A DNA stretch of 64,000 bases. It comes from Georgenia sp. SYP-B2076 (lineage in GTDB: Bacteria; Actinomycetota; Actinomycetes; Actinomycetales; Actinomycetaceae). Location of the stretch: the NCBI RefSeq assembly GCF_003991205.1, contig NZ_RXOZ01000009.1, positions 1 through 64,000 of the forward strand, given 5' to 3'. The translations under genes and the position numbers were made by a program. Below are positions 1-64,000 of the stretch, in pieces. The notes beneath the pieces are model-generated. The model worked only from the letters and a program-made list of their open reading frames with translations, did not search any database and was not told the DNA's origin. Position 1 is the stretch's first letter; each line of letters opens with the position of its first letter.

Positions 1-1
1 C

Positions 2-757
2 GCCCTCGTCGGGCTCGCGCACCTCGCCCTGGACTCAGGGACCCTGCGCCCCGGCGCCCGCATCCGCCCCCACCTCAGTGTCACCGTCCCCTTCGACACG
101 CTGCAGCGCCTCGTCGCCGCAGCCGCCCCGAAACAGCACCGCCCGGGTTGCCGGAGCGCCGGCAGATACCCAGGCGCAGCGTTCGGGCTACCGATGGACC
201 TCGCCCGGATCACCAGCAGCGGTGCGCCGGAGACCGAGCAGTCTGGGCCCGATGGGACAGGTGTGAGCCTGGAGGGCTGCACCTGCGGCCAGGAGCTCTC
301 CGGCACCGTCATCGGTGCCGAGGTCGATTCGGTCGCCATGGTCGGGGTCGAGCCGGCCACTCTCGAAGACGGCTCGCCCATCTCACCCGCGCTGCTCGCC
401 CGCCTGGCGTGCGGCAGCCAGATGCACCGAGTGATCTTCGGTCCCGACTCGGAAGTTCTCGACTCCGGGCGCGAAGAGCGGCTGTTCACGGCCGGTCAGA
501 CGCGAGCGATCATCGCCAGGGACAAGCGATGCCAGTACCCGCACTGCAATGCACCCCCGGGCGAGGGGGAGATCCACCACAGCATCGCCTGGTGGGCGCA
601 ATTCGGTTCGACCAACATCGCACTCGGGATCTTGCTCTGCTGGTTCCATCACGACTATGTGCACGCCCACGCCATCACGATCGAGCGCAGAGACGGCCAC
701 TGGGTGTTTACGCGAAAAGATGGCAGCCTCATCGGTGGGACTGAATTAGCCGCCTGA
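2..757 (+). CDS. DUF222-type HNH endonuclease, 5' truncated by window edge
   Basis: The frame is open from base 2 to the TGA at 755-757, giving the last 251 residues of a protein that begins upstream of the window. The C-terminal part carries an HNH nuclease core: CQYPHC, then IHH, then LCWFHHDYVH, with the paired cysteines and histidines expected of a zinc-stabilised HNH fold. The preceding region resembles the end of the DUF222 (13E12-like) domain that precedes HNH in a large, multicopy actinobacterial family. Members are presumed DNA nucleases and are often linked to mobile DNA, but their role is unknown. No mobile element is visible beside it. The internal ATG at 194 is only a methionine inside the longer frame. 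Confidence 0.8.
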   Translation, partial: ALVGLAHLALDSGTLRPGARIRPHLSVTVPFDTLQRLVAAAAPKQHRPGCRSAGRYPGAAFGLPMDLARITSSGAPETEQSGPDGTGVSLEGCTCGQELSGTVIGAEVDSVAMVGVEPATLEDGSPISPALLARLACGSQMHRVIFGPDSEVLDSGREERLFTAGQTRAIIARDKRCQYPHCNAPPGEGEIHHSIAWWAQFGSTNIALGILLCWFHHDYVHAHAITIERRDGHWVFTRKDGSLIGGTELAA

Positions 758-938
758 CGCGGCAAAATCGCATCGGGAAACACGGATTCTGGATCAGCTG
801 TAAAAATTGCGTCTGGTCGTCAATGGGCGTCCCGTAACCGAAACCATCGCCAGGCATCTGGGCGCGCGCGTTGGCGATCGTCATTGTCCCGGTCCACCCC
901 TCACCCATCACGGCTCTCCGACCGTCTGACGGAGGGGG

Positions 939-985
939 GTCAGCACCGCGTCGACCTAAGGCGGGTCAGCACCGCGTCGACCTAG
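939..985. repeat. 21-bp direct duplication, 25-bp spacing
   Basis: The sequence GGTCAGCACCGCGTCGACCTA occurs at 939 and again at 964, separated by four bases. The second copy contains the stop codon of the minus-strand NTF2-like gene, so the duplication arose at that gene's 3' end. It is not palindromic enough to act as a terminator. Bases 758-938 show no other recognisable feature. Confidence 0.8.
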
Positions 986-1347
986 GGGTGTGGGTGCTCC
1001 ATCCACCACTCGGTGAACTCGGTGCAGAGCCCCTGCCCGTCGAGCCTGATTGTCCAGAGGTTGCTGTAGGTGCGCGGCGGTTCGGTGCGGTACTCGGTGG
1101 TCCCTCGCACCACGGCGAGATCGGCGGTGACCACCAACGGCGACCACTGGAACTTTGTCTGCCCGGGCTCGTCCGGATGGGCGAGCCAGCCCCGGACGAT
1201 CGCCTCCCGTCCCCGCCACGGCACGGCGTAGGGCTCCGTGCGGTACTCGGCGTCGTCGGTGAAGAGGGCACCGATGTCCGCGGGATCGTTGGAGTTCCAT
1301 GCGCGTACGTAGCCCTCCAGCCACGTGCTCAGCTGGGCGTCGTCCAT
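982..1347 (-). CDS. SnoaL/NTF2-like small protein
   Basis: This 121-residue protein starts MDDAQLSTWLEGYVRAWNSNDP and contains the SnoaL-like pattern: an N-terminal helix, 'ALFTDDAEYRTEPY', 'GREAIVRGW', then beta strands ending 'WTIRLDGQGLCTEFTEWWMEHP'. The fold is a cone-shaped alpha+beta barrel used by small isomerases, cyclases and many proteins of unknown role, so no substrate can be named. A much longer open frame continues upstream to 3219, but it runs antisense through the lipoprotein gene and has no family-like sequence. I therefore place the start at the ATG at 1347, where homology-like sequence begins. The gene is divergent from the lipoprotein gene at 1639. Confidence 0.75.
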   Translation of the reverse strand: MDDAQLSTWLEGYVRAWNSNDPADIGALFTDDAEYRTEPYAVPWRGREAIVRGWLAHPDEPGQTKFQWSPLVVTADLAVVRGTTEYRTEPPRTYSNLWTIRLDGQGLCTEFTEWWMEHPHP

Positions 1348-1638
1348 CGCAGCTCCGCTCTCGTCGGCTGTGGCTCGGGCGGGCGCGGCGAAGTCATCTG
1401 CTCGTCGCGGCGAACCGCGGACCGAGTCAGACGGCACATGCCGCTCTGCCGAGGAGCCTAGGACGAGAAGACTAGGGCCGCGGGTGTGGGACGGGCACGG
1501 GATCGACCCACGGTTTCCGGCTCGACCTGACCGAGGTTTTCCACAGGCACGCTCACCACCCCGCCGCTCCTCGCGGCCGTTCCCTACGTTGGGGCCCTCG
1601 GCTGGCCGATACGGCTCGCCGCCGACGAGGGAGCGCAC

Positions 1639-3528
1639 ATGGTCACCCAGGCAACCACCGTTCGCCGGCCGTGGCTCCTCGCGGTGTGCGCCACGCTCAC
1701 GCTCGCGGCGTGCTCCGGCGGTGATCCGACCGCACCCCCTGTGCCGGACGGTCCGCAGCGCGCCGTGGTGGAGCTGGCCGAGGTGGAGCTGCCCGGCGAG
1801 ACCCGCTCGCCGTCCGCCGCCTCGTGGGACTGGACACTCGTCCCCGCCGACGGCGCGCGGGCCGCCCTCGCCGTGGGCGTCGTCGAAGACCCAGGCAGCC
1901 CTGCCGCCGTCGGCATCTGGCGCCTCGGGCCGGACGGCACACCCACCGAGAGCCGGCTGGCGGTCCCCGGTCATGTCGAGGCGGTGAGCGCGGCGGCGAC
2001 GGGGGACGTCGTTGCGGTGGCGGGCCGCACCTGGGACGGCGCTCATGCCGCCGGCTTCATCTCCGTTGCGCCCCACCGGCGCGCGTTCGCCTCCGTCCCG
2101 CTCGCCGACGACGCCCGTGACGTCCGGTTCGACGACGTCGCAGTCGTCGGCCCGACGATCATCGCCGTGGGCGAGGACGTCCACGGGACGGCCAGGGCCG
2201 TCGTCGTCGATGTCGACGACGGCGGCGCGGAGACAGGGGTCGTGGCGCTGCCGCCGGTGGGCGACGGCGAGGAGGTCACCCTGACCTCCGTCACCGGTCG
2301 GGACGCGCGCGTCGTGGTGACGGCGCACGTCGACAGGCCCGGACTGCCGATGCTGCCGGTCAGCTACGTGTCCGACGACGGCGGCCTCACCTGGGACGGG
2401 CCGCACGCGATCGCCGGGACGCCGCGGTCCACCACCGCGGGGGCGGCTTTCACCGGCACCGACTACGTGGTCACCGGCTCCCGGTTCGACGAGCGGCGCG
2501 GGGCCCTCTCCCCGGCGGCGTGGTCGTCGCCGGACGGCCGGACGTGGCTCGCCGAGGACGTCGAGGTGGACGCGGCCTGGGCCGAGCAGCGAGAGGACAT
2601 CAGCCTCGGCCGTCCGCTCGCCGCGGGCCCGGTCACCGCGGCCGCGTTCGCCGAGCACGACCGGTACCTCGTCGCCACCGAACGCGTCGCGCCCGGACGG
2701 TGGGTGACACGGGACCTGGCCAAGCCGGTGCCATGGAGCCACGCGGAAGGGATGACGTGGCACGCCCCGGACGGCCACGACTGGTTCCTCGTCGGGTTCG
2801 CCGGCTCCGCTGAGATCCAGCGGCTCTCGCCCACCGGGCACCTGACCGCGCGACCCGTCGTGGGTCACGTCCCACACGCCCGCGTCGGCTCGGTCCACCC
2901 GACCGGCGTCGTCGTCGGCGTCGACGCCGCCCGCCCGTACTTCCGCGAGACCGAGAACCGCTGGGAGACGGGCACTACCGCCGAGCCGATGGTGCTCGAC
3001 GGCTCGGCCGCGCGGCGTCAGACCTGGGGACCGGACGGGCTCGCGCGGTACGCCGACGTCGCGTCGCTCTCGGACGGTGCGGGCACCACCGTGCTCTTCG
3101 GCTCCGGCCGGGAGCAGGGGGAAGACCAGCTGCGCACCGTCGGCTGGGTGCGCAAGGGCGACGGCGCCGGGTGGGAACCGGTCACGGGCGTGACCGGGGA
3201 GGAGTTCGTCTTCGTTCACCGGGTGACCCGGGCGGATGGGGCCTGGTACGCCCTGGGACGGGTGGCGAGGTCCTTGGACCGCTCCGACCCGCGGACGGCG
3301 ATGATCTGGACCTCCACCGACGGCCGCGAGTGGCGCCCCATGGCCGGCGGCTACGCCGCGGAGGGGCAGGAGTCCTCAGTCCGTGACGTGTGTTCCCTCA
3401 CCGACGGCGAACTGGTCGCCGTGGGGTGGACCGACGGCAGCGACGGGCGGACGGCGGCCATGTGGCGCCTGGTCGACGGCGCCTGGGCGCGCGGACACAC
3501 GGGACCGGGACGGTCGGCGTTCTCCTAA
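1639..3528 (+). CDS. Lipoprotein with Asp-box-like beta-propeller repeats, ended by early stop
   Basis: The 629-residue product has a short basic N-terminus, a hydrophobic stretch and the lipobox LAAC (cysteine at about residue 29), so it should be a lipid-anchored extracellular protein. Three Asp-box-like motifs (S/T-x-D-G-x-x-W) are visible: SDDGGLTW, SSPDGRTW and TSTDGREW. They suggest a sialidase-fold beta-propeller without obvious catalytic residues. The ATG at 1639 follows a GAGGGAG ribosome site. The TAA at 3526-3528 falls inside the propeller pattern, and the same frame continues into 3553-3915, which carries a fourth motif. The gene therefore looks interrupted. Function unknown. Confidence 0.7.
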   Translation: MVTQATTVRRPWLLAVCATLTLAACSGGDPTAPPVPDGPQRAVVELAEVELPGETRSPSAASWDWTLVPADGARAALAVGVVEDPGSPAAVGIWRLGPDGTPTESRLAVPGHVEAVSAAATGDVVAVAGRTWDGAHAAGFISVAPHRRAFASVPLADDARDVRFDDVAVVGPTIIAVGEDVHGTARAVVVDVDDGGAETGVVALPPVGDGEEVTLTSVTGRDARVVVTAHVDRPGLPMLPVSYVSDDGGLTWDGPHAIAGTPRSTTAGAAFTGTDYVVTGSRFDERRGALSPAAWSSPDGRTWLAEDVEVDAAWAEQREDISLGRPLAAGPVTAAAFAEHDRYLVATERVAPGRWVTRDLAKPVPWSHAEGMTWHAPDGHDWFLVGFAGSAEIQRLSPTGHLTARPVVGHVPHARVGSVHPTGVVVGVDAARPYFRETENRWETGTTAEPMVLDGSAARRQTWGPDGLARYADVASLSDGAGTTVLFGSGREQGEDQLRTVGWVRKGDGAGWEPVTGVTGEEFVFVHRVTRADGAWYALGRVARSLDRSDPRTAMIWTSTDGREWRPMAGGYAAEGQESSVRDVCSLTDGELVAVGWTDGSDGRTAAMWRLVDGAWARGHTGPGRSAFS

Positions 3529-3552
3529 TGCAGCGCGGGACAGGAGGGGATC

Positions 3553-3915
3553 GTGATCGGAGGCGTCGAGGCCGGCGCGGACGTGACGTGGTCGACGAAG
3601 GACGGTGACACCGCCCTGGAGATCGGCAGGCTGCCCTCCGGTGTCAGCCGGGGCGCGGCCCTCATGGTCGACGGTGGCCTCGCCGCGCCGGGGCACCTCC
3701 GTACCGCGGAGCACGACGGACCCGTCCTCTGGCTCTCCTCGGACGGGAAGCGCTGGCGCTGGGTGCCTGTCCCGAGCAATGGCGGCGACGACCTACTGAG
3801 CGTCCACACCGCCGGCGACGACCTCCTCGTGGTTTTCTCGGGCGCCACCGCCGAGCAGGCCTGGCTCGTGAAGGACGTCGCCACCGTGCTGACGTCAACG
3901 GCACCTGAGAACTGA
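3553..3915 (+). CDS. C-terminal remainder of the propeller lipoprotein, possibly separately translated
   Basis: This 120-residue segment is in the same frame as the lipoprotein gene, 24 bases after its TAA. It continues the same fold with a further Asp-box-like motif (SSDGKRW). It has no signal peptide of its own. A strong Shine-Dalgarno sequence (AGGAGG, 3542-3547) lies five bases before the GTG at 3553, so it could be translated independently by reinitiation. Otherwise it is the dead 3' end of a pseudogene, or it is joined by stop readthrough. I cannot tell which from sequence alone. Confidence 0.5.
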   Translation: MIGGVEAGADVTWSTKDGDTALEIGRLPSGVSRGAALMVDGGLAAPGHLRTAEHDGPVLWLSSDGKRWRWVPVPSNGGDDLLSVHTAGDDLLVVFSGATAEQAWLVKDVATVLTSTAPEN

Positions 3916-4060
3916 CGCCGCGGCTCCATGGCGCCCGGGTGGGCTCCCACATGCCATCTACACTCTGATCGGCCTCACCGAACTGGACGTCCCTGATTCG
4001 TGCGTCACTACCTCGCCGGCCCAGGACTTGCCACACCACTTCTCAGGGTGTGTCCTTGAT

Positions 4061-4085
4061 GGCATCGATTCAGTGAATCGATGCC
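4061..4085. promoter_or_regulatory. Perfect 25-bp palindrome, probable LacI-family operator
   Basis: GGCATCGATTCA and its exact complement TGAATCGATGCC flank a single central G. Twelve-base perfect arms 44 bp before the start of a LacI-family gene strongly suggest the autoregulatory operator of that repressor. The core ATCGATTCA recurs at 5234-5242, ahead of the nucleoside hydrolase gene. Confidence 0.75.
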
Positions 4086-4129
4086 ACGACCGCTCGCCGC
4101 CGAGCTGCCGCCCGACGGGGGGAGGCACG

Positions 4130-5143
4130 ATGGTCAAACTCGCCGATGGCGCTCGACTGGCCGGAGTCTCATCGGGAACCGCCTCGCGCGTCATCAACGG
4201 CACGGGAGATGTCGCGCCGGCTCGCGTCGAGGCAGTCGAGCGTGCCGTCAGGGACCTCGACTACCGGCCCAACATGGTCGCGCGCAGCCTGCGTCGTCAG
4301 CGCAGCCAGACGCTTGGCTTTGTCGTCCCGGACGTCACCAACCCGTTCTTCTCGGAGCTCGCACTCAGTGTGGAGATCACAGCGGCGCGGCGAGGATTCA
4401 GCGTCATCCTCGGCAACTCGGAGAACTCGAGCCGGTCCGAGACCACGTACCTCCAGAACCTCGTCGATCGCCAGGGCGACGGCCTGGCCGTGGTGCCTGT
4501 GGATGCCACCGGCGCACTGCCACGCAGCGTGCGCGCGACACCGACAGTGATCCTGGACCGGGACATCGCAGCTGCAGAGGTGGACTTCGTCGGGGCCGAC
4601 CACGAGGACGGTGCTCGGCAGATGGTGGAGTACCTCGTATCCCTCGAACACCTCGTGATCGGGTGCATCACCACGGAACGCGGCGTTGTGACTGCTGACG
4701 AACGGCACGCAGGCTATGCCGGGGTCGCGGGGCCGCACTTCGAGGAGGCAGGTTTGGGCGCGCAGGAGTACGTCTGGCGCGGGACCTTCTCTTTCGGGTC
4801 CGGGACGGCCGGCGCGGCGCACCTGCTTCAGCAAACCCCTCGATCGAAGGCAATTTTCGCCAGCAACGACCAGCAGGCCATCGGCGCCATGCGCTATTGC
4901 ATCGACGCCGGCGTGCTGGTTCCGGGCGACATCTCAATCGCGGAGTACGACGACATCCCGTTGGCCCCGTTCGTGGACCCACGGCTGACCACGGTCAGCC
5001 AGCCCATCCGGCAGATCGGAAATCAGGCAGTCGCCTGGCTCCTCGACCGCACGGAGCTCGCGTGCAGGCGCCCGAGGCGCAGCCAGCGGCAACGTACCCA
5101 CCTGGAACTCCGGGAGTCCTGTGGCCCCCCGCCGAAGGCCTGA
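4130..5143 (+). CDS. LacI-family transcriptional regulator
   Basis: The 337-residue protein opens with a LacI helix-turn-helix (MVKLADGARLAGVSSGTASRVING) and hinge (NMVARSLRRQRSQTLGFVVPD). A periplasmic-binding-protein-like sensor domain follows (TNPFFSELA, VILDRD, FASNDQQAIGAMR, AEYDDIPLAPFVDPRLTTVSQP). The ATG at 4130 is chosen because it follows a GGGGGGAGG ribosome site and begins the helix-turn-helix directly; an in-frame start at 4028 would add an unrelated tail. It heads the nucleoside hydrolase and ABC importer operon, has a perfect palindrome upstream, and most likely represses the operon until a sugar or nucleoside binds. The ligand cannot be read from the sequence. Confidence 0.9.
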   Translation: MVKLADGARLAGVSSGTASRVINGTGDVAPARVEAVERAVRDLDYRPNMVARSLRRQRSQTLGFVVPDVTNPFFSELALSVEITAARRGFSVILGNSENSSRSETTYLQNLVDRQGDGLAVVPVDATGALPRSVRATPTVILDRDIAAAEVDFVGADHEDGARQMVEYLVSLEHLVIGCITTERGVVTADERHAGYAGVAGPHFEEAGLGAQEYVWRGTFSFGSGTAGAAHLLQQTPRSKAIFASNDQQAIGAMRYCIDAGVLVPGDISIAEYDDIPLAPFVDPRLTTVSQPIRQIGNQAVAWLLDRTELACRRPRRSQRQRTHLELRESCGPPPKA

Positions 5144-5229
5144 CGCCACTGCGACGCCTGCAACGGTGCCGTCGACGGTGCCGTCCAACAGGACCAAGGG
5201 GACCTATCGAGAATCGGCTCCAGAAGGTG

Positions 5230-5250
5230 ATCGATCGATTCATCGAGATG
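5230..5250. promoter_or_regulatory. Possible second, partial LacI-type site
   Basis: Bases 5234-5242 repeat ATCGATTCA, the inner part of the palindrome at 4061-4085, and are followed by TCGAGATGC instead of a full mirror arm. The position, about 65 bp before the nucleoside hydrolase start, suits an operator. The match is only one half-site plus overlapping GATC/ATCGAT repeats, so it could be chance. Confidence 0.3.
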
Positions 5251-5313
5251 CAGCAGGGATAGTGCCCGGCTGCCGGGTTTACGTCAGGTCAATCCAGCGA
5301 GGAGAGAGAGCAC

Positions 5314-6288
5314 ATGGCAACGAAGCTGATTGTCGACACGGACATCGGGACGTACTACGACGACGCGTTCGCCGTGCTGCTGGCGGCGCGCAGCCCGGAG
5401 ATCGATCTGCTCGGCGTGACCACGGTCTACGGCGACACGGACCTGCGCTCACGGATCGCGCGGAAGGTCCTGGACGTCGCGGGCCGGCAGGAGGTCCCGG
5501 TGGCCCGCGGGATTGGGAGGCCCATCTCGGGTCATGCGTTGATGTTCGGCTTCGAGGGCCAAAACATCCTCGAAGATTCCGACGGCGTGCAGGACCAGGG
5601 GTGGCTCGACGAGCCCGCCCCGAACTTCTTGATCCGCCACATCATGGACCACCCGGGCGAGGTCACCGTGGTGACCCTGGGGGCGGTGACGAACGTGGCC
5701 GTCGCATATCTGATGGAGCCGCGCATCGCCCAGCACGTCAAGGAAGTCATCATGATGGCCGGGGTGATCGTCCCGATCGTGGACCAGAAGGGTGTGCGCC
5801 GCTCGCCGGTCGAGGAGTACAACTTCAACAACGACCCAACCGCCGCGCAGATCGTGTGCAGGTCCGACCTGCCCAAGACGCTGGTCCCGATCGATGTCAC
5901 GCTCCAGATCCCGCTGCGCCCTGACCAGGTGGAGACGATCCGGGCTTCCTCCGACCCCGTTGCTCGGCTTGTGACCGGCATCCTGGACGTCTGGCCCCCG
6001 CAGGAACGCCAGATCTACCTGTCCGTGGGCATCCCGACCGAGCACACCGGCCTGTGGCTCCACGATCCCCTCACCGTGGCCCTCGCCCACGACAAGTCGT
6101 TCTGCGAGATGACGCCCCTGCACATCTCGGCCGAGTTCGCGCCCACCCCGATCGAGCGGGACCTGCTCGAGCGCAACGACATCCTGCGCACCATTCCGCG
6201 CAAGCTCGAGCCCAATATGGACGTGGCCGTGACCGTCGAGGCAGACCGGTTCACCGACCACTTCACCGATCGCATGGTCGGGCGCTGA
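5314..6288 (+). CDS. Nucleoside hydrolase (IunH family)
   Basis: The 324-residue product is close to the usual family length and should cleave the N-glycosidic bond of a ribonucleoside to free base and ribose in the cytoplasm. The N-terminal calcium-binding aspartate cluster is present as VDTDIGTYYDDAF. 'NFNNDPTAAQIV' and the C-terminal 'LHDPLTVAL', which carries the family histidine-aspartate pair, also fit. GAGGAGAG precedes the ATG. It lies between the LacI gene and the ABC importer, which suggests that the imported substrate is a nucleoside or nucleoside-like glycoside. The spacing in the aspartate motif (TYY before DDA) differs from the simplest consensus, so substrate range is open. Confidence 0.9.
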   Translation: MATKLIVDTDIGTYYDDAFAVLLAARSPEIDLLGVTTVYGDTDLRSRIARKVLDVAGRQEVPVARGIGRPISGHALMFGFEGQNILEDSDGVQDQGWLDEPAPNFLIRHIMDHPGEVTVVTLGAVTNVAVAYLMEPRIAQHVKEVIMMAGVIVPIVDQKGVRRSPVEEYNFNNDPTAAQIVCRSDLPKTLVPIDVTLQIPLRPDQVETIRASSDPVARLVTGILDVWPPQERQIYLSVGIPTEHTGLWLHDPLTVALAHDKSFCEMTPLHISAEFAPTPIERDLLERNDILRTIPRKLEPNMDVAVTVEADRFTDHFTDRMVGR

Positions 6289-6401
6289 CCCGGCACCCCG
6301 CTCACCGGAAGGGGCCGCCGCATTCACGCGCACCGGTACGCCACAACATTCGTACGACGCGACCCCTGACGCCTCAGTCACTGCACCCGAGGAGCAAGAC
6401 A

Positions 6402-7919
6402 ATGTCTGAATCTGCATCGCCGGCGTGGAAGCTCGACCGCCGCCAGTTCCTGTCGCTGGCCGCATTCACCGCCGTGCTTGCCGCCTGCACCGGTGGGGAA
6501 GAAAAGTCCGGACCCGTCCAGGTCCCCAGCGCTGATGCCACTTTCAACGGGACCACCGTCCGCGTCGCCGTGGGAAGTTTCATGGCGAGCGGTGTTCGTC
6601 TTTTCGTCGACGAATGGCAGCGGAAGACCGGCGGAAAGGTGGAGGTCGTCGAGATCCCGTTCGGAGACCTCTACTCGAAGCTGTTCCAGGCGTTCTCTTC
6701 TCGCGTCGACGCCTACGATGTCGTCATCTACGCGGGAGGCTGGGTCTCAGGCTTCGCGAACGCCAAGTACATCGCGTCCCTGGAGCCGTACTTCAAGGCC
6801 AAGGACAACTGGGACGCGATCCTGCCAAAGGTCCAGACCCTGTCCTACGTCGGCAAGGACCGATACACGGTCCCGCTCGACGGCGATGTGATCATGCTGT
6901 ACTACCGCAAGGACGCGTTCGAGAATCCGGAGGCGATGTCGCGCTTCCGCAACGAGGTGGGTCGTGACCTGCGGGTTCCCCAGACCTGGACGGAGTACCT
7001 CGAGTGCGCCAAGTTCTTCACGGGGTGGGACTGGGCCGGTACCGGTCAGCCCTGTTACGGCGTGCTGGAAGCGATGAAACCCAAGGACGTGGGGCCCTAC
7101 ATCTTCACGGCGCACGCCGCGTCGTACGCTGCTCATCCAGACCAGCAGGGCTCACTCTTCTTCGATCCCAAGACCATGAAGCCGCAAGTGTCGAATCCCG
7201 GTTGGGTGCAGGCCCTGACGGAGTGGACCGAGCTGAAGCAGTATGGGCCGTCCCAGATGGTGACCTATGGCGGCGGCGACCAGCGCGGGAACTTCGTGGC
7301 GGGCAACTATGCCCTCGCCATCGACTGGCCCGACATTGGCGTCCTGGCTCAGGACGTCTCGCAGTCGGTCGTCAAGGAGAAGCTTGGATACGCCGTCATC
7401 CCTGGCGCTACGCGCGTGTGGAACCAGCAATCGAAGGCGTGGGACGAGTTTCCCGATGGCAGCGTGGCGCCCTACCTGGGGTGGGGGGGCTGGCACGCCT
7501 CGGTGACCGCCACGTCACCCAACCAGGGCGCCGCGTGGCACTTCGCCAACTGGCTGGACACCACACCCAACGCCCTGACCGCAGTGACGACACCGGGAAC
7601 CGCGAGGGGTCCGTACCGGACGGATCACTTCAATGTCTCCGCCTGGACCGGCGGAACCCTGCAGTTCGCCAACGCGCAGGCCTATCTGGATGCCCAGCAG
7701 AAGTCCTTCGCCCACCCGAACGCGCAATTCGACCTGCGCATACCGGAGGCGGGCCGCTACATCGACTCGCTTGACACCGCGACCCAGCTGGCACTGTCAG
7801 GTCAGAAGTCTCCGCAGGACGCACTCACGGCCTGCGCGGAGGAATGGACGTCGATCACCGACCAGATCGGCAAGGACTCGCAGCAAAAGCTCTACCGTCA
7901 ACTCCAGGTCAGTGACTGA
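6402..7919 (+). CDS. ABC importer solute-binding lipoprotein
   Basis: The 505-residue protein has RRQFLSLAAF followed by the lipobox LAAC, giving a twin-arginine-like lipoprotein signal; the mature protein should sit on the outer face of the membrane. The body is a family-1-like extracellular solute-binding protein (FVDEWQRKTGGKVEVVEIPF, VVIYAGGWVSGFANAKYI, DGDVIMLYYRKDAF, GWGGWHASV). GAGG lies ahead of the ATG. It is followed after one base by the first permease gene, so it is the binding component of that transporter. Substrate is inferred, from the adjacent nucleoside hydrolase, to be a nucleoside or glycoside. The 112-bp gap before it shows no clear terminator. Confidence 0.9.
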   Translation: MSESASPAWKLDRRQFLSLAAFTAVLAACTGGEEKSGPVQVPSADATFNGTTVRVAVGSFMASGVRLFVDEWQRKTGGKVEVVEIPFGDLYSKLFQAFSSRVDAYDVVIYAGGWVSGFANAKYIASLEPYFKAKDNWDAILPKVQTLSYVGKDRYTVPLDGDVIMLYYRKDAFENPEAMSRFRNEVGRDLRVPQTWTEYLECAKFFTGWDWAGTGQPCYGVLEAMKPKDVGPYIFTAHAASYAAHPDQQGSLFFDPKTMKPQVSNPGWVQALTEWTELKQYGPSQMVTYGGGDQRGNFVAGNYALAIDWPDIGVLAQDVSQSVVKEKLGYAVIPGATRVWNQQSKAWDEFPDGSVAPYLGWGGWHASVTATSPNQGAAWHFANWLDTTPNALTAVTTPGTARGPYRTDHFNVSAWTGGTLQFANAQAYLDAQQKSFAHPNAQFDLRIPEAGRYIDSLDTATQLALSGQKSPQDALTACAEEWTSITDQIGKDSQQKLYRQLQVSD

Positions 7920-7920
7920 C

Positions 7921-8892
7921 ATGGCCGCCACCCGCACCGGCGTCCGCCCGTACAAGAACCGGGAAGCGTGGCAACCGCACCTGCTGCTGGCGCCGGCTCT
8001 GTTGTTCTTCGCGGTGTTTGCGATCGGGCCGCTGATCTTTACGTTGTACGTCAGCCTCAGCAACTGGTCGATCACCGGGGCCCACAGCTTTGTCGGCCTC
8101 GCCAACTACGCAGAGATCTTCTCAAGCTCGACGTTCCGCCAGACGTTCGGCAACACCGTCATCTTCGCGGTGGTCACCGTGACGCTGCAGTACCTGCTCG
8201 GTCTGACGATGGCCCTCATGGTCTACCGCACAAGTCGCGGCCAGACCTTCCTGCGTTTGTCGTTCCTCCTCCCGATGATGCTCGCACCGGTGGTTGTGGG
8301 CATCGTGTGGAAGATGCTGTTCGACCCGAGCTACGGGCCGATACCTGAGCTCCTCGGCAACATCGGGCTGGGCCAGATCCCGTGGTTCAGCGAGAAGCTC
8401 CCGGCGATGATCGCGATCATCGTCGCGGACACGTGGCAATGGACGCCGTTCATGTTCTTGATCCTGTTCGCCGCGCTGCGCTCGATCCCTACAGCGCCTC
8501 TCGAGGCGGCCGTGGTGGACGGGGCCTCGTCGTACCGGGTCTTCCGGGACCACCTGATCCCGATGCTGATCCCTGCCTCGATCACGGCCATCCTTCTGCG
8601 GAGCATCGAGGCGTTCAAGCTGTTCGACGTCGTGTACATGATGACCGGCGGAGGGCCGGGCGTGAAGACGTCGACCATCACCTTGAACGCGTACTTCACC
8701 GGGCTCCGGACGGGCAACCTCGGTACCGCTGCCGCGATGACAATGGTGCTCCTCGTGGTGGTGCTGGCAGCAGCCATGATCTTCGTGGCGATACTCGCGA
8801 AGGTGCGCAGCAGGCGCGGGGCGACGGGCAAGCTGTCCGTCGCCTCAGCGGAAGTTGCCGCCGAGTCCGCGAAGGAGGCCATCAATGCGTAA
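7921..8892 (+). CDS. ABC importer permease 1 (MalF/UgpA-like)
   Basis: The 323-residue protein has about six membrane helices starting with PHLLLAPALLFFAVFAIGP. It carries the cytoplasmic EAA loop EAAVVDGASSYRVFRDHLIP, which docks onto the ATPase of binding-protein-dependent importers. The ATG at 7921 directly follows the stop of the binding-protein gene. Its 3' end overlaps permease 2 by eight bases, indicating translational coupling. Confidence 0.9.
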   Translation: MAATRTGVRPYKNREAWQPHLLLAPALLFFAVFAIGPLIFTLYVSLSNWSITGAHSFVGLANYAEIFSSSTFRQTFGNTVIFAVVTVTLQYLLGLTMALMVYRTSRGQTFLRLSFLLPMMLAPVVVGIVWKMLFDPSYGPIPELLGNIGLGQIPWFSEKLPAMIAIIVADTWQWTPFMFLILFAALRSIPTAPLEAAVVDGASSYRVFRDHLIPMLIPASITAILLRSIEAFKLFDVVYMMTGGGPGVKTSTITLNAYFTGLRTGNLGTAAAMTMVLLVVVLAAAMIFVAILAKVRSRRGATGKLSVASAEVAAESAKEAINA

Positions 8893-9727
8893 CTCCGGCA
8901 CGTGGGGCCGCCGGGCCATGATCTTCGTGTGGTCCGTCTTCGCGCTCGGCCCGCTCTACTGGACCATCACCACGGCCTTCAAGTCCCAGATCGATATCTA
9001 CTCCGGACCTCGGTTCGGCCCATTCATCGACTACCAACCCACCATGCAGGCGTGGACGACGCTCTTCGGCAGCGCGCGAAGCTCCTTTCTCGCTTCGCTC
9101 GGTAACAGCGTCGTGTTCGCCACGATGAGCGCCGCCCTGGCAGTCCTTTTCGGCGCCCTCGGCGCGTACGGCCTCTCCCGCCACCGGTACAAGTACGGTC
9201 CGTACAAGAATGACGACCTGTCGCTCCTCATCGTCTCGCAACGCATCATGCCGCCAATCGTGTCGGTGCTCGCTCTCTATGTGATCTATGTCGGATTGCG
9301 GCTACTGGACACGACCTCCGGGATGATCCTGGCGTACACGGCGGCGAACCTTCCGCTCGCCCTGTATCTCCTTCGGAGCTTCTTCGATGCCATCCCGGTA
9401 GAGATGGAGCATGCGGCGGCGCTGGACGGGTACCCACGTCGGCACCGACTCGCCAAAGTGGTCTTCCCGCTGGCGGCGCCCGGACTGGCCGCCGCCTTCA
9501 TGCTCTCCTTCTTCTTCGCCTGGAACGACTTCCTCTTCGCCCTCGTTCTGACCTTCAACAAGGCGCAGACGCTGCCGCTGTTCATCACGTCCCTGACGGC
9601 CCAGTCACAGCCCCTGTGGTGGCTGATCTCCGCCGCAGCGCTGATCGCGCTCATCCCGCCGGCGCTCGTGACCTTGCTCCTCGACCGTTACATGTCCCGA
9701 CAGGTCCTTGCAGGGGGGCTGCGCTGA
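8885..9727 (+). CDS. ABC importer permease 2 (MalG/UgpE-like)
   Basis: The 280-residue protein begins with a hydrophobic helix (FVWSVFALGPLYWTITTAFKS), typical of the second permease of sugar-type importers. It has the EAA loop as EHAAALDGYPRRHRLAKVVFP. It overlaps the preceding permease by eight bases, and its TGA overlaps the ATG of the first ATPase by one base. The pair of permeases would form the membrane channel. Confidence 0.9.
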   Translation: MRNSGTWGRRAMIFVWSVFALGPLYWTITTAFKSQIDIYSGPRFGPFIDYQPTMQAWTTLFGSARSSFLASLGNSVVFATMSAALAVLFGALGAYGLSRHRYKYGPYKNDDLSLLIVSQRIMPPIVSVLALYVIYVGLRLLDTTSGMILAYTAANLPLALYLLRSFFDAIPVEMEHAAALDGYPRRHRLAKVVFPLAAPGLAAAFMLSFFFAWNDFLFALVLTFNKAQTLPLFITSLTAQSQPLWWLISAAALIALIPPALVTLLLDRYMSRQVLAGGLR

Positions 9728-10836
9728 TGGACGAGCTCCGGGTCGACCACCTGAGCTTCACGGTCCAAGAAGGGGTGTCGATACTCCATGGCGTGAGCTT
9801 CCTGGTGGAGGCCGGAACCTTCGGGGTCCTCGTGGGACCTTCCGGAGCAGGCAAGACCACGACGCTCAACCTCATTGCGGGGTTCCAACGTGCGGCGGCA
9901 GGAAACGTCACGCTCGGAGGCACCAGCATGAACGACGTCCCGCCGGAGCGGCGCGATATCGCGATGGTGTTCGAGAACTATGTCCTCTATCCCCACAAGA
10001 CGGTGCGGCAGAACCTCGAGTTCCCGTTGCGCTCACCAAACCGTCAGCAGGACCTCTCCCGGGCGGAGATCGCCGAGCGCATCGATCAGGTCGCGAGCAC
10101 CCTGAGGGTCGAAAAGCTGATGGAGAGGTTCCCGTCGCAACTGAGCGGGGGCCAGAGGCAGCGGGTCTCTCTCGGTCGCGCCCTCGTGCGCCGACCACGA
10201 CTGCTGCTGCTGGACGAACCGATCTCCCATCTGGACGCGAAGCTGCGTCACGAGATGCGTACCGAGCTCAGGCGGATCCAGCGTGACCTCGGGGTGACCA
10301 CTCTCTACGCAACGCCCGACCAGGCCGATGCGCTAGCGCTGGCTGACTGGGCGATCGTCCTCGAGGGCGGACGGGTGCTGCAGGCCGGGCCGCCACGCCA
10401 GCTGTATCTCACACCCGCGCACCTCCGCGTCGCGCAGATGCTCGGCGATCCCAAGATCAGCATCATGCCGGGCGTCGTCGGCCCCTCGTCCGGGCTCACA
10501 GTCCTGGGAAAGCGCTACGACCTCGACGCACCGGCTGATGCGGAACAGGAATCGAGACCAGTGCTCGTCGGCGTCCGACCGGGCGCGGTGGAGGTGCGGG
10601 TCGCCCCGGACGACTCCGCGGACGGCACCGTGGTACTCCATCAGTACCTCGGCTACGGGACGGCCCTGCATGTGGACGTGCGCGGCATCATGGTCCGCGC
10701 GCTCGTCGAAGGCCGTTCCCCCGTCAAGGTTGACGACAAGGTCTCGGTGACCCTCGAGACCGGCGGACTGTTGCTGTTCGATCCCGACACCGGTTCGCTC
10801 ATCGCCCACCAGGAGGTGACCCCGTGGCACGGGTAA
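9727..10836 (+). CDS. ABC importer ATPase A, degenerate switch residues
   Basis: The 369-residue ATPase has Walker A GPSGAGKTT (residues 37-45), signature LSGGQ (139-143), Walker B ending in DE (163-164) and a C-terminal regulatory (MOI/TOBE-like) region. Two catalytic positions are altered. The Q-loop reads VFENY with Glu83 in place of Gln, and the switch histidine expected in 'THDQ' is Pro197 (YATPDQ). The second change normally disables or slows ATP hydrolysis, so this subunit may be the non-hydrolysing half of a heterodimer with the next gene product. Two-ATPase importers of this layout are known, for example the rhizobial GlpST glycerol system. Confidence 0.9.
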   Translation: MDELRVDHLSFTVQEGVSILHGVSFLVEAGTFGVLVGPSGAGKTTTLNLIAGFQRAAAGNVTLGGTSMNDVPPERRDIAMVFENYVLYPHKTVRQNLEFPLRSPNRQQDLSRAEIAERIDQVASTLRVEKLMERFPSQLSGGQRQRVSLGRALVRRPRLLLLDEPISHLDAKLRHEMRTELRRIQRDLGVTTLYATPDQADALALADWAIVLEGGRVLQAGPPRQLYLTPAHLRVAQMLGDPKISIMPGVVGPSSGLTVLGKRYDLDAPADAEQESRPVLVGVRPGAVEVRVAPDDSADGTVVLHQYLGYGTALHVDVRGIMVRALVEGRSPVKVDDKVSVTLETGGLLLFDPDTGSLIAHQEVTPWHG

Positions 10837-11876
10837 GGATCGACCAGGTGACGAAGCGATATGGTCAGACGGAGGCCGTCCGAGGCATCTCCTTCCAGGT
10901 CGACGACGGCGAACTGGTCGTTATCCTCGGGCCGTCCGGATGTGGGAAGACGACCACGTTGCGCATGATCGCGGGTCTGGAGACGATCACCTCCGGCCAC
11001 ATCTTCTTCGACGACATGTCCGTCGGAGGTATCGCCCCGGCACAGCGGAACGTGGCCATGGCCTTCGAGAACTACGGACTTTACGAACACTGGTCCGTCT
11101 TCGACAACATCGCATATCCGTTGCGACTGCGCGGGGAGACCGACCAGACGATCCAGCGCAAGGTGCTTTCGATCGCGGAGAGTCTCCGGATCGCGGACGT
11201 GCTCGAGGGACGTCCGGGACGCTTGTCAGGAGGGATGCGCCAACGCATCGGCCTCGCACGAGCCTTGGTCCGGGAACCAGCAGTCTTCCTGCTCGACGAG
11301 CCCATGTCACACGTCGACGCCGATCTCCGCAATGACATGCGCGCGGAGATAGAGCGCATCCACCTGGCGACCGGGTCGACGATGATCATCGTGACCCACG
11401 ACCAGCTCGATGCGCTGGCGCTGGCCAACCGCGTCCTGGTCATGAACGGTGGGGTCATCGAGCAGTACGACACCCCCGAAGAGGTGTACGACTCACCGGT
11501 CTCCACATTCGTAGCCGGCTTCGTCGGCGAGCCACCTATGAATGTGGTTCCGCTGGACCACGCTGGTCGGGACGGGCACGACGTGCTTCTCGGGTTCCGC
11601 CCGCACAGGGCCCGGATCAGCGTTACTTCGCCTACCGGGACCAGCTCACTGGCTCTTCCGGCGAAGGTCTACATGGTCGAGTCACTCGGGAACCGCACCT
11701 TGGTGACTGTCTCCTACGGGGGTGGGCTGCTGAAGGCAGACATCCCCACCACAGTCGAGTTCCCCCTGGACTCTGACGTGTGGATGGAGGTAGACAACGC
11801 GGACATCCTCACCTTCGACGCCCAAACCGGACGTCGAACCGACGTTGGCTCCACGTCGGTGTCGAACAACAAGTAG
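10824..11876 (+). CDS. ABC importer ATPase B, hydrolytically competent
   Basis: The 350-residue ATPase starts at a GTG preceded by AGGAGG and overlaps the previous gene by 13 bases. Walker A is GPSGCGKTT (36-44), the signature is LSGGM (134-138), Walker B ends in DE (158-159) and the switch histidine is present (His192 in VTHDQ). The Q-loop again has Glu (Glu82 in FENY), a variant also known in some sugar-type ATPases. It is the last gene of the operon; the 79-bp gap to the convergent tubulin cassette has no convincing terminator. Confidence 0.9.
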   Translation: MARVRIDQVTKRYGQTEAVRGISFQVDDGELVVILGPSGCGKTTTLRMIAGLETITSGHIFFDDMSVGGIAPAQRNVAMAFENYGLYEHWSVFDNIAYPLRLRGETDQTIQRKVLSIAESLRIADVLEGRPGRLSGGMRQRIGLARALVREPAVFLLDEPMSHVDADLRNDMRAEIERIHLATGSTMIIVTHDQLDALALANRVLVMNGGVIEQYDTPEEVYDSPVSTFVAGFVGEPPMNVVPLDHAGRDGHDVLLGFRPHRARISVTSPTGTSSLALPAKVYMVESLGNRTLVTVSYGGGLLKADIPTTVEFPLDSDVWMEVDNADILTFDAQTGRRTDVGSTSVSNNK

Positions 11877-11955
11877 CACGCGTGCTGTGAGAGGCGGACG
11901 GGGCTGGAGCACGGCGGCATGCGGCGCAACTCGCCATCGTGCCCCGGGATCCCCG

Positions 11956-14538
11956 TCACCACTCGACGAGGTCGGGCTCCGACGTCGCCCGTGTGCTCGC
12001 GGGCCCCGGCCCGTCATCGCTGGCGAACAGGAGCAGGTCGCCGGGCTCGGCGCGCCGCGAGATGTCCACCCTCAGTGCCACCGTGCCAGCAGTCTCGGTC
12101 ACCTCGACCCCGCCGGGCAGCTCGCCGTCGACGCGCGGAACCCACGCCGACGACGTCCGAGGTACGTGCCGGGCACGGTGGAGGCCCGCAGGGGTCCACT
12201 GGTCAAGGGCGAAGGGGGTGGCCGGGCCGAGCGTCGCCCGGTAGAACTCGGTCTCGCGCACCGGGCGGCCGTCGGCGAACCTCCCCACCCGTTCGATGAG
12301 ACGGTCGGGGAGGCGGAGGCGCCCCTCGGCCACCGCCTCCCGGATCCGGGCCGTGGCACGCTGCGCCGCCAGGGTGCTTGAGGCGCCGGTGCGGCATGCC
12401 TGGAGGAGCTGACGCCGTGGACTCAGCGGGCTGTCGCGGGAGTCGAGGTCGGCGGCGCTGTGGCCGTTGTCGGTGGACTCCTCGTCAAGGCTCGCGACCA
12501 GGTCGTCGAAGAGCTCCGAGCTCCAGCCGCGGTGGCACAGGACGGCGACGGCGGCAAGTGCGGCCGGGCTCGCGCCACGTTCGCCGGCGCCGCGCGCGAC
12601 GCCGACGCCCACCGCCGCGGGGAACGCCTGGACGACGTCGTCGGCCAGCTCGAGGGACGTGGCGGTGCCGGGGCTCCACGGCCGGTGCACCAGGTGACCG
12701 ATGATCTCGGCCCAGTCGACGAGCGCGTCGTGGAGCAGCCTCAGCCGGGCACGCTCGCGTCGCGCGAAGATCCGGGCCTCGGCACGGCGTCGCCGGTCCA
12801 CCAGCGCCTGCTCCGTCACCCACTCGTAGCGACGCAGCGTGCGGTAGTAGAAGTGGTGCGCGCCGATGATGACGGAGAGGGGCACGAGGACGGTCAGGCT
12901 CAGGGCCCAGCTGGCGCCGCGGGCGGTGGGTTGCCCGGAGAAGTAGGACGCGGTGACCACCGCCGCCACGACGAACCAGATCACGGCGACGACCCAGCGC
13001 ACCTTCAGCCGCCTCTCCGCGCGCTGCAGGGCGGCGCGGCCGGGGGGCTCGGCCGGGACGGAGGCATCCAGGCGGGCGAGCTCCTCGTCGAGCGCCGTCG
13101 CGCGACGGGTGAGCTCGTCGTCGAGCTGCCGTACCAGCGCGCCGTCCCACGACGCCCGCGCCGCGCCGCCGGGCTCGTGAGGCGCCGGAGCGGAGGGCGA
13201 CGTCGCGCCACGTCCAGGTGTGTGGGGTGGCGCCGCGCCGGGCGCGGCCGGCGTCGGGCCGGGCGCGGGGGCGATCGCCCAGGGCGGTACCAGCTCGCGC
13301 AGACCGCCGTGCTCCGGCGCGGCCAGGCCCGCCGGGAGCCCCCCGCCGTCCACGAGCGCGAAGCAGACGCGCCGCAGCTGCTGCCAGGTCTGCGGTCGCG
13401 GGGCGGGGACGCCGGCGGCCTCGGACACCCGAGCCGCGGCGTCCAGCTCGGACTCCTGGGCCTGGACGCGCTCCTGCGCCACCTCGAACATCGAGTCGGC
13501 CGTGCGGGGGCCGGTGCGCACGAGCGTGTCGCTCTCGCGCCCCACGAGGATGCCTGTGGCCGCGTCCTCGAACAGCCGCCGCCCGGTCCGCAGCGCGAGC
13601 GCCCCGCCCACCCGGAACAGGCTGCCGTTGAACCGCACCGCGTCCACCAGCGCGGCCCTGAACCCGCGGACCACCTGCCGCGGCTCCGGGGGAGGGGCCG
13701 GCGAGCCCGGGCGCCAGTCGCCCTGGTCCAGGAGGAAGCGGGAGGCCCGTCGGACGACCGCCAGCGGGTCGGTGGCCGGTCGCGCCCACCCGAGCAGCTG
13801 CGCCGGACCGGCCGCGCCCCCGGTCGCCATGGTCATGGCCTCGCGGGCGACCGCCTCGGCCGCGTCCGTTCCCAGCACGGCACGCGCCGAGGACCGCAGC
13901 ACGAAGAGGTCGCCCTCGCTGGTCGTGGAGTCGGCCTGGACGGTGTCGAGCGCGCCGCGCGGCACGCCCGACCACAAGCCGCCCACCGACGCGATCGCCG
14001 CGGCGCTGTGGCCGCGGCTGTTGCCCGGGTCGCGGACGAAGACGCTGCTGCGGTCCAGGTCGGGGCGGTCCTCGGCCGCGACGATGCCGTTGACGTCCCA
14101 GACCGGCTGGAGGTGCCCGAGGGCGAGGCCGGTGGCGCGGCTCTCGCCGATGATGAGGTTGACCCGGTGCACCCGTGTGCCGGAGACCCCGTCCGCGGAC
14201 AGCGGCACGGCGGCCTGCAGCAGGTCGCCGAGCAACCGGGCGTGCGCGGGGAAGGCGGCCGGCGGCCGGTAGGCGTGGGTGACCTGCTGGACAGCGACGA
14301 GCCGCAGCAGGTCAACGTGCCGCAGGCCCACGAGCTCGAACAGGTCGCCGGCGCGTGTCCCGTCCGGGGCGAGGAGCTGCGCCGGGACCCGCGCGAGCCC
14401 GCTGCCCTCGAGGGCGATGTCGTCGCTCACCACCCAGAGGGACTCCGTCAGGAGGCCCGCCGCCGTCCACGCGGCGGCCACGGCGCGCACCGCCCTGCCG
14501 GGTTCCCCGCCGACGAGCACCACGGAGAGGTCCGACAT
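11956..14538 (-). CDS. Large two-helix membrane protein of the tubulin-like cassette, unknown family
   Basis: The 860-residue product is unrecognised. The N-terminus (MSDLSVVLVGGEPGRAVRAVAA) looks like a Rossmann-type beta-alpha start. A proline/alanine-rich linker lies near residues 430-470. Two hydrophobic helices follow at about 512-535 (VRWVVAVIWFVVAAVVTASYF) and 540-563 (WALSLTVLVPLSVIIGAHHFYY), so both long ends are predicted on the same, probably cytoplasmic, side. The C-terminal 300 residues are rich in charged helices. The ATG lies two bases after the stop of the tubulin-like gene, so the two are coupled. An open frame extends to 15351 upstream but overlaps the tubulin-like gene. It is the last gene of the cassette. 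Confidence 0.8.
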   Translation of the reverse strand: MSDLSVVLVGGEPGRAVRAVAAAWTAAGLLTESLWVVSDDIALEGSGLARVPAQLLAPDGTRAGDLFELVGLRHVDLLRLVAVQQVTHAYRPPAAFPAHARLLGDLLQAAVPLSADGVSGTRVHRVNLIIGESRATGLALGHLQPVWDVNGIVAAEDRPDLDRSSVFVRDPGNSRGHSAAAIASVGGLWSGVPRGALDTVQADSTTSEGDLFVLRSSARAVLGTDAAEAVAREAMTMATGGAAGPAQLLGWARPATDPLAVVRRASRFLLDQGDWRPGSPAPPPEPRQVVRGFRAALVDAVRFNGSLFRVGGALALRTGRRLFEDAATGILVGRESDTLVRTGPRTADSMFEVAQERVQAQESELDAAARVSEAAGVPAPRPQTWQQLRRVCFALVDGGGLPAGLAAPEHGGLRELVPPWAIAPAPGPTPAAPGAAPPHTPGRGATSPSAPAPHEPGGAARASWDGALVRQLDDELTRRATALDEELARLDASVPAEPPGRAALQRAERRLKVRWVVAVIWFVVAAVVTASYFSGQPTARGASWALSLTVLVPLSVIIGAHHFYYRTLRRYEWVTEQALVDRRRRAEARIFARRERARLRLLHDALVDWAEIIGHLVHRPWSPGTATSLELADDVVQAFPAAVGVGVARGAGERGASPAALAAVAVLCHRGWSSELFDDLVASLDEESTDNGHSAADLDSRDSPLSPRRQLLQACRTGASSTLAAQRATARIREAVAEGRLRLPDRLIERVGRFADGRPVRETEFYRATLGPATPFALDQWTPAGLHRARHVPRTSSAWVPRVDGELPGGVEVTETAGTVALRVDISRRAEPGDLLLFASDDGPGPASTRATSEPDLVEW

Positions 14539-14540
14539 GG

Positions 14541-17500
14541 TCACCAGTCGTCCTCGGTGTCGTCCTCGATGTGCCCGACCGCGCGGCGGAGGTCGACGAG
14601 GGCGGCGAGGATGTCGAAGCGCAGGTCGTAGGACAGCGGCACGTCGAAGACGTCGGTCCGTTCGTCCACGGCGGCGAAGTGGCGGGCGTAGTTGCCGTGG
14701 AGGCGATCGAGCTGGGCCTCGACCTCCTGGCGCCGCGTCTGCGGCGTGCTCCCGGCAGGGGCGGGCACGACGGGGTTGCAGCCGTCGCGGATCCACGCGC
14801 GCAGGTCGGTCGACGGCGCCTGGTACGTGTCGTAGCCGCCGCCCATGCCGGACCTGCCGAGGTCCCGGAGCCGGACATAGGGCGCCATGGGCTCCCTGCT
14901 CGCGCGCGTGTTGACCTCCACCATGGCGAGGAGGATCGACTCGAGCACGACCGGGAGGATCTCCCGGCTCTGCACCACGTCCGTGGCCAGCAGCGGGTCG
15001 GGGAAGCTGCGGTAGCGGCCGCCGCCGCCGGCCTCGTCGGGCACCCAGATCTGCGGGACCCGGTCCGTGAGATCCAGCTGGGTCAGGACCCTCGCGGTGA
15101 ACCACCCGCGCACCATCGCGCGACGGGTCGCCGGGGCGAGGGGCAGTGCCTCCGTCAGGGAACGTGCGCGCCGCCAGCGCCAGAACTCGGCGCGGGTGTC
15201 CGGGGTCGTGTTCCGCGCGCCCCACTCGCTCGCGATCGGCTTCATCAGGGAGTCGAAGACGACCGGCTCGTACGGCGTCGCGAGCACGCTGAAGATGTCG
15301 ATCGACGCCTCGCGGCCCTCGCCGAAGGCCTTGGCGATGTCGTTGGACCACTGCTCCGTGCTCTGCAGCACCCGCCGGACGATCTCGCGGCCTGGGGAGC
15401 GCTCCGGCAGGGGGATCTCGCTGAAGGACAGCACGTGCTGCGCCTTGTTGACGTCATGCACCTGGACCAGGACCCCGGGATTGATCCCCACCAGCGGGGC
15501 CGAGGCGTTCAGCGCCGCGATGAACTGTCCCTCGAAGGCGGCCAGGCGCGCGCCGTGCTCCCTCGGGTCGGTCCTGGCCGGGTCGAGGTAGTCCCGCAGG
15601 CCCTCGCCGATGTAGCCGCCGACGGCGGTGCCCTCGCGCTCCAGCCAGCGGCGGGCGCGGCCCAGCAGCGCCTCGCCGGACGCGGCCACGTCGAAGGAGG
15701 CCCGCGACGGAGCGGCGACGATGCCGCTCTGCAGCGTGTGCTCCCGTGGCACCCACGCGGTCTCCTGGCGGACCAGGTGCTGGACGCCGGCCCGCACGTC
15801 GTCGGTGTCGAGGACCACCTGGGTGGTCGCCTCGCGCATGGCGCCGCCCGGCTCCGCGGACTCGACGGTGCGACCCACCAGCGTGCGCAGGATGCCGGGG
15901 TACCGGCTCGTCGGTTCCAGGAGGAACTCGTTGGGGGCGGCGTTCAGGCGCTCCGGGACGAGGTCGGCCTGGGGCCAGAGCGTGATCGGGGACAGCTGCC
16001 CGCCCAGCTGGGACGACTCCTCCTGCGCGAGGGCGGAAGTTCCCCGGGCCACGGCCTCACGGAGCGGGTCGACGAGGTTGGTGACGAGGTCCGGGACGAG
16101 GTCGGCGACCATTTCCCGCAGCTCCGCCTCGTCCTGGTGGACCAGCGACTCGACCGCGCGCCTGACCCCCGCCAGGATCGCGGGCGAGCTGCCGGTCAGC
16201 GTGGCCCCGCCCTGCTCGACCTCCTGGGTGACCGCCTGCTCCCCGCCCTGCGCCCAGCGGCGGTAGCGTGCCGCGTCCTCCCTCAGCTCCTCCCGAACCT
16301 GCTGCAGCTCCGTCGCCAGCATGGCCAGCATGGCGGCGGTGACGGGGCCGCCGTGCAGGCTCACCGATCGGGCGGTCTGGTCCGCGAGGCGCGGCTGGAT
16401 GGCCACGACCCAGGCGCGGTCGGCCACCTGGCGGGCCAGCCTGAGCCCGTCGTGGAAGGCGGGTCTGCGCGCGCCGGTCTCGCTGACGATCCGGTGACGC
16501 ACCTCGACGGAGGACAGCCCCTTCTCGGGCATCCCGCCGGTCACCCGCCGGTGCAGCTCGTCGGCCAGGTCGCGGGCGAGCCGGACCTGCTGCTCGGGCC
16601 GCAGCGCGGCGAGGAGGTCGCCCCGCCCCTCGCCACGCTCGTCCAGGCCGGACTCCGCCAGGAAGGACCCGAACACGTCCTGGGCGACATCGGCGACCAG
16701 GCGCCGTTCGATGCGCTCGTCGTCGGGCAGGCGCAGCTCCTCGTGCCGGCGCAGGACACGCTCGACGGCGGACCGCGCGAGGTACTCGGCTGCGTAGTCC
16801 CGGAACCGGTCGCGGCCCAGCCCCACGCGCGCCGAGCCGAGGGCCGTGAAGGGCGTCTCGGTGCCGGCCGCGTGGTTGGGCAGGTGGTCGGTGACCGACT
16901 GCGCGGTGGCGGACCAGTTCCCCTGCACGGTGGAGCCGAGGCGGTCCTGGAGGGTGACGCTGGTGACCCAGGACGCGACCGACCTGCCCATCGCCCGGTA
17001 GATGTCGTTCTGGGTGCCGTAGGACACCTGCTCGTTACGGTTTCCCACCAGGAACGGGTACCGGGGGCCGAGCCGGTTGACGGCTCCGAGCTGGATGCCG
17101 TGCCGGGCGAGCAGGTCGTTGGTCTCCTCACCGGGGCCGTCGGTGTTCCAGTACCCGCTGAGCAGCTCCCCGAGCGTGGCGAGGGAGTTGGGCCGCACGC
17201 CGCGTCGTTGCTCCTCGGGCAGGTAGTCGAAGACGTCCGGGGCGTACAGCAGGCCGATGCTCTCCGAGGCCCACGGGTCCCCGAGCGCGCGCACCGTGTC
17301 GCAGACGTCGATGACCGCACCCGCGCCCGTGCCGCCGGCGAGCGAGCAGACCACGAGCACGACGGGGTCCGGCGTGCTCGCGGCGGGCGTGGCGCCCAGC
17401 AGCCGGGTGGCCCGCTGGAGCTCGCCGACGACCTCCGCCCCGGTGAGCGCCCGGCGTGCCCTGGCGACGGCCTCGCGGATGTCCTCGAGCCCGGCGACCG

Positions 17501-17879
17501 TGATGACCCGGCCGAGCGCGCGGTACTGCCCGGCGCCCTTGCTGGCCGGGATGTTCACCTTGCCCGGGTCCGGGCGCCAGGTCCCCATCGCGTCGGCGAC
17601 GGGGGTCCGTCCGTGACCGGCCAGCGCGGCGTCGATGTGCCGATACGTGAGGCCGACGTTGACCAGGCCCTGGTAGTCCCCCGGGGGCAGCTGCGCGGGG
17701 AGGTCCGGGTCGTTCCCGTCTGCGAGGGTCGGCACGTCGATGTGGATGAACTGCCAGGCGCGCGGCAGCGCACCCTCCCAGCCGAGCTGCTCCATGCGGC
17801 GCAGAAGGTCGTCCCGGACGACGCGAAGCGTCTTCCCCCCGGATCCGCCCACACCGATCATCAGGAACGGTCGCAACAT
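14541..17879 (-). CDS. Tubulin-like GTPase (Tubulin_2 / FtsZ-like family)
   Basis: This 1112-residue protein begins MLRPFLMIGVGGSGGKTLR, a tubulin/FtsZ-type first loop. At residues 182-188 it has GGTGAGA, the tubulin nucleotide-binding signature, within VVLVVCSLAGGTGAGAVIDV. It is far longer than FtsZ (about 400 residues); the remainder is mostly helical and unassigned. It fits the 'tubulin-like' family (Pfam Tubulin_2), which Makarova and Koonin (2010) placed in a proposed membrane-remodelling system with vWA proteins. Here it lies between a vWA membrane protein (30 bases upstream) and a large membrane protein (two bases downstream). GTP binding and polymerisation are inferred from family; nothing experimental is visible. 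Confidence 0.85.
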   Translation of the reverse strand: MLRPFLMIGVGGSGGKTLRVVRDDLLRRMEQLGWEGALPRAWQFIHIDVPTLADGNDPDLPAQLPPGDYQGLVNVGLTYRHIDAALAGHGRTPVADAMGTWRPDPGKVNIPASKGAGQYRALGRVITVAGLEDIREAVARARRALTGAEVVGELQRATRLLGATPAASTPDPVVLVVCSLAGGTGAGAVIDVCDTVRALGDPWASESIGLLYAPDVFDYLPEEQRRGVRPNSLATLGELLSGYWNTDGPGEETNDLLARHGIQLGAVNRLGPRYPFLVGNRNEQVSYGTQNDIYRAMGRSVASWVTSVTLQDRLGSTVQGNWSATAQSVTDHLPNHAAGTETPFTALGSARVGLGRDRFRDYAAEYLARSAVERVLRRHEELRLPDDERIERRLVADVAQDVFGSFLAESGLDERGEGRGDLLAALRPEQQVRLARDLADELHRRVTGGMPEKGLSSVEVRHRIVSETGARRPAFHDGLRLARQVADRAWVVAIQPRLADQTARSVSLHGGPVTAAMLAMLATELQQVREELREDAARYRRWAQGGEQAVTQEVEQGGATLTGSSPAILAGVRRAVESLVHQDEAELREMVADLVPDLVTNLVDPLREAVARGTSALAQEESSQLGGQLSPITLWPQADLVPERLNAAPNEFLLEPTSRYPGILRTLVGRTVESAEPGGAMREATTQVVLDTDDVRAGVQHLVRQETAWVPREHTLQSGIVAAPSRASFDVAASGEALLGRARRWLEREGTAVGGYIGEGLRDYLDPARTDPREHGARLAAFEGQFIAALNASAPLVGINPGVLVQVHDVNKAQHVLSFSEIPLPERSPGREIVRRVLQSTEQWSNDIAKAFGEGREASIDIFSVLATPYEPVVFDSLMKPIASEWGARNTTPDTRAEFWRWRRARSLTEALPLAPATRRAMVRGWFTARVLTQLDLTDRVPQIWVPDEAGGGGRYRSFPDPLLATDVVQSREILPVVLESILLAMVEVNTRASREPMAPYVRLRDLGRSGMGGGYDTYQAPSTDLRAWIRDGCNPVVPAPAGSTPQTRRQEVEAQLDRLHGNYARHFAAVDERTDVFDVPLSYDLRFDILAALVDLRRAVGHIEDDTEDDW

Positions 17880-17909
17880 CGGGTCTCACTTCCTTGCCGG
17901 TCGGCAGCC

Positions 17910-20651
17910 TCAGTCGTCGAAGAGGGACGGCGGGGGACCGTCGTCGTCATCACCTCCCGGTGGGGGCCCGGCCCGGTCGCCGCGCCGCGCACGGTCGGCG
18001 GGGGACGACGGCGTGCCCGTCGTGCCGGCGTCGTCGTCCCAGAGCGGCGGGCGCGGGGCGAGCGGTGCGTCCCGGGCCACGCCGGGAGCCGCCGCGTCCG
18101 CCGCGGTCCCACCCGCCCCGGGGGCTCTCGCGTCCGCCCCGGGCGGCCCGGCGCGCCCTCGCAGGCCTGGGCCGACGGCCCCGGCCAGCGCGCCCTGGAG
18201 CGCGGCGTCCCGCTCGGTCGCCGCGTCGTGCAGACGTCGGTGCACCTCCTCCCAGACGGCGCTGCTCGCGGCCACCTGGTCCTGCTGGGCGGCGAGGAGG
18301 TCGCCGAGACCGTCGGTGTCCTCGGCAACGCTGACGAGCCGGCCGTGGAAGTCGCCGGCCGGGTCCGGGTCGGCCGAGAGCGCCAGGTAGAGGAGGGACC
18401 CGAGCCCGAAGCGGGCCCGCGCCCGGCGGCCGTCGTCGCTCCACGGCTCCCGGCGGTCCGTGCTGGCGACGAGCTCGCCCGACGTGCTCCGCACCCACGC
18501 GACCGGCTCCTGGAACGGCTGGAGCGGCAACCGGCGGTAGAAGTGCAGGCCCGCAGCGTCGAGGTTCGTGACCGCGCGCCGCTCCGCGGCGGGCAGGTAG
18601 CCGAAGTCGTCCGGCGTGAAGAGGGAGGCGCGCCCACCGCCCGGGTGCAGCCCGTCGGCGGCGAGCTCGACCGGGACGCTCGCCACCCTCGTGCGGGGCC
18701 CGACCGCGAACCGCGCGACCACGGCGTTGCCGACCCACGCGATGACGCACGGCAGGGCCAGGGCCAGCGCCACGAGGGCGGCCGTCAGTCCCCAGCGAAG
18801 CGGCTCGTCCACCGGGCGGGCCATCCCGGCGTCGACCGGCACCTCGACGCGCGCGGTGGGCCCGCCGCCGACCGCGGTGAGGGACACGCCGATCGTCCCG
18901 TCGACGTGGCCGTCGGCCGGCGCGCCCGCGGCGAGCTCGAACGGCCAGGTCAGGCGTTCGCCCGCCGGGATGTCGACGCAGCGGTGCGCGGAGGTCACCG
19001 CGATGCGCCCCGCCGTCGTCGGGCCCCGGAGCATGCCGGGTTCGAAGCACGCCCGCGTGGCACCGCGGTCGCTCCCCGTGAGCACCAGGTCGCTCGTCGC
19101 GGACGTCTGGCCCACGAGGTCGGGGAAGTGCAGCCGTGAGGTCTTCAGCCGCGGGAACGCGGGCGGCAGGGAGGCCGTGAGGGACGAGGTGACGCTCACG
19201 GGCCCCAGGGCGATGCCGCTGGGCGCGCTCGCGGCGGACGCGACGGCGGACAGCTCGACCGCGGCGGCGCCGCCTGCCGGGACCGTCAGCGCGCCCGAGG
19301 CCACACCCCCGCGCAGGGCGCCGAGCGGCACCGGGGTGCCGCCCGCCGTGACGGCGAGGTCGAGCGACCGGTACGCCGCCGGGTCGACCGGGGTGCCGTC
19401 GGTGAAGCGGACCGAGACGTCCACGCGTGAGGGCTCCCCGACGACCACGCCGTCCGGGGCCCCCACGGTGAGGGTGACGCCCCAGAAGTAGTACAGGTCG
19501 ACGACGGCCGGCGCCTGCGACGACGCCCCCGGCTCCAGGGTCCACACGCCGGCGGCCGGTGCCCCCGCGCCATAGGTCACGGAGACGGTCGTGAGCCCGT
19601 CACGTGACGTGACCAGCACCTTGGCGCCGCGCAGCGTCGTCGTCGCGGTGCGCAGCTCCAGGCCGCTGCCGTCGGGGGCGAGCAGGCGCGGCACCGTCCC
19701 GGCGGCGGTGTCGAGCACCGCCCGGAAGCCGGCCACCCCTCGGTCCAGCGGGATGGACAGCGCCCCGTCCGGGCAGCCGGGCCCCGGGCAGAGGACCGAC
19801 AGCGACGACCGGCCGCCCTCGATGCGGGCGCCGATGCCGGCGAAGAGGCGCCGCAGGGCCGCCGGCTGGTCGGCGCGCAGGTACGCACCCGGCGCGGCGT
19901 CCGACGCCACGGGCTGGGCGCCGCACGCCGTGCCCGCACCCGAGCCCTCCGCCACCGCGCGCAGCTCCTCCCGCGCCCGGGGCCCCACGGCGCCGGGCCC
20001 CGTGTCGGCGAACAGGGCGACGGCGATGATGGGGATGTGCGCGCCGCGGAGGCCGTCGACCAGGCCCTGCGGGTCGCACAGCTCGGCCATCGCGGCACGC
20101 TCGCTGCCCGGCACGTCGAGCTCGCCGTCCGTGAACAGCAGCAGGAGCGTGCAGGTCGTGCCCGTCAGCGCGGCCGCCCGGGACTGGAGGGAGTGCTGGG
20201 CGCCGCGCAGCGCCGCGCGGTAGTCGGTGTAGGCGGCGTGGCTGCGGGCGGGGAGGTCCTCGGCGGCCGAGCGCAGCAGCCGGTCGGCGTGGGCTCCCGC
20301 CACCGCGCCCCAGGGCACCAGCTCCGTGTACTGCGCGCCGAACGTGGCGAGGTTCGCCTCGACGCTGACCCGCCCCGCGGACGACGCCTGGAGGCCGGCC
20401 AGGGAGTCCACGGCCGTGGTGATGGCGTCGACGCGGCGGTTCTGGGGGTCGGTGCTGCGCAAGCTGCTGGACTCGTCCACGACCATCGAGACCAGGAGGT
20501 TCTCGGAGCTGGCGGCGCAACCGGCGACCTGGGCGAACGTCCGCTCCCCGACCTCGCTGAGCTCACCGGTCTGCGCCTGGGCCGGCCGCGGGAGGAGCAC
20601 CATCAACGTCGCCGCGAGGACGAGACCGGCCACGCGCAGGGCGCCGCTCAC
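17910..20651 (-). CDS. Membrane-anchored vWA-domain protein
   Basis: The 913-residue protein starts at a GTG whose sequence GTGA overlaps the stop of the preceding gene. It has a signal peptide (VAGLVLAATLMVLLPRPAQAQ) and then a vWA domain with an intact MIDAS: D59-x-S61-x-S63, Thr142 and the FTDGE aspartate (Asp175). Beta-rich extracellular repeats follow, then one transmembrane helix at about 617-645 and a roughly 270-residue cytoplasmic region ending in an acidic tail. It is predicted to bind a metal-dependent ligand outside and to contact cassette partners inside. The cytoplasmic part contains PDDFGYLPAAERRAV, similar to PDVFDYLPEEQRRGV in the tubulin-like protein. An in-frame extension to 20942 is antisense noise. 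Confidence 0.85.
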   Translation of the reverse strand: MSGALRVAGLVLAATLMVLLPRPAQAQTGELSEVGERTFAQVAGCAASSENLLVSMVVDESSSLRSTDPQNRRVDAITTAVDSLAGLQASSAGRVSVEANLATFGAQYTELVPWGAVAGAHADRLLRSAAEDLPARSHAAYTDYRAALRGAQHSLQSRAAALTGTTCTLLLLFTDGELDVPGSERAAMAELCDPQGLVDGLRGAHIPIIAVALFADTGPGAVGPRAREELRAVAEGSGAGTACGAQPVASDAAPGAYLRADQPAALRRLFAGIGARIEGGRSSLSVLCPGPGCPDGALSIPLDRGVAGFRAVLDTAAGTVPRLLAPDGSGLELRTATTTLRGAKVLVTSRDGLTTVSVTYGAGAPAAGVWTLEPGASSQAPAVVDLYYFWGVTLTVGAPDGVVVGEPSRVDVSVRFTDGTPVDPAAYRSLDLAVTAGGTPVPLGALRGGVASGALTVPAGGAAAVELSAVASAASAPSGIALGPVSVTSSLTASLPPAFPRLKTSRLHFPDLVGQTSATSDLVLTGSDRGATRACFEPGMLRGPTTAGRIAVTSAHRCVDIPAGERLTWPFELAAGAPADGHVDGTIGVSLTAVGGGPTARVEVPVDAGMARPVDEPLRWGLTAALVALALALPCVIAWVGNAVVARFAVGPRTRVASVPVELAADGLHPGGGRASLFTPDDFGYLPAAERRAVTNLDAAGLHFYRRLPLQPFQEPVAWVRSTSGELVASTDRREPWSDDGRRARARFGLGSLLYLALSADPDPAGDFHGRLVSVAEDTDGLGDLLAAQQDQVAASSAVWEEVHRRLHDAATERDAALQGALAGAVGPGLRGRAGPPGADARAPGAGGTAADAAAPGVARDAPLAPRPPLWDDDAGTTGTPSSPADRARRGDRAGPPPGGDDDDGPPPSLFDD

Positions 20652-20986
20652 TTCGCCAGCTCCGTCGCGACGACGAACGCGTGCCACGCGGCGCTGGTCA
20701 TGCCGACCACGACCGCGAGGGTGGCCACCCGGTCCAGGCGCGCCTGCGGGTTGTACCAGGCGGAGGCGCCGGCCCGCCGCCGCAGCGCGCGGTGGACCTG
20801 GACCAGGACGGTGACGGCGATGCCCCCGAGGACGTAGCCCGCCACGCCCGCCCAGAAGGCCGTGGGGCTCTCGGCCGTGAGCTCGACGCCGACGAGCGCC
20901 ACCGACGCCGCGGCTGCGGCGAGCGACACGGACGACGGCCACGCCGGGGCGCGGACGGCACGTGATCCCGCCGTCGTCTGTGCCAT
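20648..20986 (-). CDS. Small three-helix membrane protein, first gene of tubulin-like cassette
   Basis: The 112-residue product has three hydrophobic segments: SSVSLAAAAASVALVGVEL, FWAGVAGYVLGGIAVTVLV and VATLAVVVGMTSAAWHAFVV. A basic loop (RALRRRAGASAWYNPQARLDR) separates the second and third. No family is recognised. Its TGA overlaps the GTG of the vWA gene, so the two are translationally coupled and it probably acts in the same complex. I chose the ATG at 20986; an in-frame GTG at 21019 would add eleven residues. The 119-bp gap to the divergent nudC gene should hold both promoters. Confidence 0.7.
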   Translation of the reverse strand: MAQTTAGSRAVRAPAWPSSVSLAAAAASVALVGVELTAESPTAFWAGVAGYVLGGIAVTVLVQVHRALRRRAGASAWYNPQARLDRVATLAVVVGMTSAAWHAFVVATELAK

Positions 20987-21105
20987 GGGACGGCCCTTCC
21001 AGTCCTCGGCCTCGAGCACCGTGCTTGGTGACGAACGTTACTCGCGGGCGCCCACATCGGGCAGGCCCAGCAGGGCGAACGCGCCGGAGCGCCTACGGTG
21101 GGGAC

Positions 21106-22059
21106 GTGCACTCAGCCCTGCCCCTGGCCCGTTCCACCGTCGACGCCGACGCCGTCTCCCGCCCGCGGCCGGGGCTGTTGACCGCCCTCGTCGAGGAGCC
21201 CACCACCAGCGTCGTGCTCGTCCAGCACGGTCTCGTGGCGACCGACGGGGACGCCCTCGACCTCCGTGCCCCGGCGGGCGTGCGCGGGGCGACCTGGGAT
21301 CCCGAGGACCTCGCGTACCTCGGGAAGGACGACGGCGGCGCGTACCTCGCCCTGACGCTGCCCGAACGCCTCGGCGAGGAGCGCGACCTGGACGGCGTCC
21401 CGGTGGTCGAGGACGCCGCACTGGTCGACCTCGTCGAGGGCCTGACGTTCTCGCACCTGCGGGACATCGGCGACACCCTGCCGGACCGCGACGCGGGCCT
21501 GGCCACCACCGCCGTCGCCCTCTCCGCCTGGCACGCCCGCCATCCGCGCTGCCCGCGGTGCGGCGAGATCACCGAGGTCATCGACGCGGGGTGGGTGCGC
21601 CGCTGCACCGCCGACCACTCCCTGCACTACCCGCGCACGGACCCGGCCGTGATCATGGCCGTCACCGACGCCGACGACCGGCTGCTCCTGGGGCACGCCG
21701 CGCACTGGCCGGAGAACCGCTTCTCGACCCTGGCGGGGTACGTCGAGCCGGGGGAGTCGGCCGAGACGGCCGTGCGCCGCGAGGTGGCCGAGGAGGCCGG
21801 CATCGCCGTGGGCGAGGTGACGTTCACGGCCTCGCAGCCCTGGCCCTTCCCGGCCTCGCTCATGCTGGGCTTCAGGGCCAAGGTCGCGGACGGGGCGGAC
21901 GCCACGGTGCACGTGGACGGCGTCGAGGTGACCGAGGCGCGGTTCTTCACGCGAGAGGAGCTCGCGGCGGCGGTCGCCGCCAGGGCCGTGCTGCTGCCGA
22001 TGCGCTCCTCGATCGCGCTGGCGCTCATCGAGGACTGGTTCGGCGGCCCCCTCCGATAG
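21106..22059 (+). CDS. nudC: NAD(H) pyrophosphatase / RNA-decapping Nudix hydrolase
   Basis: The 317-residue protein has the NudC layout: an N-terminal domain, a zinc ribbon (CPRCG then RRC), the Nudix box GYVEPGESAETAVRREVAEEAGI (with its EExG-type core) and the diagnostic SQPWPFPASLM that separates NADH pyrophosphatases from other Nudix enzymes. It should hydrolyse NADH to NMNH and AMP and may remove NAD caps from RNA. The fourth zinc ligand is not a cysteine in the usual place (CTAD before HYPR). The GTG at 21106 starts the conserved sequence. It is convergent with mrx1, as in mycobacteria. Confidence 0.93.
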   Translation: MHSALPLARSTVDADAVSRPRPGLLTALVEEPTTSVVLVQHGLVATDGDALDLRAPAGVRGATWDPEDLAYLGKDDGGAYLALTLPERLGEERDLDGVPVVEDAALVDLVEGLTFSHLRDIGDTLPDRDAGLATTAVALSAWHARHPRCPRCGEITEVIDAGWVRRCTADHSLHYPRTDPAVIMAVTDADDRLLLGHAAHWPENRFSTLAGYVEPGESAETAVRREVAEEAGIAVGEVTFTASQPWPFPASLMLGFRAKVADGADATVHVDGVEVTEARFFTREELAAAVAARAVLLPMRSSIALALIEDWFGGPLR

Positions 22060-22062
22060 CAG

Positions 22063-22096
22063 CGAGCCCCGCGCACCGGCCGGTGCGCGGGGCTCG
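22063..22096. terminator. Bidirectional hairpin terminator
   Basis: CGAGCCCCGCGCACCGG is followed immediately by its exact reverse complement, a perfect 17-bp stem. It lies between the convergent nudC and mrx1 genes and can serve both. There is no U-tract, as is common in high-GC actinobacteria. Confidence 0.85.
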
Positions 22097-22110
22097 TGCC
22101 CCGTGGCGGG

Positions 22111-22371
22111 TCAGGCGCCGAGGCGGCTCACGACCTCGGCGAGGGAGGGGTTGGTGGCGGCCGAGCCGTCCGGGAAGAGGATGGTCGGGACGGTCTGGTT
22201 ACCGCCGTTGACCTCCTCGACGAACTTCGCCGAGCTCTCGTCCTCCTCGATGTTGACCTCGTTGTAGGCGATGCCCTTCGCGTCCAGCTGCGTCTTGAGC
22301 CGGCGGCAGTAGCCGCACCAGGTCGTCGAGTACATCGTGATGGTGCCGGCGTCGGGAGCCTGCGTCGTCAT
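22111..22371 (-). CDS. mrx1: Mycoredoxin-1-like glutaredoxin
   Basis: The 86-residue protein is a minimal thioredoxin fold with the active site WCGYC (Cys19 and Cys22) and the cis-proline segment TVPTILFPDG. CGYC is typical of mycoredoxins, which reduce mycothiol-mixed disulfides in actinobacteria. The gene sits between nudC and uvrD2, the same context as mycobacterial mrx1. Its start is 152 bp from the divergent uvrD2 start, so the two share a promoter region. Confidence 0.9.
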   Translation of the reverse strand: MTTQAPDAGTITMYSTTWCGYCRRLKTQLDAKGIAYNEVNIEEDESSAKFVEEVNGGNQTVPTILFPDGSAATNPSLAEVVSRLGA

Positions 22372-22523
22372 GGAGAGATCCTTTCAGTCGTTGCCTGTTC
22401 AACGTCCCGGGCGTTCCGATTCTTCCCCGGGGCCGCGGGGCTGCGCGGCGACCTCCCCCACCCGGGCGGCCCGGTGGGGACCGGCGCCCGGTGGTGTCCC
22501 ACGCACCTGAGACACTGGCGGGG

Positions 22524-24557
22524 ATGAGTACCGAGGAACTTCTTGCGGCATTGGACGACGACCAGCGTGCGGTGGCGGAGCACCTGAGCGGGCCGCTGTG
22601 CGTGCTGGCGGGGGCCGGCACGGGCAAGACCCGTGCGATCACCTACCGGATCGCGAACGGCGTGCGCTCCGGCGCCTACAACCCGCAGACCGTCCTCGCC
22701 GTGACGTTCACCGCGCGCGCCGCCGGCGAGATGCGCTCGCGCCTGCGCGACCTCGGCGTCGGCGGCGTCCAGGCCCGGACCTTCCACGCCGCCGCGCTGC
22801 GCCAGCTGTCCTACTTCTGGCCGACGGCGATCGGCGGCTCCGTGCCGCGCATCGCGGAGCACAAGGCGTCCCTCGTCGCGGAGGCCTCCGGCCGGCTCGG
22901 CCTCGGCGTGGACCGGGTGGCCATCCGGGACCTCGCCGCCGAGGTGGAGTGGGCCAAAGTCTCCCTCGTCACCGCCGAGGACTACGCCGCCCAGGCCGCC
23001 CGCACCGGCCGCGAGGGCGCCGCTGGTCACGACCACGCCACCATCGCCCGCCTGCTCAGCGTGTACGAGGACGTCAAGAACGAGCGCGGCGTCATCGACT
23101 TCGAGGACGTGCTCCTCCTGCTCGTGGGCATCCTCCTCGAGCGCGAGGACGTCGCGGCCGAGGTGCGCTCGCAGTACCGCCACTTCGTCGTCGACGAGTA
23201 CCAGGACGTCTCCCCGCTCCAGCAGCGCCTCCTCGACCTGTGGCTGGGCAAGCGCCGCGAGATCTGCGTGGTCGGTGACGTCTCCCAGACCATCTACTCC
23301 TTCACGGGCGCGACGCCCCGGTTCCTCACCGACTTCCCCCGGCAGTACGAGGGCGCCCCCGTCGTCCGGCTCGTCCGCGACTACCGCTCGACGCCGCAGG
23401 TGGTGGACCTGGCCAACAAGGTTCTCGCCCGCGCGGGGCGGTACCGCTCCAGCGCCGCCGTCGAGCTCGTCGCCCAGCGTCCCGGCTCGGTCCCCGTGCG
23501 CTTCGAGACGTACGACGACGACCTCGCCGAGGCGCGCGGCGTCGCCGACCGCATCGCCGCCCTGAGCAAGGACGGGGTGCCGCTGTCCGAGGTCGCGATC
23601 CTGTACCGCACGAACGGCCAGGCGGAGGCGCTCGAGCAGGCGCTGGCCGCCGCCGGCATCGGCTACCTCGTCCGTGGCGGGGAGCGGTTCTTCTCCCGGC
23701 GCGAGGTGCGCGAGGCGATCGTGCTGCTCCGCGGTGCCGTGCGCTCGAGCGTGGGGCAGGCCATGCCCGAGGCCGTGCGGGACGTGCTCGCCTCCGTCGG
23801 CTGGGCGCCCGAGCCGCCCTCCGCGCGCGGCGCCGTGCGGGAGCGGTGGGAGTCGCTGAGCTCCCTGGTCGCCCTCGCGGACGACCTGCACGCCACGCGC
23901 GGCTCGGACCTGGGCGGGCTCGTGGCCGAGCTGGACGAACGCATGGCCGCGCAGCACGCCCCGACGGTGGCCGGGGTGACCCTGGCGAGCCTCCACGCGG
24001 CCAAGGGCCTGGAGTGGGACGCCGTCTTCCTCGTCGGGGTCAGCGAGGGGCTCCTGCCCATCTCGTTGGCGGAGGGCGACGACGCGATCGCCGAGGAGCG
24101 CCGGCTCCTGTACGTGGGGATCACCCGCGCCCGCGAGCACCTGCAGCTCTCCTTCGGCCGCGCCCGCACCCCGGGCGGGCGCGCCTCACGCAAGCGGTCC
24201 CGCTTCCTCGACGGCATCTGGCCGGACGAGGGCTCCGGCACCCGCGGCGGTCTGTCCCGCCGGGCGGCGGCGCGGGCGCGCACCGAGGTGTTCGCCGAGG
24301 AGAACCCCGCCGACGCCGAGCTCTTCGACCGGCTCCGCGGGTGGCGCGGAGAGGTCGCCACGATCATCTCGAAGCCCGCCTACACCGTGCTGCACGACAC
24401 CACGCTCCAGGCGATCGCGACCGCCAAGCCCAAGGACCTGCGCCAGCTGGCCGTGCTGCGCGGCATCGGCGCCACGAAGCTGGACGCCTACGGTCCCCAG
24501 GTCCTCGCCGTCGTCCGCGGCGAGGAGGTCGACGTGCAGGAGTGGCTCGCCCGGTGA
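22524..24557 (+). CDS. uvrD2: UvrD2-type superfamily I DNA helicase with HRDC domain
   Basis: The 677-residue helicase has Walker A GAGTGKT (about 30-36), Walker B VVDEYQD, SF1 motifs such as GDVSQTIYSFTGA, LVRDYRSTPQVV, TLASLHAAKGLEWDAVF and LLYVGITRARE, and a C-terminal HRDC domain (LRQLAVLRGIGATKLDAYGPQVL). The HRDC end distinguishes UvrD2 from UvrD1/PcrA. It should unwind DNA 3' to 5' in repair or replication restart. I chose the ATG at 22524 over the in-frame GTG at 22491 because the conserved sequence starts there. It is followed by whiB7, as in mycobacteria. Confidence 0.92.
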   Translation: MSTEELLAALDDDQRAVAEHLSGPLCVLAGAGTGKTRAITYRIANGVRSGAYNPQTVLAVTFTARAAGEMRSRLRDLGVGGVQARTFHAAALRQLSYFWPTAIGGSVPRIAEHKASLVAEASGRLGLGVDRVAIRDLAAEVEWAKVSLVTAEDYAAQAARTGREGAAGHDHATIARLLSVYEDVKNERGVIDFEDVLLLLVGILLEREDVAAEVRSQYRHFVVDEYQDVSPLQQRLLDLWLGKRREICVVGDVSQTIYSFTGATPRFLTDFPRQYEGAPVVRLVRDYRSTPQVVDLANKVLARAGRYRSSAAVELVAQRPGSVPVRFETYDDDLAEARGVADRIAALSKDGVPLSEVAILYRTNGQAEALEQALAAAGIGYLVRGGERFFSRREVREAIVLLRGAVRSSVGQAMPEAVRDVLASVGWAPEPPSARGAVRERWESLSSLVALADDLHATRGSDLGGLVAELDERMAAQHAPTVAGVTLASLHAAKGLEWDAVFLVGVSEGLLPISLAEGDDAIAEERRLLYVGITRAREHLQLSFGRARTPGGRASRKRSRFLDGIWPDEGSGTRGGLSRRAAARARTEVFAEENPADAELFDRLRGWRGEVATIISKPAYTVLHDTTLQAIATAKPKDLRQLAVLRGIGATKLDAYGPQVLAVVRGEEVDVQEWLAR

Positions 24558-24565
24558 CACGGCCG

Positions 24566-24616
24566 AAAACTCTCCGGGAAATTAGATTGCCCTCGGCGGG
24601 CGGGGACCCCTAGGGT
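24566..24616 (+). promoter_or_regulatory. whiB7-type promoter with upstream AT element
   Basis: TTGCCC at 24587-24592 and TAGGGT at 24611-24616, 18 bp apart, form a plausible SigA promoter. Immediately upstream lies the AT-rich run GAAATTAGA within a region that is otherwise GC-rich. WhiB7 binds such an element next to the -35 box with its AT-hook to activate its own promoter in mycobacteria, so this fits autoregulation. Confidence 0.6.
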
Positions 24617-24691
24617 CCTTCCTGTCCGAGTTGATCGGATCCGCGCCTAGCCAGCACCAGCGGATCCCTGCCGAATGGAGGAGGTGTCGTT

Positions 24692-24847
24692 GTGATGAGG
24701 AACATCCCCGCGGTCGCGCTCGCGCCCGCCAAGCGCAACGCCGTCGTGTGCGTCGCGCGCCTCGTCATTCCCGGCACCACCGTCGCGGGAGTGCGCCGGC
24801 GCACCCCGCGCATCGACATCGACCCAGGGTCCGCACCCCAGTTCTAG
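24692..24847 (+). CDS. whiB7 leader peptide (upstream ORF)
   Basis: A 51-residue reading frame (GTG at 24692, or ATG at 24695) is preceded by GGAGGAGG at optimal distance. It encodes a basic peptide beginning MRNIPAVALAPAKRNAVV and ending in TAG at 24845-24847. It lies between the whiB7 promoter and an alternative hairpin region. Translated leaders that sense ribosome stalling by antibiotics are established for whiB7/wblC in mycobacteria and Streptomyces; the role here is inferred from this position. Confidence 0.65.
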   Translation: MMRNIPAVALAPAKRNAVVCVARLVIPGTTVAGVRRRTPRIDIDPGSAPQF

Positions 24848-24870
24848 CTCTGCACGAGCAGGTCCGAACC

Positions 24871-24927
24871 GGCCGCGGAACCCCATCGGGGTCCGCGGCC
24901 GTCGTCGTCAGGGCGACGTCCGCGGCC
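24871..24927 (+). promoter_or_regulatory. Probable whiB7 attenuator with two competing partners
   Basis: GGCCGCGGA at 24871-24879 can pair with TCCGCGGCC at 24892-24900, forming a 30-base hairpin with an inner CCCC/GGGG. It can pair instead with a second identical TCCGCGGCC at 24919-24927. The segment begins 23 bases after the leader stop codon and ends before the whiB7 ribosome site. Mutually exclusive pairing is the hallmark of ribosome-mediated attenuation. Confidence 0.6.
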
Positions 24928-24965
24928 CCAGGCCCCCGGACAGTGAACGACCTCAGGAGCAGCTC

Positions 24966-25352
24966 GTGCAGCGCACCGCCCTTCTCGACCAGACCAGCCA
25001 GGGATCCTCCGTCACCTGGGCCGCCGCCGGTTCCGCCGCGTCCGCGCAGCCCGTGCCCAGCTTCACCCGAGACGCCGGCTGGGGCGTCCTGTCCACCCCG
25101 TCCCTGTCGTCGGCCGTCACCCCGTGCCAGGAGGCCGAGGACAGCGACCTGTGGTTCGCCGAGCGCACCGCCGACGTCGAGGACGCGAAGGCGCTGTGCC
25201 GCACGTGCCCCGTGCGCGAGGCCTGCCTCGCCGGCGCCCTCGAGCGCGCCGAGCCGTGGGGCGTGTGGGGCGGGGAGGTCTTCCTCGACGGCGTCGTCGT
25301 CGCCCGGAAGCGCGGGAGGGGCCGTCCCCGCAAGGACGAGCGCGCCGCATGA
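24966..25352 (+). CDS. whiB7: WhiB7 transcriptional activator
   Basis: The 128-residue protein has the four WhiB cysteines (TPCQEAED, then CRTCPVREAC) that hold a [4Fe-4S] cluster, the turn WGVWGGE, and a C-terminal AT-hook RGRGRPRKDE. The AT-hook defines the WhiB7 subclass, the SigA-partner activator of intrinsic antibiotic-resistance genes. The GTG start follows AGGAG. Its N-terminus before the first cysteine is about 50 residues, longer than in mycobacteria, so a later start is possible. Expression is probably controlled by the AT element, leader peptide and attenuator described upstream. Confidence 0.93.
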   Translation: MQRTALLDQTSQGSSVTWAAAGSAASAQPVPSFTRDAGWGVLSTPSLSSAVTPCQEAEDSDLWFAERTADVEDAKALCRTCPVREACLAGALERAEPWGVWGGEVFLDGVVVARKRGRGRPRKDERAA

Positions 25353-25354
25353 CC

Positions 25355-25377
25355 GGGCCGCCCGTCCGCGGCGGCCC
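25355..25377. terminator. Hairpin after whiB7
   Basis: GGGCCGCC and GGCGGCCC flank a seven-base loop directly after the whiB7 stop. The remaining bases up to 25466 are low-complexity repeats of CACCGGACCGG/CCCCGT type between two convergent genes and contain nothing else recognisable. Confidence 0.6.
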
Positions 25378-25466
25378 GCGCCAGATGGCGCCGGGCCCGC
25401 CAGGTGGCGCCGGGCCCGGCGGCCCGGGTATCACCGGACCGGACCCCGTCACCGGACCGGGCCCCG

Positions 25467-26513
25467 TCACCGGTCCGCCGCGGGCCCGGCCGGCGGCGGC
25501 CCGGCCGGCGCGGGCTCGCCGCCGACCCGGTCGCAGCCGCACTCCGGGTGGACCGTCCAGCGGCGCAGCACCGGCAGCGGGCTCAGCGCGCTGACCTCGA
25601 GGGTCGTGGCGTCGGCGACCACCTCACGCCCGTCGAGCGCGGCGAGGACCTGGTGCGCGGCCAGCGCGGCGCCGAGCTGCGCGAGCGTGGCCTCCGTCCC
25701 GGGGGTGCCGCCCCGGAGCTGGGTGGCCACGGCGGGCCAGCACGGGTCGGCGTCCGTGCGGTGCAGGTCCACGCACCGCGTGCACGGCCCGCGACCGGGG
25801 ACCACGAGGGGGCCCACCGCCACGTCGATGTCCCCGACGACGACCGGCAGGTGGGTGACGTCCTCGCGCACGAGCGGGCGCAGGCGCACCGGGTCGGTCA
25901 CGCCCGCCGTGACGGCGACGAGCACGTCCGGCCGGACGCCGGGACGCGCGGACGTGCGCACCGGGAAGGCGGCCCGCAGCTGCGCCACCGCCTGCGTGGA
26001 CCGCCGGCGGCCGACGTCGCGCGGGTGGAAGGGACCCAGGTCCGCGTCCGTCACCGGGGCGTCGTCCTCCAGCAGGAGGGTGCCGACGCCCGCGGTCGCG
26101 AGGAACGTCGCCAGGAGCATGCCGAGCCGGTCGAGGCCCACGACGGCGACCGTGGCGGCCGCACGGGCGGCCCGCACCACGGAGCCGTCGCCGTCCGGCC
26201 GCAGCCGGGCCCAGTAGTCCTCGTCCGGGTCGGGCGCCGACGGCGAGGCGGTGCGCCGCGGGACGGCGCGGGCGTCGAGCACACCGGACCGCGCCAGCAG
26301 CGCGACCAGCTCGGTGACCCGCTCCGGCGGGATCCGCAGCATGCGTCCCACGCGCAACAGGTCCGCCTCGGTGGGCTCGTGGCGCAGGTGGTCGACGAGC
26401 CGCTGCTCCGGCGGGGTGAGATGCTCCAGGACGACGGCGCACCGCGGGTCCACGCCGACCTGGCTCTCGCCCTCGCGCCGCCACAGCACGCTCAGCCCCG
26501 GACGCAGGCGCAT
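25467..26513 (-). CDS. ThiF/E1-like adenylyltransferase-fold protein
   Basis: The 348-residue product has a short winged-helix-like N-terminus (LTPPEQRLVDHLRHEPTEADLLRVGRML) and then an E1/ThiF-type Rossmann domain (AATVAVVGLDRLGMLLATFLATAGVGTLLLEDDAPVTDADLG). A CTRCVDLH cysteine pair and a final HPECGCD suggest metal binding. The glycine-rich loop reads GLDRLG, which departs from the usual GxGxxG, so ATP binding may be weak. A homologue sits in the equivalent mycobacterial position. GGGAGG precedes the ATG. Function unknown. Confidence 0.75.
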   Translation of the reverse strand: MRLRPGLSVLWRREGESQVGVDPRCAVVLEHLTPPEQRLVDHLRHEPTEADLLRVGRMLRIPPERVTELVALLARSGVLDARAVPRRTASPSAPDPDEDYWARLRPDGDGSVVRAARAAATVAVVGLDRLGMLLATFLATAGVGTLLLEDDAPVTDADLGPFHPRDVGRRRSTQAVAQLRAAFPVRTSARPGVRPDVLVAVTAGVTDPVRLRPLVREDVTHLPVVVGDIDVAVGPLVVPGRGPCTRCVDLHRTDADPCWPAVATQLRGGTPGTEATLAQLGAALAAHQVLAALDGREVVADATTLEVSALSPLPVLRRWTVHPECGCDRVGGEPAPAGPPPAGPAADR

Positions 26514-26620
26514 CCTCCGCCTCCCTCGTGCGGGTCGCCCGACCCGCGACGGCGAGCCTGGCACGGGGGAGGGGGCTCCCGCCGGGCGCGCCCACAGCCT
26601 GTGGACGCGCCCGGCGGGCG

Positions 26621-28102
26621 CTACCGCCCGGGCGTGTCTCCGGGGGCCCCGCCGTCGTCCCGGGTCTCGCCGGTGCCCGGGGTCCCGCCGTCGTCCCGGG
26701 TCTCGCCGGCGTCGCTGGTGCCGAGGCTGCCGTCGAGCAGCGCGGCGAGCGCCGCGTCCACGTCCACGTCGGCGGCTCGGGCGGCCTGGCGCCCCGCGAC
26801 GAACCCGGCCGGGTGGTCCAGCTCCTCGGGCGTGGGCATGAGGTCGGGGTGGGACCACAGCCGGTCCCGCTCCTCGATGCCGCGGGCGGCGCCCAGGCTC
26901 GCCCAGAGCGCGGAGGCCTCCCGCAGGCGCCGTGGCCGCAGCTCCAGGCCCACGAGCGTGGCGAAGGTCTGCTCGGCCGGCCCGCCCGTGGCCCGGCGGC
27001 GGCGCAGCATCTCCCGCAGCGGCACGGCATGGGGCAGGTGCGGCGCGACCGCCTGCGCGGTGACCTCCTCGACCCAGCCCTCCACGAGCGCCAGCGACGT
27101 CTCCAGGCGCACCAGGGCCGCCTCCTGCGCGGGGGAGCGCTCGAGGGCGAAGACACCGCCGGAGAACGCCTCGCGGAGCTGCTCCGGGTTGGTGGGGTCG
27201 ATCCCGCGCACCGCCTCCTCCATGGCGTCGGTGTCGATCGTGATCTCGCGCGCGTAGGACTCCACGATGCCGAGGAGGTGGCTGCGCAGCCAGGGCACGT
27301 GCGCGAACAGGCGCGCGTGCGCGACCTCCCGCACGGCGAGGAAGAGGCGGACCTCCTCGGTAGGGGCGTCGAGCCCCTCGCCGAACTCGGCGACGTTGGC
27401 CGGCACGAGGGCCGACGTGGGCGTCTCGACCAGCGGCAGCCCGGTGTCCGCCGGCCCGAAGGCCTCGCGGGCCAGCGTGCCGACGGCCTGGCCCACCTGC
27501 ATGCCGAACACGGCGCCGCCGAGCTGACGGAGCATGCCCTGAGCCGCGCCCATCTGCTCCGCGAGCGCCCGCACCTCGGGGGGCAGGTGCTCGCTCTGCG
27601 CCGTGATGGTGTCCACGAGCGCCTGCGCCACGGAGGCGGCGACCGGCTCGGACAGCCGCTTCCAGGTGGGCAGCGTGCGCTCGACCCAGTCGGCGCGGCT
27701 CCAGGCCTCCTGCCGTCCGCCGGCCGGGCCGAGCTCGGTGGCCGTGTCCAGCCACAGGTCCGCCACGGCCAGCGCGGAGCGGACCTGCTCCGCCTGGGCG
27801 GCGGTCACGGACGGGTCGCCGCCGGCGAAGGCGGTCTGCCGGGCCAGGCTCTCGGCAAGGTTCCAGTTCACCGGCCCGCCGCCGCCGGAGGCCAGGAGTT
27901 GCTGCATCTGGCCGAGCATCATCATCAGCTGGTTGCGGTCGGTGGGCAGACCCGCCGCCTGCGACATCGCCTCGGGGTCCATGCCGCTCGCGCGCATCGC
28001 GCGCATGGCCTCCTCGGCGGCCTCGGGCCCCATCATCGAGCGCAGCAGCTCTTCCCAGCCGCCCGGCTCGCCGCCGCCCTGACGGGCAGGGTCCTGACTC
28101 AT
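26621..28102 (-). CDS. DUF2342 / putative zinc-dependent metalloprotease-like protein
   Basis: The 493-residue protein matches the actinobacterial 'putative hydrolase/zinc-dependent metalloprotease' family. It has a Met-rich N-terminus (GMDPEAMSQAAG, MMMLGQMQQLL), the central REVAHARLFAHVPWLRSHLL and TLPTWKRLSEPVAASV. The family is named for a zincin-like fold, but the canonical HExxH is absent; the equivalent segment is EVAHARLFAH. The C-terminus has a low-complexity repeat (GETRDDGG twice). It is divergent from the PDZ/Lon-like protease gene, as in mycobacteria. Catalysis is unproven. Confidence 0.8.
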   Translation of the reverse strand: MSQDPARQGGGEPGGWEELLRSMMGPEAAEEAMRAMRASGMDPEAMSQAAGLPTDRNQLMMMLGQMQQLLASGGGGPVNWNLAESLARQTAFAGGDPSVTAAQAEQVRSALAVADLWLDTATELGPAGGRQEAWSRADWVERTLPTWKRLSEPVAASVAQALVDTITAQSEHLPPEVRALAEQMGAAQGMLRQLGGAVFGMQVGQAVGTLAREAFGPADTGLPLVETPTSALVPANVAEFGEGLDAPTEEVRLFLAVREVAHARLFAHVPWLRSHLLGIVESYAREITIDTDAMEEAVRGIDPTNPEQLREAFSGGVFALERSPAQEAALVRLETSLALVEGWVEEVTAQAVAPHLPHAVPLREMLRRRRATGGPAEQTFATLVGLELRPRRLREASALWASLGAARGIEERDRLWSHPDLMPTPEELDHPAGFVAGRQAARAADVDVDAALAALLDGSLGTSDAGETRDDGGTPGTGETRDDGGAPGDTPGR

Positions 28103-28233
28103 GCGTGCTCCTCGTGTCGTGGACCACCACGGTAACCGCCGCGAAGGGCCAGGGGCAGGGTCCGCCCGCCGCCCGCGCCCGCGGTTCGCTCAGGGCGCAG
28201 GAGCCGTCCAGCGTCGTGCGGCATGATGAGCCG

Positions 28234-29445
28234 GTGATCGCGCAGGGACCCCGTCGCACAGGCCACCCGGACACCGTCGGCCCGACGGACGTCCTTGCCG
28301 GCCCGGGCGGCACCGACGGGTCGGTCGCCGATGACGGCCCGCTCCTGTCCCGGCGCTCGCTCACCCTCGTCGTCTCCGGCGCCCTGGTGGTGGTGCTGGT
28401 CCTCGTGATGGTGCTGCTGCCGCTGCCCTACGCCGTCGAGGGGCCCGGCCCCACGGTCAACACGCTCGCCGAGATCGACGGGAAGCCGATCATCACCGTC
28501 AAGGGCGCCGAGACCTACCCCACCGGGGGAGAGCTGCGCCTGACGACGGTCTCGGTGCTGGGCGGCCCCGGGCATCCGGTCACCGCCGCGCGTGTGCTCG
28601 CCGGCTGGCTCTCCTCGAGCGCCGTCGTGCTGCCCCGCGAGGCCGTCTTCCCCGAGGGGAGCACCCGTGAGTCCGTCGACAAGGAGTCCTCGGCGCAGAT
28701 GACCTCCTCCCAGACCAACGCGACCGTCGCCGCGCTGGAGGAGCTCGGCTACGACGTCCCCATGGTGCTGACCGTGGACGGGACGGCCCCCGGGTCCGGC
28801 GCCGAGGGGGCGCTGCTGCGCGGGGACGTCATCACCTCCGTCCGGCCCGACGGCGCCGGCACCACGCAGGTCCGCACGTTCTCCGAGCTGGCCGCCGTGC
28901 TCGCCACCACCGCCGCGGGCACCACGGTCGCCGTCGGGGTCGAGCGCGACGGCGAGCCCCGCACGGTCGACATCACCACGATCGCCCACCCCAGGACCGG
29001 GGATGGTCACGAGCCGGCCGGCAGCATCCTGGGCGTCCGGCTGGTCCCCGACGTGACCCTGCCCGTGGACATCAGCTTCGACATCGACAACATCGGCGGG
29101 CCGAGCGCTGGGACGATGTTCGCACTCGGGATCATCGACACGCTCACGCCCGGGGAGATGACCGGCGGGAAGGCGATCGCGGGGACCGGCACGATGGACC
29201 TCTCCGGGACGGTCGGGCCCATCGGCGGGATCCAGCTCAAGCTCATCGGGGCCGAGCGCGACGGCGCCAGGTGGTTCCTGGCGCCGGCGGACAACTGCGC
29301 CGAGGTCGTCGGGCACGTGCCCGACGGCCTGCACGTGGTCAAGGTCGCCACGCTGGCCGAGGCCCGGGACGCGGTCGAGGCGATCGGCGCCGGCGAGGGG
29401 GGCGAGCTGCCCACCTGCACCGCCGGCCGGCGCGCGGCTGAGTGA
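28234..29445 (+). CDS. PDZ-domain, Lon-type (S16) membrane protease
   Basis: The 403-residue protein has one N-terminal transmembrane helix (LVVSGALVVVLVLVMVLLPLP), a PDZ domain in the middle and a C-terminal S16 domain. The Ser-Lys dyad is visible: GGPSAGTMF for serine and GGIQLKLIGA for lysine. The protease domain is predicted outside the membrane. The start is uncertain: GTG at 28234 or 28216 are both in frame with weak ribosome sites. It is the counterpart of mycobacterial Rv3194c. Substrate unknown. Confidence 0.88.
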   Translation: MIAQGPRRTGHPDTVGPTDVLAGPGGTDGSVADDGPLLSRRSLTLVVSGALVVVLVLVMVLLPLPYAVEGPGPTVNTLAEIDGKPIITVKGAETYPTGGELRLTTVSVLGGPGHPVTAARVLAGWLSSSAVVLPREAVFPEGSTRESVDKESSAQMTSSQTNATVAALEELGYDVPMVLTVDGTAPGSGAEGALLRGDVITSVRPDGAGTTQVRTFSELAAVLATTAAGTTVAVGVERDGEPRTVDITTIAHPRTGDGHEPAGSILGVRLVPDVTLPVDISFDIDNIGGPSAGTMFALGIIDTLTPGEMTGGKAIAGTGTMDLSGTVGPIGGIQLKLIGAERDGARWFLAPADNCAEVVGHVPDGLHVVKVATLAEARDAVEAIGAGEGGELPTCTAGRRAAE

Positions 29446-29482
29446 ACCCCGGCTGAGTGAACCGCGGCTAGGTGGACCGCGG

Positions 29483-30046
29483 CTACGCGAACGTCGAGCG
29501 CAGCGCCTCGACGAGGCCGGGGACGGCGTCGGGGGAGCCGATGACGGAGTCGTCGAAGTCGTGGCTGCGGGCGCGCATGGTGCACCAGGACTCCCCGGTG
29601 CGCAGCACGCCGGCCGCCATGCGCACGTCCTCGCGGTCGGGGTGGTCCATGAGGTAGGCCACCGCGGCCTCCGGGTCCGTGGGCATCCCGGACTCCGCCT
29701 CGGGCGGCACCACCATGCGCTCGACGACGACCGCGGCGCCGTCGACCAGGTCGGGCCACGCGAGCTGGCCGAGCAGCTCCTCGAGCGTGCCCGCCTCCGG
29801 CAGGCCGTCCTGCTCGATGCTCGTGAGGTGCTCCGGGTCCTCCTCGGCCGCCTGGACGGCCTCGGCGGGCAGCTGCTCCGCCAGCGCGGGGCTCAGCGCC
29901 AGCGCGTTCGCGGTGCGCACGAGGGCGAAGACGAACACCGGGCCGTCCCATCCGAGGGTGCCGACGTGGCGCTCCAGGTCGGCGATCGCGAGCCTGAGGG
30001 CCCGCTCGCGAGGGGTGGTCTCCGGCGCCGGCTGCTGCTCAGTCAT
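29483..30046 (-). CDS. PPA1309-family conserved protein
   Basis: The 187-residue soluble protein (MTEQQPAPETTPRERALRLAIADLERHVGTLGWDGP) resembles the PPA1309 family, restricted to actinobacteria and often found next to the PDZ protease and UPF0182 genes. No catalytic motif is evident. The conserved-looking core WDGPVFVFALVRTANAL and 'MRARSHDFDD' are its clearest parts. It is convergent with the protease gene; 37 bases separate them. Function unknown. Confidence 0.75.
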   Translation of the reverse strand: MTEQQPAPETTPRERALRLAIADLERHVGTLGWDGPVFVFALVRTANALALSPALAEQLPAEAVQAAEEDPEHLTSIEQDGLPEAGTLEELLGQLAWPDLVDGAAVVVERMVVPPEAESGMPTDPEAAVAYLMDHPDREDVRMAAGVLRTGESWCTMRARSHDFDDSVIGSPDAVPGLVEALRSTFA

Positions 30047-30065
30047 GGACCCATGATCGCGCATG

Positions 30066-30101
30066 CCCGCGCCACGCCCGCGCCACGCCCGCGCCACGCC
30101 C
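30066..30101. repeat. Three tandem 11-bp units
   Basis: CCCGCGCCACG is repeated three times in tandem just upstream of the minus-strand PPA1309 gene. The 11-base unit would put one copy per helical turn. No known operator matches; it may be simple slippage. Confidence 0.7.
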
Positions 30102-30285
30102 GGGCCATCGCCGCCCCATCCCCGCGCCGCGCCGCCGGCGGGACCCTCGGCACCGGCGGCCGCGTGTGGGAACCTTGGGGGAGGACGCGGCGTTGCTCTG
30201 TGTGAGGCCGTGGGCCGCCCACGGCGTCTCTCGCGTCCCGCTGACCTGCCCCGTTTGCTCGACCAACCGCCAGAGGTGCTGTTCC

Positions 30286-33200
30286 GTGACGTCCGCATCC
30301 GTCCCCCATCCGCCCGGCAGCAGGAGAGGGGTCCAGCGCCGTGGGGCCTTGATCCCCACCATCGTGGTCCTCGCCGTCCTCGCCGCCATCATCATGGCGC
30401 TGGCCCAGGTGTGGACGGAGGTGCAGTGGTTCCAGCAGCTCGGGTTCACGAAGGTCGTGGTCACCGAGTGGCTCACCCGCACGATCCTCTTCGTGATCGG
30501 CTTCGCCATCATGGGCGGCGCGGTCCTGCTCAACCTGCAGCTCGCCTACTCGCGCCGCCAGATCTACCCGCCCACGACGCCGGAGGAGCGCAACCTCGAC
30601 CGGTACCGCGAGAGCGTCGAGCCCCTGCGCAAGCTCGTGCTCATCGGCGCGCCGGTCGTGCTCGGGCTCTTCGCCGGCGCGAGCGCGTCGGGCCAGTGGC
30701 GTGCCGTCCTGACCTGGCTCAACCGGGAGCAGTTCGGCCAGGTGGACCCGCAGTTCGGGATCGACATCTCCTTCTTCGTCTTCACCCTGCCCGTGGTGCG
30801 CTCGCTCGTCTCGTTCCTCATGACGGTGGTGTTCATCTCCGCGGCCGCCGCGCTCGTGACCCACTACCTCTACGGCGGCATCTCCATCGCGCCGCGCCTG
30901 CAGCGGGTCACCCCGGCGGCCCGCGTGCACCTGTCCGTCCTCGCGGCCGTCTTCGTGCTCCTCATCGCCATCAGCTACTGGCTCGACCGGTACTCGCTGC
31001 TGGTGGGGAACAACGGGCGCTTCGCCGGCGCATCCTTCACCGACGTCAACGCCAACCTGCCCGCCAAGGCGATCCTCGCGGGCATCGCCCTGGTCGTCGT
31101 CGTGCTGTTCGTCATCACCGCCGTGCGCGGGTCCTGGCGCCTGCCCGTGGCGGGCATCGCGCTCATGGTGCTCTCCGCGATCGTCGTCGGCTCCGTCTAC
31201 CCCGCCGTCGTGCAGCGCTTCCAGGTCGAGCCCAACGCGGTCGACGCGGAGCGCGAGTACATCCAGCGAAACATCGACGCGACGCTGGCGGCGTACGACC
31301 TCAACAAGGTCGACAAGCAGACCTACTCGGCGACGACGGAGACCGAGGCCGGGCAGCTCCGGGCGGACAGCCAGTCCACGGCCTCCATCCGCCTGCTCGA
31401 CCCCAACATCGTCTCCCCGACGTTCAACCAGCTCCAGCAGAACCGCCAGTACTACAGCTTCCCCGAGTCCCTCTCGGTGGACCGCTACGGCATCGGCGGC
31501 GAGAAGCGGGACACCGTCATCGCCGTGCGTGAGCTGAACCAGGACGGCCTCGACGACGCCCAGCGCACCTGGGTCAACGACCACACCGTCTACACCCACG
31601 GCTTCGGCGTGGTGGCCGCCTACGGCAACACGGTCACCTCCGACGGCCGCCCCGCGTTCTTCGAGCAGGGCATCCCCAGCACGGGCGAGCTCGGCGACTA
31701 CGAGCCGCGCGTGTACTTCGGCCAGCAGAGCCCCGAGTACTCCATCGTGGGCGCGCCCAAGGGCACGGACCCCTGGGAGCTCGACTACCCCGACGACAAC
31801 GCGCCCAACGGGCAGGTCAACAACACCTACACGGGCGACGGCGGCCCCTCCGTCGGCAACATCTTCAACAAGCTGCTCTACGCCCTCAAGTTCGGCGACA
31901 TGCAGATCCTCTTCTCCGACCGCGTGACCGACGAGTCGCAGATCCTGTTCGACCGCGACCCGCAGGAGCGCGTCTCGAAGGTGGCGCCGTACCTCACGCT
32001 CGACAACCGCGCCTACCCGGCGGTGGTGGACACCGACGGCGACCCCGCGACGCCGAAGGAGCAGGTGTGGATCGTCGACGGCTACACGACGACCAACGAC
32101 TACCCGTACTCCGCGCGTGAGTCGCTCGAGGAGGCGACGACGGACGCCCTGACGACCGTCAACGGCGTCCCGGCGGCGGTCGCCGCCGCCCCGGCGCAGG
32201 TCAACTACATCCGCAACTCCGTCAAGGCCGTCGTCAACGCCTACGACGGGCAGGTCACGCTCTACGAGTGGGACGCGAAGGACCCGATCCTGAAGACGTG
32301 GGAGAACATCTTCCCCGGCCAGATCAAGCCGATGAGCGACATCAGCGGCGACCTCATGAGCCACCTGCGCTACCCCGAGGACCTCTTCAAGGTGCAGCGC
32401 CAGCTGCTCAGCCACTACCACGTCACGGACGCGGCGTCGTTCTACTCCGGCTCGAACTTCTGGAACATCCCCCAGGACCCGACGGTCGGCAACGTGCCGC
32501 AGCCGCCGTACTACCTGACGATGAAGATGCCCGACCAGGACCAGGCGCAGTTCTCGCTGACGTCGAGCTTCATCCCCGGCGGACAGACGCAGCGCAACAT
32601 CCTGACCGGCTTCCTCGCGGTCGACTCGGAGACGGGTGACACACCAGGGAAGGTCCGCGAGGGCTACGGCCAGATGCGCCTGCTCGAGCTCCCGAGCGAC
32701 GTGACCGTGCCCGGCCCCGGCCAGGTGCAGAACAACTTCAACTCGAACCCGACCGTGTCCAGCGAGCTCAACCTGCTGCGCCAGGGCGGGTCCGAGGTGC
32801 GGCTGGGCAACCTGCTCACGCTGCCCGTCGGCGGCGGCCTGCTCTACGTCCAGCCCGTGTATGTGCAGGCCTCCAGCGGCACGCAGTACCCGCTGCTGCA
32901 GCGGGTGCTCGTCTCCTTCGGTGACTCGATCGGCTTCGCGCCCACCCTGGACGAGGCCCTCAACGAGGTCTTCGGCGGCAACTCCGGGGCGCAGGCCGGT
33001 GACGCCGGCGTCACGCCGAACCAGCCCGCCCCCGGGGAGCAGCCCCCGGGCGGGACGACGGAGGTGCCGGCGGCCGCGCAGCAGCGCCTGACGCAGGCGC
33101 TCTCGGACGCCCAGGCCGCGCTGACCGAGGGGAACACCGCCCTGTCCACGGGCGACTGGAACGCCTACGGCCAGGCGCAGGACCGCCTCTCGAAGGCCAT

Positions 33201-33303
33201 CGCGGACGCGCTGGCCGCCGAGGGGGAGATCGCCAAGGCGGGCGGCGAGGCGCCGGCCGACGGCGCGACGCCCGCGCCTGCCGAGACGCCCGCCGCAGGC
33301 TGA
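30286..33303 (+). CDS. UPF0182 family membrane protein
   Basis: The 1005-residue protein is of normal UPF0182 length. About seven hydrophobic helices fill the first 300 residues (IPTIVVLAVLAAIIMALAQVW, TILFVIGFAIMGGAVLLN, SFFVFTLPVVRSLVSFLM). A large domain with family-typical segments follows (AEREYIQRNIDATLAAYDL, FGDMQILFSDRVTDESQILFD, LRYPEDLFKVQRQLLSHYH). A Gly/Pro-rich linker and a short helical C-terminus end the protein. The GTG at 30286 follows GAGG and begins just before the first helix; the longer in-frame ATG at 30166 adds unrelated sequence. Function unknown across the family. Confidence 0.92.
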   Translation: MTSASVPHPPGSRRGVQRRGALIPTIVVLAVLAAIIMALAQVWTEVQWFQQLGFTKVVVTEWLTRTILFVIGFAIMGGAVLLNLQLAYSRRQIYPPTTPEERNLDRYRESVEPLRKLVLIGAPVVLGLFAGASASGQWRAVLTWLNREQFGQVDPQFGIDISFFVFTLPVVRSLVSFLMTVVFISAAAALVTHYLYGGISIAPRLQRVTPAARVHLSVLAAVFVLLIAISYWLDRYSLLVGNNGRFAGASFTDVNANLPAKAILAGIALVVVVLFVITAVRGSWRLPVAGIALMVLSAIVVGSVYPAVVQRFQVEPNAVDAEREYIQRNIDATLAAYDLNKVDKQTYSATTETEAGQLRADSQSTASIRLLDPNIVSPTFNQLQQNRQYYSFPESLSVDRYGIGGEKRDTVIAVRELNQDGLDDAQRTWVNDHTVYTHGFGVVAAYGNTVTSDGRPAFFEQGIPSTGELGDYEPRVYFGQQSPEYSIVGAPKGTDPWELDYPDDNAPNGQVNNTYTGDGGPSVGNIFNKLLYALKFGDMQILFSDRVTDESQILFDRDPQERVSKVAPYLTLDNRAYPAVVDTDGDPATPKEQVWIVDGYTTTNDYPYSARESLEEATTDALTTVNGVPAAVAAAPAQVNYIRNSVKAVVNAYDGQVTLYEWDAKDPILKTWENIFPGQIKPMSDISGDLMSHLRYPEDLFKVQRQLLSHYHVTDAASFYSGSNFWNIPQDPTVGNVPQPPYYLTMKMPDQDQAQFSLTSSFIPGGQTQRNILTGFLAVDSETGDTPGKVREGYGQMRLLELPSDVTVPGPGQVQNNFNSNPTVSSELNLLRQGGSEVRLGNLLTLPVGGGLLYVQPVYVQASSGTQYPLLQRVLVSFGDSIGFAPTLDEALNEVFGGNSGAQAGDAGVTPNQPAPGEQPPGGTTEVPAAAQQRLTQALSDAQAALTEGNTALSTGDWNAYGQAQDRLSKAIADALAAEGEIAKAGGEAPADGATPAPAETPAAG

Positions 33304-33312
33304 CCGGGCACC

Positions 33313-33353
33313 CCGCGGAGCGGGCAGCCACCCCGGTGGCCCCCGCTCCGCGG
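33313..33353 (+). terminator. Strong hairpin after UPF0182 gene
   Basis: CCGCGGAGCGGG and CCCGCTCCGCGG form a perfect 12-bp stem enclosing a second short stem (GCCACC/GGTGGC), ten bases after the stop codon. This is a clear intrinsic-type terminator without a U-tract. Confidence 0.85.
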
Positions 33354-33547
33354 CCGTCCCGCCAGCAGGTCCCCGCGGGCGGGTCGGCGCGGACCGGGTG
33401 GTGGCGGCCTTGCCGCGTCGAAGCCACGAGCGCCTTCGGCCGCGCGCGCGGCGGTCCGCCGACCGCCCCGGTTCGACGCCTTGCCAGGCGGCGCGCGGCG
33501 GTGGTCTCCTTGACGAGTCGCTGCGCGTCCATCGGGAGGAGAGTTCC

Positions 33548-34024
33548 GTGTCGGCTCCTGACCTGAACGGCGCCATCGAGGGATACCGCGAGGCGCTCGG
33601 TGTCTTCGTGCAAGGCGACCCCGAACCATGCGCGGCGTACTTCTCCCGCGAGGAGGACGTCACGCTCGCCAATCCCATGGGACCGCCGCGGCGGGGCCCC
33701 GCCAAGGTCCGGGACACGATGCTCACCGCCGTGGCGAACTTCCAGGAGGGCGGGCCGTTCCGGTTCGTCGAGGTCACGACACGCTTCGAGGAGATCTCGC
33801 GCTTTGCGACGCCGGATCTTGGCTACGTCGTCCAGCTGGAGCATTCCGAGGGGCGCCTCCACGGCCGTGACGAGACGGTCGTCATCGAGCTGCGCGTGAC
33901 CATGGTCTTTCGCCGCGAGAAGGACGGCGCCTGGCGCGTGGCGCACCGGCACGCCGACCCGATCACCACCGACCGGCCACTCAGCTCGGCGGTGAAGGCT
34001 CCGGAACGCCCGGACCGGGTGTGA
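33548..34024 (+). CDS. NTF2/SnoaL-like (DUF4440-type) protein
   Basis: The 158-residue product begins at a GTG with GGGAGGAG upstream. It has the NTF2-like layout: IEGYREALGVFVQGDPEPCAAYFSREEDVTLANPMG, then a basic turn, and the closing beta strand MVFRREKDGAWRVAHRHADP. Such proteins protect against or bind small molecules, but the ligand cannot be assigned. It is a separate transcription unit between the UPF0182 terminator and the tRNA gene. Confidence 0.75.
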   Translation: MSAPDLNGAIEGYREALGVFVQGDPEPCAAYFSREEDVTLANPMGPPRRGPAKVRDTMLTAVANFQEGGPFRFVEVTTRFEEISRFATPDLGYVVQLEHSEGRLHGRDETVVIELRVTMVFRREKDGAWRVAHRHADPITTDRPLSSAVKAPERPDRV

Positions 34025-34045
34025 CCGGGGCCACGCCGGCCCGGC

Positions 34046-34075
34046 TTGCTTCCCGGGATCGCCGCGTCGTAACCT
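34046..34075 (+). promoter_or_regulatory. SigA-like promoter of the initiator tRNA gene
   Basis: TTGCTT at 34046-34051 and TAACCT at 34070-34075 are 18 bp apart, placing the transcription start close to the 5' end of the tRNA at 34087. Confidence 0.6.
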
Positions 34076-34086
34076 TGGTGAGCCGA

Positions 34087-34160
34087 CGCGGGGTGGAGCA
34101 GCTCGGTAGCTCGCCGGGCTCATAACCCGGAGGTCGCAGGTTCAAATCCTGCCCCCGCTA
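34087..34160 (+). tRNA. Initiator tRNA-Met (CAT)
   Basis: A 74-base cloverleaf is readable: acceptor CGCGGGG/CCCCGCT, D-stem GAGC/GCTC, anticodon stem CCGGG/CCCGG with loop CTCATAA, and T-arm GCAGG TTCAAAT CCTGC. The three G:C pairs of the anticodon stem and the unpaired first base of the acceptor (C1 opposite T72) mark it as the initiator rather than elongator tRNA-Met. CCA is not encoded; the next bases are CAA. Confidence 0.95.
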
Positions 34161-34170
34161 CAAGAAGATG

Positions 34171-34201
34171 GGCCCGGTTGCCGCAAGGTGACCGGGCCTT
34201 C
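34171..34201 (+). terminator. tRNA terminator
   Basis: GGCCCGGT and ACCGGGCC form a perfect eight-base stem with a 12-base loop and are followed by TTCT, ten bases after the tRNA. The minus-strand ABC gene ends at 34229, so the hairpin may serve both directions. Confidence 0.8.
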
Positions 34202-34228
34202 TGCGTGCCTGAGCGCGCGCCGGCGCAC

Positions 34229-36484
34229 TCACCGCCACGAGCTCCGGGCCACCGACCGGGAGAGCGCCCACGCGGCGAGGGCGGCGTAGGCCACCGCCTG
34301 CACGGCGATGAGGCCGATGTCGGTGAGCCACTGCTCGGAGGTGTGCGCGAACAGCGCGTCGACGTGCGGCGGGAACGGCTGGAGCCCGACCGTCGACGAC
34401 GTCGCGGCGTAGCCGAACCGGGCGGGCAGCAACCACGCGAACTGCTCGAGGCCCGCGCGCCCCGACACCGCGAACAGCCCGCCGCAGAGCACCAGCTGCG
34501 CCATGACCACCGCGACCAGCGCGGGCATGGTCTGGTCCGCCGACCGGGCCGTGGCCGAGACGGCGAGCCCGACGATCGTCATGGTCACGGCCACCGCGGC
34601 GACGGCGGCGGCGATCTCGATCCTGGCGGAGCCGAGCACCAGCGCCTCGTCCGGGGCCCGGACGCCCAGCAGCGCCAGCAGGGCGAACACGACCGCCTGG
34701 CAGGCGACGAGACCGCCCATCACGAGGATCTTGCTGAGCAGGTACGCGGCCGGGGACAGCCCGACGGCGTGCTCGCGGCGGTAGATCGCTCGTTCCCCGA
34801 CCAGCTCCCGCACCGACAGTGCCATCCCCATGAGCGCGCCACCCACGACCAGCACGATCAGCCGGAGCTGGGCCTCGAAGGCGTTCTCCGAGGCGCGCAG
34901 GGACAGGCCCCCCTCGCCGGGGAAGGCGTGGGCCATCGCCGCCAGCACCAGCGGCATCCCGACGAGCAGGGCGATCAGGAGCCGGTCGGCGGTGACGACG
35001 GCGAGATTGCGGCGCATGAGCGTGCGCAGCTGGCGCAGGGGCGCCGGCCGCGGCGGCGGCGGGGCGTCCGTCGCGGGCACCGGCGTGTCCACGACGCCGG
35101 TGCGGCCCACGTACGCGTCGCGCGCGGGGGAGCGGGCGTACCGGCCCACCCACGTCTGGTCCTCGAGGGCGGCGAAGGCCGCGGGGTAGCTGCTCGCACC
35201 GAAGAACGGCAGGACCTCCTCCGGCGGCCCGTAGAACGCGACGCGCCCACCGGTGGCGAGGACGAGCACCCGGTCGCAGGCGTCGAGCGCGAGCACGCTG
35301 TGGGTGACCACGAGGACCACGCGGCCGGCGTCGGCGAGGGTCCGCAGCCGGTCCATCACCTGCCGGTCGAGGCCGGGGTCCAGCCCGGACGTCGGCTCGT
35401 CGAGGAAGAGGAGCTGCGGCGCGGTGAGCAGCTCCAGGGCGATGGAGGTCCGCTTGCGCTGGCCGCCGGAGAGGGAGTCGATGCGCTGGTCGACCTGCGC
35501 GCTCAGGTCGACCTCCCGGAGGACCTCGTCGATGCGGGCGTCCCGCTCGGCGTCGGTGGTGTCCGGCGGCAGGCGGAGCCGGGCGGCGAACTGGAGGGCA
35601 CGCCGCACGGTCAGCTGGCGGTGCAGGATGTCCTCCTGCGGCACGAGGCCGACGAGGAAACGCAGCTGCGCGTAGTCGGCGTAGAGGTCGCGTCCGTTCC
35701 AGGTGACGCGCCCGCGGGTGGCCGGGCGCAGTCCGGTGAGGGCGCCGAGCAGCGTGGACTTGCCGGCGCCGGACGGTCCGATCACCCCCACGAGCGTCCC
35801 GGCCGGCACGGTCAGGGAGACGTCGTCCAGCAGGTGCCGGCCCTTCGGGGTCGTCACCTCCAGGTGGCGGGCGCTGAACGTGGGGCGCCGCCCCGGGGCG
35901 GGGACGAGGCGGTGGCCGTCCCACGTGAGCGTGGACGAGCCCACGCCGACGAGGTCGCCGGGGCTCAGCGGCTCGGTCCCGCTGATCCGGCGCCCGTTCA
36001 GGAATGTGCCGTTGAAGCTCGACAGGTCGTGGAGGAGCACCTGGGGTCCGAGCTCGACCGCGCAGTGCCGCCTCGACGCGAGCGGGTCGTCGACGACGAC
36101 GTCGCACGTCCCGGCGCGCCCGAGCACGATGACGCCGCGCGGAGGCGGCGGCCCGGGTGCAGCCGTCGTGAGCACCAGCTCCGGGCCGTCCAGCGCACCG
36201 ATGCGTAGGTGCAGCGCCGTGCCGTCGAGCCGGGTCGGCGTGTCCACCACCCGCCCGGCGCCCTGCGCCCAGGTGCCGTTGCGGCTGCCCGGGTCCGTGA
36301 CCCACCAGCCCTCCGCGTCGTGGCGGATGTGGAGGTGCTCGCGGCTGACGCGGTCGTCGTCGAGGTGGACCTCGCAGCCCGGGTCCCGACCCACCACCAC
36401 CGTCTGCAGCGGGGAGAACGACCACCGGCGGCCGCCGGCGAAGACGTGGAGGACCGAGAGGTCGGGCGCGGGCACGGGGCTCAC
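34229..36484 (-). CDS. FHA-FHA-ABC exporter half (Rv1747-like)
   Basis: The 751-residue protein has two FHA domains (VVVGRDPGCEVHLDDDRVSREH with GSRNGTW, and IVLGRAGTCDVVVDDPLASRRH with SSFNGTFLNG). An ABC ATPase follows (GPSGAGKST, LSGGQRKRTS, LLFLDEPTSGLD, VTHS). The C-terminal 250 residues hold about six ABC-2-type membrane helices. FHA domains bind phosphothreonine, and the gene starts inside the stop codon of a Ser/Thr kinase gene (GTGA overlap). The layout matches mycobacterial Rv1747, whose FHA domains are phosphorylated by PknF. It is probably a phospho-regulated exporter of a cell-envelope compound. Confidence 0.92.
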   Translation of the reverse strand: MSPVPAPDLSVLHVFAGGRRWSFSPLQTVVVGRDPGCEVHLDDDRVSREHLHIRHDAEGWWVTDPGSRNGTWAQGAGRVVDTPTRLDGTALHLRIGALDGPELVLTTAAPGPPPPRGVIVLGRAGTCDVVVDDPLASRRHCAVELGPQVLLHDLSSFNGTFLNGRRISGTEPLSPGDLVGVGSSTLTWDGHRLVPAPGRRPTFSARHLEVTTPKGRHLLDDVSLTVPAGTLVGVIGPSGAGKSTLLGALTGLRPATRGRVTWNGRDLYADYAQLRFLVGLVPQEDILHRQLTVRRALQFAARLRLPPDTTDAERDARIDEVLREVDLSAQVDQRIDSLSGGQRKRTSIALELLTAPQLLFLDEPTSGLDPGLDRQVMDRLRTLADAGRVVLVVTHSVLALDACDRVLVLATGGRVAFYGPPEEVLPFFGASSYPAAFAALEDQTWVGRYARSPARDAYVGRTGVVDTPVPATDAPPPPRPAPLRQLRTLMRRNLAVVTADRLLIALLVGMPLVLAAMAHAFPGEGGLSLRASENAFEAQLRLIVLVVGGALMGMALSVRELVGERAIYRREHAVGLSPAAYLLSKILVMGGLVACQAVVFALLALLGVRAPDEALVLGSARIEIAAAVAAVAVTMTIVGLAVSATARSADQTMPALVAVVMAQLVLCGGLFAVSGRAGLEQFAWLLPARFGYAATSSTVGLQPFPPHVDALFAHTSEQWLTDIGLIAVQAVAYAALAAWALSRSVARSSWR

Positions 36485-38394
36485 CGCGCACCGCCGGGTG
36501 CCGGTGCGCGGGTCGTGCGCAGCGACCCGGCAGCCGCGTCGAACCTGTCGGTCTGGGCGTCGAACACCGCCGGCGGGGCGAAGAAGACGAGCATCTGCGG
36601 CGGCCGGGTGTCGACGACGCGGACGCTCAGCTGGAGGGAGGCGGAGCCGGACAGCGGCATCGTCCCGTCCAGGGCCCGCCCGGTGACGTCGCCGACGGTC
36701 GTCGGGCCCCGGTCCACCAGGTGGGCGTCCCGGCCCGGGAGGATCGCCTCGGCGGTCCGCGCCCAGTCCTCGGGGGCGACGCCGTCCGGCAGCCGCTGGT
36801 AGACCGCGACGCCCACCATGCTCTCGGGGCTGTCGGACACGGCGGCCGCCGCGTCCTCGAGGGCGGCCGGGTCGTTCGCGAACAGGCCCGTCAGGTCCTT
36901 CGAGGAGAGCACGCTCACCGTGGCGTCCCCGGCGTGGTGCGTGCGCTGCGTCCACGAACCCGGGACCTCCAGCGCGTACGGGACGCCGGTGGCCGTGAAC
37001 GTGACGGTGGGGTCGCCGGAGAAGAACCCCGACGTGAACAGCCAGATCGCGGTCGCGGCGAGGACCACGGCCGCGGCGGTGGCGGCGACGAGGCGGGTGG
37101 GGGGACGGCGGGAGGTGCGGCCGGGCGGGGCCGTGCCGGCGTCCCCAGGGAGAGCTCCGTCGCCGGCCTCGGGCGGGCCACCCGTGCCGGCGTGCCCGCG
37201 GACAGCTCCGTCGCCGGGCTCGGGCGCGCCGCCCGTGCCGGCCTGACCGGGTGGGCCCGCGCCGGCCTGACCGGGCGGCCCCGTGTCGGCCTGGCTGGGA
37301 GGGCCCGTGTCGGGCTGGCCGGGATGGGCGCCTGTGCCGGTCTCGCGGGCCGGGCCCGTGCCGGCCGTACGGGCGACGGCGCGCCGACCGCCGACGCGCC
37401 GGCCGCCGCCGCGCCGGCCGCCGGGAACCGCGCCCCGGCCGTCGGAGGAAGGGGCGGCACCGTCGGGCACAATTTCGGCGGGCTCCGCGGGCGCGAGGCG
37501 CTCGTCGCGGCCGGCCAGGGCGACGCCCGCCGCCTGCGTGACCCTCGCGTCACCGGCGTCACCCATCATGGCGATGAGCGCACCACAGGACGCGGGCCGG
37601 TCCTCGCGCTGCTTCGCCATGCCCGCGCCGATCGCGAGGTCGACGGCGATCGGGAGGTCCGGCCGCTCGGCGGAGAGGCGCGGGGGTTCCTCGAACATGT
37701 GGGCCCAGAGCTGGGCCGTGTCGTCCTCATGGTCGAAGGGCGGATGCCCGGCCAGGACGGTGTAGGCGACGCACGCGAGGGCGTAGACGTCGGCGCGGCC
37801 GTCGACGTCCTCGCCGCGGATCTGTTCCGGCGCCACGTAGTCCAACGTGCCGAGGAAGTGCCCGGCCGTGGTCATGCCGGTGGCCGAGCTGGACCGCTTC
37901 GTCAGCCCGAAGTCGGCGAGGTAGACGTGCGGGGGCCCGTCGGGGCGCTCGGCCAGCAGGATGTTGCCGGGCTTGACGTCGCGGTGGACCAGGCCCGCGG
38001 CGTGGGCGGCGTCCAGCGCCGCCGCGGTGTCCCGGAGGACGCGCACCGCCTCGGGCAGGTCGAGGGTGCCGCGGGTGTCCAGGACGGTGCGCAGGTCCGT
38101 GCCCCGGACGAAGCGCATGGCGATGTAGAGGTGGCCGTCCGCCTCGCCGGCCTCGTAGACCGGCAGGATGTTGGGGTGGTCCACGGACGCCGCGAGCTGC
38201 GACTCGCGGACGAACCGGTTACGGAACTTCTCGTTGCCCGACAGCTCCGGGGCGAGGAGCTTGAGGGCCACCAGCCGGTTCAGCCGGACGTCGAGCGCCT
38301 CGTAGACAACGCCCATCCCCCCTCGCGCCAGCAGAGTCTGGACACGGTAACCGGCAAGGTCCTCGCCCGGCTCCAAGGACTGCCCGTGATGCAT
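36481..38394 (-). CDS. Transmembrane Ser/Thr protein kinase
   Basis: The 637-residue kinase has the glycine loop LARGGMGVVY, catalytic lysine (VALKLL, Lys45), HRDVKPGN, DFGLTK and APEQ, so it should be active. A long Gly/Pro-rich linker with repeated TGPP/GQAGTG-type units (about residues 300-430) precedes one transmembrane helix (432-457, VAATAAAVVLAATAIWLF) and a 180-residue extracellular domain that may sense a ligand. It lies four bases after the inactive trypsin-like gene and overlaps the FHA-ABC gene, its likely substrate. The ATG at 38394 begins MHHGQSLEPGEDLAGYRV. Confidence 0.92.
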   Translation of the reverse strand: MHHGQSLEPGEDLAGYRVQTLLARGGMGVVYEALDVRLNRLVALKLLAPELSGNEKFRNRFVRESQLAASVDHPNILPVYEAGEADGHLYIAMRFVRGTDLRTVLDTRGTLDLPEAVRVLRDTAAALDAAHAAGLVHRDVKPGNILLAERPDGPPHVYLADFGLTKRSSSATGMTTAGHFLGTLDYVAPEQIRGEDVDGRADVYALACVAYTVLAGHPPFDHEDDTAQLWAHMFEEPPRLSAERPDLPIAVDLAIGAGMAKQREDRPASCGALIAMMGDAGDARVTQAAGVALAGRDERLAPAEPAEIVPDGAAPSSDGRGAVPGGRRGGGRRVGGRRAVARTAGTGPARETGTGAHPGQPDTGPPSQADTGPPGQAGAGPPGQAGTGGAPEPGDGAVRGHAGTGGPPEAGDGALPGDAGTAPPGRTSRRPPTRLVAATAAAVVLAATAIWLFTSGFFSGDPTVTFTATGVPYALEVPGSWTQRTHHAGDATVSVLSSKDLTGLFANDPAALEDAAAAVSDSPESMVGVAVYQRLPDGVAPEDWARTAEAILPGRDAHLVDRGPTTVGDVTGRALDGTMPLSGSASLQLSVRVVDTRPPQMLVFFAPPAVFDAQTDRFDAAAGSLRTTRAPAPGGAR

Positions 38395-38398
38395 GGGA

Positions 38399-40264
38399 TC
38401 ACCGGACCCGCTGACCGCACGCGGTGCAGTAACGGGCGCCGGGGGACACCCGGTGCCCGCACTGCGCGCAGAAGGCCACGCCCGTTGGTGCGCCGTCCGC
38501 CGGTGCGCCGCCCGCCGGCGCGCCATCCGGGGCCGGGGCACTGCCGACACCTTGACCGGGGCGGGACGGCTCCGGCCCCGCGCTGGCGGGTCTGGAAGCG
38601 TCCGGCCCGGCGCTGCCGCCGGTCGCCGAGCGGTCCGGCCCCGCGCCGCCGCCCGCATCGACGCCGGAGGCGGCGCCCGCGGGAGGACCGGCCACGGCCC
38701 GGGGCGCGAGGCCGCCCGCCGATCGTGTCTCACCCAGCCCGCCGGCCCGTTCGGGCGGCTGGGCGCGCTCCGGACCTCCCGCCGGCTTCGCGACTCCCGG
38801 GGACGGCGTCGGTGCCTGGTCCGCCGCGGGTGGTCGGGCGGCCCCCGTGGCGCGCGCCGCGCCCGGCGCCCCCGACCGGTGGGGCGACCCCGGAGCGCCA
38901 ACCACCGGTGACTCCGGCGCGCCTCGCGGCGATGATGCGGCGCCGCGCGGCGACGTGCCCGCCGTGGCCGTGTCGGCGGCCGGCCCCCCACGTGCTGCCG
39001 TGGCCGTGTCGGCGGCCGGCTGAGCGCCCGCCGCCGGGGCCGCGGCGGGGGCGGCGCGCCTGCGCCGCAGGAGCAGGATGCCGGCCGCCAGGGCGAGCGC
39101 GAGCACGGCCGCGACGGGGATGACCACGGCGGCTCGGAGCCCGCTTTCGGAGCCCGCGCCGGCCCCCATGCCCATGTCGTCGCCCTTGGGCTGGTCGGCG
39201 GCCTGCTCCTTGGCCTGCTGGAGGTGGTAGGTCGCCAGGGCGGAGTCGTAGTAGGACAGGGACTCCTCGAGGTCGCTCTCGGCGGACCCGGCCATACCGC
39301 CCTGGGACAGGTGGTCGATGCCGCGGCGGAACACGGCGTCGAACTGCGACGGGGAGGTCTTGAGCCCGGCGTCGTCCATGGCCTGCTGCACCGCCGCGGC
39401 CGGCACCAGGGTGGCCGAAGCGCCCGGCGCGCCGGCGACGGCGAGACCGAGAACCTCACCCGTGGCGCGGTTCAGCACCGGGCCGCCGGCCAGGCCCGAT
39501 CCCAGGGACGCACTGAGGTCCGCGTCCGAGGTGATCTGCGCCGCCGCCGGGTCCACGCTCACCGGGGTCTCGGCCGGCGGCTGCTCGGGGGTGGGCGCCG
39601 CCGTGAAGCCGGCGAGCGCGGCGTCCTTCGCCGGCTCCGCATCCGCCGGCGCGAGCCGCGCGGTCGGGGCGCCCCCGCCGCCGGCGATCCTCAGCAGCGC
39701 GACGTCGGTGGGCCGGGACGGCTGGTTGACGAGCTCGGCCCGGCTCGTGCCGGGCTGCGTCGTGTAGGTGAACACCTGGTACTGGGGGACGGTGAACAGG
39801 ACGCAGTGCGTGACCCGGTCGTAGCAGTGCTGCAGGTGGGGGGCCCAGTAGGGGTCGGTGGCGTGCCCACGCCTGGTGGGATCGCCGTCGTTGCCGACCA
39901 CCTCGGTCTTGATCTCCTTGGTGAACAGCTCGTTCGCGGCGTAGACGGCTACCTGGTTCTCGTCGACCGCGAGGTTCTGCCACGCGGTCGCCACCACACC
40001 GTCGGAGGACGTCAGCACGCCGGTACCCGTACCCAGGGGGACGGTGTACCGCCCGCGGGAGAGGACGACCTCCCCGGTGGTGTGGTCGATGTGGACGATC
40101 TCCGCGACCGCCGACACCTCGATCCGCACGAGTGCCGCCTTCGTGCCCTCCTCGCCGCTGCGCAGATCCGGGGTGGGTGAGGGGGTCGCCGTCGCGGTGA
40201 GGGCCAGCACGGCGCCGAGGCCGAGGGCCGTGCGGAGCAACCTGGAGGCACCCACGACTGTCAT
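38399..40264 (-). CDS. Trypsin-like fold protein lacking catalytic residues, with zinc-ribbon tail
   Basis: The 621-residue protein has a signal peptide, then a trypsin/HtrA-like domain. The expected 'TAAHVV' histidine is replaced (VVATAWQNL, Trp95), and the serine of GNSGGP is alanine (GLAGGPVLN near residue 254). The aspartate position is still DVALLRI, so it looks like a pseudoprotease. One transmembrane helix lies near 378-400. A Pro/Ala-rich linker and a C-terminal double-CxxC zinc ribbon (CAQCGHRVSPGARYCTACG) follow, which would be cytoplasmic. It is the first gene of the kinase and FHA-ABC operon and may be its extracellular sensor. Function is inferred from context. Confidence 0.75.
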   Translation of the reverse strand: MTVVGASRLLRTALGLGAVLALTATATPSPTPDLRSGEEGTKAALVRIEVSAVAEIVHIDHTTGEVVLSRGRYTVPLGTGTGVLTSSDGVVATAWQNLAVDENQVAVYAANELFTKEIKTEVVGNDGDPTRRGHATDPYWAPHLQHCYDRVTHCVLFTVPQYQVFTYTTQPGTSRAELVNQPSRPTDVALLRIAGGGGAPTARLAPADAEPAKDAALAGFTAAPTPEQPPAETPVSVDPAAAQITSDADLSASLGSGLAGGPVLNRATGEVLGLAVAGAPGASATLVPAAAVQQAMDDAGLKTSPSQFDAVFRRGIDHLSQGGMAGSAESDLEESLSYYDSALATYHLQQAKEQAADQPKGDDMGMGAGAGSESGLRAAVVIPVAAVLALALAAGILLLRRRRAAPAAAPAAGAQPAADTATAARGGPAADTATAGTSPRGAASSPRGAPESPVVGAPGSPHRSGAPGAARATGAARPPAADQAPTPSPGVAKPAGGPERAQPPERAGGLGETRSAGGLAPRAVAGPPAGAASGVDAGGGAGPDRSATGGSAGPDASRPASAGPEPSRPGQGVGSAPAPDGAPAGGAPADGAPTGVAFCAQCGHRVSPGARYCTACGQRVR

Positions 40265-40574
40265 GGCCAGAGCCTCTCCAAGCGACGGAGGAGTTCTTCA
40301 CGGTAGGCGGGGCGCGCGACCGGCGTCAATGAACCAGAAGAGGGGGCTGCGGCGCCACGAGCACGCCGCCCCGACGGTCGACACCCGGCGCTCCACGTCC
40401 GTGCCCCTCCACCGCCCGCGCGGGGCAGCGGCCGCCCGGCGGCCGGGGGAGGGCGTGGCGTGGCCGGGACGGGCCCGGTGTGTGCGGGCGCACATGGACG
40501 CGACGCCGCGGAGGGAATACCCTCGACGCAGGCGAAGTTGAACCGTCAAGTAATTCGTGAACCCGAGGAGCACC
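40265..40574. promoter_or_regulatory. 310-bp divergent intergenic region
   Basis: No gene is recognised here. On the plus strand TGGACG at 40495-40500 and TACCCT at 40518-40523, 17 bp apart, are a candidate promoter for the VOC gene. TTGA-N4-TCAA at 40539-40550 lies between it and the start codon and could be a weak operator. The minus strand should carry the promoter of the kinase operon, but I see no clear boxes. Confidence 0.35.
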
Positions 40575-41525
40575 ATGAGCCAGCCCCAGACCATCCCGCA
40601 CACGGCGCCCACGCCCGCCCGCCCGGCCGAGGACCTGCTGCCGGCCGAGACGTCCATGGGCGCCGTCACGCTCCTGGTCGGTGATCTGGACCTGATGACG
40701 CGGTACTACCGTGACGCTGTCCTGCTCACCGTGCTGCGGGCCGAGGGCAACGAGGTCTCGCTGGGACGCCACGGCACCGAGCTGCTCGTGCTGCGCCACG
40801 ACCCGTCGCTCCCGCCCGGCTCGCCCCGCGGCGCCGGCCTGTTCCACACCGCCATCCTCTTCGAGGACCAGGCGGCGCTGGCCACCGCGCTGGCCTCCGT
40901 GGCCGTGCGCGCGCCCGGAACCTACGTCGGCGCGGGGGACCACGACGTCTCCGAGGCCTTCTACTTCACGGACCCCGAGGGCAACGGCGTCGAGCTCTAC
41001 GCCGACCGCCCCCGCAGCACCTGGGACTGGACGGGCGGCCACGTCAAGATGGGCACCGGCTGGCTCGACCCCAACCGCTTCCTCGCCGCGCACCTGACCG
41101 ACGCCGCCCGCGAGGTCATCGCCACCGCGGCTCCGGTCGTCCCGACCGCTCCCGCCGCCGGCCTGGCCGGCGCCGTCGTCGGGCACGTGCACCTCCAGGT
41201 GGGCGACACCGGGACGGCGCGTCAGTTCTACGTGGACGCGCTCGGTTTCGAGGCGACCCTCGAGATGCCCGGCCAGGCGCTGTTCGTCTCGGCCGGCGGC
41301 TACCACCACCACATGGCGATGAACACCTGGAACAGCGCGGGCGCCGGTCCCCGCCTGCCCGCGCTGGGGCTGGGCACCGTCGACATCGTCGTGCCCTCCA
41401 CCCAGGAGATCCTTGCGCTCGCCGACAGGCTCGCCGCGCGCGGCGTCCAGAGCCGGCACGACGGCGCCGTCCTGCGCGTCAACGACCCGTGGAACAACCT
41501 CATCGAGGTCCGCGCCGCCGCCTGA
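40575..41525 (+). CDS. Two-domain VOC protein, CatE-like ring-cleavage dioxygenase family
   Basis: The 316-residue protein contains two vicinal-oxygen-chelate domains: MGAVTLLVGDLDLMTRYYRDAV to VELYAD, and GHVHLQVGDTGTARQFYVDALGF to LIEVRA. Metal-ligand candidates are His in FHTAILF, His in HVHLQV and Glu in the closing strands. This layout is that of CatE/catechol-2,3-dioxygenase-like proteins. A role in detoxifying quinones or catechols is likely but not proved. GAGGAG precedes the ATG. It is a single-gene unit ending at a strong hairpin. Confidence 0.82.
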   Translation: MSQPQTIPHTAPTPARPAEDLLPAETSMGAVTLLVGDLDLMTRYYRDAVLLTVLRAEGNEVSLGRHGTELLVLRHDPSLPPGSPRGAGLFHTAILFEDQAALATALASVAVRAPGTYVGAGDHDVSEAFYFTDPEGNGVELYADRPRSTWDWTGGHVKMGTGWLDPNRFLAAHLTDAAREVIATAAPVVPTAPAAGLAGAVVGHVHLQVGDTGTARQFYVDALGFEATLEMPGQALFVSAGGYHHHMAMNTWNSAGAGPRLPALGLGTVDIVVPSTQEILALADRLAARGVQSRHDGAVLRVNDPWNNLIEVRAAA

Positions 41526-41597
41526 CCGCCGCCCCACCACAGGCGCGGGACCGCCGTCGCACACGGGTGGTCACCCGCGAGACGTCACCGGCAGCGT

Positions 41598-41628
41598 GAA
41601 GGCCGCCCACGGCAGGTGGGCGGCCTTC
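41598..41628. terminator. Bidirectional hairpin terminator
   Basis: GAAGGCCGCCCAC and GTGGGCGGCCTTC form a perfect 13-bp stem around a five-base loop, between the convergent VOC and OmpA-like genes. Confidence 0.88.
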
Positions 41629-41682
41629 GTGGTGTCACGACGGCCCGGGGACGACGCCGGCGCTCGCCGTCGCGCCGGGACG

Positions 41683-42225
41683 TCACCCGCCGTAGACGAT
41701 CTCCACCCGCCGGTTCGCCGCCCGCGTCGAGGGGTCGGCCGCGCTCTCGGCGACGGCGGGCCTCGTGGCCGCGAACCCGGCCACCTCCAGCCGGAGGTCC
41801 GCGCGCGCCGCGCGGACGGCGCCGGCGACCGCCTCGGCGCGGGCCGTGGAGAGCTGCTGGTTGTCAACGGCGCCCTGCACGGAGTCCGTGTGGCCGTGGA
41901 TCCTCACGGCGGCGCCCTGGGGGATGTCGACGATCAGGTCGGCGATCTTCGCGGCGGCCGTGCCGGGAAGGTCGGAGCTGTCGGGGGTGAACAGGATGTC
42001 GGTCGCGAGGGTGACGGTCGTGGTGCTGCCCTCAGTCTCGACGACCTCCAGCGCGCGGACCTTGTTGGTGAGGTCGAGCACCCGCACCGTGCCCGAGAGG
42101 TCGAGGACGCGGACGCTGCTCGCCAACTCCTGCCGGGTCGGCGTGGGGACATCCTCCGGGCCGGTCGCCGTGACGGGCGCGAGGCCGCCGAGGGCGAGCG
42201 CGAGCGTCAGCAGCGCGGCGCTCAT
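41683..42225 (-). CDS. OmpA/MotB-domain secreted protein
   Basis: The 180-residue protein has an N-terminal signal-like helix (ALLTLALALGGLAPVTATG) and an OmpA-like peptidoglycan-binding domain. Key features are LFTPDSSDL, the HGHTDSVQG loop and LSTARAEAV, which include the aspartate and arginine used to bind diaminopimelate. Its ATG overlaps the stop of the lipoprotein gene (ATGA), so the two are probably co-translated as a cell-wall-linked pair. Two short near-repeats (VRVLDLSGTVRVLDL) lie before the domain. Confidence 0.85.
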   Translation of the reverse strand: MSAALLTLALALGGLAPVTATGPEDVPTPTRQELASSVRVLDLSGTVRVLDLTNKVRALEVVETEGSTTTVTLATDILFTPDSSDLPGTAAAKIADLIVDIPQGAAVRIHGHTDSVQGAVDNQQLSTARAEAVAGAVRAARADLRLEVAGFAATRPAVAESAADPSTRAANRRVEIVYGG

Positions 42226-42812
42226 CGGGTGACCGGGACGTCGGTGAACTCGGGGACCGTGTCCATGAACCGCACGCTGACGGTGTCGATGTCGTCCTCG
42301 GGTGCGGCGTAGATGCCCCACCACACCACCGGGTCGCCGCTGGCGGCCTCTGTCTGGTGGAAGTCCGAGGAGGTCACGGACGTGTACTCCTTGAGGTTGT
42401 CGCGGTCGAAGATGACCGGACGCTCCCACATGGCATCCGTGCCGACCATCTCGTAGAGGCTGACGGGCTCGTCCGCGCTGACGGAGGCGAAGTCGGGGGT
42501 GAGCACCAGCTTGAGGGTCATGATGTCGCCGTCGACCACGAGCGAGTGCACGCCGACGGTCACCTGGTCGTCGGTCCCGGCGAGGGTGTAGGTCTGCTCC
42601 GCCAGCACGTCCTTGGTCTCCACGGCGTCCACGCCCACGCCCGAGCCCGTCCCGTCCCCCTCGGCCTTCTCGTCGGGTCCTTGCTGCGTCTCGGTGCTGC
42701 CCTCCGCCGACGGCGCGGGGTCGTCGGACCCCTGGGAGGACGAGCAGCCCGCGAGCAGGGCGAGGGTGAGGGAGGCGGTGCCCACCAGGGCAGCGCGACG
42801 AGTCGTGCGCAT
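42222..42812 (-). CDS. Secreted lipoprotein partner of the OmpA-like protein
   Basis: The 196-residue protein has RRAALVGTASLTLALLAGC, a clear lipobox, then a Ser/Glu-rich linker and a beta-rich domain (YTLAGTDDQVTVGVHSLVVDGDIMTLKLVLTPDF). No catalytic motif is visible and I do not recognise a family. It is translationally coupled to the OmpA-domain gene, so the pair may link membrane and peptidoglycan. Confidence 0.75.
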   Translation of the reverse strand: MRTTRRAALVGTASLTLALLAGCSSSQGSDDPAPSAEGSTETQQGPDEKAEGDGTGSGVGVDAVETKDVLAEQTYTLAGTDDQVTVGVHSLVVDGDIMTLKLVLTPDFASVSADEPVSLYEMVGTDAMWERPVIFDRDNLKEYTSVTSSDFHQTEAASGDPVVWWGIYAAPEDDIDTVSVRFMDTVPEFTDVPVTR

Positions 42813-42920
42813 GGGAACTCCAGTTTCAGGGCAATATGTACCGAAACCGCAGCATAACGGCGGGCCGGCGCGACGGCCGTTCCGCCCGTGTCCGGCCCGC
42901 TCCTGGTCCGGCGCCGCGGA

Positions 42921-43412
42921 TCAGGCCCGGCGGTACGTGGTGATGCGGTAGCGCAGGCCCGTGCGGGAGGTGTGCCAGCCGCGGTCGGGGTCGGCGCTCT
43001 CGATCTCCCACGCGCCGGCGTCGAGCGCGGGCGCGTGGGCGTCGCCGTCGACGTCCAGGTCGATGTCGGTGACGGCGAGGCGGTCGGCGCGGGGCAGCGC
43101 CTGGGCGTAGACGTCGGCGCCGCCGATGACCCAGGCGTCCGGGCCCGCGAGCCGCAGCGCCTCGTCCAGGTCGTGCGCGACCTCCGCGCCGTCCGCGGCG
43201 AAGCCCGCCCTGCGGGTCAGGACGATGTTGCGCCGTCCGGGCAGCGGTCGGTAGCGCGGCGCGAGCGACTCCCAGGTGGGCCGGCCCATGACGACGGCGG
43301 CGCCGGAGGTGGTGGCACGGAAGTGGTCGAGGTCCTCGGGCAGGTGCCACGGCATGGTGCCGCCGGCGCCGATGACCCGGCCGTGGGCCTGGGCCCAGAT
43401 CATCCCCAGCAT
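42921..43412 (-). CDS. folA: Dihydrofolate reductase
   Basis: The 163-residue enzyme reduces dihydrofolate with NADPH. Expected segments are present: MIWAQAHGRVIGAGGTMPWHLPEDLDHFR, VVMGRPTWESL, RNIVLTR and VIGGADVYAQALPRAD. Its ATG overlaps the stop of thyA by one base (TGATG), so FolA is coupled to the enzyme that makes its substrate. Confidence 0.97.
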   Translation of the reverse strand: MLGMIWAQAHGRVIGAGGTMPWHLPEDLDHFRATTSGAAVVMGRPTWESLAPRYRPLPGRRNIVLTRRAGFAADGAEVAHDLDEALRLAGPDAWVIGGADVYAQALPRADRLAVTDIDLDVDGDAHAPALDAGAWEIESADPDRGWHTSRTGLRYRITTYRRA

Positions 43413-44245
43413 CAGACGGCGACCGGCGCCTTGATGGCGGGGTGGTGCCGGTAGCCGACGACCTCGACGTCCTCGAACGTGTAGTCGAAGAGCGAGTCGG
43501 CCTTACGCAGGTTCAGGGTGGGGAAGGGGTACGGCTCGCGCGAGAGCTGCTCGCGCACCTGGTCGGTGTGGTTGTCGTAGACGTGGCAGTCGCCGCCGGT
43601 CCAGACGAAGTCCCCGACCTCGAGGCCCACCTGCTGAGCCACCATGTGGGTGAGCAGGGCGTAGGAGGCGATGTTGAACGGCACGCCGAGGAAGAGGTCC
43701 GCGCTGCGCTGGTAGAGCTGGCAGGAGAGCTTCCCGTCGGCGACGTAGAACTGGAAGAACGCGTGGCACGGCATGAGGGCCATCTGGTCCAGCTCGGCGA
43801 CGTTCCAGGCGGAGACGAGGATGCGGCGCGAGTCGGGGTTCGTGCGCAGGGTGTCGAGGACCTGGGCGAGCTGGTCGATGTGGCCGCCACCCGGCGTGGG
43901 CCACGAGCGCCACTGGACCCCGTAGACGGGCCCGAGCTCGCCGTCCTCGGCGGCCCACTCGTTCCAGATCCGGACCCCGTGCTCCTGCAGCCAGCGGACG
44001 TTGGAGTCGCCGCGCAGGAACCAGAGCAGCTCGTAGACGACGGACTTCAGGTGCACGCTCTTCGTGGTCACCAGCGGGAAGCCCTGGCTCAGGTCGAAGC
44101 GCATCTGGTGACCGAAGACGCTGCGGGTGCCCGTCCCGGTGCGGTCGGCCTTGGGCGTGCCGTGCTCCATCACGTGGCGCAGCAGGTCTTCGTAGGCGGT
44201 GCTGATCCGCCGGTGGTCGATCGTCGGCTCGGCGTTCTCGCTCAT
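43412..44245 (-). CDS. thyA: Thymidylate synthase
   Basis: The 277-residue ThyA makes dTMP from dUMP and methylene-tetrahydrofolate. Diagnostic parts are [33 protein letters not shown], the catalytic cysteine in [31 protein letters not shown] and GDCHVYDNH. It starts at [17 protein letters not shown] 23-bp tandem repeat and the Hsp20 terminator lie just upstream. Confidence 0.97.
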
Positions 44246-44283
44246 CAGAGCATCCTAGGCCGACCCGGCGGGGCACCTTACAT

Positions 44284-44352
44284 GGACATGGCGGGGCGCC
44301 TTGGGCGGACATGGCGGGGCGCCTTGGGCGGACATGGCGGGGCGCCCCCGCC
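44284..44352. repeat. Three tandem 23-bp repeats upstream of thyA
   Basis: A 23-base unit beginning GGACATGGCGGGGCGCC occurs at 44284, 44307 and 44330; the first two copies are identical and the third diverges at its end. Copy three runs into the hairpin at 44339-44369. The array lies in the thyA 5' region. Confidence 0.85.
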
Positions 44353-44369
44353 GCGGGCGGGAGCGCCCC
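44339..44369 (-). terminator. Terminator of the first hsp20 gene
   Basis: GGGGCGC and GCGCCCC enclose an inner CCCGCC/GGCGGG stem, making a long GC hairpin 19 bases after the hsp20 stop. Confidence 0.75.
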
Positions 44370-44387
44370 ACAGCTCGCGCTCGGACC

Positions 44388-44852
44388 TCAGCCCACGCGT
44401 TGCCCCCCGGCGCCCTGCTCCCCGCCGGCGCCCTGCTCGATCTCGGTGCGCCCACCGGCGTGGGCGACCTGGATCTTGCGCGGCTTTGCGGCCTCGGCCA
44501 CCGGGATCCTCAGGGTGAGCACGCCGTCCGCGTAGGCGGCGTCGATGTGCTCGAGGTCCACCGTGTTGCCGAGGGTCATCTGGCGGGCGAAGGTGCCGGT
44601 CGGGCGTTCGTGGGAGAGCCATTGCACGTTCTCGCCCTCGTCGGACACCCGCTCCGCGCGGATGGTCAGCGTCCGGCCCTCGACGTCGACGTCGACGGTG
44701 CTCGGGTCCACGCCCGGCAGGTCGATCTTGGCGACGAAGGTCTCGCCCTCGCGGTACAGGTCGAGCGGCATCAGTGCCGCCGACGGCACCTGGCGCAGGG
44801 CGGTGTCCAGCCAACGGTCCATCTCACGGAAGGGATCGGTGTGGAGAACCAT
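44388..44852 (-). CDS. Hsp20-family small heat-shock protein 1
   Basis: The 154-residue protein has an N-terminal arm (DPFREMDRWLDTAL), an alpha-crystallin domain (MPLDLYREGETFVAKIDLPGVDPSTVDVDVEGRTLTIRAER, then AAYADGVLTLRIPVAE) and the family-typical closing RKIQVAH. It is a holdase chaperone. AGGAGG lies eight bases before the ATG at 44852, so I prefer this start over an in-frame GTG at 44861 that overlaps the ribosome site. A CIRCE operator lies about 96 bp upstream, pointing to HrcA control. Confidence 0.93.
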   Translation of the reverse strand: MVLHTDPFREMDRWLDTALRQVPSAALMPLDLYREGETFVAKIDLPGVDPSTVDVDVEGRTLTIRAERVSDEGENVQWLSHERPTGTFARQMTLGNTVDLEHIDAAYADGVLTLRIPVAEAAKPRKIQVAHAGGRTEIEQGAGGEQGAGGQRVG

Positions 44853-44947
44853 CTCAGTCACCTCCTGTGTACCCGGTCCGGACCTCCCGGACCGGCCCAG
44901 TCCCGGCCGGGCGGTCCACCCGGCCGGACAGCTCGTTCACCAATTTT

Positions 44948-44974
44948 TTAGCACTCTCGGGAGGAGAGTGCCAG
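44948..44974. promoter_or_regulatory. CIRCE-like operator (HrcA site), hsp20 gene 1
   Basis: TTAGCACTC-N9-GAGTGCCAG matches the CIRCE consensus (TTAGCACTC-N9-GAGTGCTAA) except at two bases of the right arm. It lies just upstream of hsp20 gene 1 and follows a T-rich run, the probable promoter. Confidence 0.85.
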
Positions 44975-44990
44975 CCGTAGGCAGGCATCG

Positions 44991-45011
44991 TTGTTCGCTG
45001 TGAGCGAACAA
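44991..45011. promoter_or_regulatory. Perfect 9-bp inverted repeat
   Basis: TTGTTCGCT and AGCGAACAA flank GTG. The element lies 26 bases after the end of the oxidoreductase operon and 17 bases from the CIRCE site. It may be a terminator for that operon or a second operator for hsp20; its modest GC content favours an operator. Confidence 0.5.
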
Positions 45012-45036
45012 TTCGGGGACGTCCGACGCCGCCGGT

Positions 45037-45519
45037 TCAGCTGAGCAGGATCTGCGTGGCGGACTCCTTCAGCTTTGCGTTAGCCCACGTCACCTGGCGC
45101 TTCGTCTCGAGGAGGCAGCGCTGCGCCAGCGCGACCAGCTCGTCGTCCTTGGCGCCCTGCGCGGCCTGGGAGATCAGCTCCCAGTCGGCGTAGACGCCGG
45201 AGGCCCTGGTGTAGATGTCCCGCACGTCCCGCAGGAGCAGCAGCGCCGGTTCGCCGCGGCGGCCGGTCAGCTCGCCGGCCTTCTCCCGGACGACCCGGGC
45301 CAGCGGCGGTTCGGCGCGGGGCTCCGGGTCGAGGTCGACCCCGTACCGCGTGCCGGCGGCGGCGAGCTCGGCCACGTGGCGCCGCGACCATCCGGCCAGG
45401 TCGCGCGCGAGGTAGAAGATGTCGTGGTCGACCTTGTGCCGGTCCGAAGCACGAAGCAGGTGGTGGGCCAGGTCGTTCTCGTCGCCCAGGAGCTGCTCGA
45501 GGGCGAGGCCGATCTTCAT
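45037..45519 (-). CDS. Helical protein coupled to the molybdopterin oxidoreductase, unknown
   Basis: The 160-residue product (MKIGLALEQLLGDENDLAHHLLRASDRHKVDHDIFYLARDLAG) looks all-helical, with several His and Asp/Glu residues (HHLL, HKVDHD) like a four-helix bundle. It has no membrane helix. Its ATG overlaps the stop of the oxidoreductase gene and follows GGAGG, so the two are made together. It may be a cofactor- or assembly-related partner, but I do not recognise the family. Confidence 0.7.
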   Translation of the reverse strand: MKIGLALEQLLGDENDLAHHLLRASDRHKVDHDIFYLARDLAGWSRRHVAELAAAGTRYGVDLDPEPRAEPPLARVVREKAGELTGRRGEPALLLLRDVRDIYTRASGVYADWELISQAAQGAKDDELVALAQRCLLETKRQVTWANAKLKESATQILLS

Positions 45520-47975
45520 CGCGCACCTCCGCCGGCCGGCAGCCGCTCGTCGGCCCGTCCGGTCGCCCCGCCCCGGGTCGGCGGCAGGTCCGTGCCCACG
45601 GGCGCGGACGCCGTCGTCGTCGGGGCGGGCGCCGGCCCGGTGCCGCCCGCCACGCGCGCGAGCCGGGCGGCCGCCGTCTTGAAGATCGGCTGCTTCGAGG
45701 CGGCGTCCCAGTCGGTGAGGGTCAGCTCGTTGGCCGCGCGCCCGGGGCCGTCGGGCTCGTGGCCCCCGCCGGTGTCCCAGTAGCCGTAGTGGAAGGGCAG
45801 GAAGAGCACGCCGTCGCGGACGCCGCTGACGCGCACCCGCGCGCGGACGGACCCGCGCGGCGTGGTCACCTCGGCGAGGTCCCCCTCGGCGAGGTCGTGG
45901 TCGGCGGCGTCGCGCGGCGAGACCTCGACCCAGACGTCCGGGGCGGCCGCCTGCAGCTGCGGGGCCCGGGCCGTCTTGGTCCGGGTGTGGAAGTGGTAGA
46001 GCGTGCGGCCGGTGATGAGCTGCAGCGGGAACTCCGGCGAGGGCAGCTCGTGGGGCGGGAGGTACTCGGCGGCCTTGAGGATCGCCCTGCCCTGGGGGTT
46101 CAGCGCCCGGTACTCGCCCGCCTGGACGGGCGCGCCCGTGAGCAGGTCCTTGCCGTAGCTCTCGCAGCGGTCGGGGTCGGCCCAGAAGTCGCCGTCGGCG
46201 TAGAGGCGCTCGGTCCCGTCCGGGTGCTCGACGTTGCAGGGCCACTGGATGCCGCTGGCGCCCCGCAGCTTGTCGTACGTCAGGCCCGTGTAGTCGCACA
46301 GCCGGCCGCGGGTGCACTCCTTCCACGCCTCGAAGGCCTCCTCGGGGGTGCGCCACTTCACCAGGGGCGCGCCGTCCTTGTCCTCGAGCCCGAGCCGGTC
46401 GGCGAGGTCGACGAAGATCTCCATGTCGGACCTCGCCTCGCCCGGCGGGTCGACCGCCTTCTCGGACAGGTGCACCGTGCGGTCGGCGTTCGTGAACGTG
46501 CCGGTCTTCTCGCCCCACGTGGCCGCCGGGAGGACGACGTCGGCCAGCTGCGCCGTCTCGGTGAGGAAGAGGTCCTGCACCACGAGGAAGAGCCGGTCCT
46601 GCGCGAGGATCGAGCGGATGCGCGCCAGCTCGGGCAGCGACACCGCGGGGTTGGTGCCCGAGACCCAGAGCAGGCGCAGCGAGCCGTCCTCGGCGTAGCG
46701 CATCATCTGCATGGCGTGGGTGGGCGGGGAGTAGTGCGGGATGTCCCTGGTCTCGAGGTTCCAGACGCGGGCGAGGTCGGCGACGTGGTCCTCGTTCGCC
46801 CAGTTGCGGAAGCCGGCCAGGTCCCCGTCGGCGCCGCACTCGCGGGTGTTCTCGGCGGTGGGCTGGCCGTTCATCTGCAGCACGCCGCAGCCGGGGCGGC
46901 CGAGCATCCCGCGCAGGATGTGGATGTTGTTGACCTGCACCGCCGCGGCGGTGGCCTGGTGAGACTGGTAGAAGCCCTGCAGCACCGTCGACAGGAGCCG
47001 CTGCGCCGTGCCGAGCAGCCGCGCCGCCTCGCGGAGGCTCTCCACGGGCACGTCGCAGATCCGGGCGGCTCGCTCGGGCGGGTACTGCGCCACCATCTCC
47101 TGCAGCGCCTCCAGGCCGACGGCGTGGGCGGCGAGATAGGCCTCGTCGGCGTGGCCCCGGGCGAGGAGCTCATGGATCAGGCCGTTCATCAGCGCGACGT
47201 TCGTGCCCGGCCGAGGGGCGAGGTGCACGGTGGCCGCCCGGGCCACCGGGGTGGCGCGCGGGTCCACGCACACGAGGGCCGGGGGGTTCGGGCCCGCGAG
47301 CCGGTCCAGGACCCGGGTCCACAGCACCGACTGCGTCTCGGCCATGTTGTGCCCGTACAGCGCGATGACGTCGGCATGGTCGATGTCGCTGTAGCTGCCC
47401 GGCTGGCCGTCGCAGCCGAAGGACTCCTTCAGCGCCTCGGCCGCGGTGGCCGTACACAGGCGGGTGTTCCCGTCGACGTGGTTCGTGCCGATCCCGCCGT
47501 GCGCGAGGATCCCCAGCGTGTAGTACTCCTCGGCGAAGAGCTGGCCGGTGGTGTAGAAGCCGATGGCGCTCGGGCCCTGCTCGGCCAGCAGCTCCCGGGT
47601 GCGGGCGACCGCGCGGCCCATGGCGGTGTCCCAGTCTGTGGGGACCAGCCGCCCGCCCTCCCGCACGAGCGGGCGGGTGAGGCGGTCCGGGGAGGCGTTG
47701 GCCTGCCAGCCGAACAGGTCCTTGGGCCCCAGTCGCCCGTGGTTGACGCGGTCGCCGGCGCGGCCCCGGACGCCCACGATGCGCCCGTCCTTGACGGCGA
47801 TGTCCATGGCGTCGCCGTTCGAGTGCAGGATCGACGCCGTCTGCACCCACGCGTCGACGTCCGCGGCGTCGACGCCCTCGGCCAGGTGCGTGTCGACGCG
47901 CACCGGCCAGGGCTGGCCCGGACCGTACGGCGTGCGCGTGCCCCAGGGCTCCGCGATGCGGTCTGTCATGACCAT
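45516..47975 (-). CDS. Molybdopterin oxidoreductase (NapA/formate dehydrogenase-like) without Fe-S cysteines
   Basis: The 819-residue protein has the full molybdopterin fold: GPKDLFGWQANASPDRLTRPLVREGGR, GNTRLCTATAAEALKESFGCDG (Cys as likely Mo ligand), NMAETQSVLWTRVLDRL, VLPAATWGEKTGTFTNADRTVHLS, and the C-terminal dinucleotide domain (LITGRTLYHFHTRTKT). The N-terminal [4Fe-4S] motif expected as CxxCxxxC is SILHSNGD, and the fourth cysteine before PKG is Gly (RLGPKD), so the cluster is predicted absent. Start: ATG at 47975 six bases after GGAGG. Substrate (formate, nitrate or other) cannot be assigned. Confidence 0.85.
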   Translation of the reverse strand: MVMTDRIAEPWGTRTPYGPGQPWPVRVDTHLAEGVDAADVDAWVQTASILHSNGDAMDIAVKDGRIVGVRGRAGDRVNHGRLGPKDLFGWQANASPDRLTRPLVREGGRLVPTDWDTAMGRAVARTRELLAEQGPSAIGFYTTGQLFAEEYYTLGILAHGGIGTNHVDGNTRLCTATAAEALKESFGCDGQPGSYSDIDHADVIALYGHNMAETQSVLWTRVLDRLAGPNPPALVCVDPRATPVARAATVHLAPRPGTNVALMNGLIHELLARGHADEAYLAAHAVGLEALQEMVAQYPPERAARICDVPVESLREAARLLGTAQRLLSTVLQGFYQSHQATAAAVQVNNIHILRGMLGRPGCGVLQMNGQPTAENTRECGADGDLAGFRNWANEDHVADLARVWNLETRDIPHYSPPTHAMQMMRYAEDGSLRLLWVSGTNPAVSLPELARIRSILAQDRLFLVVQDLFLTETAQLADVVLPAATWGEKTGTFTNADRTVHLSEKAVDPPGEARSDMEIFVDLADRLGLEDKDGAPLVKWRTPEEAFEAWKECTRGRLCDYTGLTYDKLRGASGIQWPCNVEHPDGTERLYADGDFWADPDRCESYGKDLLTGAPVQAGEYRALNPQGRAILKAAEYLPPHELPSPEFPLQLITGRTLYHFHTRTKTARAPQLQAAAPDVWVEVSPRDAADHDLAEGDLAEVTTPRGSVRARVRVSGVRDGVLFLPFHYGYWDTGGGHEPDGPGRAANELTLTDWDAASKQPIFKTAAARLARVAGGTGPAPAPTTTASAPVGTDLPPTRGGATGRADERLPAGGGAR

Positions 47976-48168
47976 GTGACACCTCCGCGCGGCACCCCGG
48001 GCGGCGCCGTCGCCGCCGGCGCGTGCCGGTGCCCTGAGTGAACTCCCGGCCCCCGGCGGCGGCAAGCGGGATGCCTGGCGGCACAGGGTGTCGAGGGGGC
48101 GCCGGTGGGGAGCGGCAGGGCCGCTGCTACTCCGCCCGGGGGCGGGGTGCTTGCTGGACGACGACGAA

Positions 48169-48200
48169 GCGGGCGCCCGGCCGGTCGGTCGGGCGCCCGC
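48169..48200 (-). terminator. Hairpin after hsp20 gene 2
   Basis: GCGGGCGCCC and GGGCGCCCGC form a perfect ten-base stem with a 12-base loop, 22 bases after the stop of the second hsp20 gene. Its position separates that gene from the oxidoreductase operon. Confidence 0.8.
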
Positions 48201-48222
48201 TGGGGGGCGTCGGGCGGTCGGG

Positions 48223-48663
48223 TCAGGCGGTCGCGCGCGCCTCGGGCTCGATGGCGGCGCCGGCGCCGGTGTGGGCGACCTGGATCTTGCGCGGCCTGGC
48301 CTCTTCGGCCACCGGGATCGTCAGCGTGAGCACGCCGTCGGCGTAGGCCGCCTCGATGCGGTCGAGGGCGAGCCCGGTCCCGAGCGCGAGCTGGCGGGCG
48401 AACGTGCCGGCCGGGCGCTCGTGGGAGAGCCACTGGACGTCCTTGCCCTCGCCGGTGCGGCGCTCCGCACGCACGGTCAGGGTGCGGTCCTCGACGTCGA
48501 TGTCGATCGTGGCGGGGTCGACGCCGGGCAGGTCCATCTGGGCGACGAAGGACTCGCCGTCGCGGTACAGGTCCAGGGGCATGGCGGGGGACGACGGGGC
48601 CTGGCGCATCGCGCCGGTGAGCCAGCGGTCGACATCGCGGAACGGGTCATAACGGTTAGCCAT
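48223..48663 (-). CDS. Hsp20-family small heat-shock protein 2
   Basis: The 146-residue protein is a close paralogue of the hsp20 product at 44388-44852, with the same DPFRDVDRWL arm, MPLDLYRDGESFVAQMDLPGVDP, RIEAAYADGVLTLTIPVAEEARPRKIQVAHTG. GGAGG precedes the ATG at 48663. A perfect CIRCE operator lies about 83 bp upstream. The two paralogues are separated by the oxidoreductase operon and appear to be independently transcribed. Confidence 0.93.
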   Translation of the reverse strand: MANRYDPFRDVDRWLTGAMRQAPSSPAMPLDLYRDGESFVAQMDLPGVDPATIDIDVEDRTLTVRAERRTGEGKDVQWLSHERPAGTFARQLALGTGLALDRIEAAYADGVLTLTIPVAEEARPRKIQVAHTGAGAAIEPEARATA

Positions 48664-48745
48664 GGAAACCACCTCCACGTGGGTCCGGCCCGGGCGGTCC
48701 GGGTCGGTCTCGTCCGGCCCTCGGTGGGGGCCGCTGACTCCAGTT

Positions 48746-48772
48746 TTAGCACTCTGGCATGCAGAGTGCTAA
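48746..48772. promoter_or_regulatory. Perfect CIRCE operator, hsp20 gene 2
   Basis: TTAGCACTC-N9-GAGTGCTAA matches the HrcA-binding CIRCE consensus at every arm position, upstream of hsp20 gene 2. Confidence 0.93.
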
Positions 48773-48805
48773 GCCTCGGGAGGCGCTCATCGCTGACGGC
48801 GAAAA

Positions 48806-48848
48806 GTTGAGCGTGGGACGCTCAGGTCGCTTGGAGGGCAGCCCTCCA
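48806..48848. promoter_or_regulatory. HAIR-like repeat and adjacent palindrome
   Basis: GTTGAGC-N7-GCTCAGG at 48806-48826 resembles the HspR-associated inverted repeat (CTTGAGT-N7-ACTCAAG), matching five of seven bases in each arm. Six bases on, TGGAGGGC-A-GCCCTCCA at 48832-48848 is a perfect 8-bp palindrome. Both lie between hsp20 gene 2 and the flavodoxin gene. The rest of the 316-bp gap (48664-48979) holds no gene. Confidence 0.45.
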
Positions 48849-48979
48849 GGGCCTCCGAGCACTGTGCCGCCCACCCTTCGTGCCCGTGTGGCCGGCCGCG
48901 CGGGCGGGCGCGGGCGTGTGGGCCCTGGTGCTCGCGCCGCCGCAGGAGCAGCCTTGGGCGTGAGCACAGGGAGGTGCCC

Positions 48980-49477
48980 ATGAAGGTCCTCGTCACCGCG
49001 GCGAGCAGGCACGGCTCTACCGCCGAGATCGCGAGCAGGATCGGCCAGCACCTTGCCGACGCGGGGTGGGACGTGGACGTCCGCACCCCGGAGGACGTCG
49101 GCGACCTCGACGGCGTGGACGCCGTCGTGCTGGGCAGCGCGGTCTACGCCGGGCGCTGGCTCAAGGCGGCCTACGACCTCGTCGAGCGGCTGGGGCCCGA
49201 GCTCCGGGCCCGCCCGGTCTGGTTGTTCTCCTCGGGGCCCCTCGGTGACCCGCCGGTGCCGGCCGAGGAGACGGACGTCTCCGACGTCGCCCAGACCGCC
49301 GGCGCCCGCGGGCACCAGGTCTTCGCCGGGGCGCTCGACAAGCACAAGCTCGTCTTCGCGGAACGCGCCATCGCCCGGGCCCTGCACGCGCCGCTGGGGG
49401 ACTTCCGGGACTGGGACGCGATCGAGCGGTGGGCAGGCCAGATCAGCTCCGCGCTCGGCGCTCACCCGAGCACCTAG
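48980..49477 (+). CDS. Flavodoxin-domain protein (HemG/BilS-like)
   Basis: The 165-residue protein starts MKVLVTAASRHGSTAEIASRIG, whose S-x-x-G-S-T loop binds the FMN phosphate in flavodoxins. AVVLGSAVYAGRWLKAAYDLVERL and VWLFSSGPLG are further typical segments. Flavodoxin-like proteins of this kind are often called protoporphyrinogen-oxidase (HemG)-like, but activity is unproven. AGGGAGG lies before the ATG at 48980. It is followed 30 bp later by the DUF4389 gene. Confidence 0.8.
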   Translation: MKVLVTAASRHGSTAEIASRIGQHLADAGWDVDVRTPEDVGDLDGVDAVVLGSAVYAGRWLKAAYDLVERLGPELRARPVWLFSSGPLGDPPVPAEETDVSDVAQTAGARGHQVFAGALDKHKLVFAERAIARALHAPLGDFRDWDAIERWAGQISSALGAHPST

Positions 49478-49507
49478 CCCACGAACCGCAGAGGAAAGAG
49501 AGGCGCC

Positions 49508-50437
49508 ATGGCCGTCGCAGCCGAATCACCGCTTCCCGGCTGGTCCGCCTATCCCGTCCGTGTCGACGCCGGGCCGCCGCCGACCCTGTCCCACTGGCTG
49601 TGGCTGGTCAAGTGGCTGCTCGCCATCCCGCACTACATCGTCCTCGTGGTGCTGTGGCTCGTGTTCGTCGTCCTCAGCATCGTCGCCCTCGTCGCGATCC
49701 TCGTGACCGGGCGGTACCCGCGCGGCATCTTCGCCTTCAACGTCGGTGTGCTGCGGTGGTCGTGGCGCGTGTCGTACTACGCCTACGGGGCGCTGGGGAC
49801 CGACCGCTACCCGCCGTTCGCCCTCAGGGACGTCCCGGACTACCCGGCGCACCTGGAGGTCGAGTACCCGGAACGGCTCTCCCGCGGGCTCGTCCTGGTG
49901 AAGTGGTGGCTGCTGGCCATCCCGCACTACCTCGTCGTCGGCATCCTGGTCGGCGCCGGGCGGACCGTGGCGAACCAGGCCGACACCGGTGCGACGGGCG
50001 CCGCGGGCTCCGGGATCGCGAGCGAGCCCGAGCCCTGGACCACCTGGGACCCCGGTCTCATCGGTGTGCTGGTGCTGATCACCGCGGTGATCCTGCTCTT
50101 CACCGGGCGGTACCCGCAGGGCCTGTACAACCTCATCCTCGGCCTGAACCGGTGGGTCCTCCGGGTCGCCGCCTACGCGGGGCTCATGACGGACCGGTAC
50201 CCGCCGTTCCGCCTGGACCAGGGCGGCCGCGACCCGGCCACGCTCGACGCCGGAGCGCCCCCCGGCGGCGCCGGCGGCCCCGGCGCGCCGGGGTGGGGTG
50301 GCGGACCCATGGGACCGCCGGGCACGTACGGCGGCGCCCCGCCGCCGGGCACGTACGGCGGCGCCCCGCCGCCGGGCACGTACGGCGGCGCCCCGCCGCC
50401 GGGCACGTACGGTGGCGCCCCGCCGCCGCCCGCCTGA
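49508..50437 (+). CDS. DUF4389 membrane protein with repetitive tail
   Basis: The 309-residue protein carries two DUF4389-like units, each with '[11 protein letters not shown]' or '[12 protein letters not shown]' followed by hydrophobic helices and 'TGRYPRGIF' or '[11 protein letters not shown]' and 'DRYPPF'. It is a multi-pass membrane protein of unknown function. The C-terminal 60 residues are Gly/Pro-rich and end in four copies of a nine-residue unit (PGTYGGAPP). AGAGGAAAGAGAGG precedes the ATG. Confidence 0.82.
50320..50427 (+). repeat. Four tandem 27-bp coding repeats
   Basis: A 27-base unit starting GGGCACGTACGGCGGCGCC is repeated four times at the 3' end of the DUF4389 gene; the last copy has one silent change (GGC to GGT). 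It encodes PGTYGGAPP. Copy number is likely variable between strains. Confidence 0.9.
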
Positions 50438-50477
50438 CGGACGCCGGCCGCGTCGCCGCGACGCGTGCCGGCGCGCG

Positions 50478-51269
50478 CTACCGGCCGCCCAGGCCGTCGA
50501 GCGCGTCGAGCTCCTCCTCGGCGAGCGCGACGCCGAGCGAGGCGAAGTTCGACGCGATCCGCTCGGGCGACGCGGACTTGGGGATGACGACGAAGCCACG
50601 CTGCCGGTGCCAGGCCAGCACCACCTGCTGCGGGGTGGCGTCGTGCGCGGCGGCCACGGCACGCAGCGTCGGGTCGCCCATGTCGGTGCGCTTGAACGGG
50701 CTGTAGCCCTCGAGGACGACCCCGCGCTCTCGGAGCGCGGCGACGAGGCCGGCGTCGTGGTCGGCGGGGCTCCACGGGATCTGGTCGATGGCCGGCGTCA
50801 CGCCGGTGGCGGCGGTGAGCTCGTCGATCTGCTCGGGGGAGTAGTTCGAGACGCCGATGGCCCCGGCCCTGCCCTCCGCCTGGGCCTCGATGAACTTCTC
50901 CCAGGTGGCGGGCCAGGACTGGCCGTGGGGCGGCCAGTGCACCAGCCACAGGTCGACGCGGTCGAGGCGCAGGTCCCGCAGCGAGCTGTCGAGGGTCTCG
51001 GTCTCCCGGCCCACGCGGTCGGGCGGGCACTTCGTGGTCACGAAGATCTCGTCGCGCGGGACGCCGGAGTCGGCGATGGCGCGGCCGACCTCCCGCTCGT
51101 TGCCGTACATCGTGGCGGTGTCCACGTGCCGGTAGCCGACCTCCAGCGCCGTGCAGACCGCGGCGTAGGCCTCCGCGCCGCGCGCCTGCCACGTGCCGAA
51201 CCCGAGGAGCGGGATCCGCCCGGCGGCGCCGGGCGGCGCGAGGGCCAGGCTCGGGACCGCCGCCGTCAC
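50478..51269 (-). CDS. Aldo/keto reductase
   Basis: The 263-residue enzyme has the AKR pattern: LLGFGTWQ, VGYRHVDTATMYGNEREVGRAI (catalytic Asp and Tyr), FVTTKCPPDRVG (lysine), VDLWLVHWPP (histidine), IGVSNYSPEQI and VVIPKSASPERIASN (NADPH-binding). It should be an NADPH-dependent carbonyl reductase; substrate unknown. Its GTG start overlaps the end of the upstream EcsC-like gene, forming an operon with that gene and the OsmC-like gene. Confidence 0.93.
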   Translation of the reverse strand: MTAAVPSLALAPPGAAGRIPLLGFGTWQARGAEAYAAVCTALEVGYRHVDTATMYGNEREVGRAIADSGVPRDEIFVTTKCPPDRVGRETETLDSSLRDLRLDRVDLWLVHWPPHGQSWPATWEKFIEAQAEGRAGAIGVSNYSPEQIDELTAATGVTPAIDQIPWSPADHDAGLVAALRERGVVLEGYSPFKRTDMGDPTLRAVAAAHDATPQQVVLAWHRQRGFVVIPKSASPERIASNFASLGVALAEEELDALDGLGGR

Positions 51270-51928
51270 GCCGGTTGTGCCTCGATGATCATGGCGGGCG
51301 CGGGCCCGAAGGCGTCACGCGTCCCCTCGACGACGTTCCTCCCCATCGCCCGGGTGCCCCGGTAGCCGATGACCGCGCCGATGCCGAAGGGGGCGAGCCG
51401 GCCGAGGAGCAGGGCGCCGCCGCGGGTGGCGCCCGTGCGCACGAGCCTGCGGGTGAGCATGCGGTTGACGGCCTTGACCGTGCCGATGGGCAGCTTCGTC
51501 AGGGCGGCCTTCCCCCAGTACAGGGTCCCGAGGCCGACCTGCTCGGAGACGGCGTGCGCGCCGTCCTCGCCCAGCAGGGCCGCAAGCAGGAGCGTCCGGC
51601 GTCGCTCCACGTCGTCGACCTTCACGCCGTGGACGCTGGCCACCGCCATGACGTAGCCGGCGGACGCGGACAGGAACGCGGCGACCTGGCTCGAGGTGAG
51701 GAGCAGCGCGGTGCCGGTGCCGACCGCGGGCACCGCGGCGACCGCTCCCACCCCGCCGCCGAGCAGGGCCACCCGGCGCAGGTAGCGCTTGTCCAGCCTG
51801 GCGATCAGCTCCGCGGAGGTGGCGTGCGGGTGGGCGCGCCGCAGCGCCGCGACGCGCTGATGCGCCTTCGGGTTCGCCACCGCGCGGTCCACGAGGCGCA
51901 TGAAGAGGGTCGTGCCGCGCGCGCTCAC
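51266..51928 (-). CDS. EcsC-like conserved protein
   Basis: The 220-residue protein has hydrophobic stretches (VALLGGGVGAVAAVPAVGTGTALLLTSSQVAAFLSASAGYVMAV) and a pattern (RRTLLLAALLGEDGA...) reminiscent of the EcsC family. Function is unknown. The GTG start overlaps the OsmC stop (GTGA); an internal ATG at 51901 is an alternative. It is translationally coupled to both neighbours. Confidence 0.6.
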   Translation of the reverse strand: MSARGTTLFMRLVDRAVANPKAHQRVAALRRAHPHATSAELIARLDKRYLRRVALLGGGVGAVAAVPAVGTGTALLLTSSQVAAFLSASAGYVMAVASVHGVKVDDVERRRTLLLAALLGEDGAHAVSEQVGLGTLYWGKAALTKLPIGTVKAVNRMLTRRLVRTGATRGGALLLGRLAPFGIGAVIGYRGTRAMGRNVVEGTRDAFGPAPAMIIEAQPA

Positions 51929-52377
51929 TCCGCGGCCTCGTCCGTGAAGACGATGGTGTGCCCGGCGCCTGCGGCGAGCGTGCGCCCCACCGTGCACTGC
52001 TTCTCGATCGCGATCTCGGCCCGTTCAAGCATCTTCGTGCGTGCCTCCTCGGTCAGGTTGGCCATGTCGGTGACGATCTCGACCGTCATCGACTCGTAGC
52101 GGTTCTCGTCCTGGTTCTTGTCGTTGGAGACGCCGACGACGGCCTCGAAGTCGTCGCCGAGTCCGTAGGCAAGGCGGTGGTCGGCGGACAGGGCGCTGCA
52201 CGCGGCGAGCGCGATCTGCAGCAGCTCGCCGGGGGAGAACACCCCGTCGGCCTTGCTGTCACCGATCAGCACCTCGGCGCCGCGCGCGTTGCGGCCGGTA
52301 TAGGCACGGCTTCCCGTGCGCTCCGCCCACAGGGCGGGCGAGGGGGTGTCTTCAGGATCCGGGTCGACATCGCTCAT
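51925..52377 (-). CDS. OsmC-family peroxiredoxin-like protein
   Basis: The 150-residue protein has the two OsmC redox cysteines, in LAACSALSADHR and KQCTVGRTLAAG, with a conserved arginine. It should reduce organic hydroperoxides with low-molecular-weight or lipoyl thiols. It heads an operon with an EcsC-like and an aldo/keto reductase gene, consistent with a stress or detoxification role. The start is uncertain: ATG at 52377 has a weak ribosome site and an in-frame ATG lies about 40 bases upstream. Confidence 0.85.
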   Translation of the reverse strand: MSDVDPDPEDTPSPALWAERTGSRAYTGRNARGAEVLIGDSKADGVFSPGELLQIALAACSALSADHRLAYGLGDDFEAVVGVSNDKNQDENRYESMTVEIVTDMANLTEEARTKMLERAEIAIEKQCTVGRTLAAGAGHTIVFTDEAAE

Positions 52378-52484
52378 GCGGACGATCGTCGCACGTGGCG
52401 CCGACGTCGGCTCGGCCATCGCGCCGGGAAGGAGCGCCCCGGCGCGCAGGACGGGTGTGGGCGGGTGGGCGTAGCGTCGCCCGG

Positions 52485-53435
52485 GTGGAGGACCACGCCG
52501 GGCGCGGGGCCGATGACGTCCTGGTCCGCGGTCGGGGGCTGCGCAAGATGTTCGGGAGCCTCGCCGCGGTGGACGGCATCGACTTCGTGGTGCGCCGCGG
52601 CGAGGCGTTCGGGTTCCTCGGGCCCAACGGCGCCGGCAAGTCCTCGACCATGAGGATGATCGGCGCGGTCTCACCCGTCTCGGGCGGCGAGCTGACGATC
52701 TTCGGCCTGGACCCCGCGGCGCACGGGCCGGCCATCCGGGCGCGCCTGGGCGTCGTCCCGCAGCGCGACACCCTCGACGAGGAGCTCACCGTCGAGGAGA
52801 ACATCTGGATCTACGGCCGCTACTTCGGCCTCTCCCGCCGGGTGGTGCGCGAGCGCGCCACGGAGCTGCTGGGGTTCGCCCAGCTCACCGAGCGCGCCGG
52901 GTCCAAGGTGGAGCCACTCTCGGGCGGGATGAAGCGGCGGCTGACCATCGCCCGCTCGCTGGTCAGCGACCCGGAAATCCTCCTCCTCGACGAGCCCACC
53001 ACCGGGCTGGACCCGCAGGCGCGCCACGCCCTGTGGGACCGCCTGTTCCGGCTCAAGCGGCAGGGCGTGACCCTGGTGCTGACCACGCACTACATGGACG
53101 AGGCCGAGCAGCTGTGCGACCGGCTCGTGGTCATGGACCACGGCAAGATCGTGGCCGCGGGTTCCCCGCGCGAGCTCATCGAGCGCTACTCGACCCGCGA
53201 GGTCCTCGAGCTCCGGTTCCCCTCCGACGACCACGCGCAGTACGCCGCCCGGGTGGGCGGCGTCGGCGAGCGCGTGGAGGTGCTCCCGGACCGGTTGCTC
53301 GTCTACGCGGGCGACGGCGACGCCGCCGCCTCCGCGGTCCACGCCCGCGGGCTGGAACCGATGTCCGCGCTGGTGCGCCGCTCCACGCTGGAGGACGTCT
53401 TCCTCTTCCTCACGGGCCGGACGCTGGTGGACTGA
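52485..53435 (+). CDS. ABC exporter ATPase (NodI/DrrA-like)
   Basis: The 316-residue ATPase has GPNGAGKSS, VPQRDTLDEELTVEEN, LSGGMKRRLTIARSL, LLLDEPTTGLDP and TTHYMDEAEQLCDRL, all intact. It is the energising subunit of an ABC-2-type exporter. The GTG at 52485 is the likeliest start. Its stop overlaps the first permease start (TGATG). Confidence 0.9.
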   Translation: MEDHAGRGADDVLVRGRGLRKMFGSLAAVDGIDFVVRRGEAFGFLGPNGAGKSSTMRMIGAVSPVSGGELTIFGLDPAAHGPAIRARLGVVPQRDTLDEELTVEENIWIYGRYFGLSRRVVRERATELLGFAQLTERAGSKVEPLSGGMKRRLTIARSLVSDPEILLLDEPTTGLDPQARHALWDRLFRLKRQGVTLVLTTHYMDEAEQLCDRLVVMDHGKIVAAGSPRELIERYSTREVLELRFPSDDHAQYAARVGGVGERVEVLPDRLLVYAGDGDAAASAVHARGLEPMSALVRRSTLEDVFLFLTGRTLVD

Positions 53436-54262
53436 TGACCGCGCCGACGGCCCGCGCCCGGACGAGGGTGCCGTCCCGGCCGCCCGGAGGGGTGGGCTGG
53501 GGCCCGGTCTTCGAGTACTGGTGGACGCAGTACCGCCGCACCTGGATCAGCAGCGTGGTGAGCCGCTTCCTCATGCCGGTGCTGTTCCTCGTCTCCATGG
53601 GGATGGTCGTCGGCGGCCTCGTGGACCGGGCGGCCGGCGGCGTGGACGGCATGCCGTACCTGCGGTTCGTGGTGCCGGGGATCCTCGCCGCCCAGGCGAT
53701 GTGGACCGCGGTGGGGGAGTCCACGTACAGCGTGCTGGGCGCGCTGCGGTGGACGCGGCAGTACCACGCCATGCTCGCCACGCCGCTGGGCGTGCTCGAC
53801 GTCCTCATCGGGCACCTGGCCTACGTCGCGCTCTCCATCGCGTTCGGCACCGTCGTCTTCGTCGCCGTCGCCGCCCTCTTCGGCGCCTGGGCGTCGTGGT
53901 GGGTGCTGCTCGCCGTCCCCGTGGTGGTGCTCACCGGCCTGGCGTTCGCGGTGCCGTGCTTCGCCTACACCGCCCAGTACGCCGAGAGCGCCGAGAGCGG
54001 GTTCTCGCTCATCTTCCGGCTCGTCGTCACGCCCCTCTTCCTCGTCTCGGGGACCTTCTTCCCCGTCGAGCAGCTGCCCGCGCCGCTGCGGGCGGTGGCC
54101 TGGGTGACTCCGCTGTGGCACGGGGTCTCGGCCACGCGGTCCCTCGCCGCGGGGACGCCGGAGTGGGGCGCCGTCGCCGGGCACCTGGCCTTCCTCCTGC
54201 TGGTGGTGGGCGCGTCCGGCTGGTGGGCGTGGCGGGCGTTCCGCCGGAGGCTGGTCGTGTGA
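53435..54262 (+). CDS. ABC-2-type permease 1
   Basis: The 275-residue protein has six predicted membrane helices and ABC-2 features (SRFLMPVLFLVSMGMVVGGL, FFPVEQLPAPLRAVAWVTPLWHGV). It is coupled by overlapping codons to the ATPase before it and the second permease after it. Substrate unknown. Confidence 0.9.
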   Translation: MTAPTARARTRVPSRPPGGVGWGPVFEYWWTQYRRTWISSVVSRFLMPVLFLVSMGMVVGGLVDRAAGGVDGMPYLRFVVPGILAAQAMWTAVGESTYSVLGALRWTRQYHAMLATPLGVLDVLIGHLAYVALSIAFGTVVFVAVAALFGAWASWWVLLAVPVVVLTGLAFAVPCFAYTAQYAESAESGFSLIFRLVVTPLFLVSGTFFPVEQLPAPLRAVAWVTPLWHGVSATRSLAAGTPEWGAVAGHLAFLLLVVGASGWWAWRAFRRRLVV

Positions 54263-55113
54263 CCGCGCCGCGGACGCGCACGGCACGTGGCTCGCCCGGT
54301 GCCGCGTCGGCCGCCGCGCGCCTGGTCGCCCGCGCGGTGCCCGTCCCCGCCGGCGCCGGGATGGCGCGGGTCCTCGTCGAGCGCAACGTCATCGCGTTCC
54401 GGCGCGCCTGGCTCCTGCTGGTCTCCGGCTTCGCCGAGCCCGTGTTCTACCTGTTCTCCCTGGGCATCGGGGTCGGCGCCCTCGTCCGCACCGTGACGAC
54501 CGACTCGGGCGCCGTGGTTCCCTACGCCACCTTCGTGGCGCCCGCGCTGCTGGCCTCCTCGGCCATGAACGGCGCGGTCATGTCCACGTTCAACGTCTTC
54601 TTCAAGCTCAAGTACGCGCACCTGTACGACTCCGTGCTCGCCACGCCGCTGGGGCCGCGGGACGTGGCGGTGGGGGAGGTCGCCTGGTCGCTGAGCCGGG
54701 GCACGATCTACTCCGCCGCCTTCCTCCTGGTCGCGGCGGCGGCCGGGATGGTGGGGTCGTGGTGGGCGGTCCTGGCCCTGCCCGCCGCCGTCCTCATCGG
54801 CTTCGCGTTCTCCGCGGTGGGCATGTTCGCGATGACCTACATGCGCTCGTGGGTGGACCTGGACCTCGTCACCCTCGCCATCCAGCCGCTGTTCCTCTTC
54901 TCCGCCACCTTCTTCCCCCTCGCGGCCTACCCCGTCTCCCTCCAGGTCCTCGTCCAGGTCACGCCGCTGTACCACGGGGTGGCGCTCGAGCGGGCGCTCA
55001 TGCTCGGCGACGTCGGCCCGGCCCTGCTCGTGCACGTCGCCTATCTCGCGCTGCTCGGGCTCGCCGGCGTCGTGGGGGCGGCGCGCCGGATCGAGCGGCT
55101 GCTCCTGTCCTGA
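54259..55113 (+). CDS. ABC-2-type permease 2
   Basis: The 284-residue protein starts at a GTG overlapping the previous stop (GTGTGA). It is paralogous to permease 1: SGFAEPVFYLFSLGIGVGAL, FFPLAAYPVSLQVLVQVTPLYHGVALERAL. Together with permease 1 it would form a heterodimeric channel of a NodIJ/daunorubicin-type exporter. Confidence 0.9.
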   Translation: MTAPRTRTARGSPGAASAAARLVARAVPVPAGAGMARVLVERNVIAFRRAWLLLVSGFAEPVFYLFSLGIGVGALVRTVTTDSGAVVPYATFVAPALLASSAMNGAVMSTFNVFFKLKYAHLYDSVLATPLGPRDVAVGEVAWSLSRGTIYSAAFLLVAAAAGMVGSWWAVLALPAAVLIGFAFSAVGMFAMTYMRSWVDLDLVTLAIQPLFLFSATFFPLAAYPVSLQVLVQVTPLYHGVALERALMLGDVGPALLVHVAYLALLGLAGVVGAARRIERLLLS

Positions 55114-55160
55114 GGTCCCGGCGACGGGCCGCCGCGGGCCACGGCGGCTACGTTGTCCCC

Positions 55161-56591
55161 GTGCCCACCACGAACGAGCTGCGCCCGCTGCCCGACTCGG
55201 TGATCGTCGTCCTGTACGGCGCCACCGGTGACCTCGCCGGCCGGATGGTCCTGCCCGCCCTGGCCGAGGTCCACGAGCGGGACCTGACGCCCGCCAACTG
55301 GCGGCTCGTGGGCTGCGCGCGCGACGACCTCGACGACGAGGGCTTCCGGCGCCGGTTCGAGGAGTCGGTGAGCCGGAGCAGAGGCTCGCTGCCGGATGAC
55401 TGGTCCACGGTCCGTGAGCGGGCGCGCTACGCCAAAGGCTTCAGCGAGGACGACCCCGGCACGCTGCCCCAGCTGCTGCAGGAGCTGCGCGGCGAGCTGG
55501 CGGGCTCGGGGAGCGAGCCGCTGGTCCTCCACTTCCTCGCGGTGCCCCCCGCCGCATTCGGCCCCATCACGCGTGGCCTCGGTGCCCACGGCCTCGCCGA
55601 GGGGGCGCGCGTCGTCTACGAGAAGCCCTACGGCACCTCGCTGCAGTCGTTCGAGGAGCTCGACGCGCTCGTCAAGGAGGTCCTGGACGAGGAGCAGGTC
55701 TTCCGCATCGACCACTTCCTGGGCAAGGAGGCCGTGCAGTCGATCTATGCCATCCGCTTCGCGAACCAGCTCTTCGGCTCCGAGTGGAGCAAGGAGAGCG
55801 TCGAGCAGGTCCAGATCGACGTGCCCGAGGACCTCGACGTCGCCAACCGTGCCGCGTTCTACGAGGCCACGGGCGCGGCGCTCGACATGCTCGTGACGCA
55901 CCTGTTCCAGGTGGCCGGCCAGGTGGCCATGGACCCCCCGGCGGACCTGCGCGACCCCGACAGCGTGCTGGACGCGCGGGAGGAGGTCCTGAAGTCCTTC
56001 CGCCCGCTAGACCCCGCGCGCGACGTCGTCCTCGGCCAGTTCGACGGGTACACCTCGATCGACGGCGTCCCGGCGAACTCGGTGCAGGACACGTTCGTCG
56101 CGGCGCGGCTGTGGGTCGACACCGACCGGTGGCGCGGGGTGCCGTTCCTCCTGCGCACCGGCAAGCGCATGGCCCGCAAGGACCAGCGCATCACACTGGT
56201 GCTGCGCCCCCCGGAGGGGCCGTTGATGGACGAGCTCCACGAGCCGAACACCATCGAGATCGGCTTCGCCGGGGACGGAGAGGTCATCCTCGGCATCACC
56301 GTCAAGACGCCGGGCCCCGACCTCACGTTCTCCTCGGGCCGGGCGCGGCTCGACCTCGACGACGTCCCGGGCGGCGAGCCGCTCTCGGCGTACGCGTCGC
56401 TCATCCAGGACGCCCTGGTCGGGGACAGGTCCCTCTTCACCACCGCGGAGGGCCTGCGCGCCGCGTTCACGGCGTTCGCCCCGCTGCAGGGCCCGGACCG
56501 CCCCACGCCCGTGCCGTACGCGCCGGGCTCGTGGGGGCCGCAGGAGGCGCGCCGGCTGGCGGAGCCGCGCCGGTGGATGCTGGGCGAGTAG
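55161..56591 (+). CDS. zwf: Glucose-6-phosphate dehydrogenase
   Basis: The 476-residue enzyme has GATGDLAGRMV (NADP-binding), EKPYGTSLQSF, the active-site motif RIDHFLGKE and, further on, PEGPLMDELHEPNTIEI. It makes 6-phosphogluconolactone and NADPH. It starts at a GTG and is slightly shorter than the usual 490-510 residues. No opcA or pentose-phosphate genes flank it, so it may be a secondary isozyme. Confidence 0.93.
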   Translation: MPTTNELRPLPDSVIVVLYGATGDLAGRMVLPALAEVHERDLTPANWRLVGCARDDLDDEGFRRRFEESVSRSRGSLPDDWSTVRERARYAKGFSEDDPGTLPQLLQELRGELAGSGSEPLVLHFLAVPPAAFGPITRGLGAHGLAEGARVVYEKPYGTSLQSFEELDALVKEVLDEEQVFRIDHFLGKEAVQSIYAIRFANQLFGSEWSKESVEQVQIDVPEDLDVANRAAFYEATGAALDMLVTHLFQVAGQVAMDPPADLRDPDSVLDAREEVLKSFRPLDPARDVVLGQFDGYTSIDGVPANSVQDTFVAARLWVDTDRWRGVPFLLRTGKRMARKDQRITLVLRPPEGPLMDELHEPNTIEIGFAGDGEVILGITVKTPGPDLTFSSGRARLDLDDVPGGEPLSAYASLIQDALVGDRSLFTTAEGLRAAFTAFAPLQGPDRPTPVPYAPGSWGPQEARRLAEPRRWMLGE

Positions 56592-56885
56592 CGCCCGCGA
56601 CCGCCACCGCGAACTGCCCTCTCCGGACCGCGATCGGGGGGTAGCGTGGCGGTCGCACCTGGCTCAACGGCGAGCCAGGGGCGTTCCCCCTCCACCGCGC
56701 CATCGCCCTCGACCGCGCCATCGCCCTCGACTGGGTCGCCTCGCCCGGGACCGGCCGCGTGGTCGGGGCGCGAAGGACCGAGATCGGCGCATCATGGGAG
56801 CGAGGCTCCGCGCCGAGCGCGGGCGCCCGCCGGCCGTGCCCGGGCGGCGAACGCCCGCGAGCCGCCCGTTCATCGAGGAGAGCAC

Positions 56886-59800
56886 ATGAGCACCCGGTAC
56901 GCCCCGCAGGACGACGCGTCCGACGTCGCACGCCGTCGCCCGGGCCCCGCCACGTCCCCGTCCGGAGCCGGGACCCCGGCCGGTCCGGGCGTCGCGGAGG
57001 TGCCGGCCGACGTCGTCGAGGTGCCGGCAGACGTCGCCGCGCTGGTCGAGGACGCGGTGGCCCTGGCCGGGGAGTGGCTGGAGCAGACCGAGCGGGGGCA
57101 GACCGCTGCGGAGCGGGCCTCCGCCGGGCAGCTCGCCGCGCTGGTGGGCGACGCCGAGGGGCTGGACCTCGCGGTGCGCTTCGTCGACCGCGTCGCCCGT
57201 CCCGAGGACGCGCGGGTGGCGGCCAAGGAGCTGGCGACGATCTCCGCCGCCGCGGCCGGCGGGTTCCTGCGGAGGACCGACCAGGCGCTGCTGGCCGCCG
57301 GCGCGAGGGCGGCGCGCCTGGCGCCGGGCGTCGTCGTGCCGCTGGCGCGCAAGCGGCTGCGCCAGCTCGTCGGGCACCTCGTGGTCGACGCCCGCGACCC
57401 CGCGCTGGCCGAGCACCTCGCGGCGGCGAGGGCGGACGGGTTCCGCCTCAACATCAACCTCCTGGGCGAGGCCGTCCTGGGGGAGGCCGAGGCGGCGGCC
57501 CGCGCCGCCCGCACCCGCGCCCTGCTGGGCCGCAGCGACGTCGACTACGTCTCCATCAAGGTCTCCTCCCTGGTCTCGCAGATCTCCACCTGGGACACGG
57601 AGGGCACCGTCGCCCACGTCCTTCAGCGGCTCCGGCCCCTCTACCGCGCCGCCGCGGCGCGCAGCCCGCACGCCTTCGTCAACCTCGACATGGAGGAGTA
57701 CCGCGACCTCGACCTGACCATCGAGGTCTTCACCGCGCTGCTGTCGGAACCCGAGTTCGCCGGCCTGGAGGCCGGCGTCGTGCTGCAGGCCTACCTGCCG
57801 GACTCGCTGGCCGCGCTCGAGCGCCTCGTCGCGTTCGCCGAGCGGCGCGTGGCCGCCGGCGGCGCTCCCATCAAGGTCCGGCTCGTCAAGGGCGCGAACC
57901 TGTCCATGGAGATCGTCGAGGCCGAGCTGCACGGCTGGGCCCAGGCGCCGTACGCGACCAAGGCCGACGTGGACGCGAACTACCTGCGCCTGGTCGAGCG
58001 GGCGCTGCGCCCCGACCTGGCCGGCGTGCTGCGCCTGGGCGTGGCCTCGCACAACCTCTACGACGTCGCCCTGGCGCACCTGCTCGCCGAGCGCCGCGGC
58101 GTCGGCCCGTCCCTCGACGTCGAGATGCTCCAGGGCATGGCCCCCGCGCAGGCCCGCGCCGTCAGGGACGCCGTCGGCGCCGTCCTGCTCTACACGCCCG
58201 TCGTGGCGCCCGAGGACTTCGACGTCGCCGTCTCCTACCTGGTCCGTCGGCTGGAGGAGAACGCCCAGCCGCAGAACTTCCTCCACGCGCTCTTCGCGGG
58301 CGACGGCGCCGCCATGGGCGAGCAGGAGGCCCGGTTCCGCGCGTCGGTCGCGGCCATGGCGGCCACCGCGCACCGCCCGCGACGGACGCCGGAGCGGCCG
58401 CCCTCCGGCCCGGCCTTCGCAAACACCACAGACTCCGACCCGGCCCTGCCCGCCATGCGGGTCTGGGCCGCGGACCGCGTCGCGGCCACCCCGGCGCCGC
58501 TGACGTCCCGGACGCTCGCCTCCGCCGCCGACGTCGACGCCGTCGTGGGCGCCGCCCGGGCCGCGCAGCCCGCCTGGGCCGCCCGGCCCGGCCGCGAGCG
58601 CGCCGCCGTCCTGCGCCGCACGGCCGACGAGCTCGAGGCCCGCCGCGGCGAGCTCGTCACGGCCATGGCCGCGGAGGGCGGCAAGACGGTCGCCGAGGCG
58701 GACCCGGAGGTCTCCGAGGCCGTCGACTTCGCCCGCTACTACGCGGGTCGCGCCGAGGAGCTCGAGCCGGGCGCCGGCCTCGCCGTCGACGGCGCGCGCT
58801 TCACGCCCGACCGCGTCACCCTGGTGACCCCGCCGTGGAACTTCCCCGTGGCGATCCCCACCGGCTCCGTCCTCGCCGCGCTGGCCGCGGGCTCCGCGGT
58901 CCTCATCAAGCCGGCCCACCCCGTGCCGGGCTGCACCGAGGTCGCCATGTCCGCCCTGCACGCGGCGCTCGCCGGCGCGCCGGCCGGGCTGCTCCAGGTC
59001 GTGCGGTCCGGAGAGGGCGACGTCGGCCGCGCCCTGGTCGCCCACCCGGACGTCGACACGGTCCTGCTCACCGGCTCCATCGAGACCGCCCGGATGTTCG
59101 CGTCCTGGCGGGCGGACCACCCGGGCGGCCCGCGCGTGCTCGCCGAGACCTCCGGGAAGAACTCCCTGGTCATCACGCCCGCCGCCGACTACGACCTCGC
59201 CGTCGCGGACCTGGTCAAGAGCGCCTTCGGCCACGCGGGCCAGAAGTGCTCCGCCGCGTCCCTCGTCATCCTCGTCGGCTCCGCCGGCCGCTCCGCCCGG
59301 CTGCGCCGCCAGCTCGTCGACGCCGTCTCCTCCCTCCGGGTCGGCTGGCCCGCCGACCTGGGGACGACCATGGGCCCCGTCATCGAGCCGCCCACCGGCA
59401 AGCTGCTGCGGGCCCTGACGACCCTGGAGCCGGGGGAGTCCTGGCTCGTGGAGCCCCGCCAGCTCGACGACACCGGCCGGCTGTGGTCGCCGGGGCTGAA
59501 GGACGGCGTCGCGCCGGGCTCGTTCTTCCACCTCACCGAGTGCTTCGGGCCCGTCCTCGGCATCATGCACGCCCGGACCCTCGGCGAGGCCGTGGAGCTC
59601 CAGAACGCCCCCGCGTTCGGGCTAACCGGCGGCCTGCACTCCCTCGACGCCGACGAGATCGACACCTGGCTCGACACCGTCGACGTCGGCAACGCCTACG
59701 TCAACCGCCACATCACCGGCGCGATCGTGCAGCGCCAGCCGTTCGGCGGCTGGAAGGACTCCGTGGTGGGGCCCGGCGCCAAGGCCGGCGGCCCGAACTA

Positions 59801-60470
59801 CGTCGCCCAGCTGGGCCGGTGGTCCGCCGACGGCGTCCCGCGCGGGCAGGCCGAGCCGATCCCCGCGGTGCGCCACGCCCTCGCCGACCTGACCGGCCTG
59901 GTCACCTCGCAGGCCGACCGGTCGTGGCTGCGCGCGGCCGTCGCCTCCGACGCCGCCGCGTGGACGGCGGAGCTCGGCCGGGAGGTCGACGCCACCGGCC
60001 TGCGCGCCGAGGAGAACACCTTCCGCTACCGGCCCCTGCCCGAGCTGACCGTGCGGGCCGGCGCGGGGGCGTCCGCCGTCGAGCTGGTGCGCGTGCTGCT
60101 GGCCGCCGAGCTCGCCGGCACCCCCGCGCGCGTCAGCCTGGACCCGGACCTCTCGGCGGAGCTCAAGGCGCTCGACGCCACCGGGGAGCCGGCACGCGCC
60201 GGGCTCCGGCGCCTGACGTCCGTGGTGGACGCCGTCGAGGGCGCCGACCAGCTCGTCGCCCGGGTGCGCGCGGGCGACGTCACGGGCCGCCTGCGCGTCA
60301 TCGGCGACGAGGCCCGGGTGCTGCCCGGCGCGCTCGCGGACGCGGGCGTCACCGTCCTCGCGCAGCCGGTGCTGGCCACGGGACGGCGCGAGCTCCTCAC
60401 GGTGCTGCGCGAGCAGGCCCTCTCCCGCACGCGGCACCGCTTCGGCCACCTGCCGCCCGGGCACCGCTGA
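56886..60470 (+). CDS. putA: Bifunctional proline dehydrogenase / P5C dehydrogenase
   Basis: The 1194-residue protein oxidises proline to glutamate in two steps. The FAD-dependent barrel spans about residues 60-510 (DYVSIKVSSL, RLVKGANLSME, SYLVRRLEENAQPQNFL). The aldehyde dehydrogenase part spans about 530-1000 (TPPWNFPVAIPTGSVLAAL, LAETSGKNSLVI with catalytic Glu, GQKCSAASL with catalytic Cys, QPFGGWKDSVVGPGAKAGG). About 190 residues follow beyond the enzyme domains. GAGGAG precedes the ATG. There is no N-terminal DNA-binding domain, so it does not autoregulate as in enterobacteria. The 294 bp upstream contain an 18-bp tandem repeat at 56694-56729 and no gene. Confidence 0.94.
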   Translation: MSTRYAPQDDASDVARRRPGPATSPSGAGTPAGPGVAEVPADVVEVPADVAALVEDAVALAGEWLEQTERGQTAAERASAGQLAALVGDAEGLDLAVRFVDRVARPEDARVAAKELATISAAAAGGFLRRTDQALLAAGARAARLAPGVVVPLARKRLRQLVGHLVVDARDPALAEHLAAARADGFRLNINLLGEAVLGEAEAAARAARTRALLGRSDVDYVSIKVSSLVSQISTWDTEGTVAHVLQRLRPLYRAAAARSPHAFVNLDMEEYRDLDLTIEVFTALLSEPEFAGLEAGVVLQAYLPDSLAALERLVAFAERRVAAGGAPIKVRLVKGANLSMEIVEAELHGWAQAPYATKADVDANYLRLVERALRPDLAGVLRLGVASHNLYDVALAHLLAERRGVGPSLDVEMLQGMAPAQARAVRDAVGAVLLYTPVVAPEDFDVAVSYLVRRLEENAQPQNFLHALFAGDGAAMGEQEARFRASVAAMAATAHRPRRTPERPPSGPAFANTTDSDPALPAMRVWAADRVAATPAPLTSRTLASAADVDAVVGAARAAQPAWAARPGRERAAVLRRTADELEARRGELVTAMAAEGGKTVAEADPEVSEAVDFARYYAGRAEELEPGAGLAVDGARFTPDRVTLVTPPWNFPVAIPTGSVLAALAAGSAVLIKPAHPVPGCTEVAMSALHAALAGAPAGLLQVVRSGEGDVGRALVAHPDVDTVLLTGSIETARMFASWRADHPGGPRVLAETSGKNSLVITPAADYDLAVADLVKSAFGHAGQKCSAASLVILVGSAGRSARLRRQLVDAVSSLRVGWPADLGTTMGPVIEPPTGKLLRALTTLEPGESWLVEPRQLDDTGRLWSPGLKDGVAPGSFFHLTECFGPVLGIMHARTLGEAVELQNAPAFGLTGGLHSLDADEIDTWLDTVDVGNAYVNRHITGAIVQRQPFGGWKDSVVGPGAKAGGPNYVAQLGRWSADGVPRGQAEPIPAVRHALADLTGLVTSQADRSWLRAAVASDAAAWTAELGREVDATGLRAEENTFRYRPLPELTVRAGAGASAVELVRVLLAAELAGTPARVSLDPDLSAELKALDATGEPARAGLRRLTSVVDAVEGADQLVARVRAGDVTGRLRVIGDEARVLPGALADAGVTVLAQPVLATGRRELLTVLREQALSRTRHRFGHLPPGHR

Positions 60471-60566
60471 GGCCGGCGCCCCCCGGCGAGCCCACCGCCC
60501 CGGGGAGCGTGCCGCCGGAGAGCGTGCCGCCCGGAGAGCGCGCCGGGGCGCCGCCCTGTGCCGCGC

Positions 60567-61061
60567 TCAGCGGGCGGCGAGGAACTCCAGGCCGATGCGG
60601 CGCTCGACGTCCACGACGTCGCCGACCGTCCTGGCCGCCGCCTCCTCGATCGGCTTGCCGAACAGCGGGATCGACGCCGTCACCTCGCCGTCGTACGTCT
60701 CGCGGCAGCCCTCCGCCGTCGGCGTCAGGCGCTGGGTGCCGGTGACCCGGACCGGCACGCCCTGGATGTCCAGCGCCAGGGTCGAGCCGCGGGAGCCGTC
60801 GGCCGCCGGGCCCTCCCACGCCTCCACCAGGCGCACGTCGAGGGACTCGCCGACGAGGGAGCGGAACCGGGCCGGGATCGAGGTGGTGGGCATCTTGATG
60901 CGCGAGGTCACCGTGAAGGCGCCGCCGTCGCGGTGGATCTCCTCCGCGTGCTCCAGCGCGCCCGTCGCCGCCATCTTCCGCGCGACGAACTCCTCGTCGG
61001 CCAGCATCGCGGCCACCGTCAGGGGATCGGCGGGATAGTCGATCGTGGCGGAGAAGTGCAC
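60567..61061 (-). CDS. DUF2505 (SRPBCC-like) protein
   Basis: The 164-residue protein starts VHFSATIDYPADPLTVAAMLADEEFVARKMAATGA and fits DUF2505, an actinobacterial START/SRPBCC-fold family presumed to bind a hydrophobic ligand. The GTG at 61061 starts the conserved sequence; an upstream extension is not family-like. It is divergent from pdtaS. Confidence 0.8.
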   Translation of the reverse strand: MHFSATIDYPADPLTVAAMLADEEFVARKMAATGALEHAEEIHRDGGAFTVTSRIKMPTTSIPARFRSLVGESLDVRLVEAWEGPAADGSRGSTLALDIQGVPVRVTGTQRLTPTAEGCRETYDGEVTASIPLFGKPIEEAAARTVGDVVDVERRIGLEFLAAR

Positions 61062-61204
61062 GGGTGCCCCCGGGGTCTGGTCGGCTGCCCTCACGGGCCG
61101 GAACAGCCCCAGCGTAGTGTCCGGGGGCGTCGCCGCCCGGGCCGGACGCCCGCGGCCGCGGGCGTCCGGTCTGTGCACCCGCCGCTCTCCCCTAGTGTGG
61201 AGCC

Positions 61205-62662
61205 GTGCCCACCCTTGCCAACATGATCACGGAAGCCGGCGATCTCGGTGCCTCGCACGCGGAGTGGCTCCACCAGCTGGTGGGCGACTGGCAGGTGGTG
61301 GCCGACCTCGCGTTCGCGGACCTCGTGCTGTGGCTGCCCGCGGCGGACGGCACCTTCGTCGTCGCCGCGCACTGCCGGCCCTCCACCGCCGCCACCGTGT
61401 ACTACGACGACGTCGTGGGGCAGCACGCCCCGGAGGCGCGGCGCCAGCTCATGGCGCAGACCATGCTCGACATGGGCATCCACACCCGCTCGGAGCAGCA
61501 GAAGAGCTCCCACGGCATGCGTGAGGTCATCGTCCCCGTGGTGCACGAGGGCCGCGCCATCGCGGTAATGACGCGCGAGTCCAGCCTCCCGGCCACCCGG
61601 GTGCCCTCGCGCCTGGAGATCTCCTACTCCGAGACCGCCGACGTGCTGTGCGCGATGATCGCGCGCGGGGAGTTCCCACAGTCGGGCGCCCCGGGCGCCT
61701 CGCGCCGCGGCGCGCCCCGCGTGGGCGACGGGTTCGTGCGCCTGGACGCCGAGGGCCGGGTGGTCTACGCCAGCCCCAACGCGGTCAGCAACTTCCACCG
61801 GCTCGGGGTCATCGGCGAGCTCAAGGGCACGGTCCTCGCCGAGGTGGTCACCGCCCTCATCGAGGAGCACTCCACGGTGGAGGAGACCCTCGCCGTGGTC
61901 ATCATGGGGCGGGCCGCGTGGCGCACCGAGGTGGAGTCCCACGGCGTGACGCTGAGCCTGCGCGCGGTGCCCCTGACCGACCACGGTGAGCGGCGCGGGG
62001 CCCTGCTGCTGTGCCGGGACGTCTCCGAGGTGCGCCGCCGCGAGCGTGAGCTCATCACCAAGGACGCCACCATCCGGGAGATCCACCACCGGGTGAAGAA
62101 CAACCTGCAGACCGTCTCCGCGCTGCTGCGCCTCCAGGCGCGCCGGACGGACAACCTGGAGACCAAGGACGCCCTCGCGGAGGCGGTGCGGCGGGTCTCG
62201 ACCATCGCCCTCGTGCACGAGACGCTCTCGCAGAACATCGACGAGGTCGTCAACTTCGACGAGGTCTTCGGCCGGCTGCTCCGCCTCGCGGCCGACGTGG
62301 CGTCCCCGGACTCCTCGGTGCGCACCGTCGTGGAGGGCAGCTTCGGGCTGGTCGGCGCGGAGGCGGCGACGTCGCTCGCCGTCGTGCTCACGGAGCTGGT
62401 GACCAACGCCGTCGAGCACGGTCTCCGCGGACGGTCCGGCACGGTGACCGTGCGCGCCGAGCGGGACGAGACGGACCTGGAGGTGCGGGTCCTCGACGAC
62501 GGCATCGGCATCGAGGACGGGAAGGTGCTCTCCGGTCTCGGCACCCAGATCGTCAAGACGCTGGTGACCGGCGAGCTCGGCGGGACCATCGAGTGGACCA
62601 CCCGGCCCGAGGGGGGCACCGAGGTGATCCTGCAGACCCGCAGCCGCGAGCACCGCGGGTAG
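61205..62662 (+). CDS. pdtaS: PdtaS-type cytosolic sensor histidine kinase
   Basis: The 485-residue kinase has an N-terminal GAF-like domain, a PAS-like domain (about 175-280) and the HisKA_2 dimerisation helix with its phospho-acceptor in IREIHHRVKNNLQTVSALLRLQARR. An HATPase domain follows (VVLTELVTNAVEHGL, VLDDGIGIEDG). PdtaS phosphorylates the ANTAR antiterminator PdtaR. It has no membrane helix. Its convergent neighbour is whiB1, the same order as in mycobacteria. The start is the GTG at 61205. Confidence 0.93.
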   Translation: MPTLANMITEAGDLGASHAEWLHQLVGDWQVVADLAFADLVLWLPAADGTFVVAAHCRPSTAATVYYDDVVGQHAPEARRQLMAQTMLDMGIHTRSEQQKSSHGMREVIVPVVHEGRAIAVMTRESSLPATRVPSRLEISYSETADVLCAMIARGEFPQSGAPGASRRGAPRVGDGFVRLDAEGRVVYASPNAVSNFHRLGVIGELKGTVLAEVVTALIEEHSTVEETLAVVIMGRAAWRTEVESHGVTLSLRAVPLTDHGERRGALLLCRDVSEVRRRERELITKDATIREIHHRVKNNLQTVSALLRLQARRTDNLETKDALAEAVRRVSTIALVHETLSQNIDEVVNFDEVFGRLLRLAADVASPDSSVRTVVEGSFGLVGAEAATSLAVVLTELVTNAVEHGLRGRSGTVTVRAERDETDLEVRVLDDGIGIEDGKVLSGLGTQIVKTLVTGELGGTIEWTTRPEGGTEVILQTRSREHRG

Positions 62663-62706
62663 CGCGCGGTGGGCCCACGGCGGCGCGTCGCCCCCGGAGA
62701 CACGAC

Positions 62707-62732
62707 GACGCCGCCGGTCGCCCGGCGGCGTC
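62707..62732. terminator. Bidirectional hairpin between pdtaS and whiB1
   Basis: GACGCCGCCGG and CCGGCGGCGTC form a perfect 11-bp stem with a four-base loop between the two convergent genes. Confidence 0.85.
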
Positions 62733-62758
62733 AGTGGCGCGTGCTGCGGAGCGGGCGC

Positions 62759-63007
62759 TCAGCCGGCGCGGCGGGCGCGGGCCGTGCGGCGCTTGAGCGC
62801 GCGGCGCTCGTCCTCGCTGAGACCGCCCCAGACGCCGGAGTCCTGCCCGGTCTCGAGCGCCCACTTGAGGCAGGTGTCCATCACAGGGCAGCGCTGGCAC
62901 ACGGCCTTCGCCTCCTCGATCTGCACGAGCGCGGGGCCCGTGTTGCCGATCGGGAAGAACAGCTCCGGGTCCTCCGTGAGGCAGGCGGCGCGATGACGCC
63001 AATCCAT
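62759..63007 (-). CDS. whiB1: WhiB1 iron-sulfur transcription factor
   Basis: The 82-residue protein MDWRHRAACLTEDPELFFP has the four cluster cysteines at 9, 37, 40 and 46, plus QDSGVWGGLSEDERRALKRR. It is nearly identical in layout to mycobacterial WhiB1, the essential nitric-oxide-sensitive SigA partner. GAAGGAG precedes the ATG at 63007. It is convergent with pdtaS. The long in-frame extension to 63169 is rejected. Confidence 0.96.
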   Translation of the reverse strand: MDWRHRAACLTEDPELFFPIGNTGPALVQIEEAKAVCQRCPVMDTCLKWALETGQDSGVWGGLSEDERRALKRRTARARRAG

Positions 63008-63028
63008 AGGTGCTCCTTCAGGCATGCG

Positions 63029-63065
63029 TCGGACCCCGTGAATTCGTGGGGAGCAGCGGGTCCGA
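63029..63065 (-). promoter_or_regulatory. Leader hairpin upstream of whiB1
   Basis: TCGGACCC and GGGTCCGA are perfect inverted arms enclosing a second CCCC/GGGG pair around GAATTC, 22 bases before the whiB1 start. It would form a stable stem in the whiB1 5' untranslated region. No mobile-element or terminator context explains it. Confidence 0.5.
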
Positions 63066-63249
63066 CGAGCGGGTTTCTTGCTGCTGCGAACAAGGTTGAC
63101 ACGCCGCGCGGACGACGACAAGAGGTTTCGGACAAGTGAGCAGCACGTAAACCCGGTGGGCTTTCTCACAGCCGGAGTCCCTTGCGTTTCACCCCGTTAA
63201 GGACGTTCCTCGTCCGGCTTGTCGGCGGCCCGCGGACTAGGCTCGGGAC

Positions 63250-63678
63250 GTGACCAGACCTTCCGGCGGGAGCGCCCCGGGGCCGCGCGTCCCGGCTCCC
63301 CTCATGGTGGCCTGCCTCGTGGTGCTCCTGGAGGCGGCGGCCCTCCTCGGCATGGCCGTGGCGTTCGGCGTGGACGTCGTGCGCGGCCGGGCGATCGACG
63401 TCGGCTCGACGGTGGCCATGGCGGTGTTCTTCGCCGGCGTCGCCCTGCTCCTCGGCGGGGCCGCGCGCGCCCTGTGGCGGGGCAGGCGGTGGGGCCGCGG
63501 GCCCGTCCTGACGTGGCAGCTGCTGCAGGCCCTGAGTGCGCTCGCCCTCGCCCCGGCCACCCCGGCCGCCCTCGTCGTGGCGATGGTGGCGGCGGCCGCC
63601 GTGGTCATCGCGGGCGTGCTCTGGCCCTCGTCCCGCGAGCACGCCGACCAGCGGGGGACGCCGTCGGCGCTCGCCTGA
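63250..63678 (+). CDS. Small conserved membrane protein
   Basis: The 142-residue protein starts at a GTG and has about four membrane helices (PLMVACLVVLLEAAALLGMAVAF, GSTVAMAVFFAGVALLLGGAA, LLQALSALALAPA, ALVVAMVAAAAVVIAGVLW). Mycobacteria carry a similar integral-membrane gene near whiB1 (Rv3217c). Function unknown. Confidence 0.75.
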   Translation: MTRPSGGSAPGPRVPAPLMVACLVVLLEAAALLGMAVAFGVDVVRGRAIDVGSTVAMAVFFAGVALLLGGAARALWRGRRWGRGPVLTWQLLQALSALALAPATPAALVVAMVAAAAVVIAGVLWPSSREHADQRGTPSALA

Positions 63679-63687
63679 GCGGCCCCC

Positions 63688-63999
63688 TCAAGGACGGGCC
63701 ACCTGCACCGGCACCGGCCGCCCGCGGGTGACCAGCACCGCCAGCCCCGGGTGCGCGGGGCGGCTGCGGTCGACGGCGTGGGTCAGGTCCACCTCGCCCA
63801 GGTGCGCCGCCGCGGGGTCGGTGGGCCGCAGCACGAGCAGGGACGCCGAGCTGCGCCACTCGAGCAGCGGACCGCGGTAGGCCGCGACGATCGCCTCCGT
63901 GCGCGCCGCGGCGACGACGGCGACGTCCCGGCGCCCGTCCAGCAGCCCCTCCAGCTCCGCCAGCGGCCCCGGGGGCCAGCGGTCGAGGTCGTCGAGCAG
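63688..63999 (-). CDS. FtsK/SpoIIIE-like ATPase domain protein, 5' part outside window
   Basis: The last 103 residues of a longer protein are visible, ending at TGA (63688-63690). The segment LLDDLDRWPPGPLAELEGLL, then VAVVAAARTEAIVAAYRGPLLEWRSSASLLVL and GRPVPVQVARP, resembles the C-terminal ATPase domain of FtsK/SpoIIIE-type proteins, including EccC of type VII secretion. The Walker motifs would lie beyond the window, so the exact type is open. Confidence 0.6.
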   Translation of the reverse strand: MLDDLDRWPPGPLAELEGLLDGRRDVAVVAAARTEAIVAAYRGPLLEWRSSASLLVLRPTDPAAAHLGEVDLTHAVDRSRPAHPGLAVLVTRGRPVPVQVARP

Positions 64000-64000
64000 C

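What the first reader, a model, noticed from the sequence alone, without database searches (positions are those of the whole stretch)
11956..20986. Four-gene tubulin-like / vWA membrane cassette
A 1112-residue tubulin-like GTPase is tightly coupled to an extracellular vWA receptor-like protein, a three-helix protein and a large two-helix protein. Gaps are -4, +30 and +2 bases. This predicts a membrane-anchored cytoskeletal complex with an outside sensor. A comparative-genomics proposal exists for tubulin-like plus vWA systems (Makarova and Koonin 2010), but I know of no experimental role, and the two flanking membrane proteins are unassigned here.
Basis: partly seen in the sequence, partly recalled or inferred. 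Interest (0 to 1): 0.88.

Follow-up and report, generated by a model that had tools for sequence, protein, structure and literature searches.

The report
Tubulin-vWA cassette with matched C-terminal tags
A four-gene bacterial membrane cassette built around a divergent tubulin-like protein is real and recurs in many actinobacteria, and its tubulin and membrane partner usually end in similar short peptides that differ between cassettes but match within one, as if both dock into a shared, private socket.

Summary
In detail: four minus-strand genes at 11956-20986 with gaps -4, +30 and +2. The 1112-aa protein is Tubulin_2/FtsZl1 (Pfam E 5e-51) with an FtsZ/TubZ-like fold model.

New: tubulin and partner end in matching peptides that differ between cassettes (DDW/VEW here; EREFL/DREFL, KSGI/NSGI, EPLL/EPLL, EDRLS/EDRLS). 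In 35 clusters under 60% identity, 20 share the last residue (2.8 expected). The last five residues score z 12.7, reached by 0 of 20,000 permutations. The vWA tail shows no such match. About ten clusters do not match.

The cassette is patchy with empty sites and homologous to the tubulin part of GAP1-N2 conflict systems, but its genome has no GAP1-N2. A membrane/secreted-type HNH nuclease gene lies nearby in 21 of 36 relatives, not here.

Best reading: a stand-alone membrane conflict module assembled through a cassette-private C-terminal docking code. Function and reader are inferred.

The parts
20648..20986 (-). Gene 1, small membrane protein, 112 aa, three predicted helices (stop codon 20648-20650)
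   Evidence: equivalent small membrane ORF in 40 of 41 relatives, 0 of 203 displaced controls; only 20 of those 40 found by phmmer with this protein
17910..20651 (-). Gene 2, vWA protein, 913 aa from GTG: signal-like helix, ectodomain with vWA, one transmembrane helix, cytosolic part and disordered-looking tail ending PPPSLFDD
   Evidence: (PF13519 E 1.5e-7)
20127..20477 (-). vWA MIDAS region, residues 59-175 (D59, S61, S63, T142, D175)
   Evidence: each kept in at least 98% of 44 aligned sequences
18732..18788 (-). Transmembrane helix of the vWA protein, about residues 622-640
   Evidence: hydropathy; P0002 numbering is one higher
14541..17879 (-). Gene 3, Tubulin_2/FtsZl1 GTPase-like protein, 1112 aa
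16764..17864 (-). Tubulin/FtsZ nucleotide-binding domain, with the motif AGGTGAG (residues 181-187)
   Evidence: Pfam PF13809 over residues 6-372; S179, A181, G182, G185, G187 invariant in 36 sequences
14544..14558 (-). C-terminal tag of the tubulin, TEDDW (residues 1108-1112)
   Evidence: the only stretch of the model with pLDDT below 50; matches the partner's tag across relatives
11956..14538 (-). Gene 4, two-helix partner, 860 aa, homologous to the protein after the tubulin in GAP1-N2 tubulin operons
12859..12993 (-). Transmembrane hairpin of the partner, residues 516-560
   Evidence: helices in the model
11959..11973 (-). C-terminal tag of the partner, DLVEW (residues 856-860), at the end of a disordered tail 843-860
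21028..24557 (.). Flanking conserved block nudC (+), glutaredoxin-like mrx (-), uvrD (+): present in 9 of 9 genus members for nudC; the cassette inserts on either side of nudC or is absent
   Evidence: not part of the system

Best explanation
It is a stand-alone, membrane-anchored conflict (defence-type) module. It is a GAP1-less relative of the actinobacterial tubulin/vWA systems, and its parts are held together by a cassette-private C-terminal docking code. Shown by sequence: four near-constant core genes (small membrane protein, vWA receptor-like protein, Tubulin_2 protein, two-helix partner). Shown statistically: the tubulin and the partner end in the same short peptide, which changes from cassette to cassette but changes in both proteins together, while the vWA tail does not follow. 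Inferred: both tails are free peptides (disordered in both models) that bind one and the same pocket, so they can compete for it or be gathered by it. The pocket is encoded within the cassette, most likely in the cytosolic part of the vWA protein or in the tubulin or partner themselves. The extracellular vWA, with its MIDAS metal site, senses something at the envelope, and this changes how the tubulin assembles on the membrane-bound partner. In many relatives the effector would be a membrane-anchored or secreted HNH nuclease encoded next door. This Georgenia copy has none nearby, so it would use another effector or the tubulin assembly itself.
For: Tag matching: 67 tubulin/partner pairs; 35 clusters below 60% identity; last five residues z 12.7, 0 of 20,000 permutations; last residue identical in 20 of 35 (2.76 expected), second-last 20 of 35 (2.68 expected); residues -10 to -6 only z 2.5, -25 to -21 z -1.5. 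Disjoint nearest pairs: 16 favour own partner, 1 against, 11 ties, p 2.7e-4; permutation within similarity groups z 5.6, 0 of 20,000. vWA tail control z between -0.1 and 1.1. Where matching tag residues are identical their codons are the same 43 times and synonymous 50 times, so this is protein-level matching. New genomes: 5 of 6 with a recognised partner share the last residue. Private reader: Georgenia EYE_87 carries AFL/AFL while the window, same genus, carries DDW/VEW. Both tags disordered in models. Conflict side: patchy, 4 of 9 genus members, 19 of 297 in the order, 28 of 394 in the class; empty sites; homology to the GAP1-N2 operon partner (GAP1-N2/GAP1-M in L044); HNH gene in 21 of 36 relatives with loci of 20 kb or more against 12 such domains in nine whole Georgenia genomes; a Meiothermus plasmid carries vWA-tubulin between HmaABC and BrxL.
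Against: No activity of any kind was measured. About ten of 35 clusters do not match (for example L066, L079, L045, L147, L040, L033, L073, L074, L048), some in broken or masked loci. In 13 Streptomyces-like loci plus L035 no homologous partner was recognised and the tails mostly do not match. The Meiothermus tails do not match either. The reader of the tag is not identified. The HNH gene is absent next to the window cassette, next to G. ruanii, and from 15 of 36 relatives. PADLOC has no model for the four proteins. GmrSD_C genes are also ordinary genes in each Georgenia genome.
Confidence: 0.5

Rival explanations
1. Membrane-remodelling or vesicle machine, as Makarova and Koonin proposed for FtsZl1/vWA operons: the tubulin polymerises under the membrane and bends it, the vWA and membrane proteins being adaptors.
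For: Published proposal (PMC2875224, parts 1-2 of 5 read); tubulin fold; three of the four proteins have membrane helices.
Against: Patchy presence with empty sites; nuclease neighbours; relatives inside defence loci. The proposal itself rests on genome context.
Confidence: 0.2
2. Envelope machine that handles extracellular DNA or neighbours (uptake, adhesion or competition), with the vWA as adhesin and the HNH protein as a surface nuclease.
For: Extracytoplasmic vWA with intact MIDAS; in 20 of 21 loci the HNH protein has a hydrophobic segment before its DH motif.
Against: No uptake or secretion genes recur: apart from the HNH family, no blastp cluster of the 115 flanking genes spans more than two of the 16 loci. 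The HNH gene is absent from 15 of 36 loci.
Confidence: 0.13
3. The matched tail is a degron or processing signal read by a protease, so that tubulin and partner are removed together, rather than a docking peptide.
For: Short, disordered, extreme C-terminal, as in known C-terminal degrons (recalled).
Against: Two members of one genus carry different tags, each matched within its cassette, so a common host protease would not explain the variation; no protease family was found in the four proteins.
Confidence: 0.15
4. The match is an artefact of relatedness, gene conversion, or the ribosome-binding site at the end of the tubulin gene.
For: Closely related genomes share tags; the tubulin stop lies next to the partner start.
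Against: Signal remains under 60% and 50% clustering, in nearest-pair contrasts and within-group permutation; codons differ; the partner end has no such constraint in the window, and the signal stops about five residues in.
Confidence: 0.02

Closest known systems
FtsZl1 / Tubulin_2 with vWA operons (Makarova and Koonin 2010, PMC2875224)
   Same: Same tubulin family (Pfam PF13809) and the vWA neighbour; unassigned membrane proteins noted in such operons.
   Different: No P-loop GTPase, protein kinase or OmpA gene among the seven flanking window genes scanned; matched C-terminal tags are not mentioned in the parts read (1-2 of 5).
GAP1-N2 DO-GTPase conflict systems, actinobacterial tubulin theme (Kaur et al. 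2020, PMC7159879; section 29 and search passages read)
   Same: Tubulin with a C-terminal helical domain, membrane vWA protein, and a homologous partner protein after the tubulin.
   Different: Window genome has no GAP1-N2; cassette is only four genes. A term search of that paper found no C-terminal tail or short linear motif ('C-terminal peptide' twice, the one shown passage being about another system).
Eukaryotic -EEY tails of alpha-tubulin and EB1 read by CAP-Gly proteins (PMC3303835, abstract read)
   Same: A tubulin and a partner end in the same short C-terminal peptide.
   Different: Tag sequence varies between cassettes; no CAP-Gly hit in the four proteins; analogy only.
HmaABC/BrxL locus of Meiothermus taiwanensis plasmid pMtWR-220 (L148)
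   Same: A vWA gene, a Tubulin_2 gene and a third protein in a row.
   Different: Embedded in a DNA-modification defence locus; third protein has no family; tails do not match.

Membership tests
FtsZl1 / Tubulin_2 | FtsZ-like N-terminal domain with the glycine-rich GTP-binding loop | tested here: met
   PF13809 E 5.4e-51; AGGTGAG at 181-187; Foldseek FtsZ 8h1o prob 1.00, E 7.5e-4, the only match at E 0.001 or less
FtsZl1 / Tubulin_2 | Long helical middle part and further C-terminal domain | tested here: met
   Model with long helices at 391-622 and a mixed domain to 1102
FtsZl1 / Tubulin_2 | vWA gene in the operon | tested here: met
   Gene 2; vWA MIDAS kept in relatives
FtsZl1 / Tubulin_2 | GTP hydrolysis and polymer formation | not testable with these tools
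   needs purified protein
GAP1-N2 DO-GTPase conflict system | GAP1 protein | tested here: not met
   PF20013 has 0 matches in the window's genome; the control rings in Corynebacterium glutamicum
GAP1-N2 DO-GTPase conflict system | DO-GTPase | not tested
   no search made for the GTPase family in the whole genome; not among the seven flanking genes scanned
GAP1-N2 DO-GTPase conflict system | Tubulin and membrane vWA protein | tested here: met
   partner homology
GAP1-N2 DO-GTPase conflict system | FNIII repeats | tested here: not met
   no fibronectin family among the four proteins at E 1 or less
CAP-Gly / -EEY system | Same C-terminal peptide on tubulin and partner | tested here: met
   (as a property, not as homology)
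CAP-Gly / -EEY system | CAP-Gly reader domain | tested here: not met
   no CAP-Gly hit in the four proteins; reader unidentified
Known anti-phage systems in PADLOC | Match of any of the four proteins | tested here: not met
   0 families at E 1 or less

The most novel reading that the evidence does not exclude
A bacterial tubulin system uses a private, fast-changing C-terminal docking code: tubulin and its membrane partner carry the same peptide and a cassette-encoded pocket reads both. This is an independent parallel to the -EEY code of eukaryotic microtubules, and the code insulates co-resident or laterally moved cassettes from each other. Coupled to an extracellular vWA sensor and, in many lineages, a membrane-bound HNH nuclease, it makes a tubulin-based defence at the cell envelope.
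Probability: 0.4. Interest if true: 0.9.

Novelty: new variant of a known kind. Interest (0 to 1): 0.74.

Why it matters
FtsZl1/vWA operons have been known since 2010, yet my searches of the held library showed no experiment on them. The matched tag gives the first sharp, testable handle: it says which two proteins share a binding partner, which residues to remove, and that specificity changes between cassettes. If true, it is a second, independent case of a tubulin sharing its tail code with a partner. It would also link tubulins to envelope-level conflict through a sensor and often a nuclease.

Tried and rejected
Chance open frames: rejected by profile, fold and co-occurrence. Gene conversion or relatedness as cause of the matching tags: rejected by codons, clustering, nearest-pair contrasts and within-group permutation. 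A tag on the vWA protein: no match in register, though many vWA tails carry an acidic-aromatic end of their own. The same partner family in Streptomyces-like loci: hhalign probability 0.5. Known fold for the partner: no PDB match at E 0.001 or less. Solved relative by sequence for the tubulin: none. Phage records: no match; plasmids: 3 records. Second structural search (pdb_via): not available.

Rows dropped before counts. One search examined 124 loci with a tubulin and dropped 57: 39 lacked a usable tubulin or partner end because the locus is short or cut or no complete partner was found (26 of these are the short stubs L101-L126), 13 are Streptomyces-like loci L127-L139 without a recognised partner, and 5 are L028, L030, L035, L041 and L148. 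No row was dropped by eye; broken ones (L033 with masked bases, L045, L075) stayed in. The 67 pairs include genomes fetched twice; clustering removes them. Only the first 25 families are shown, so nothing is claimed about families below that. Signal peptides and topology were judged by hydropathy only.
Full report
What is there. Four genes lie on the minus strand, in the order small membrane protein, vWA protein, tubulin, two-helix partner, with spacings -4, +30 and +2 nt. Pfam gives Tubulin_2 for the third (E 5.4e-51) and VWA_2 for the second (E 1.5e-7); the other two have no family above cut-off. The window belongs to a 4.28-Mb genome whose genus includes Georgenia, as its relatives match Georgenia contigs by length. 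It holds one Tubulin_2 gene.

Structure. The tubulin model (36 sequences) has mean pLDDT 90.4 and pTM 0.80; its only stretch of three or more residues below 50 is 1108-1112, the extreme C-terminus. Foldseek ranks FtsZ first (8h1o, E 7.5e-4, probability 1.00; the only hit at E 0.001 or less), followed by other FtsZ, TubZ and tubulins at E between 1e-3 and 5e-2. The partner model has mean pLDDT 82.0 and pTM 0.70. It has an N-terminal alpha/beta domain, a helical middle with the membrane hairpin, a C-terminal domain, and a disordered tail at 843-860, with no PDB match at E 0.001 or less. The vWA protein has a signal-like N-terminal helix, intact MIDAS residues kept in at least 98% of 44 relatives, conserved cysteines in the ectodomain and one helix near 622-640.

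Are the four genes a unit? A scan of the genome collection with the tubulin alignment gave 55 loci, mostly Actinomycetota. Partner homologues are found on the same strand in 44 of 45 loci that hold 1.5 kb or more beyond the tubulin stop. A small ORF with two or more hydrophobic segments precedes the vWA domain in 40 of 41 loci; the same test displaced into the genes finds 0 of 203. Only 20 of these 40 are found by phmmer with the window's own small protein, so homology of all is not shown by sequence.

The matched tags. The tubulin and the partner end alike within a cassette but differently between cassettes. Examples: window EDDW/LVEW; Georgenia EYE_87 RAFL/DAFL; Occultella EREFL/DREFL; Subtercola KSGI/NSGI; Leifsonia RSGV/YSGV; IMCC26207 DDDGD/DDEGD; a MAG labelled Luminiphilus EPLL/EPLL; LacPavin53 EDRLS/EDRLS; Nocardioides DVWN/DDFN; and in operons of the GAP1 type L031 DEVF/PEVF, L044 EIEY/PLEY, L142 FGSGF/FGEGF. 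Of 124 loci with a tubulin, 67 gave a complete pair. At under 60% tubulin identity there are 35 clusters: the last five residues score z 12.7 (0 of 20,000 permutations), the last residue is identical in 20 of 35 against 2.76 expected and the second-last in 20 of 35 against 2.68. The signal falls to z 2.5 at -10 to -6 and z -1.5 at -25 to -21. At under 50% identity (27 clusters) z is 11.2. A first, smaller set gave z 7.3 over 16 clusters, with the vWA tail as control at z 0.9. Disjoint nearest pairs: 16 for, 1 against, 11 ties, sign test p 2.7e-4; permutation within similarity groups z 5.6. Matching residues use the same codon 43 times and a synonymous one 50 times. In six further genomes with a recognised partner, five share the last residue and the sixth has two aromatic ends. 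About ten of 35 clusters do not match, and in Streptomyces-like operons the protein after the tubulin is not recognisably homologous and tails mostly do not match.

What the tags mean. Both tails are disordered in the models, lie at the extreme C-terminus and covary, while neighbouring residues do not. The economical reading is one pocket that reads both. Two cassettes in the same genus with different tags argue that the pocket is cassette-encoded and not a host protein. This is inference: the pocket is not identified. The nearest precedent is the -EEY tail shared by alpha-tubulin and EB1 and bound by CAP-Gly proteins (PMC3303835, abstract); there is no homology.

What the cassette may do. Presence is patchy: 4 of 9 in the genus, 9 of 59 relatives, 19 of 297 in the order, 28 of 394 in the class, 25 of 398 and 5 of 24 in two families; these count any Tubulin_2 gene. 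A block with nudC, mrx and uvrD is conserved in the genus. In G. ruanii the cassette lies between mrx and nudC, in G. thermotolerans apparently also (split over two contigs), and in the window on the other side of nudC. In six other genus members examined mrx and nudC are neighbours without it, EYE_87 holding its copy elsewhere. The partner is homologous over 818 columns to the protein after the tubulin in GAP1-type operons, where one downstream gene was confirmed as GAP1-N2/GAP1-M (L044; others judged by eye from their N-termini). The window's genome has no GAP1-N2. Kaur et al. 2020 (PMC7159879, section 29 and passages) class such tubulin systems as conflict systems.

The nuclease neighbour. 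Of 115 flanking genes at 16 loci, 10 match GmrSD_C (next most frequent family: 3), nine of them one blastp cluster and one a full GmrSD-like enzyme beside the EYE_87 cassette. An HMM of the nine finds a relative in 21 of 36 loci of 20 kb or more, 20 of 21 with the DH motif and a hydrophobic segment before it. It lies directly after the partner, upstream in opposite orientation, or up to about 2.6 kb away. It was not found in nine GAP1-type or other loci but was in 3 of 4 new loci without a recognised partner. The background is 12 GmrSD_C domains in nine Georgenia genomes, two of the 12 flanking the EYE_87 cassette. The window cassette has none nearby.

Verdict. Observation confirmed; interpretation partly supported. 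Best explanation: a stand-alone membrane conflict module with a private docking code, confidence 0.5 for the whole chain. The tag covariation itself I hold as near certain, docking as more likely than not, and the conflict role as somewhat better than even.

Noticed in passing
window 21028-28102; L028, L029, L161-L167: The block nudC-mrx-uvrD-ThiF-zincin is conserved in the genus, and the cassette sits on either side of nudC in different species: a possible insertion hot spot.
   Followed up: partly
L148 (Meiothermus taiwanensis plasmid pMtWR-220) 1733-21383: HmaA/B/C, a PDC-S01 ATPase, vWA, Tubulin_2, an unassigned 680-aa protein and BrxL lie in one row: a tubulin/vWA module inside a DNA-modification defence locus.
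   Followed up: partly
L127-L139, L035: Streptomyces-like operons have a different protein after the tubulin; several of those proteins and vWA tails end in acidic-aromatic motifs such as DDLW, ENPW, DPW.
   Followed up: partly
L080/L144, L089/L145, L097, L098, L066, L079, L082: The partner is encoded by two consecutive ORFs in several lineages; in L080, L097 and L098 the second piece carries the tag matching the tubulin.
   Followed up: partly
L051 16764-19316: A GmrSD-like restriction enzyme (GmrSD_N and GmrSD_C) with an extra MGMT-type DNA-binding domain beside the EYE_87 cassette.
   Followed up: no
L030/L047, L045, L075: Tubulin or partner frames are interrupted in some MAG or draft loci; possibly assembly errors or decay. 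Left as they are.
   Followed up: no
L194-L197: Microbacteriaceae tubulin loci without a recognised partner; three of four carry the HNH gene.
   Followed up: no
L147 (Rhodococcus sp. JS3073 megaplasmid): A tubulin/partner operon on a 1.39-Mb plasmid with non-matching tails.
   Followed up: no
control genomes: Corynebacterium glutamicum hits both Tubulin_2 and GAP1-N2, so a tractable model host carries a GAP1-type relative.
   Followed up: no
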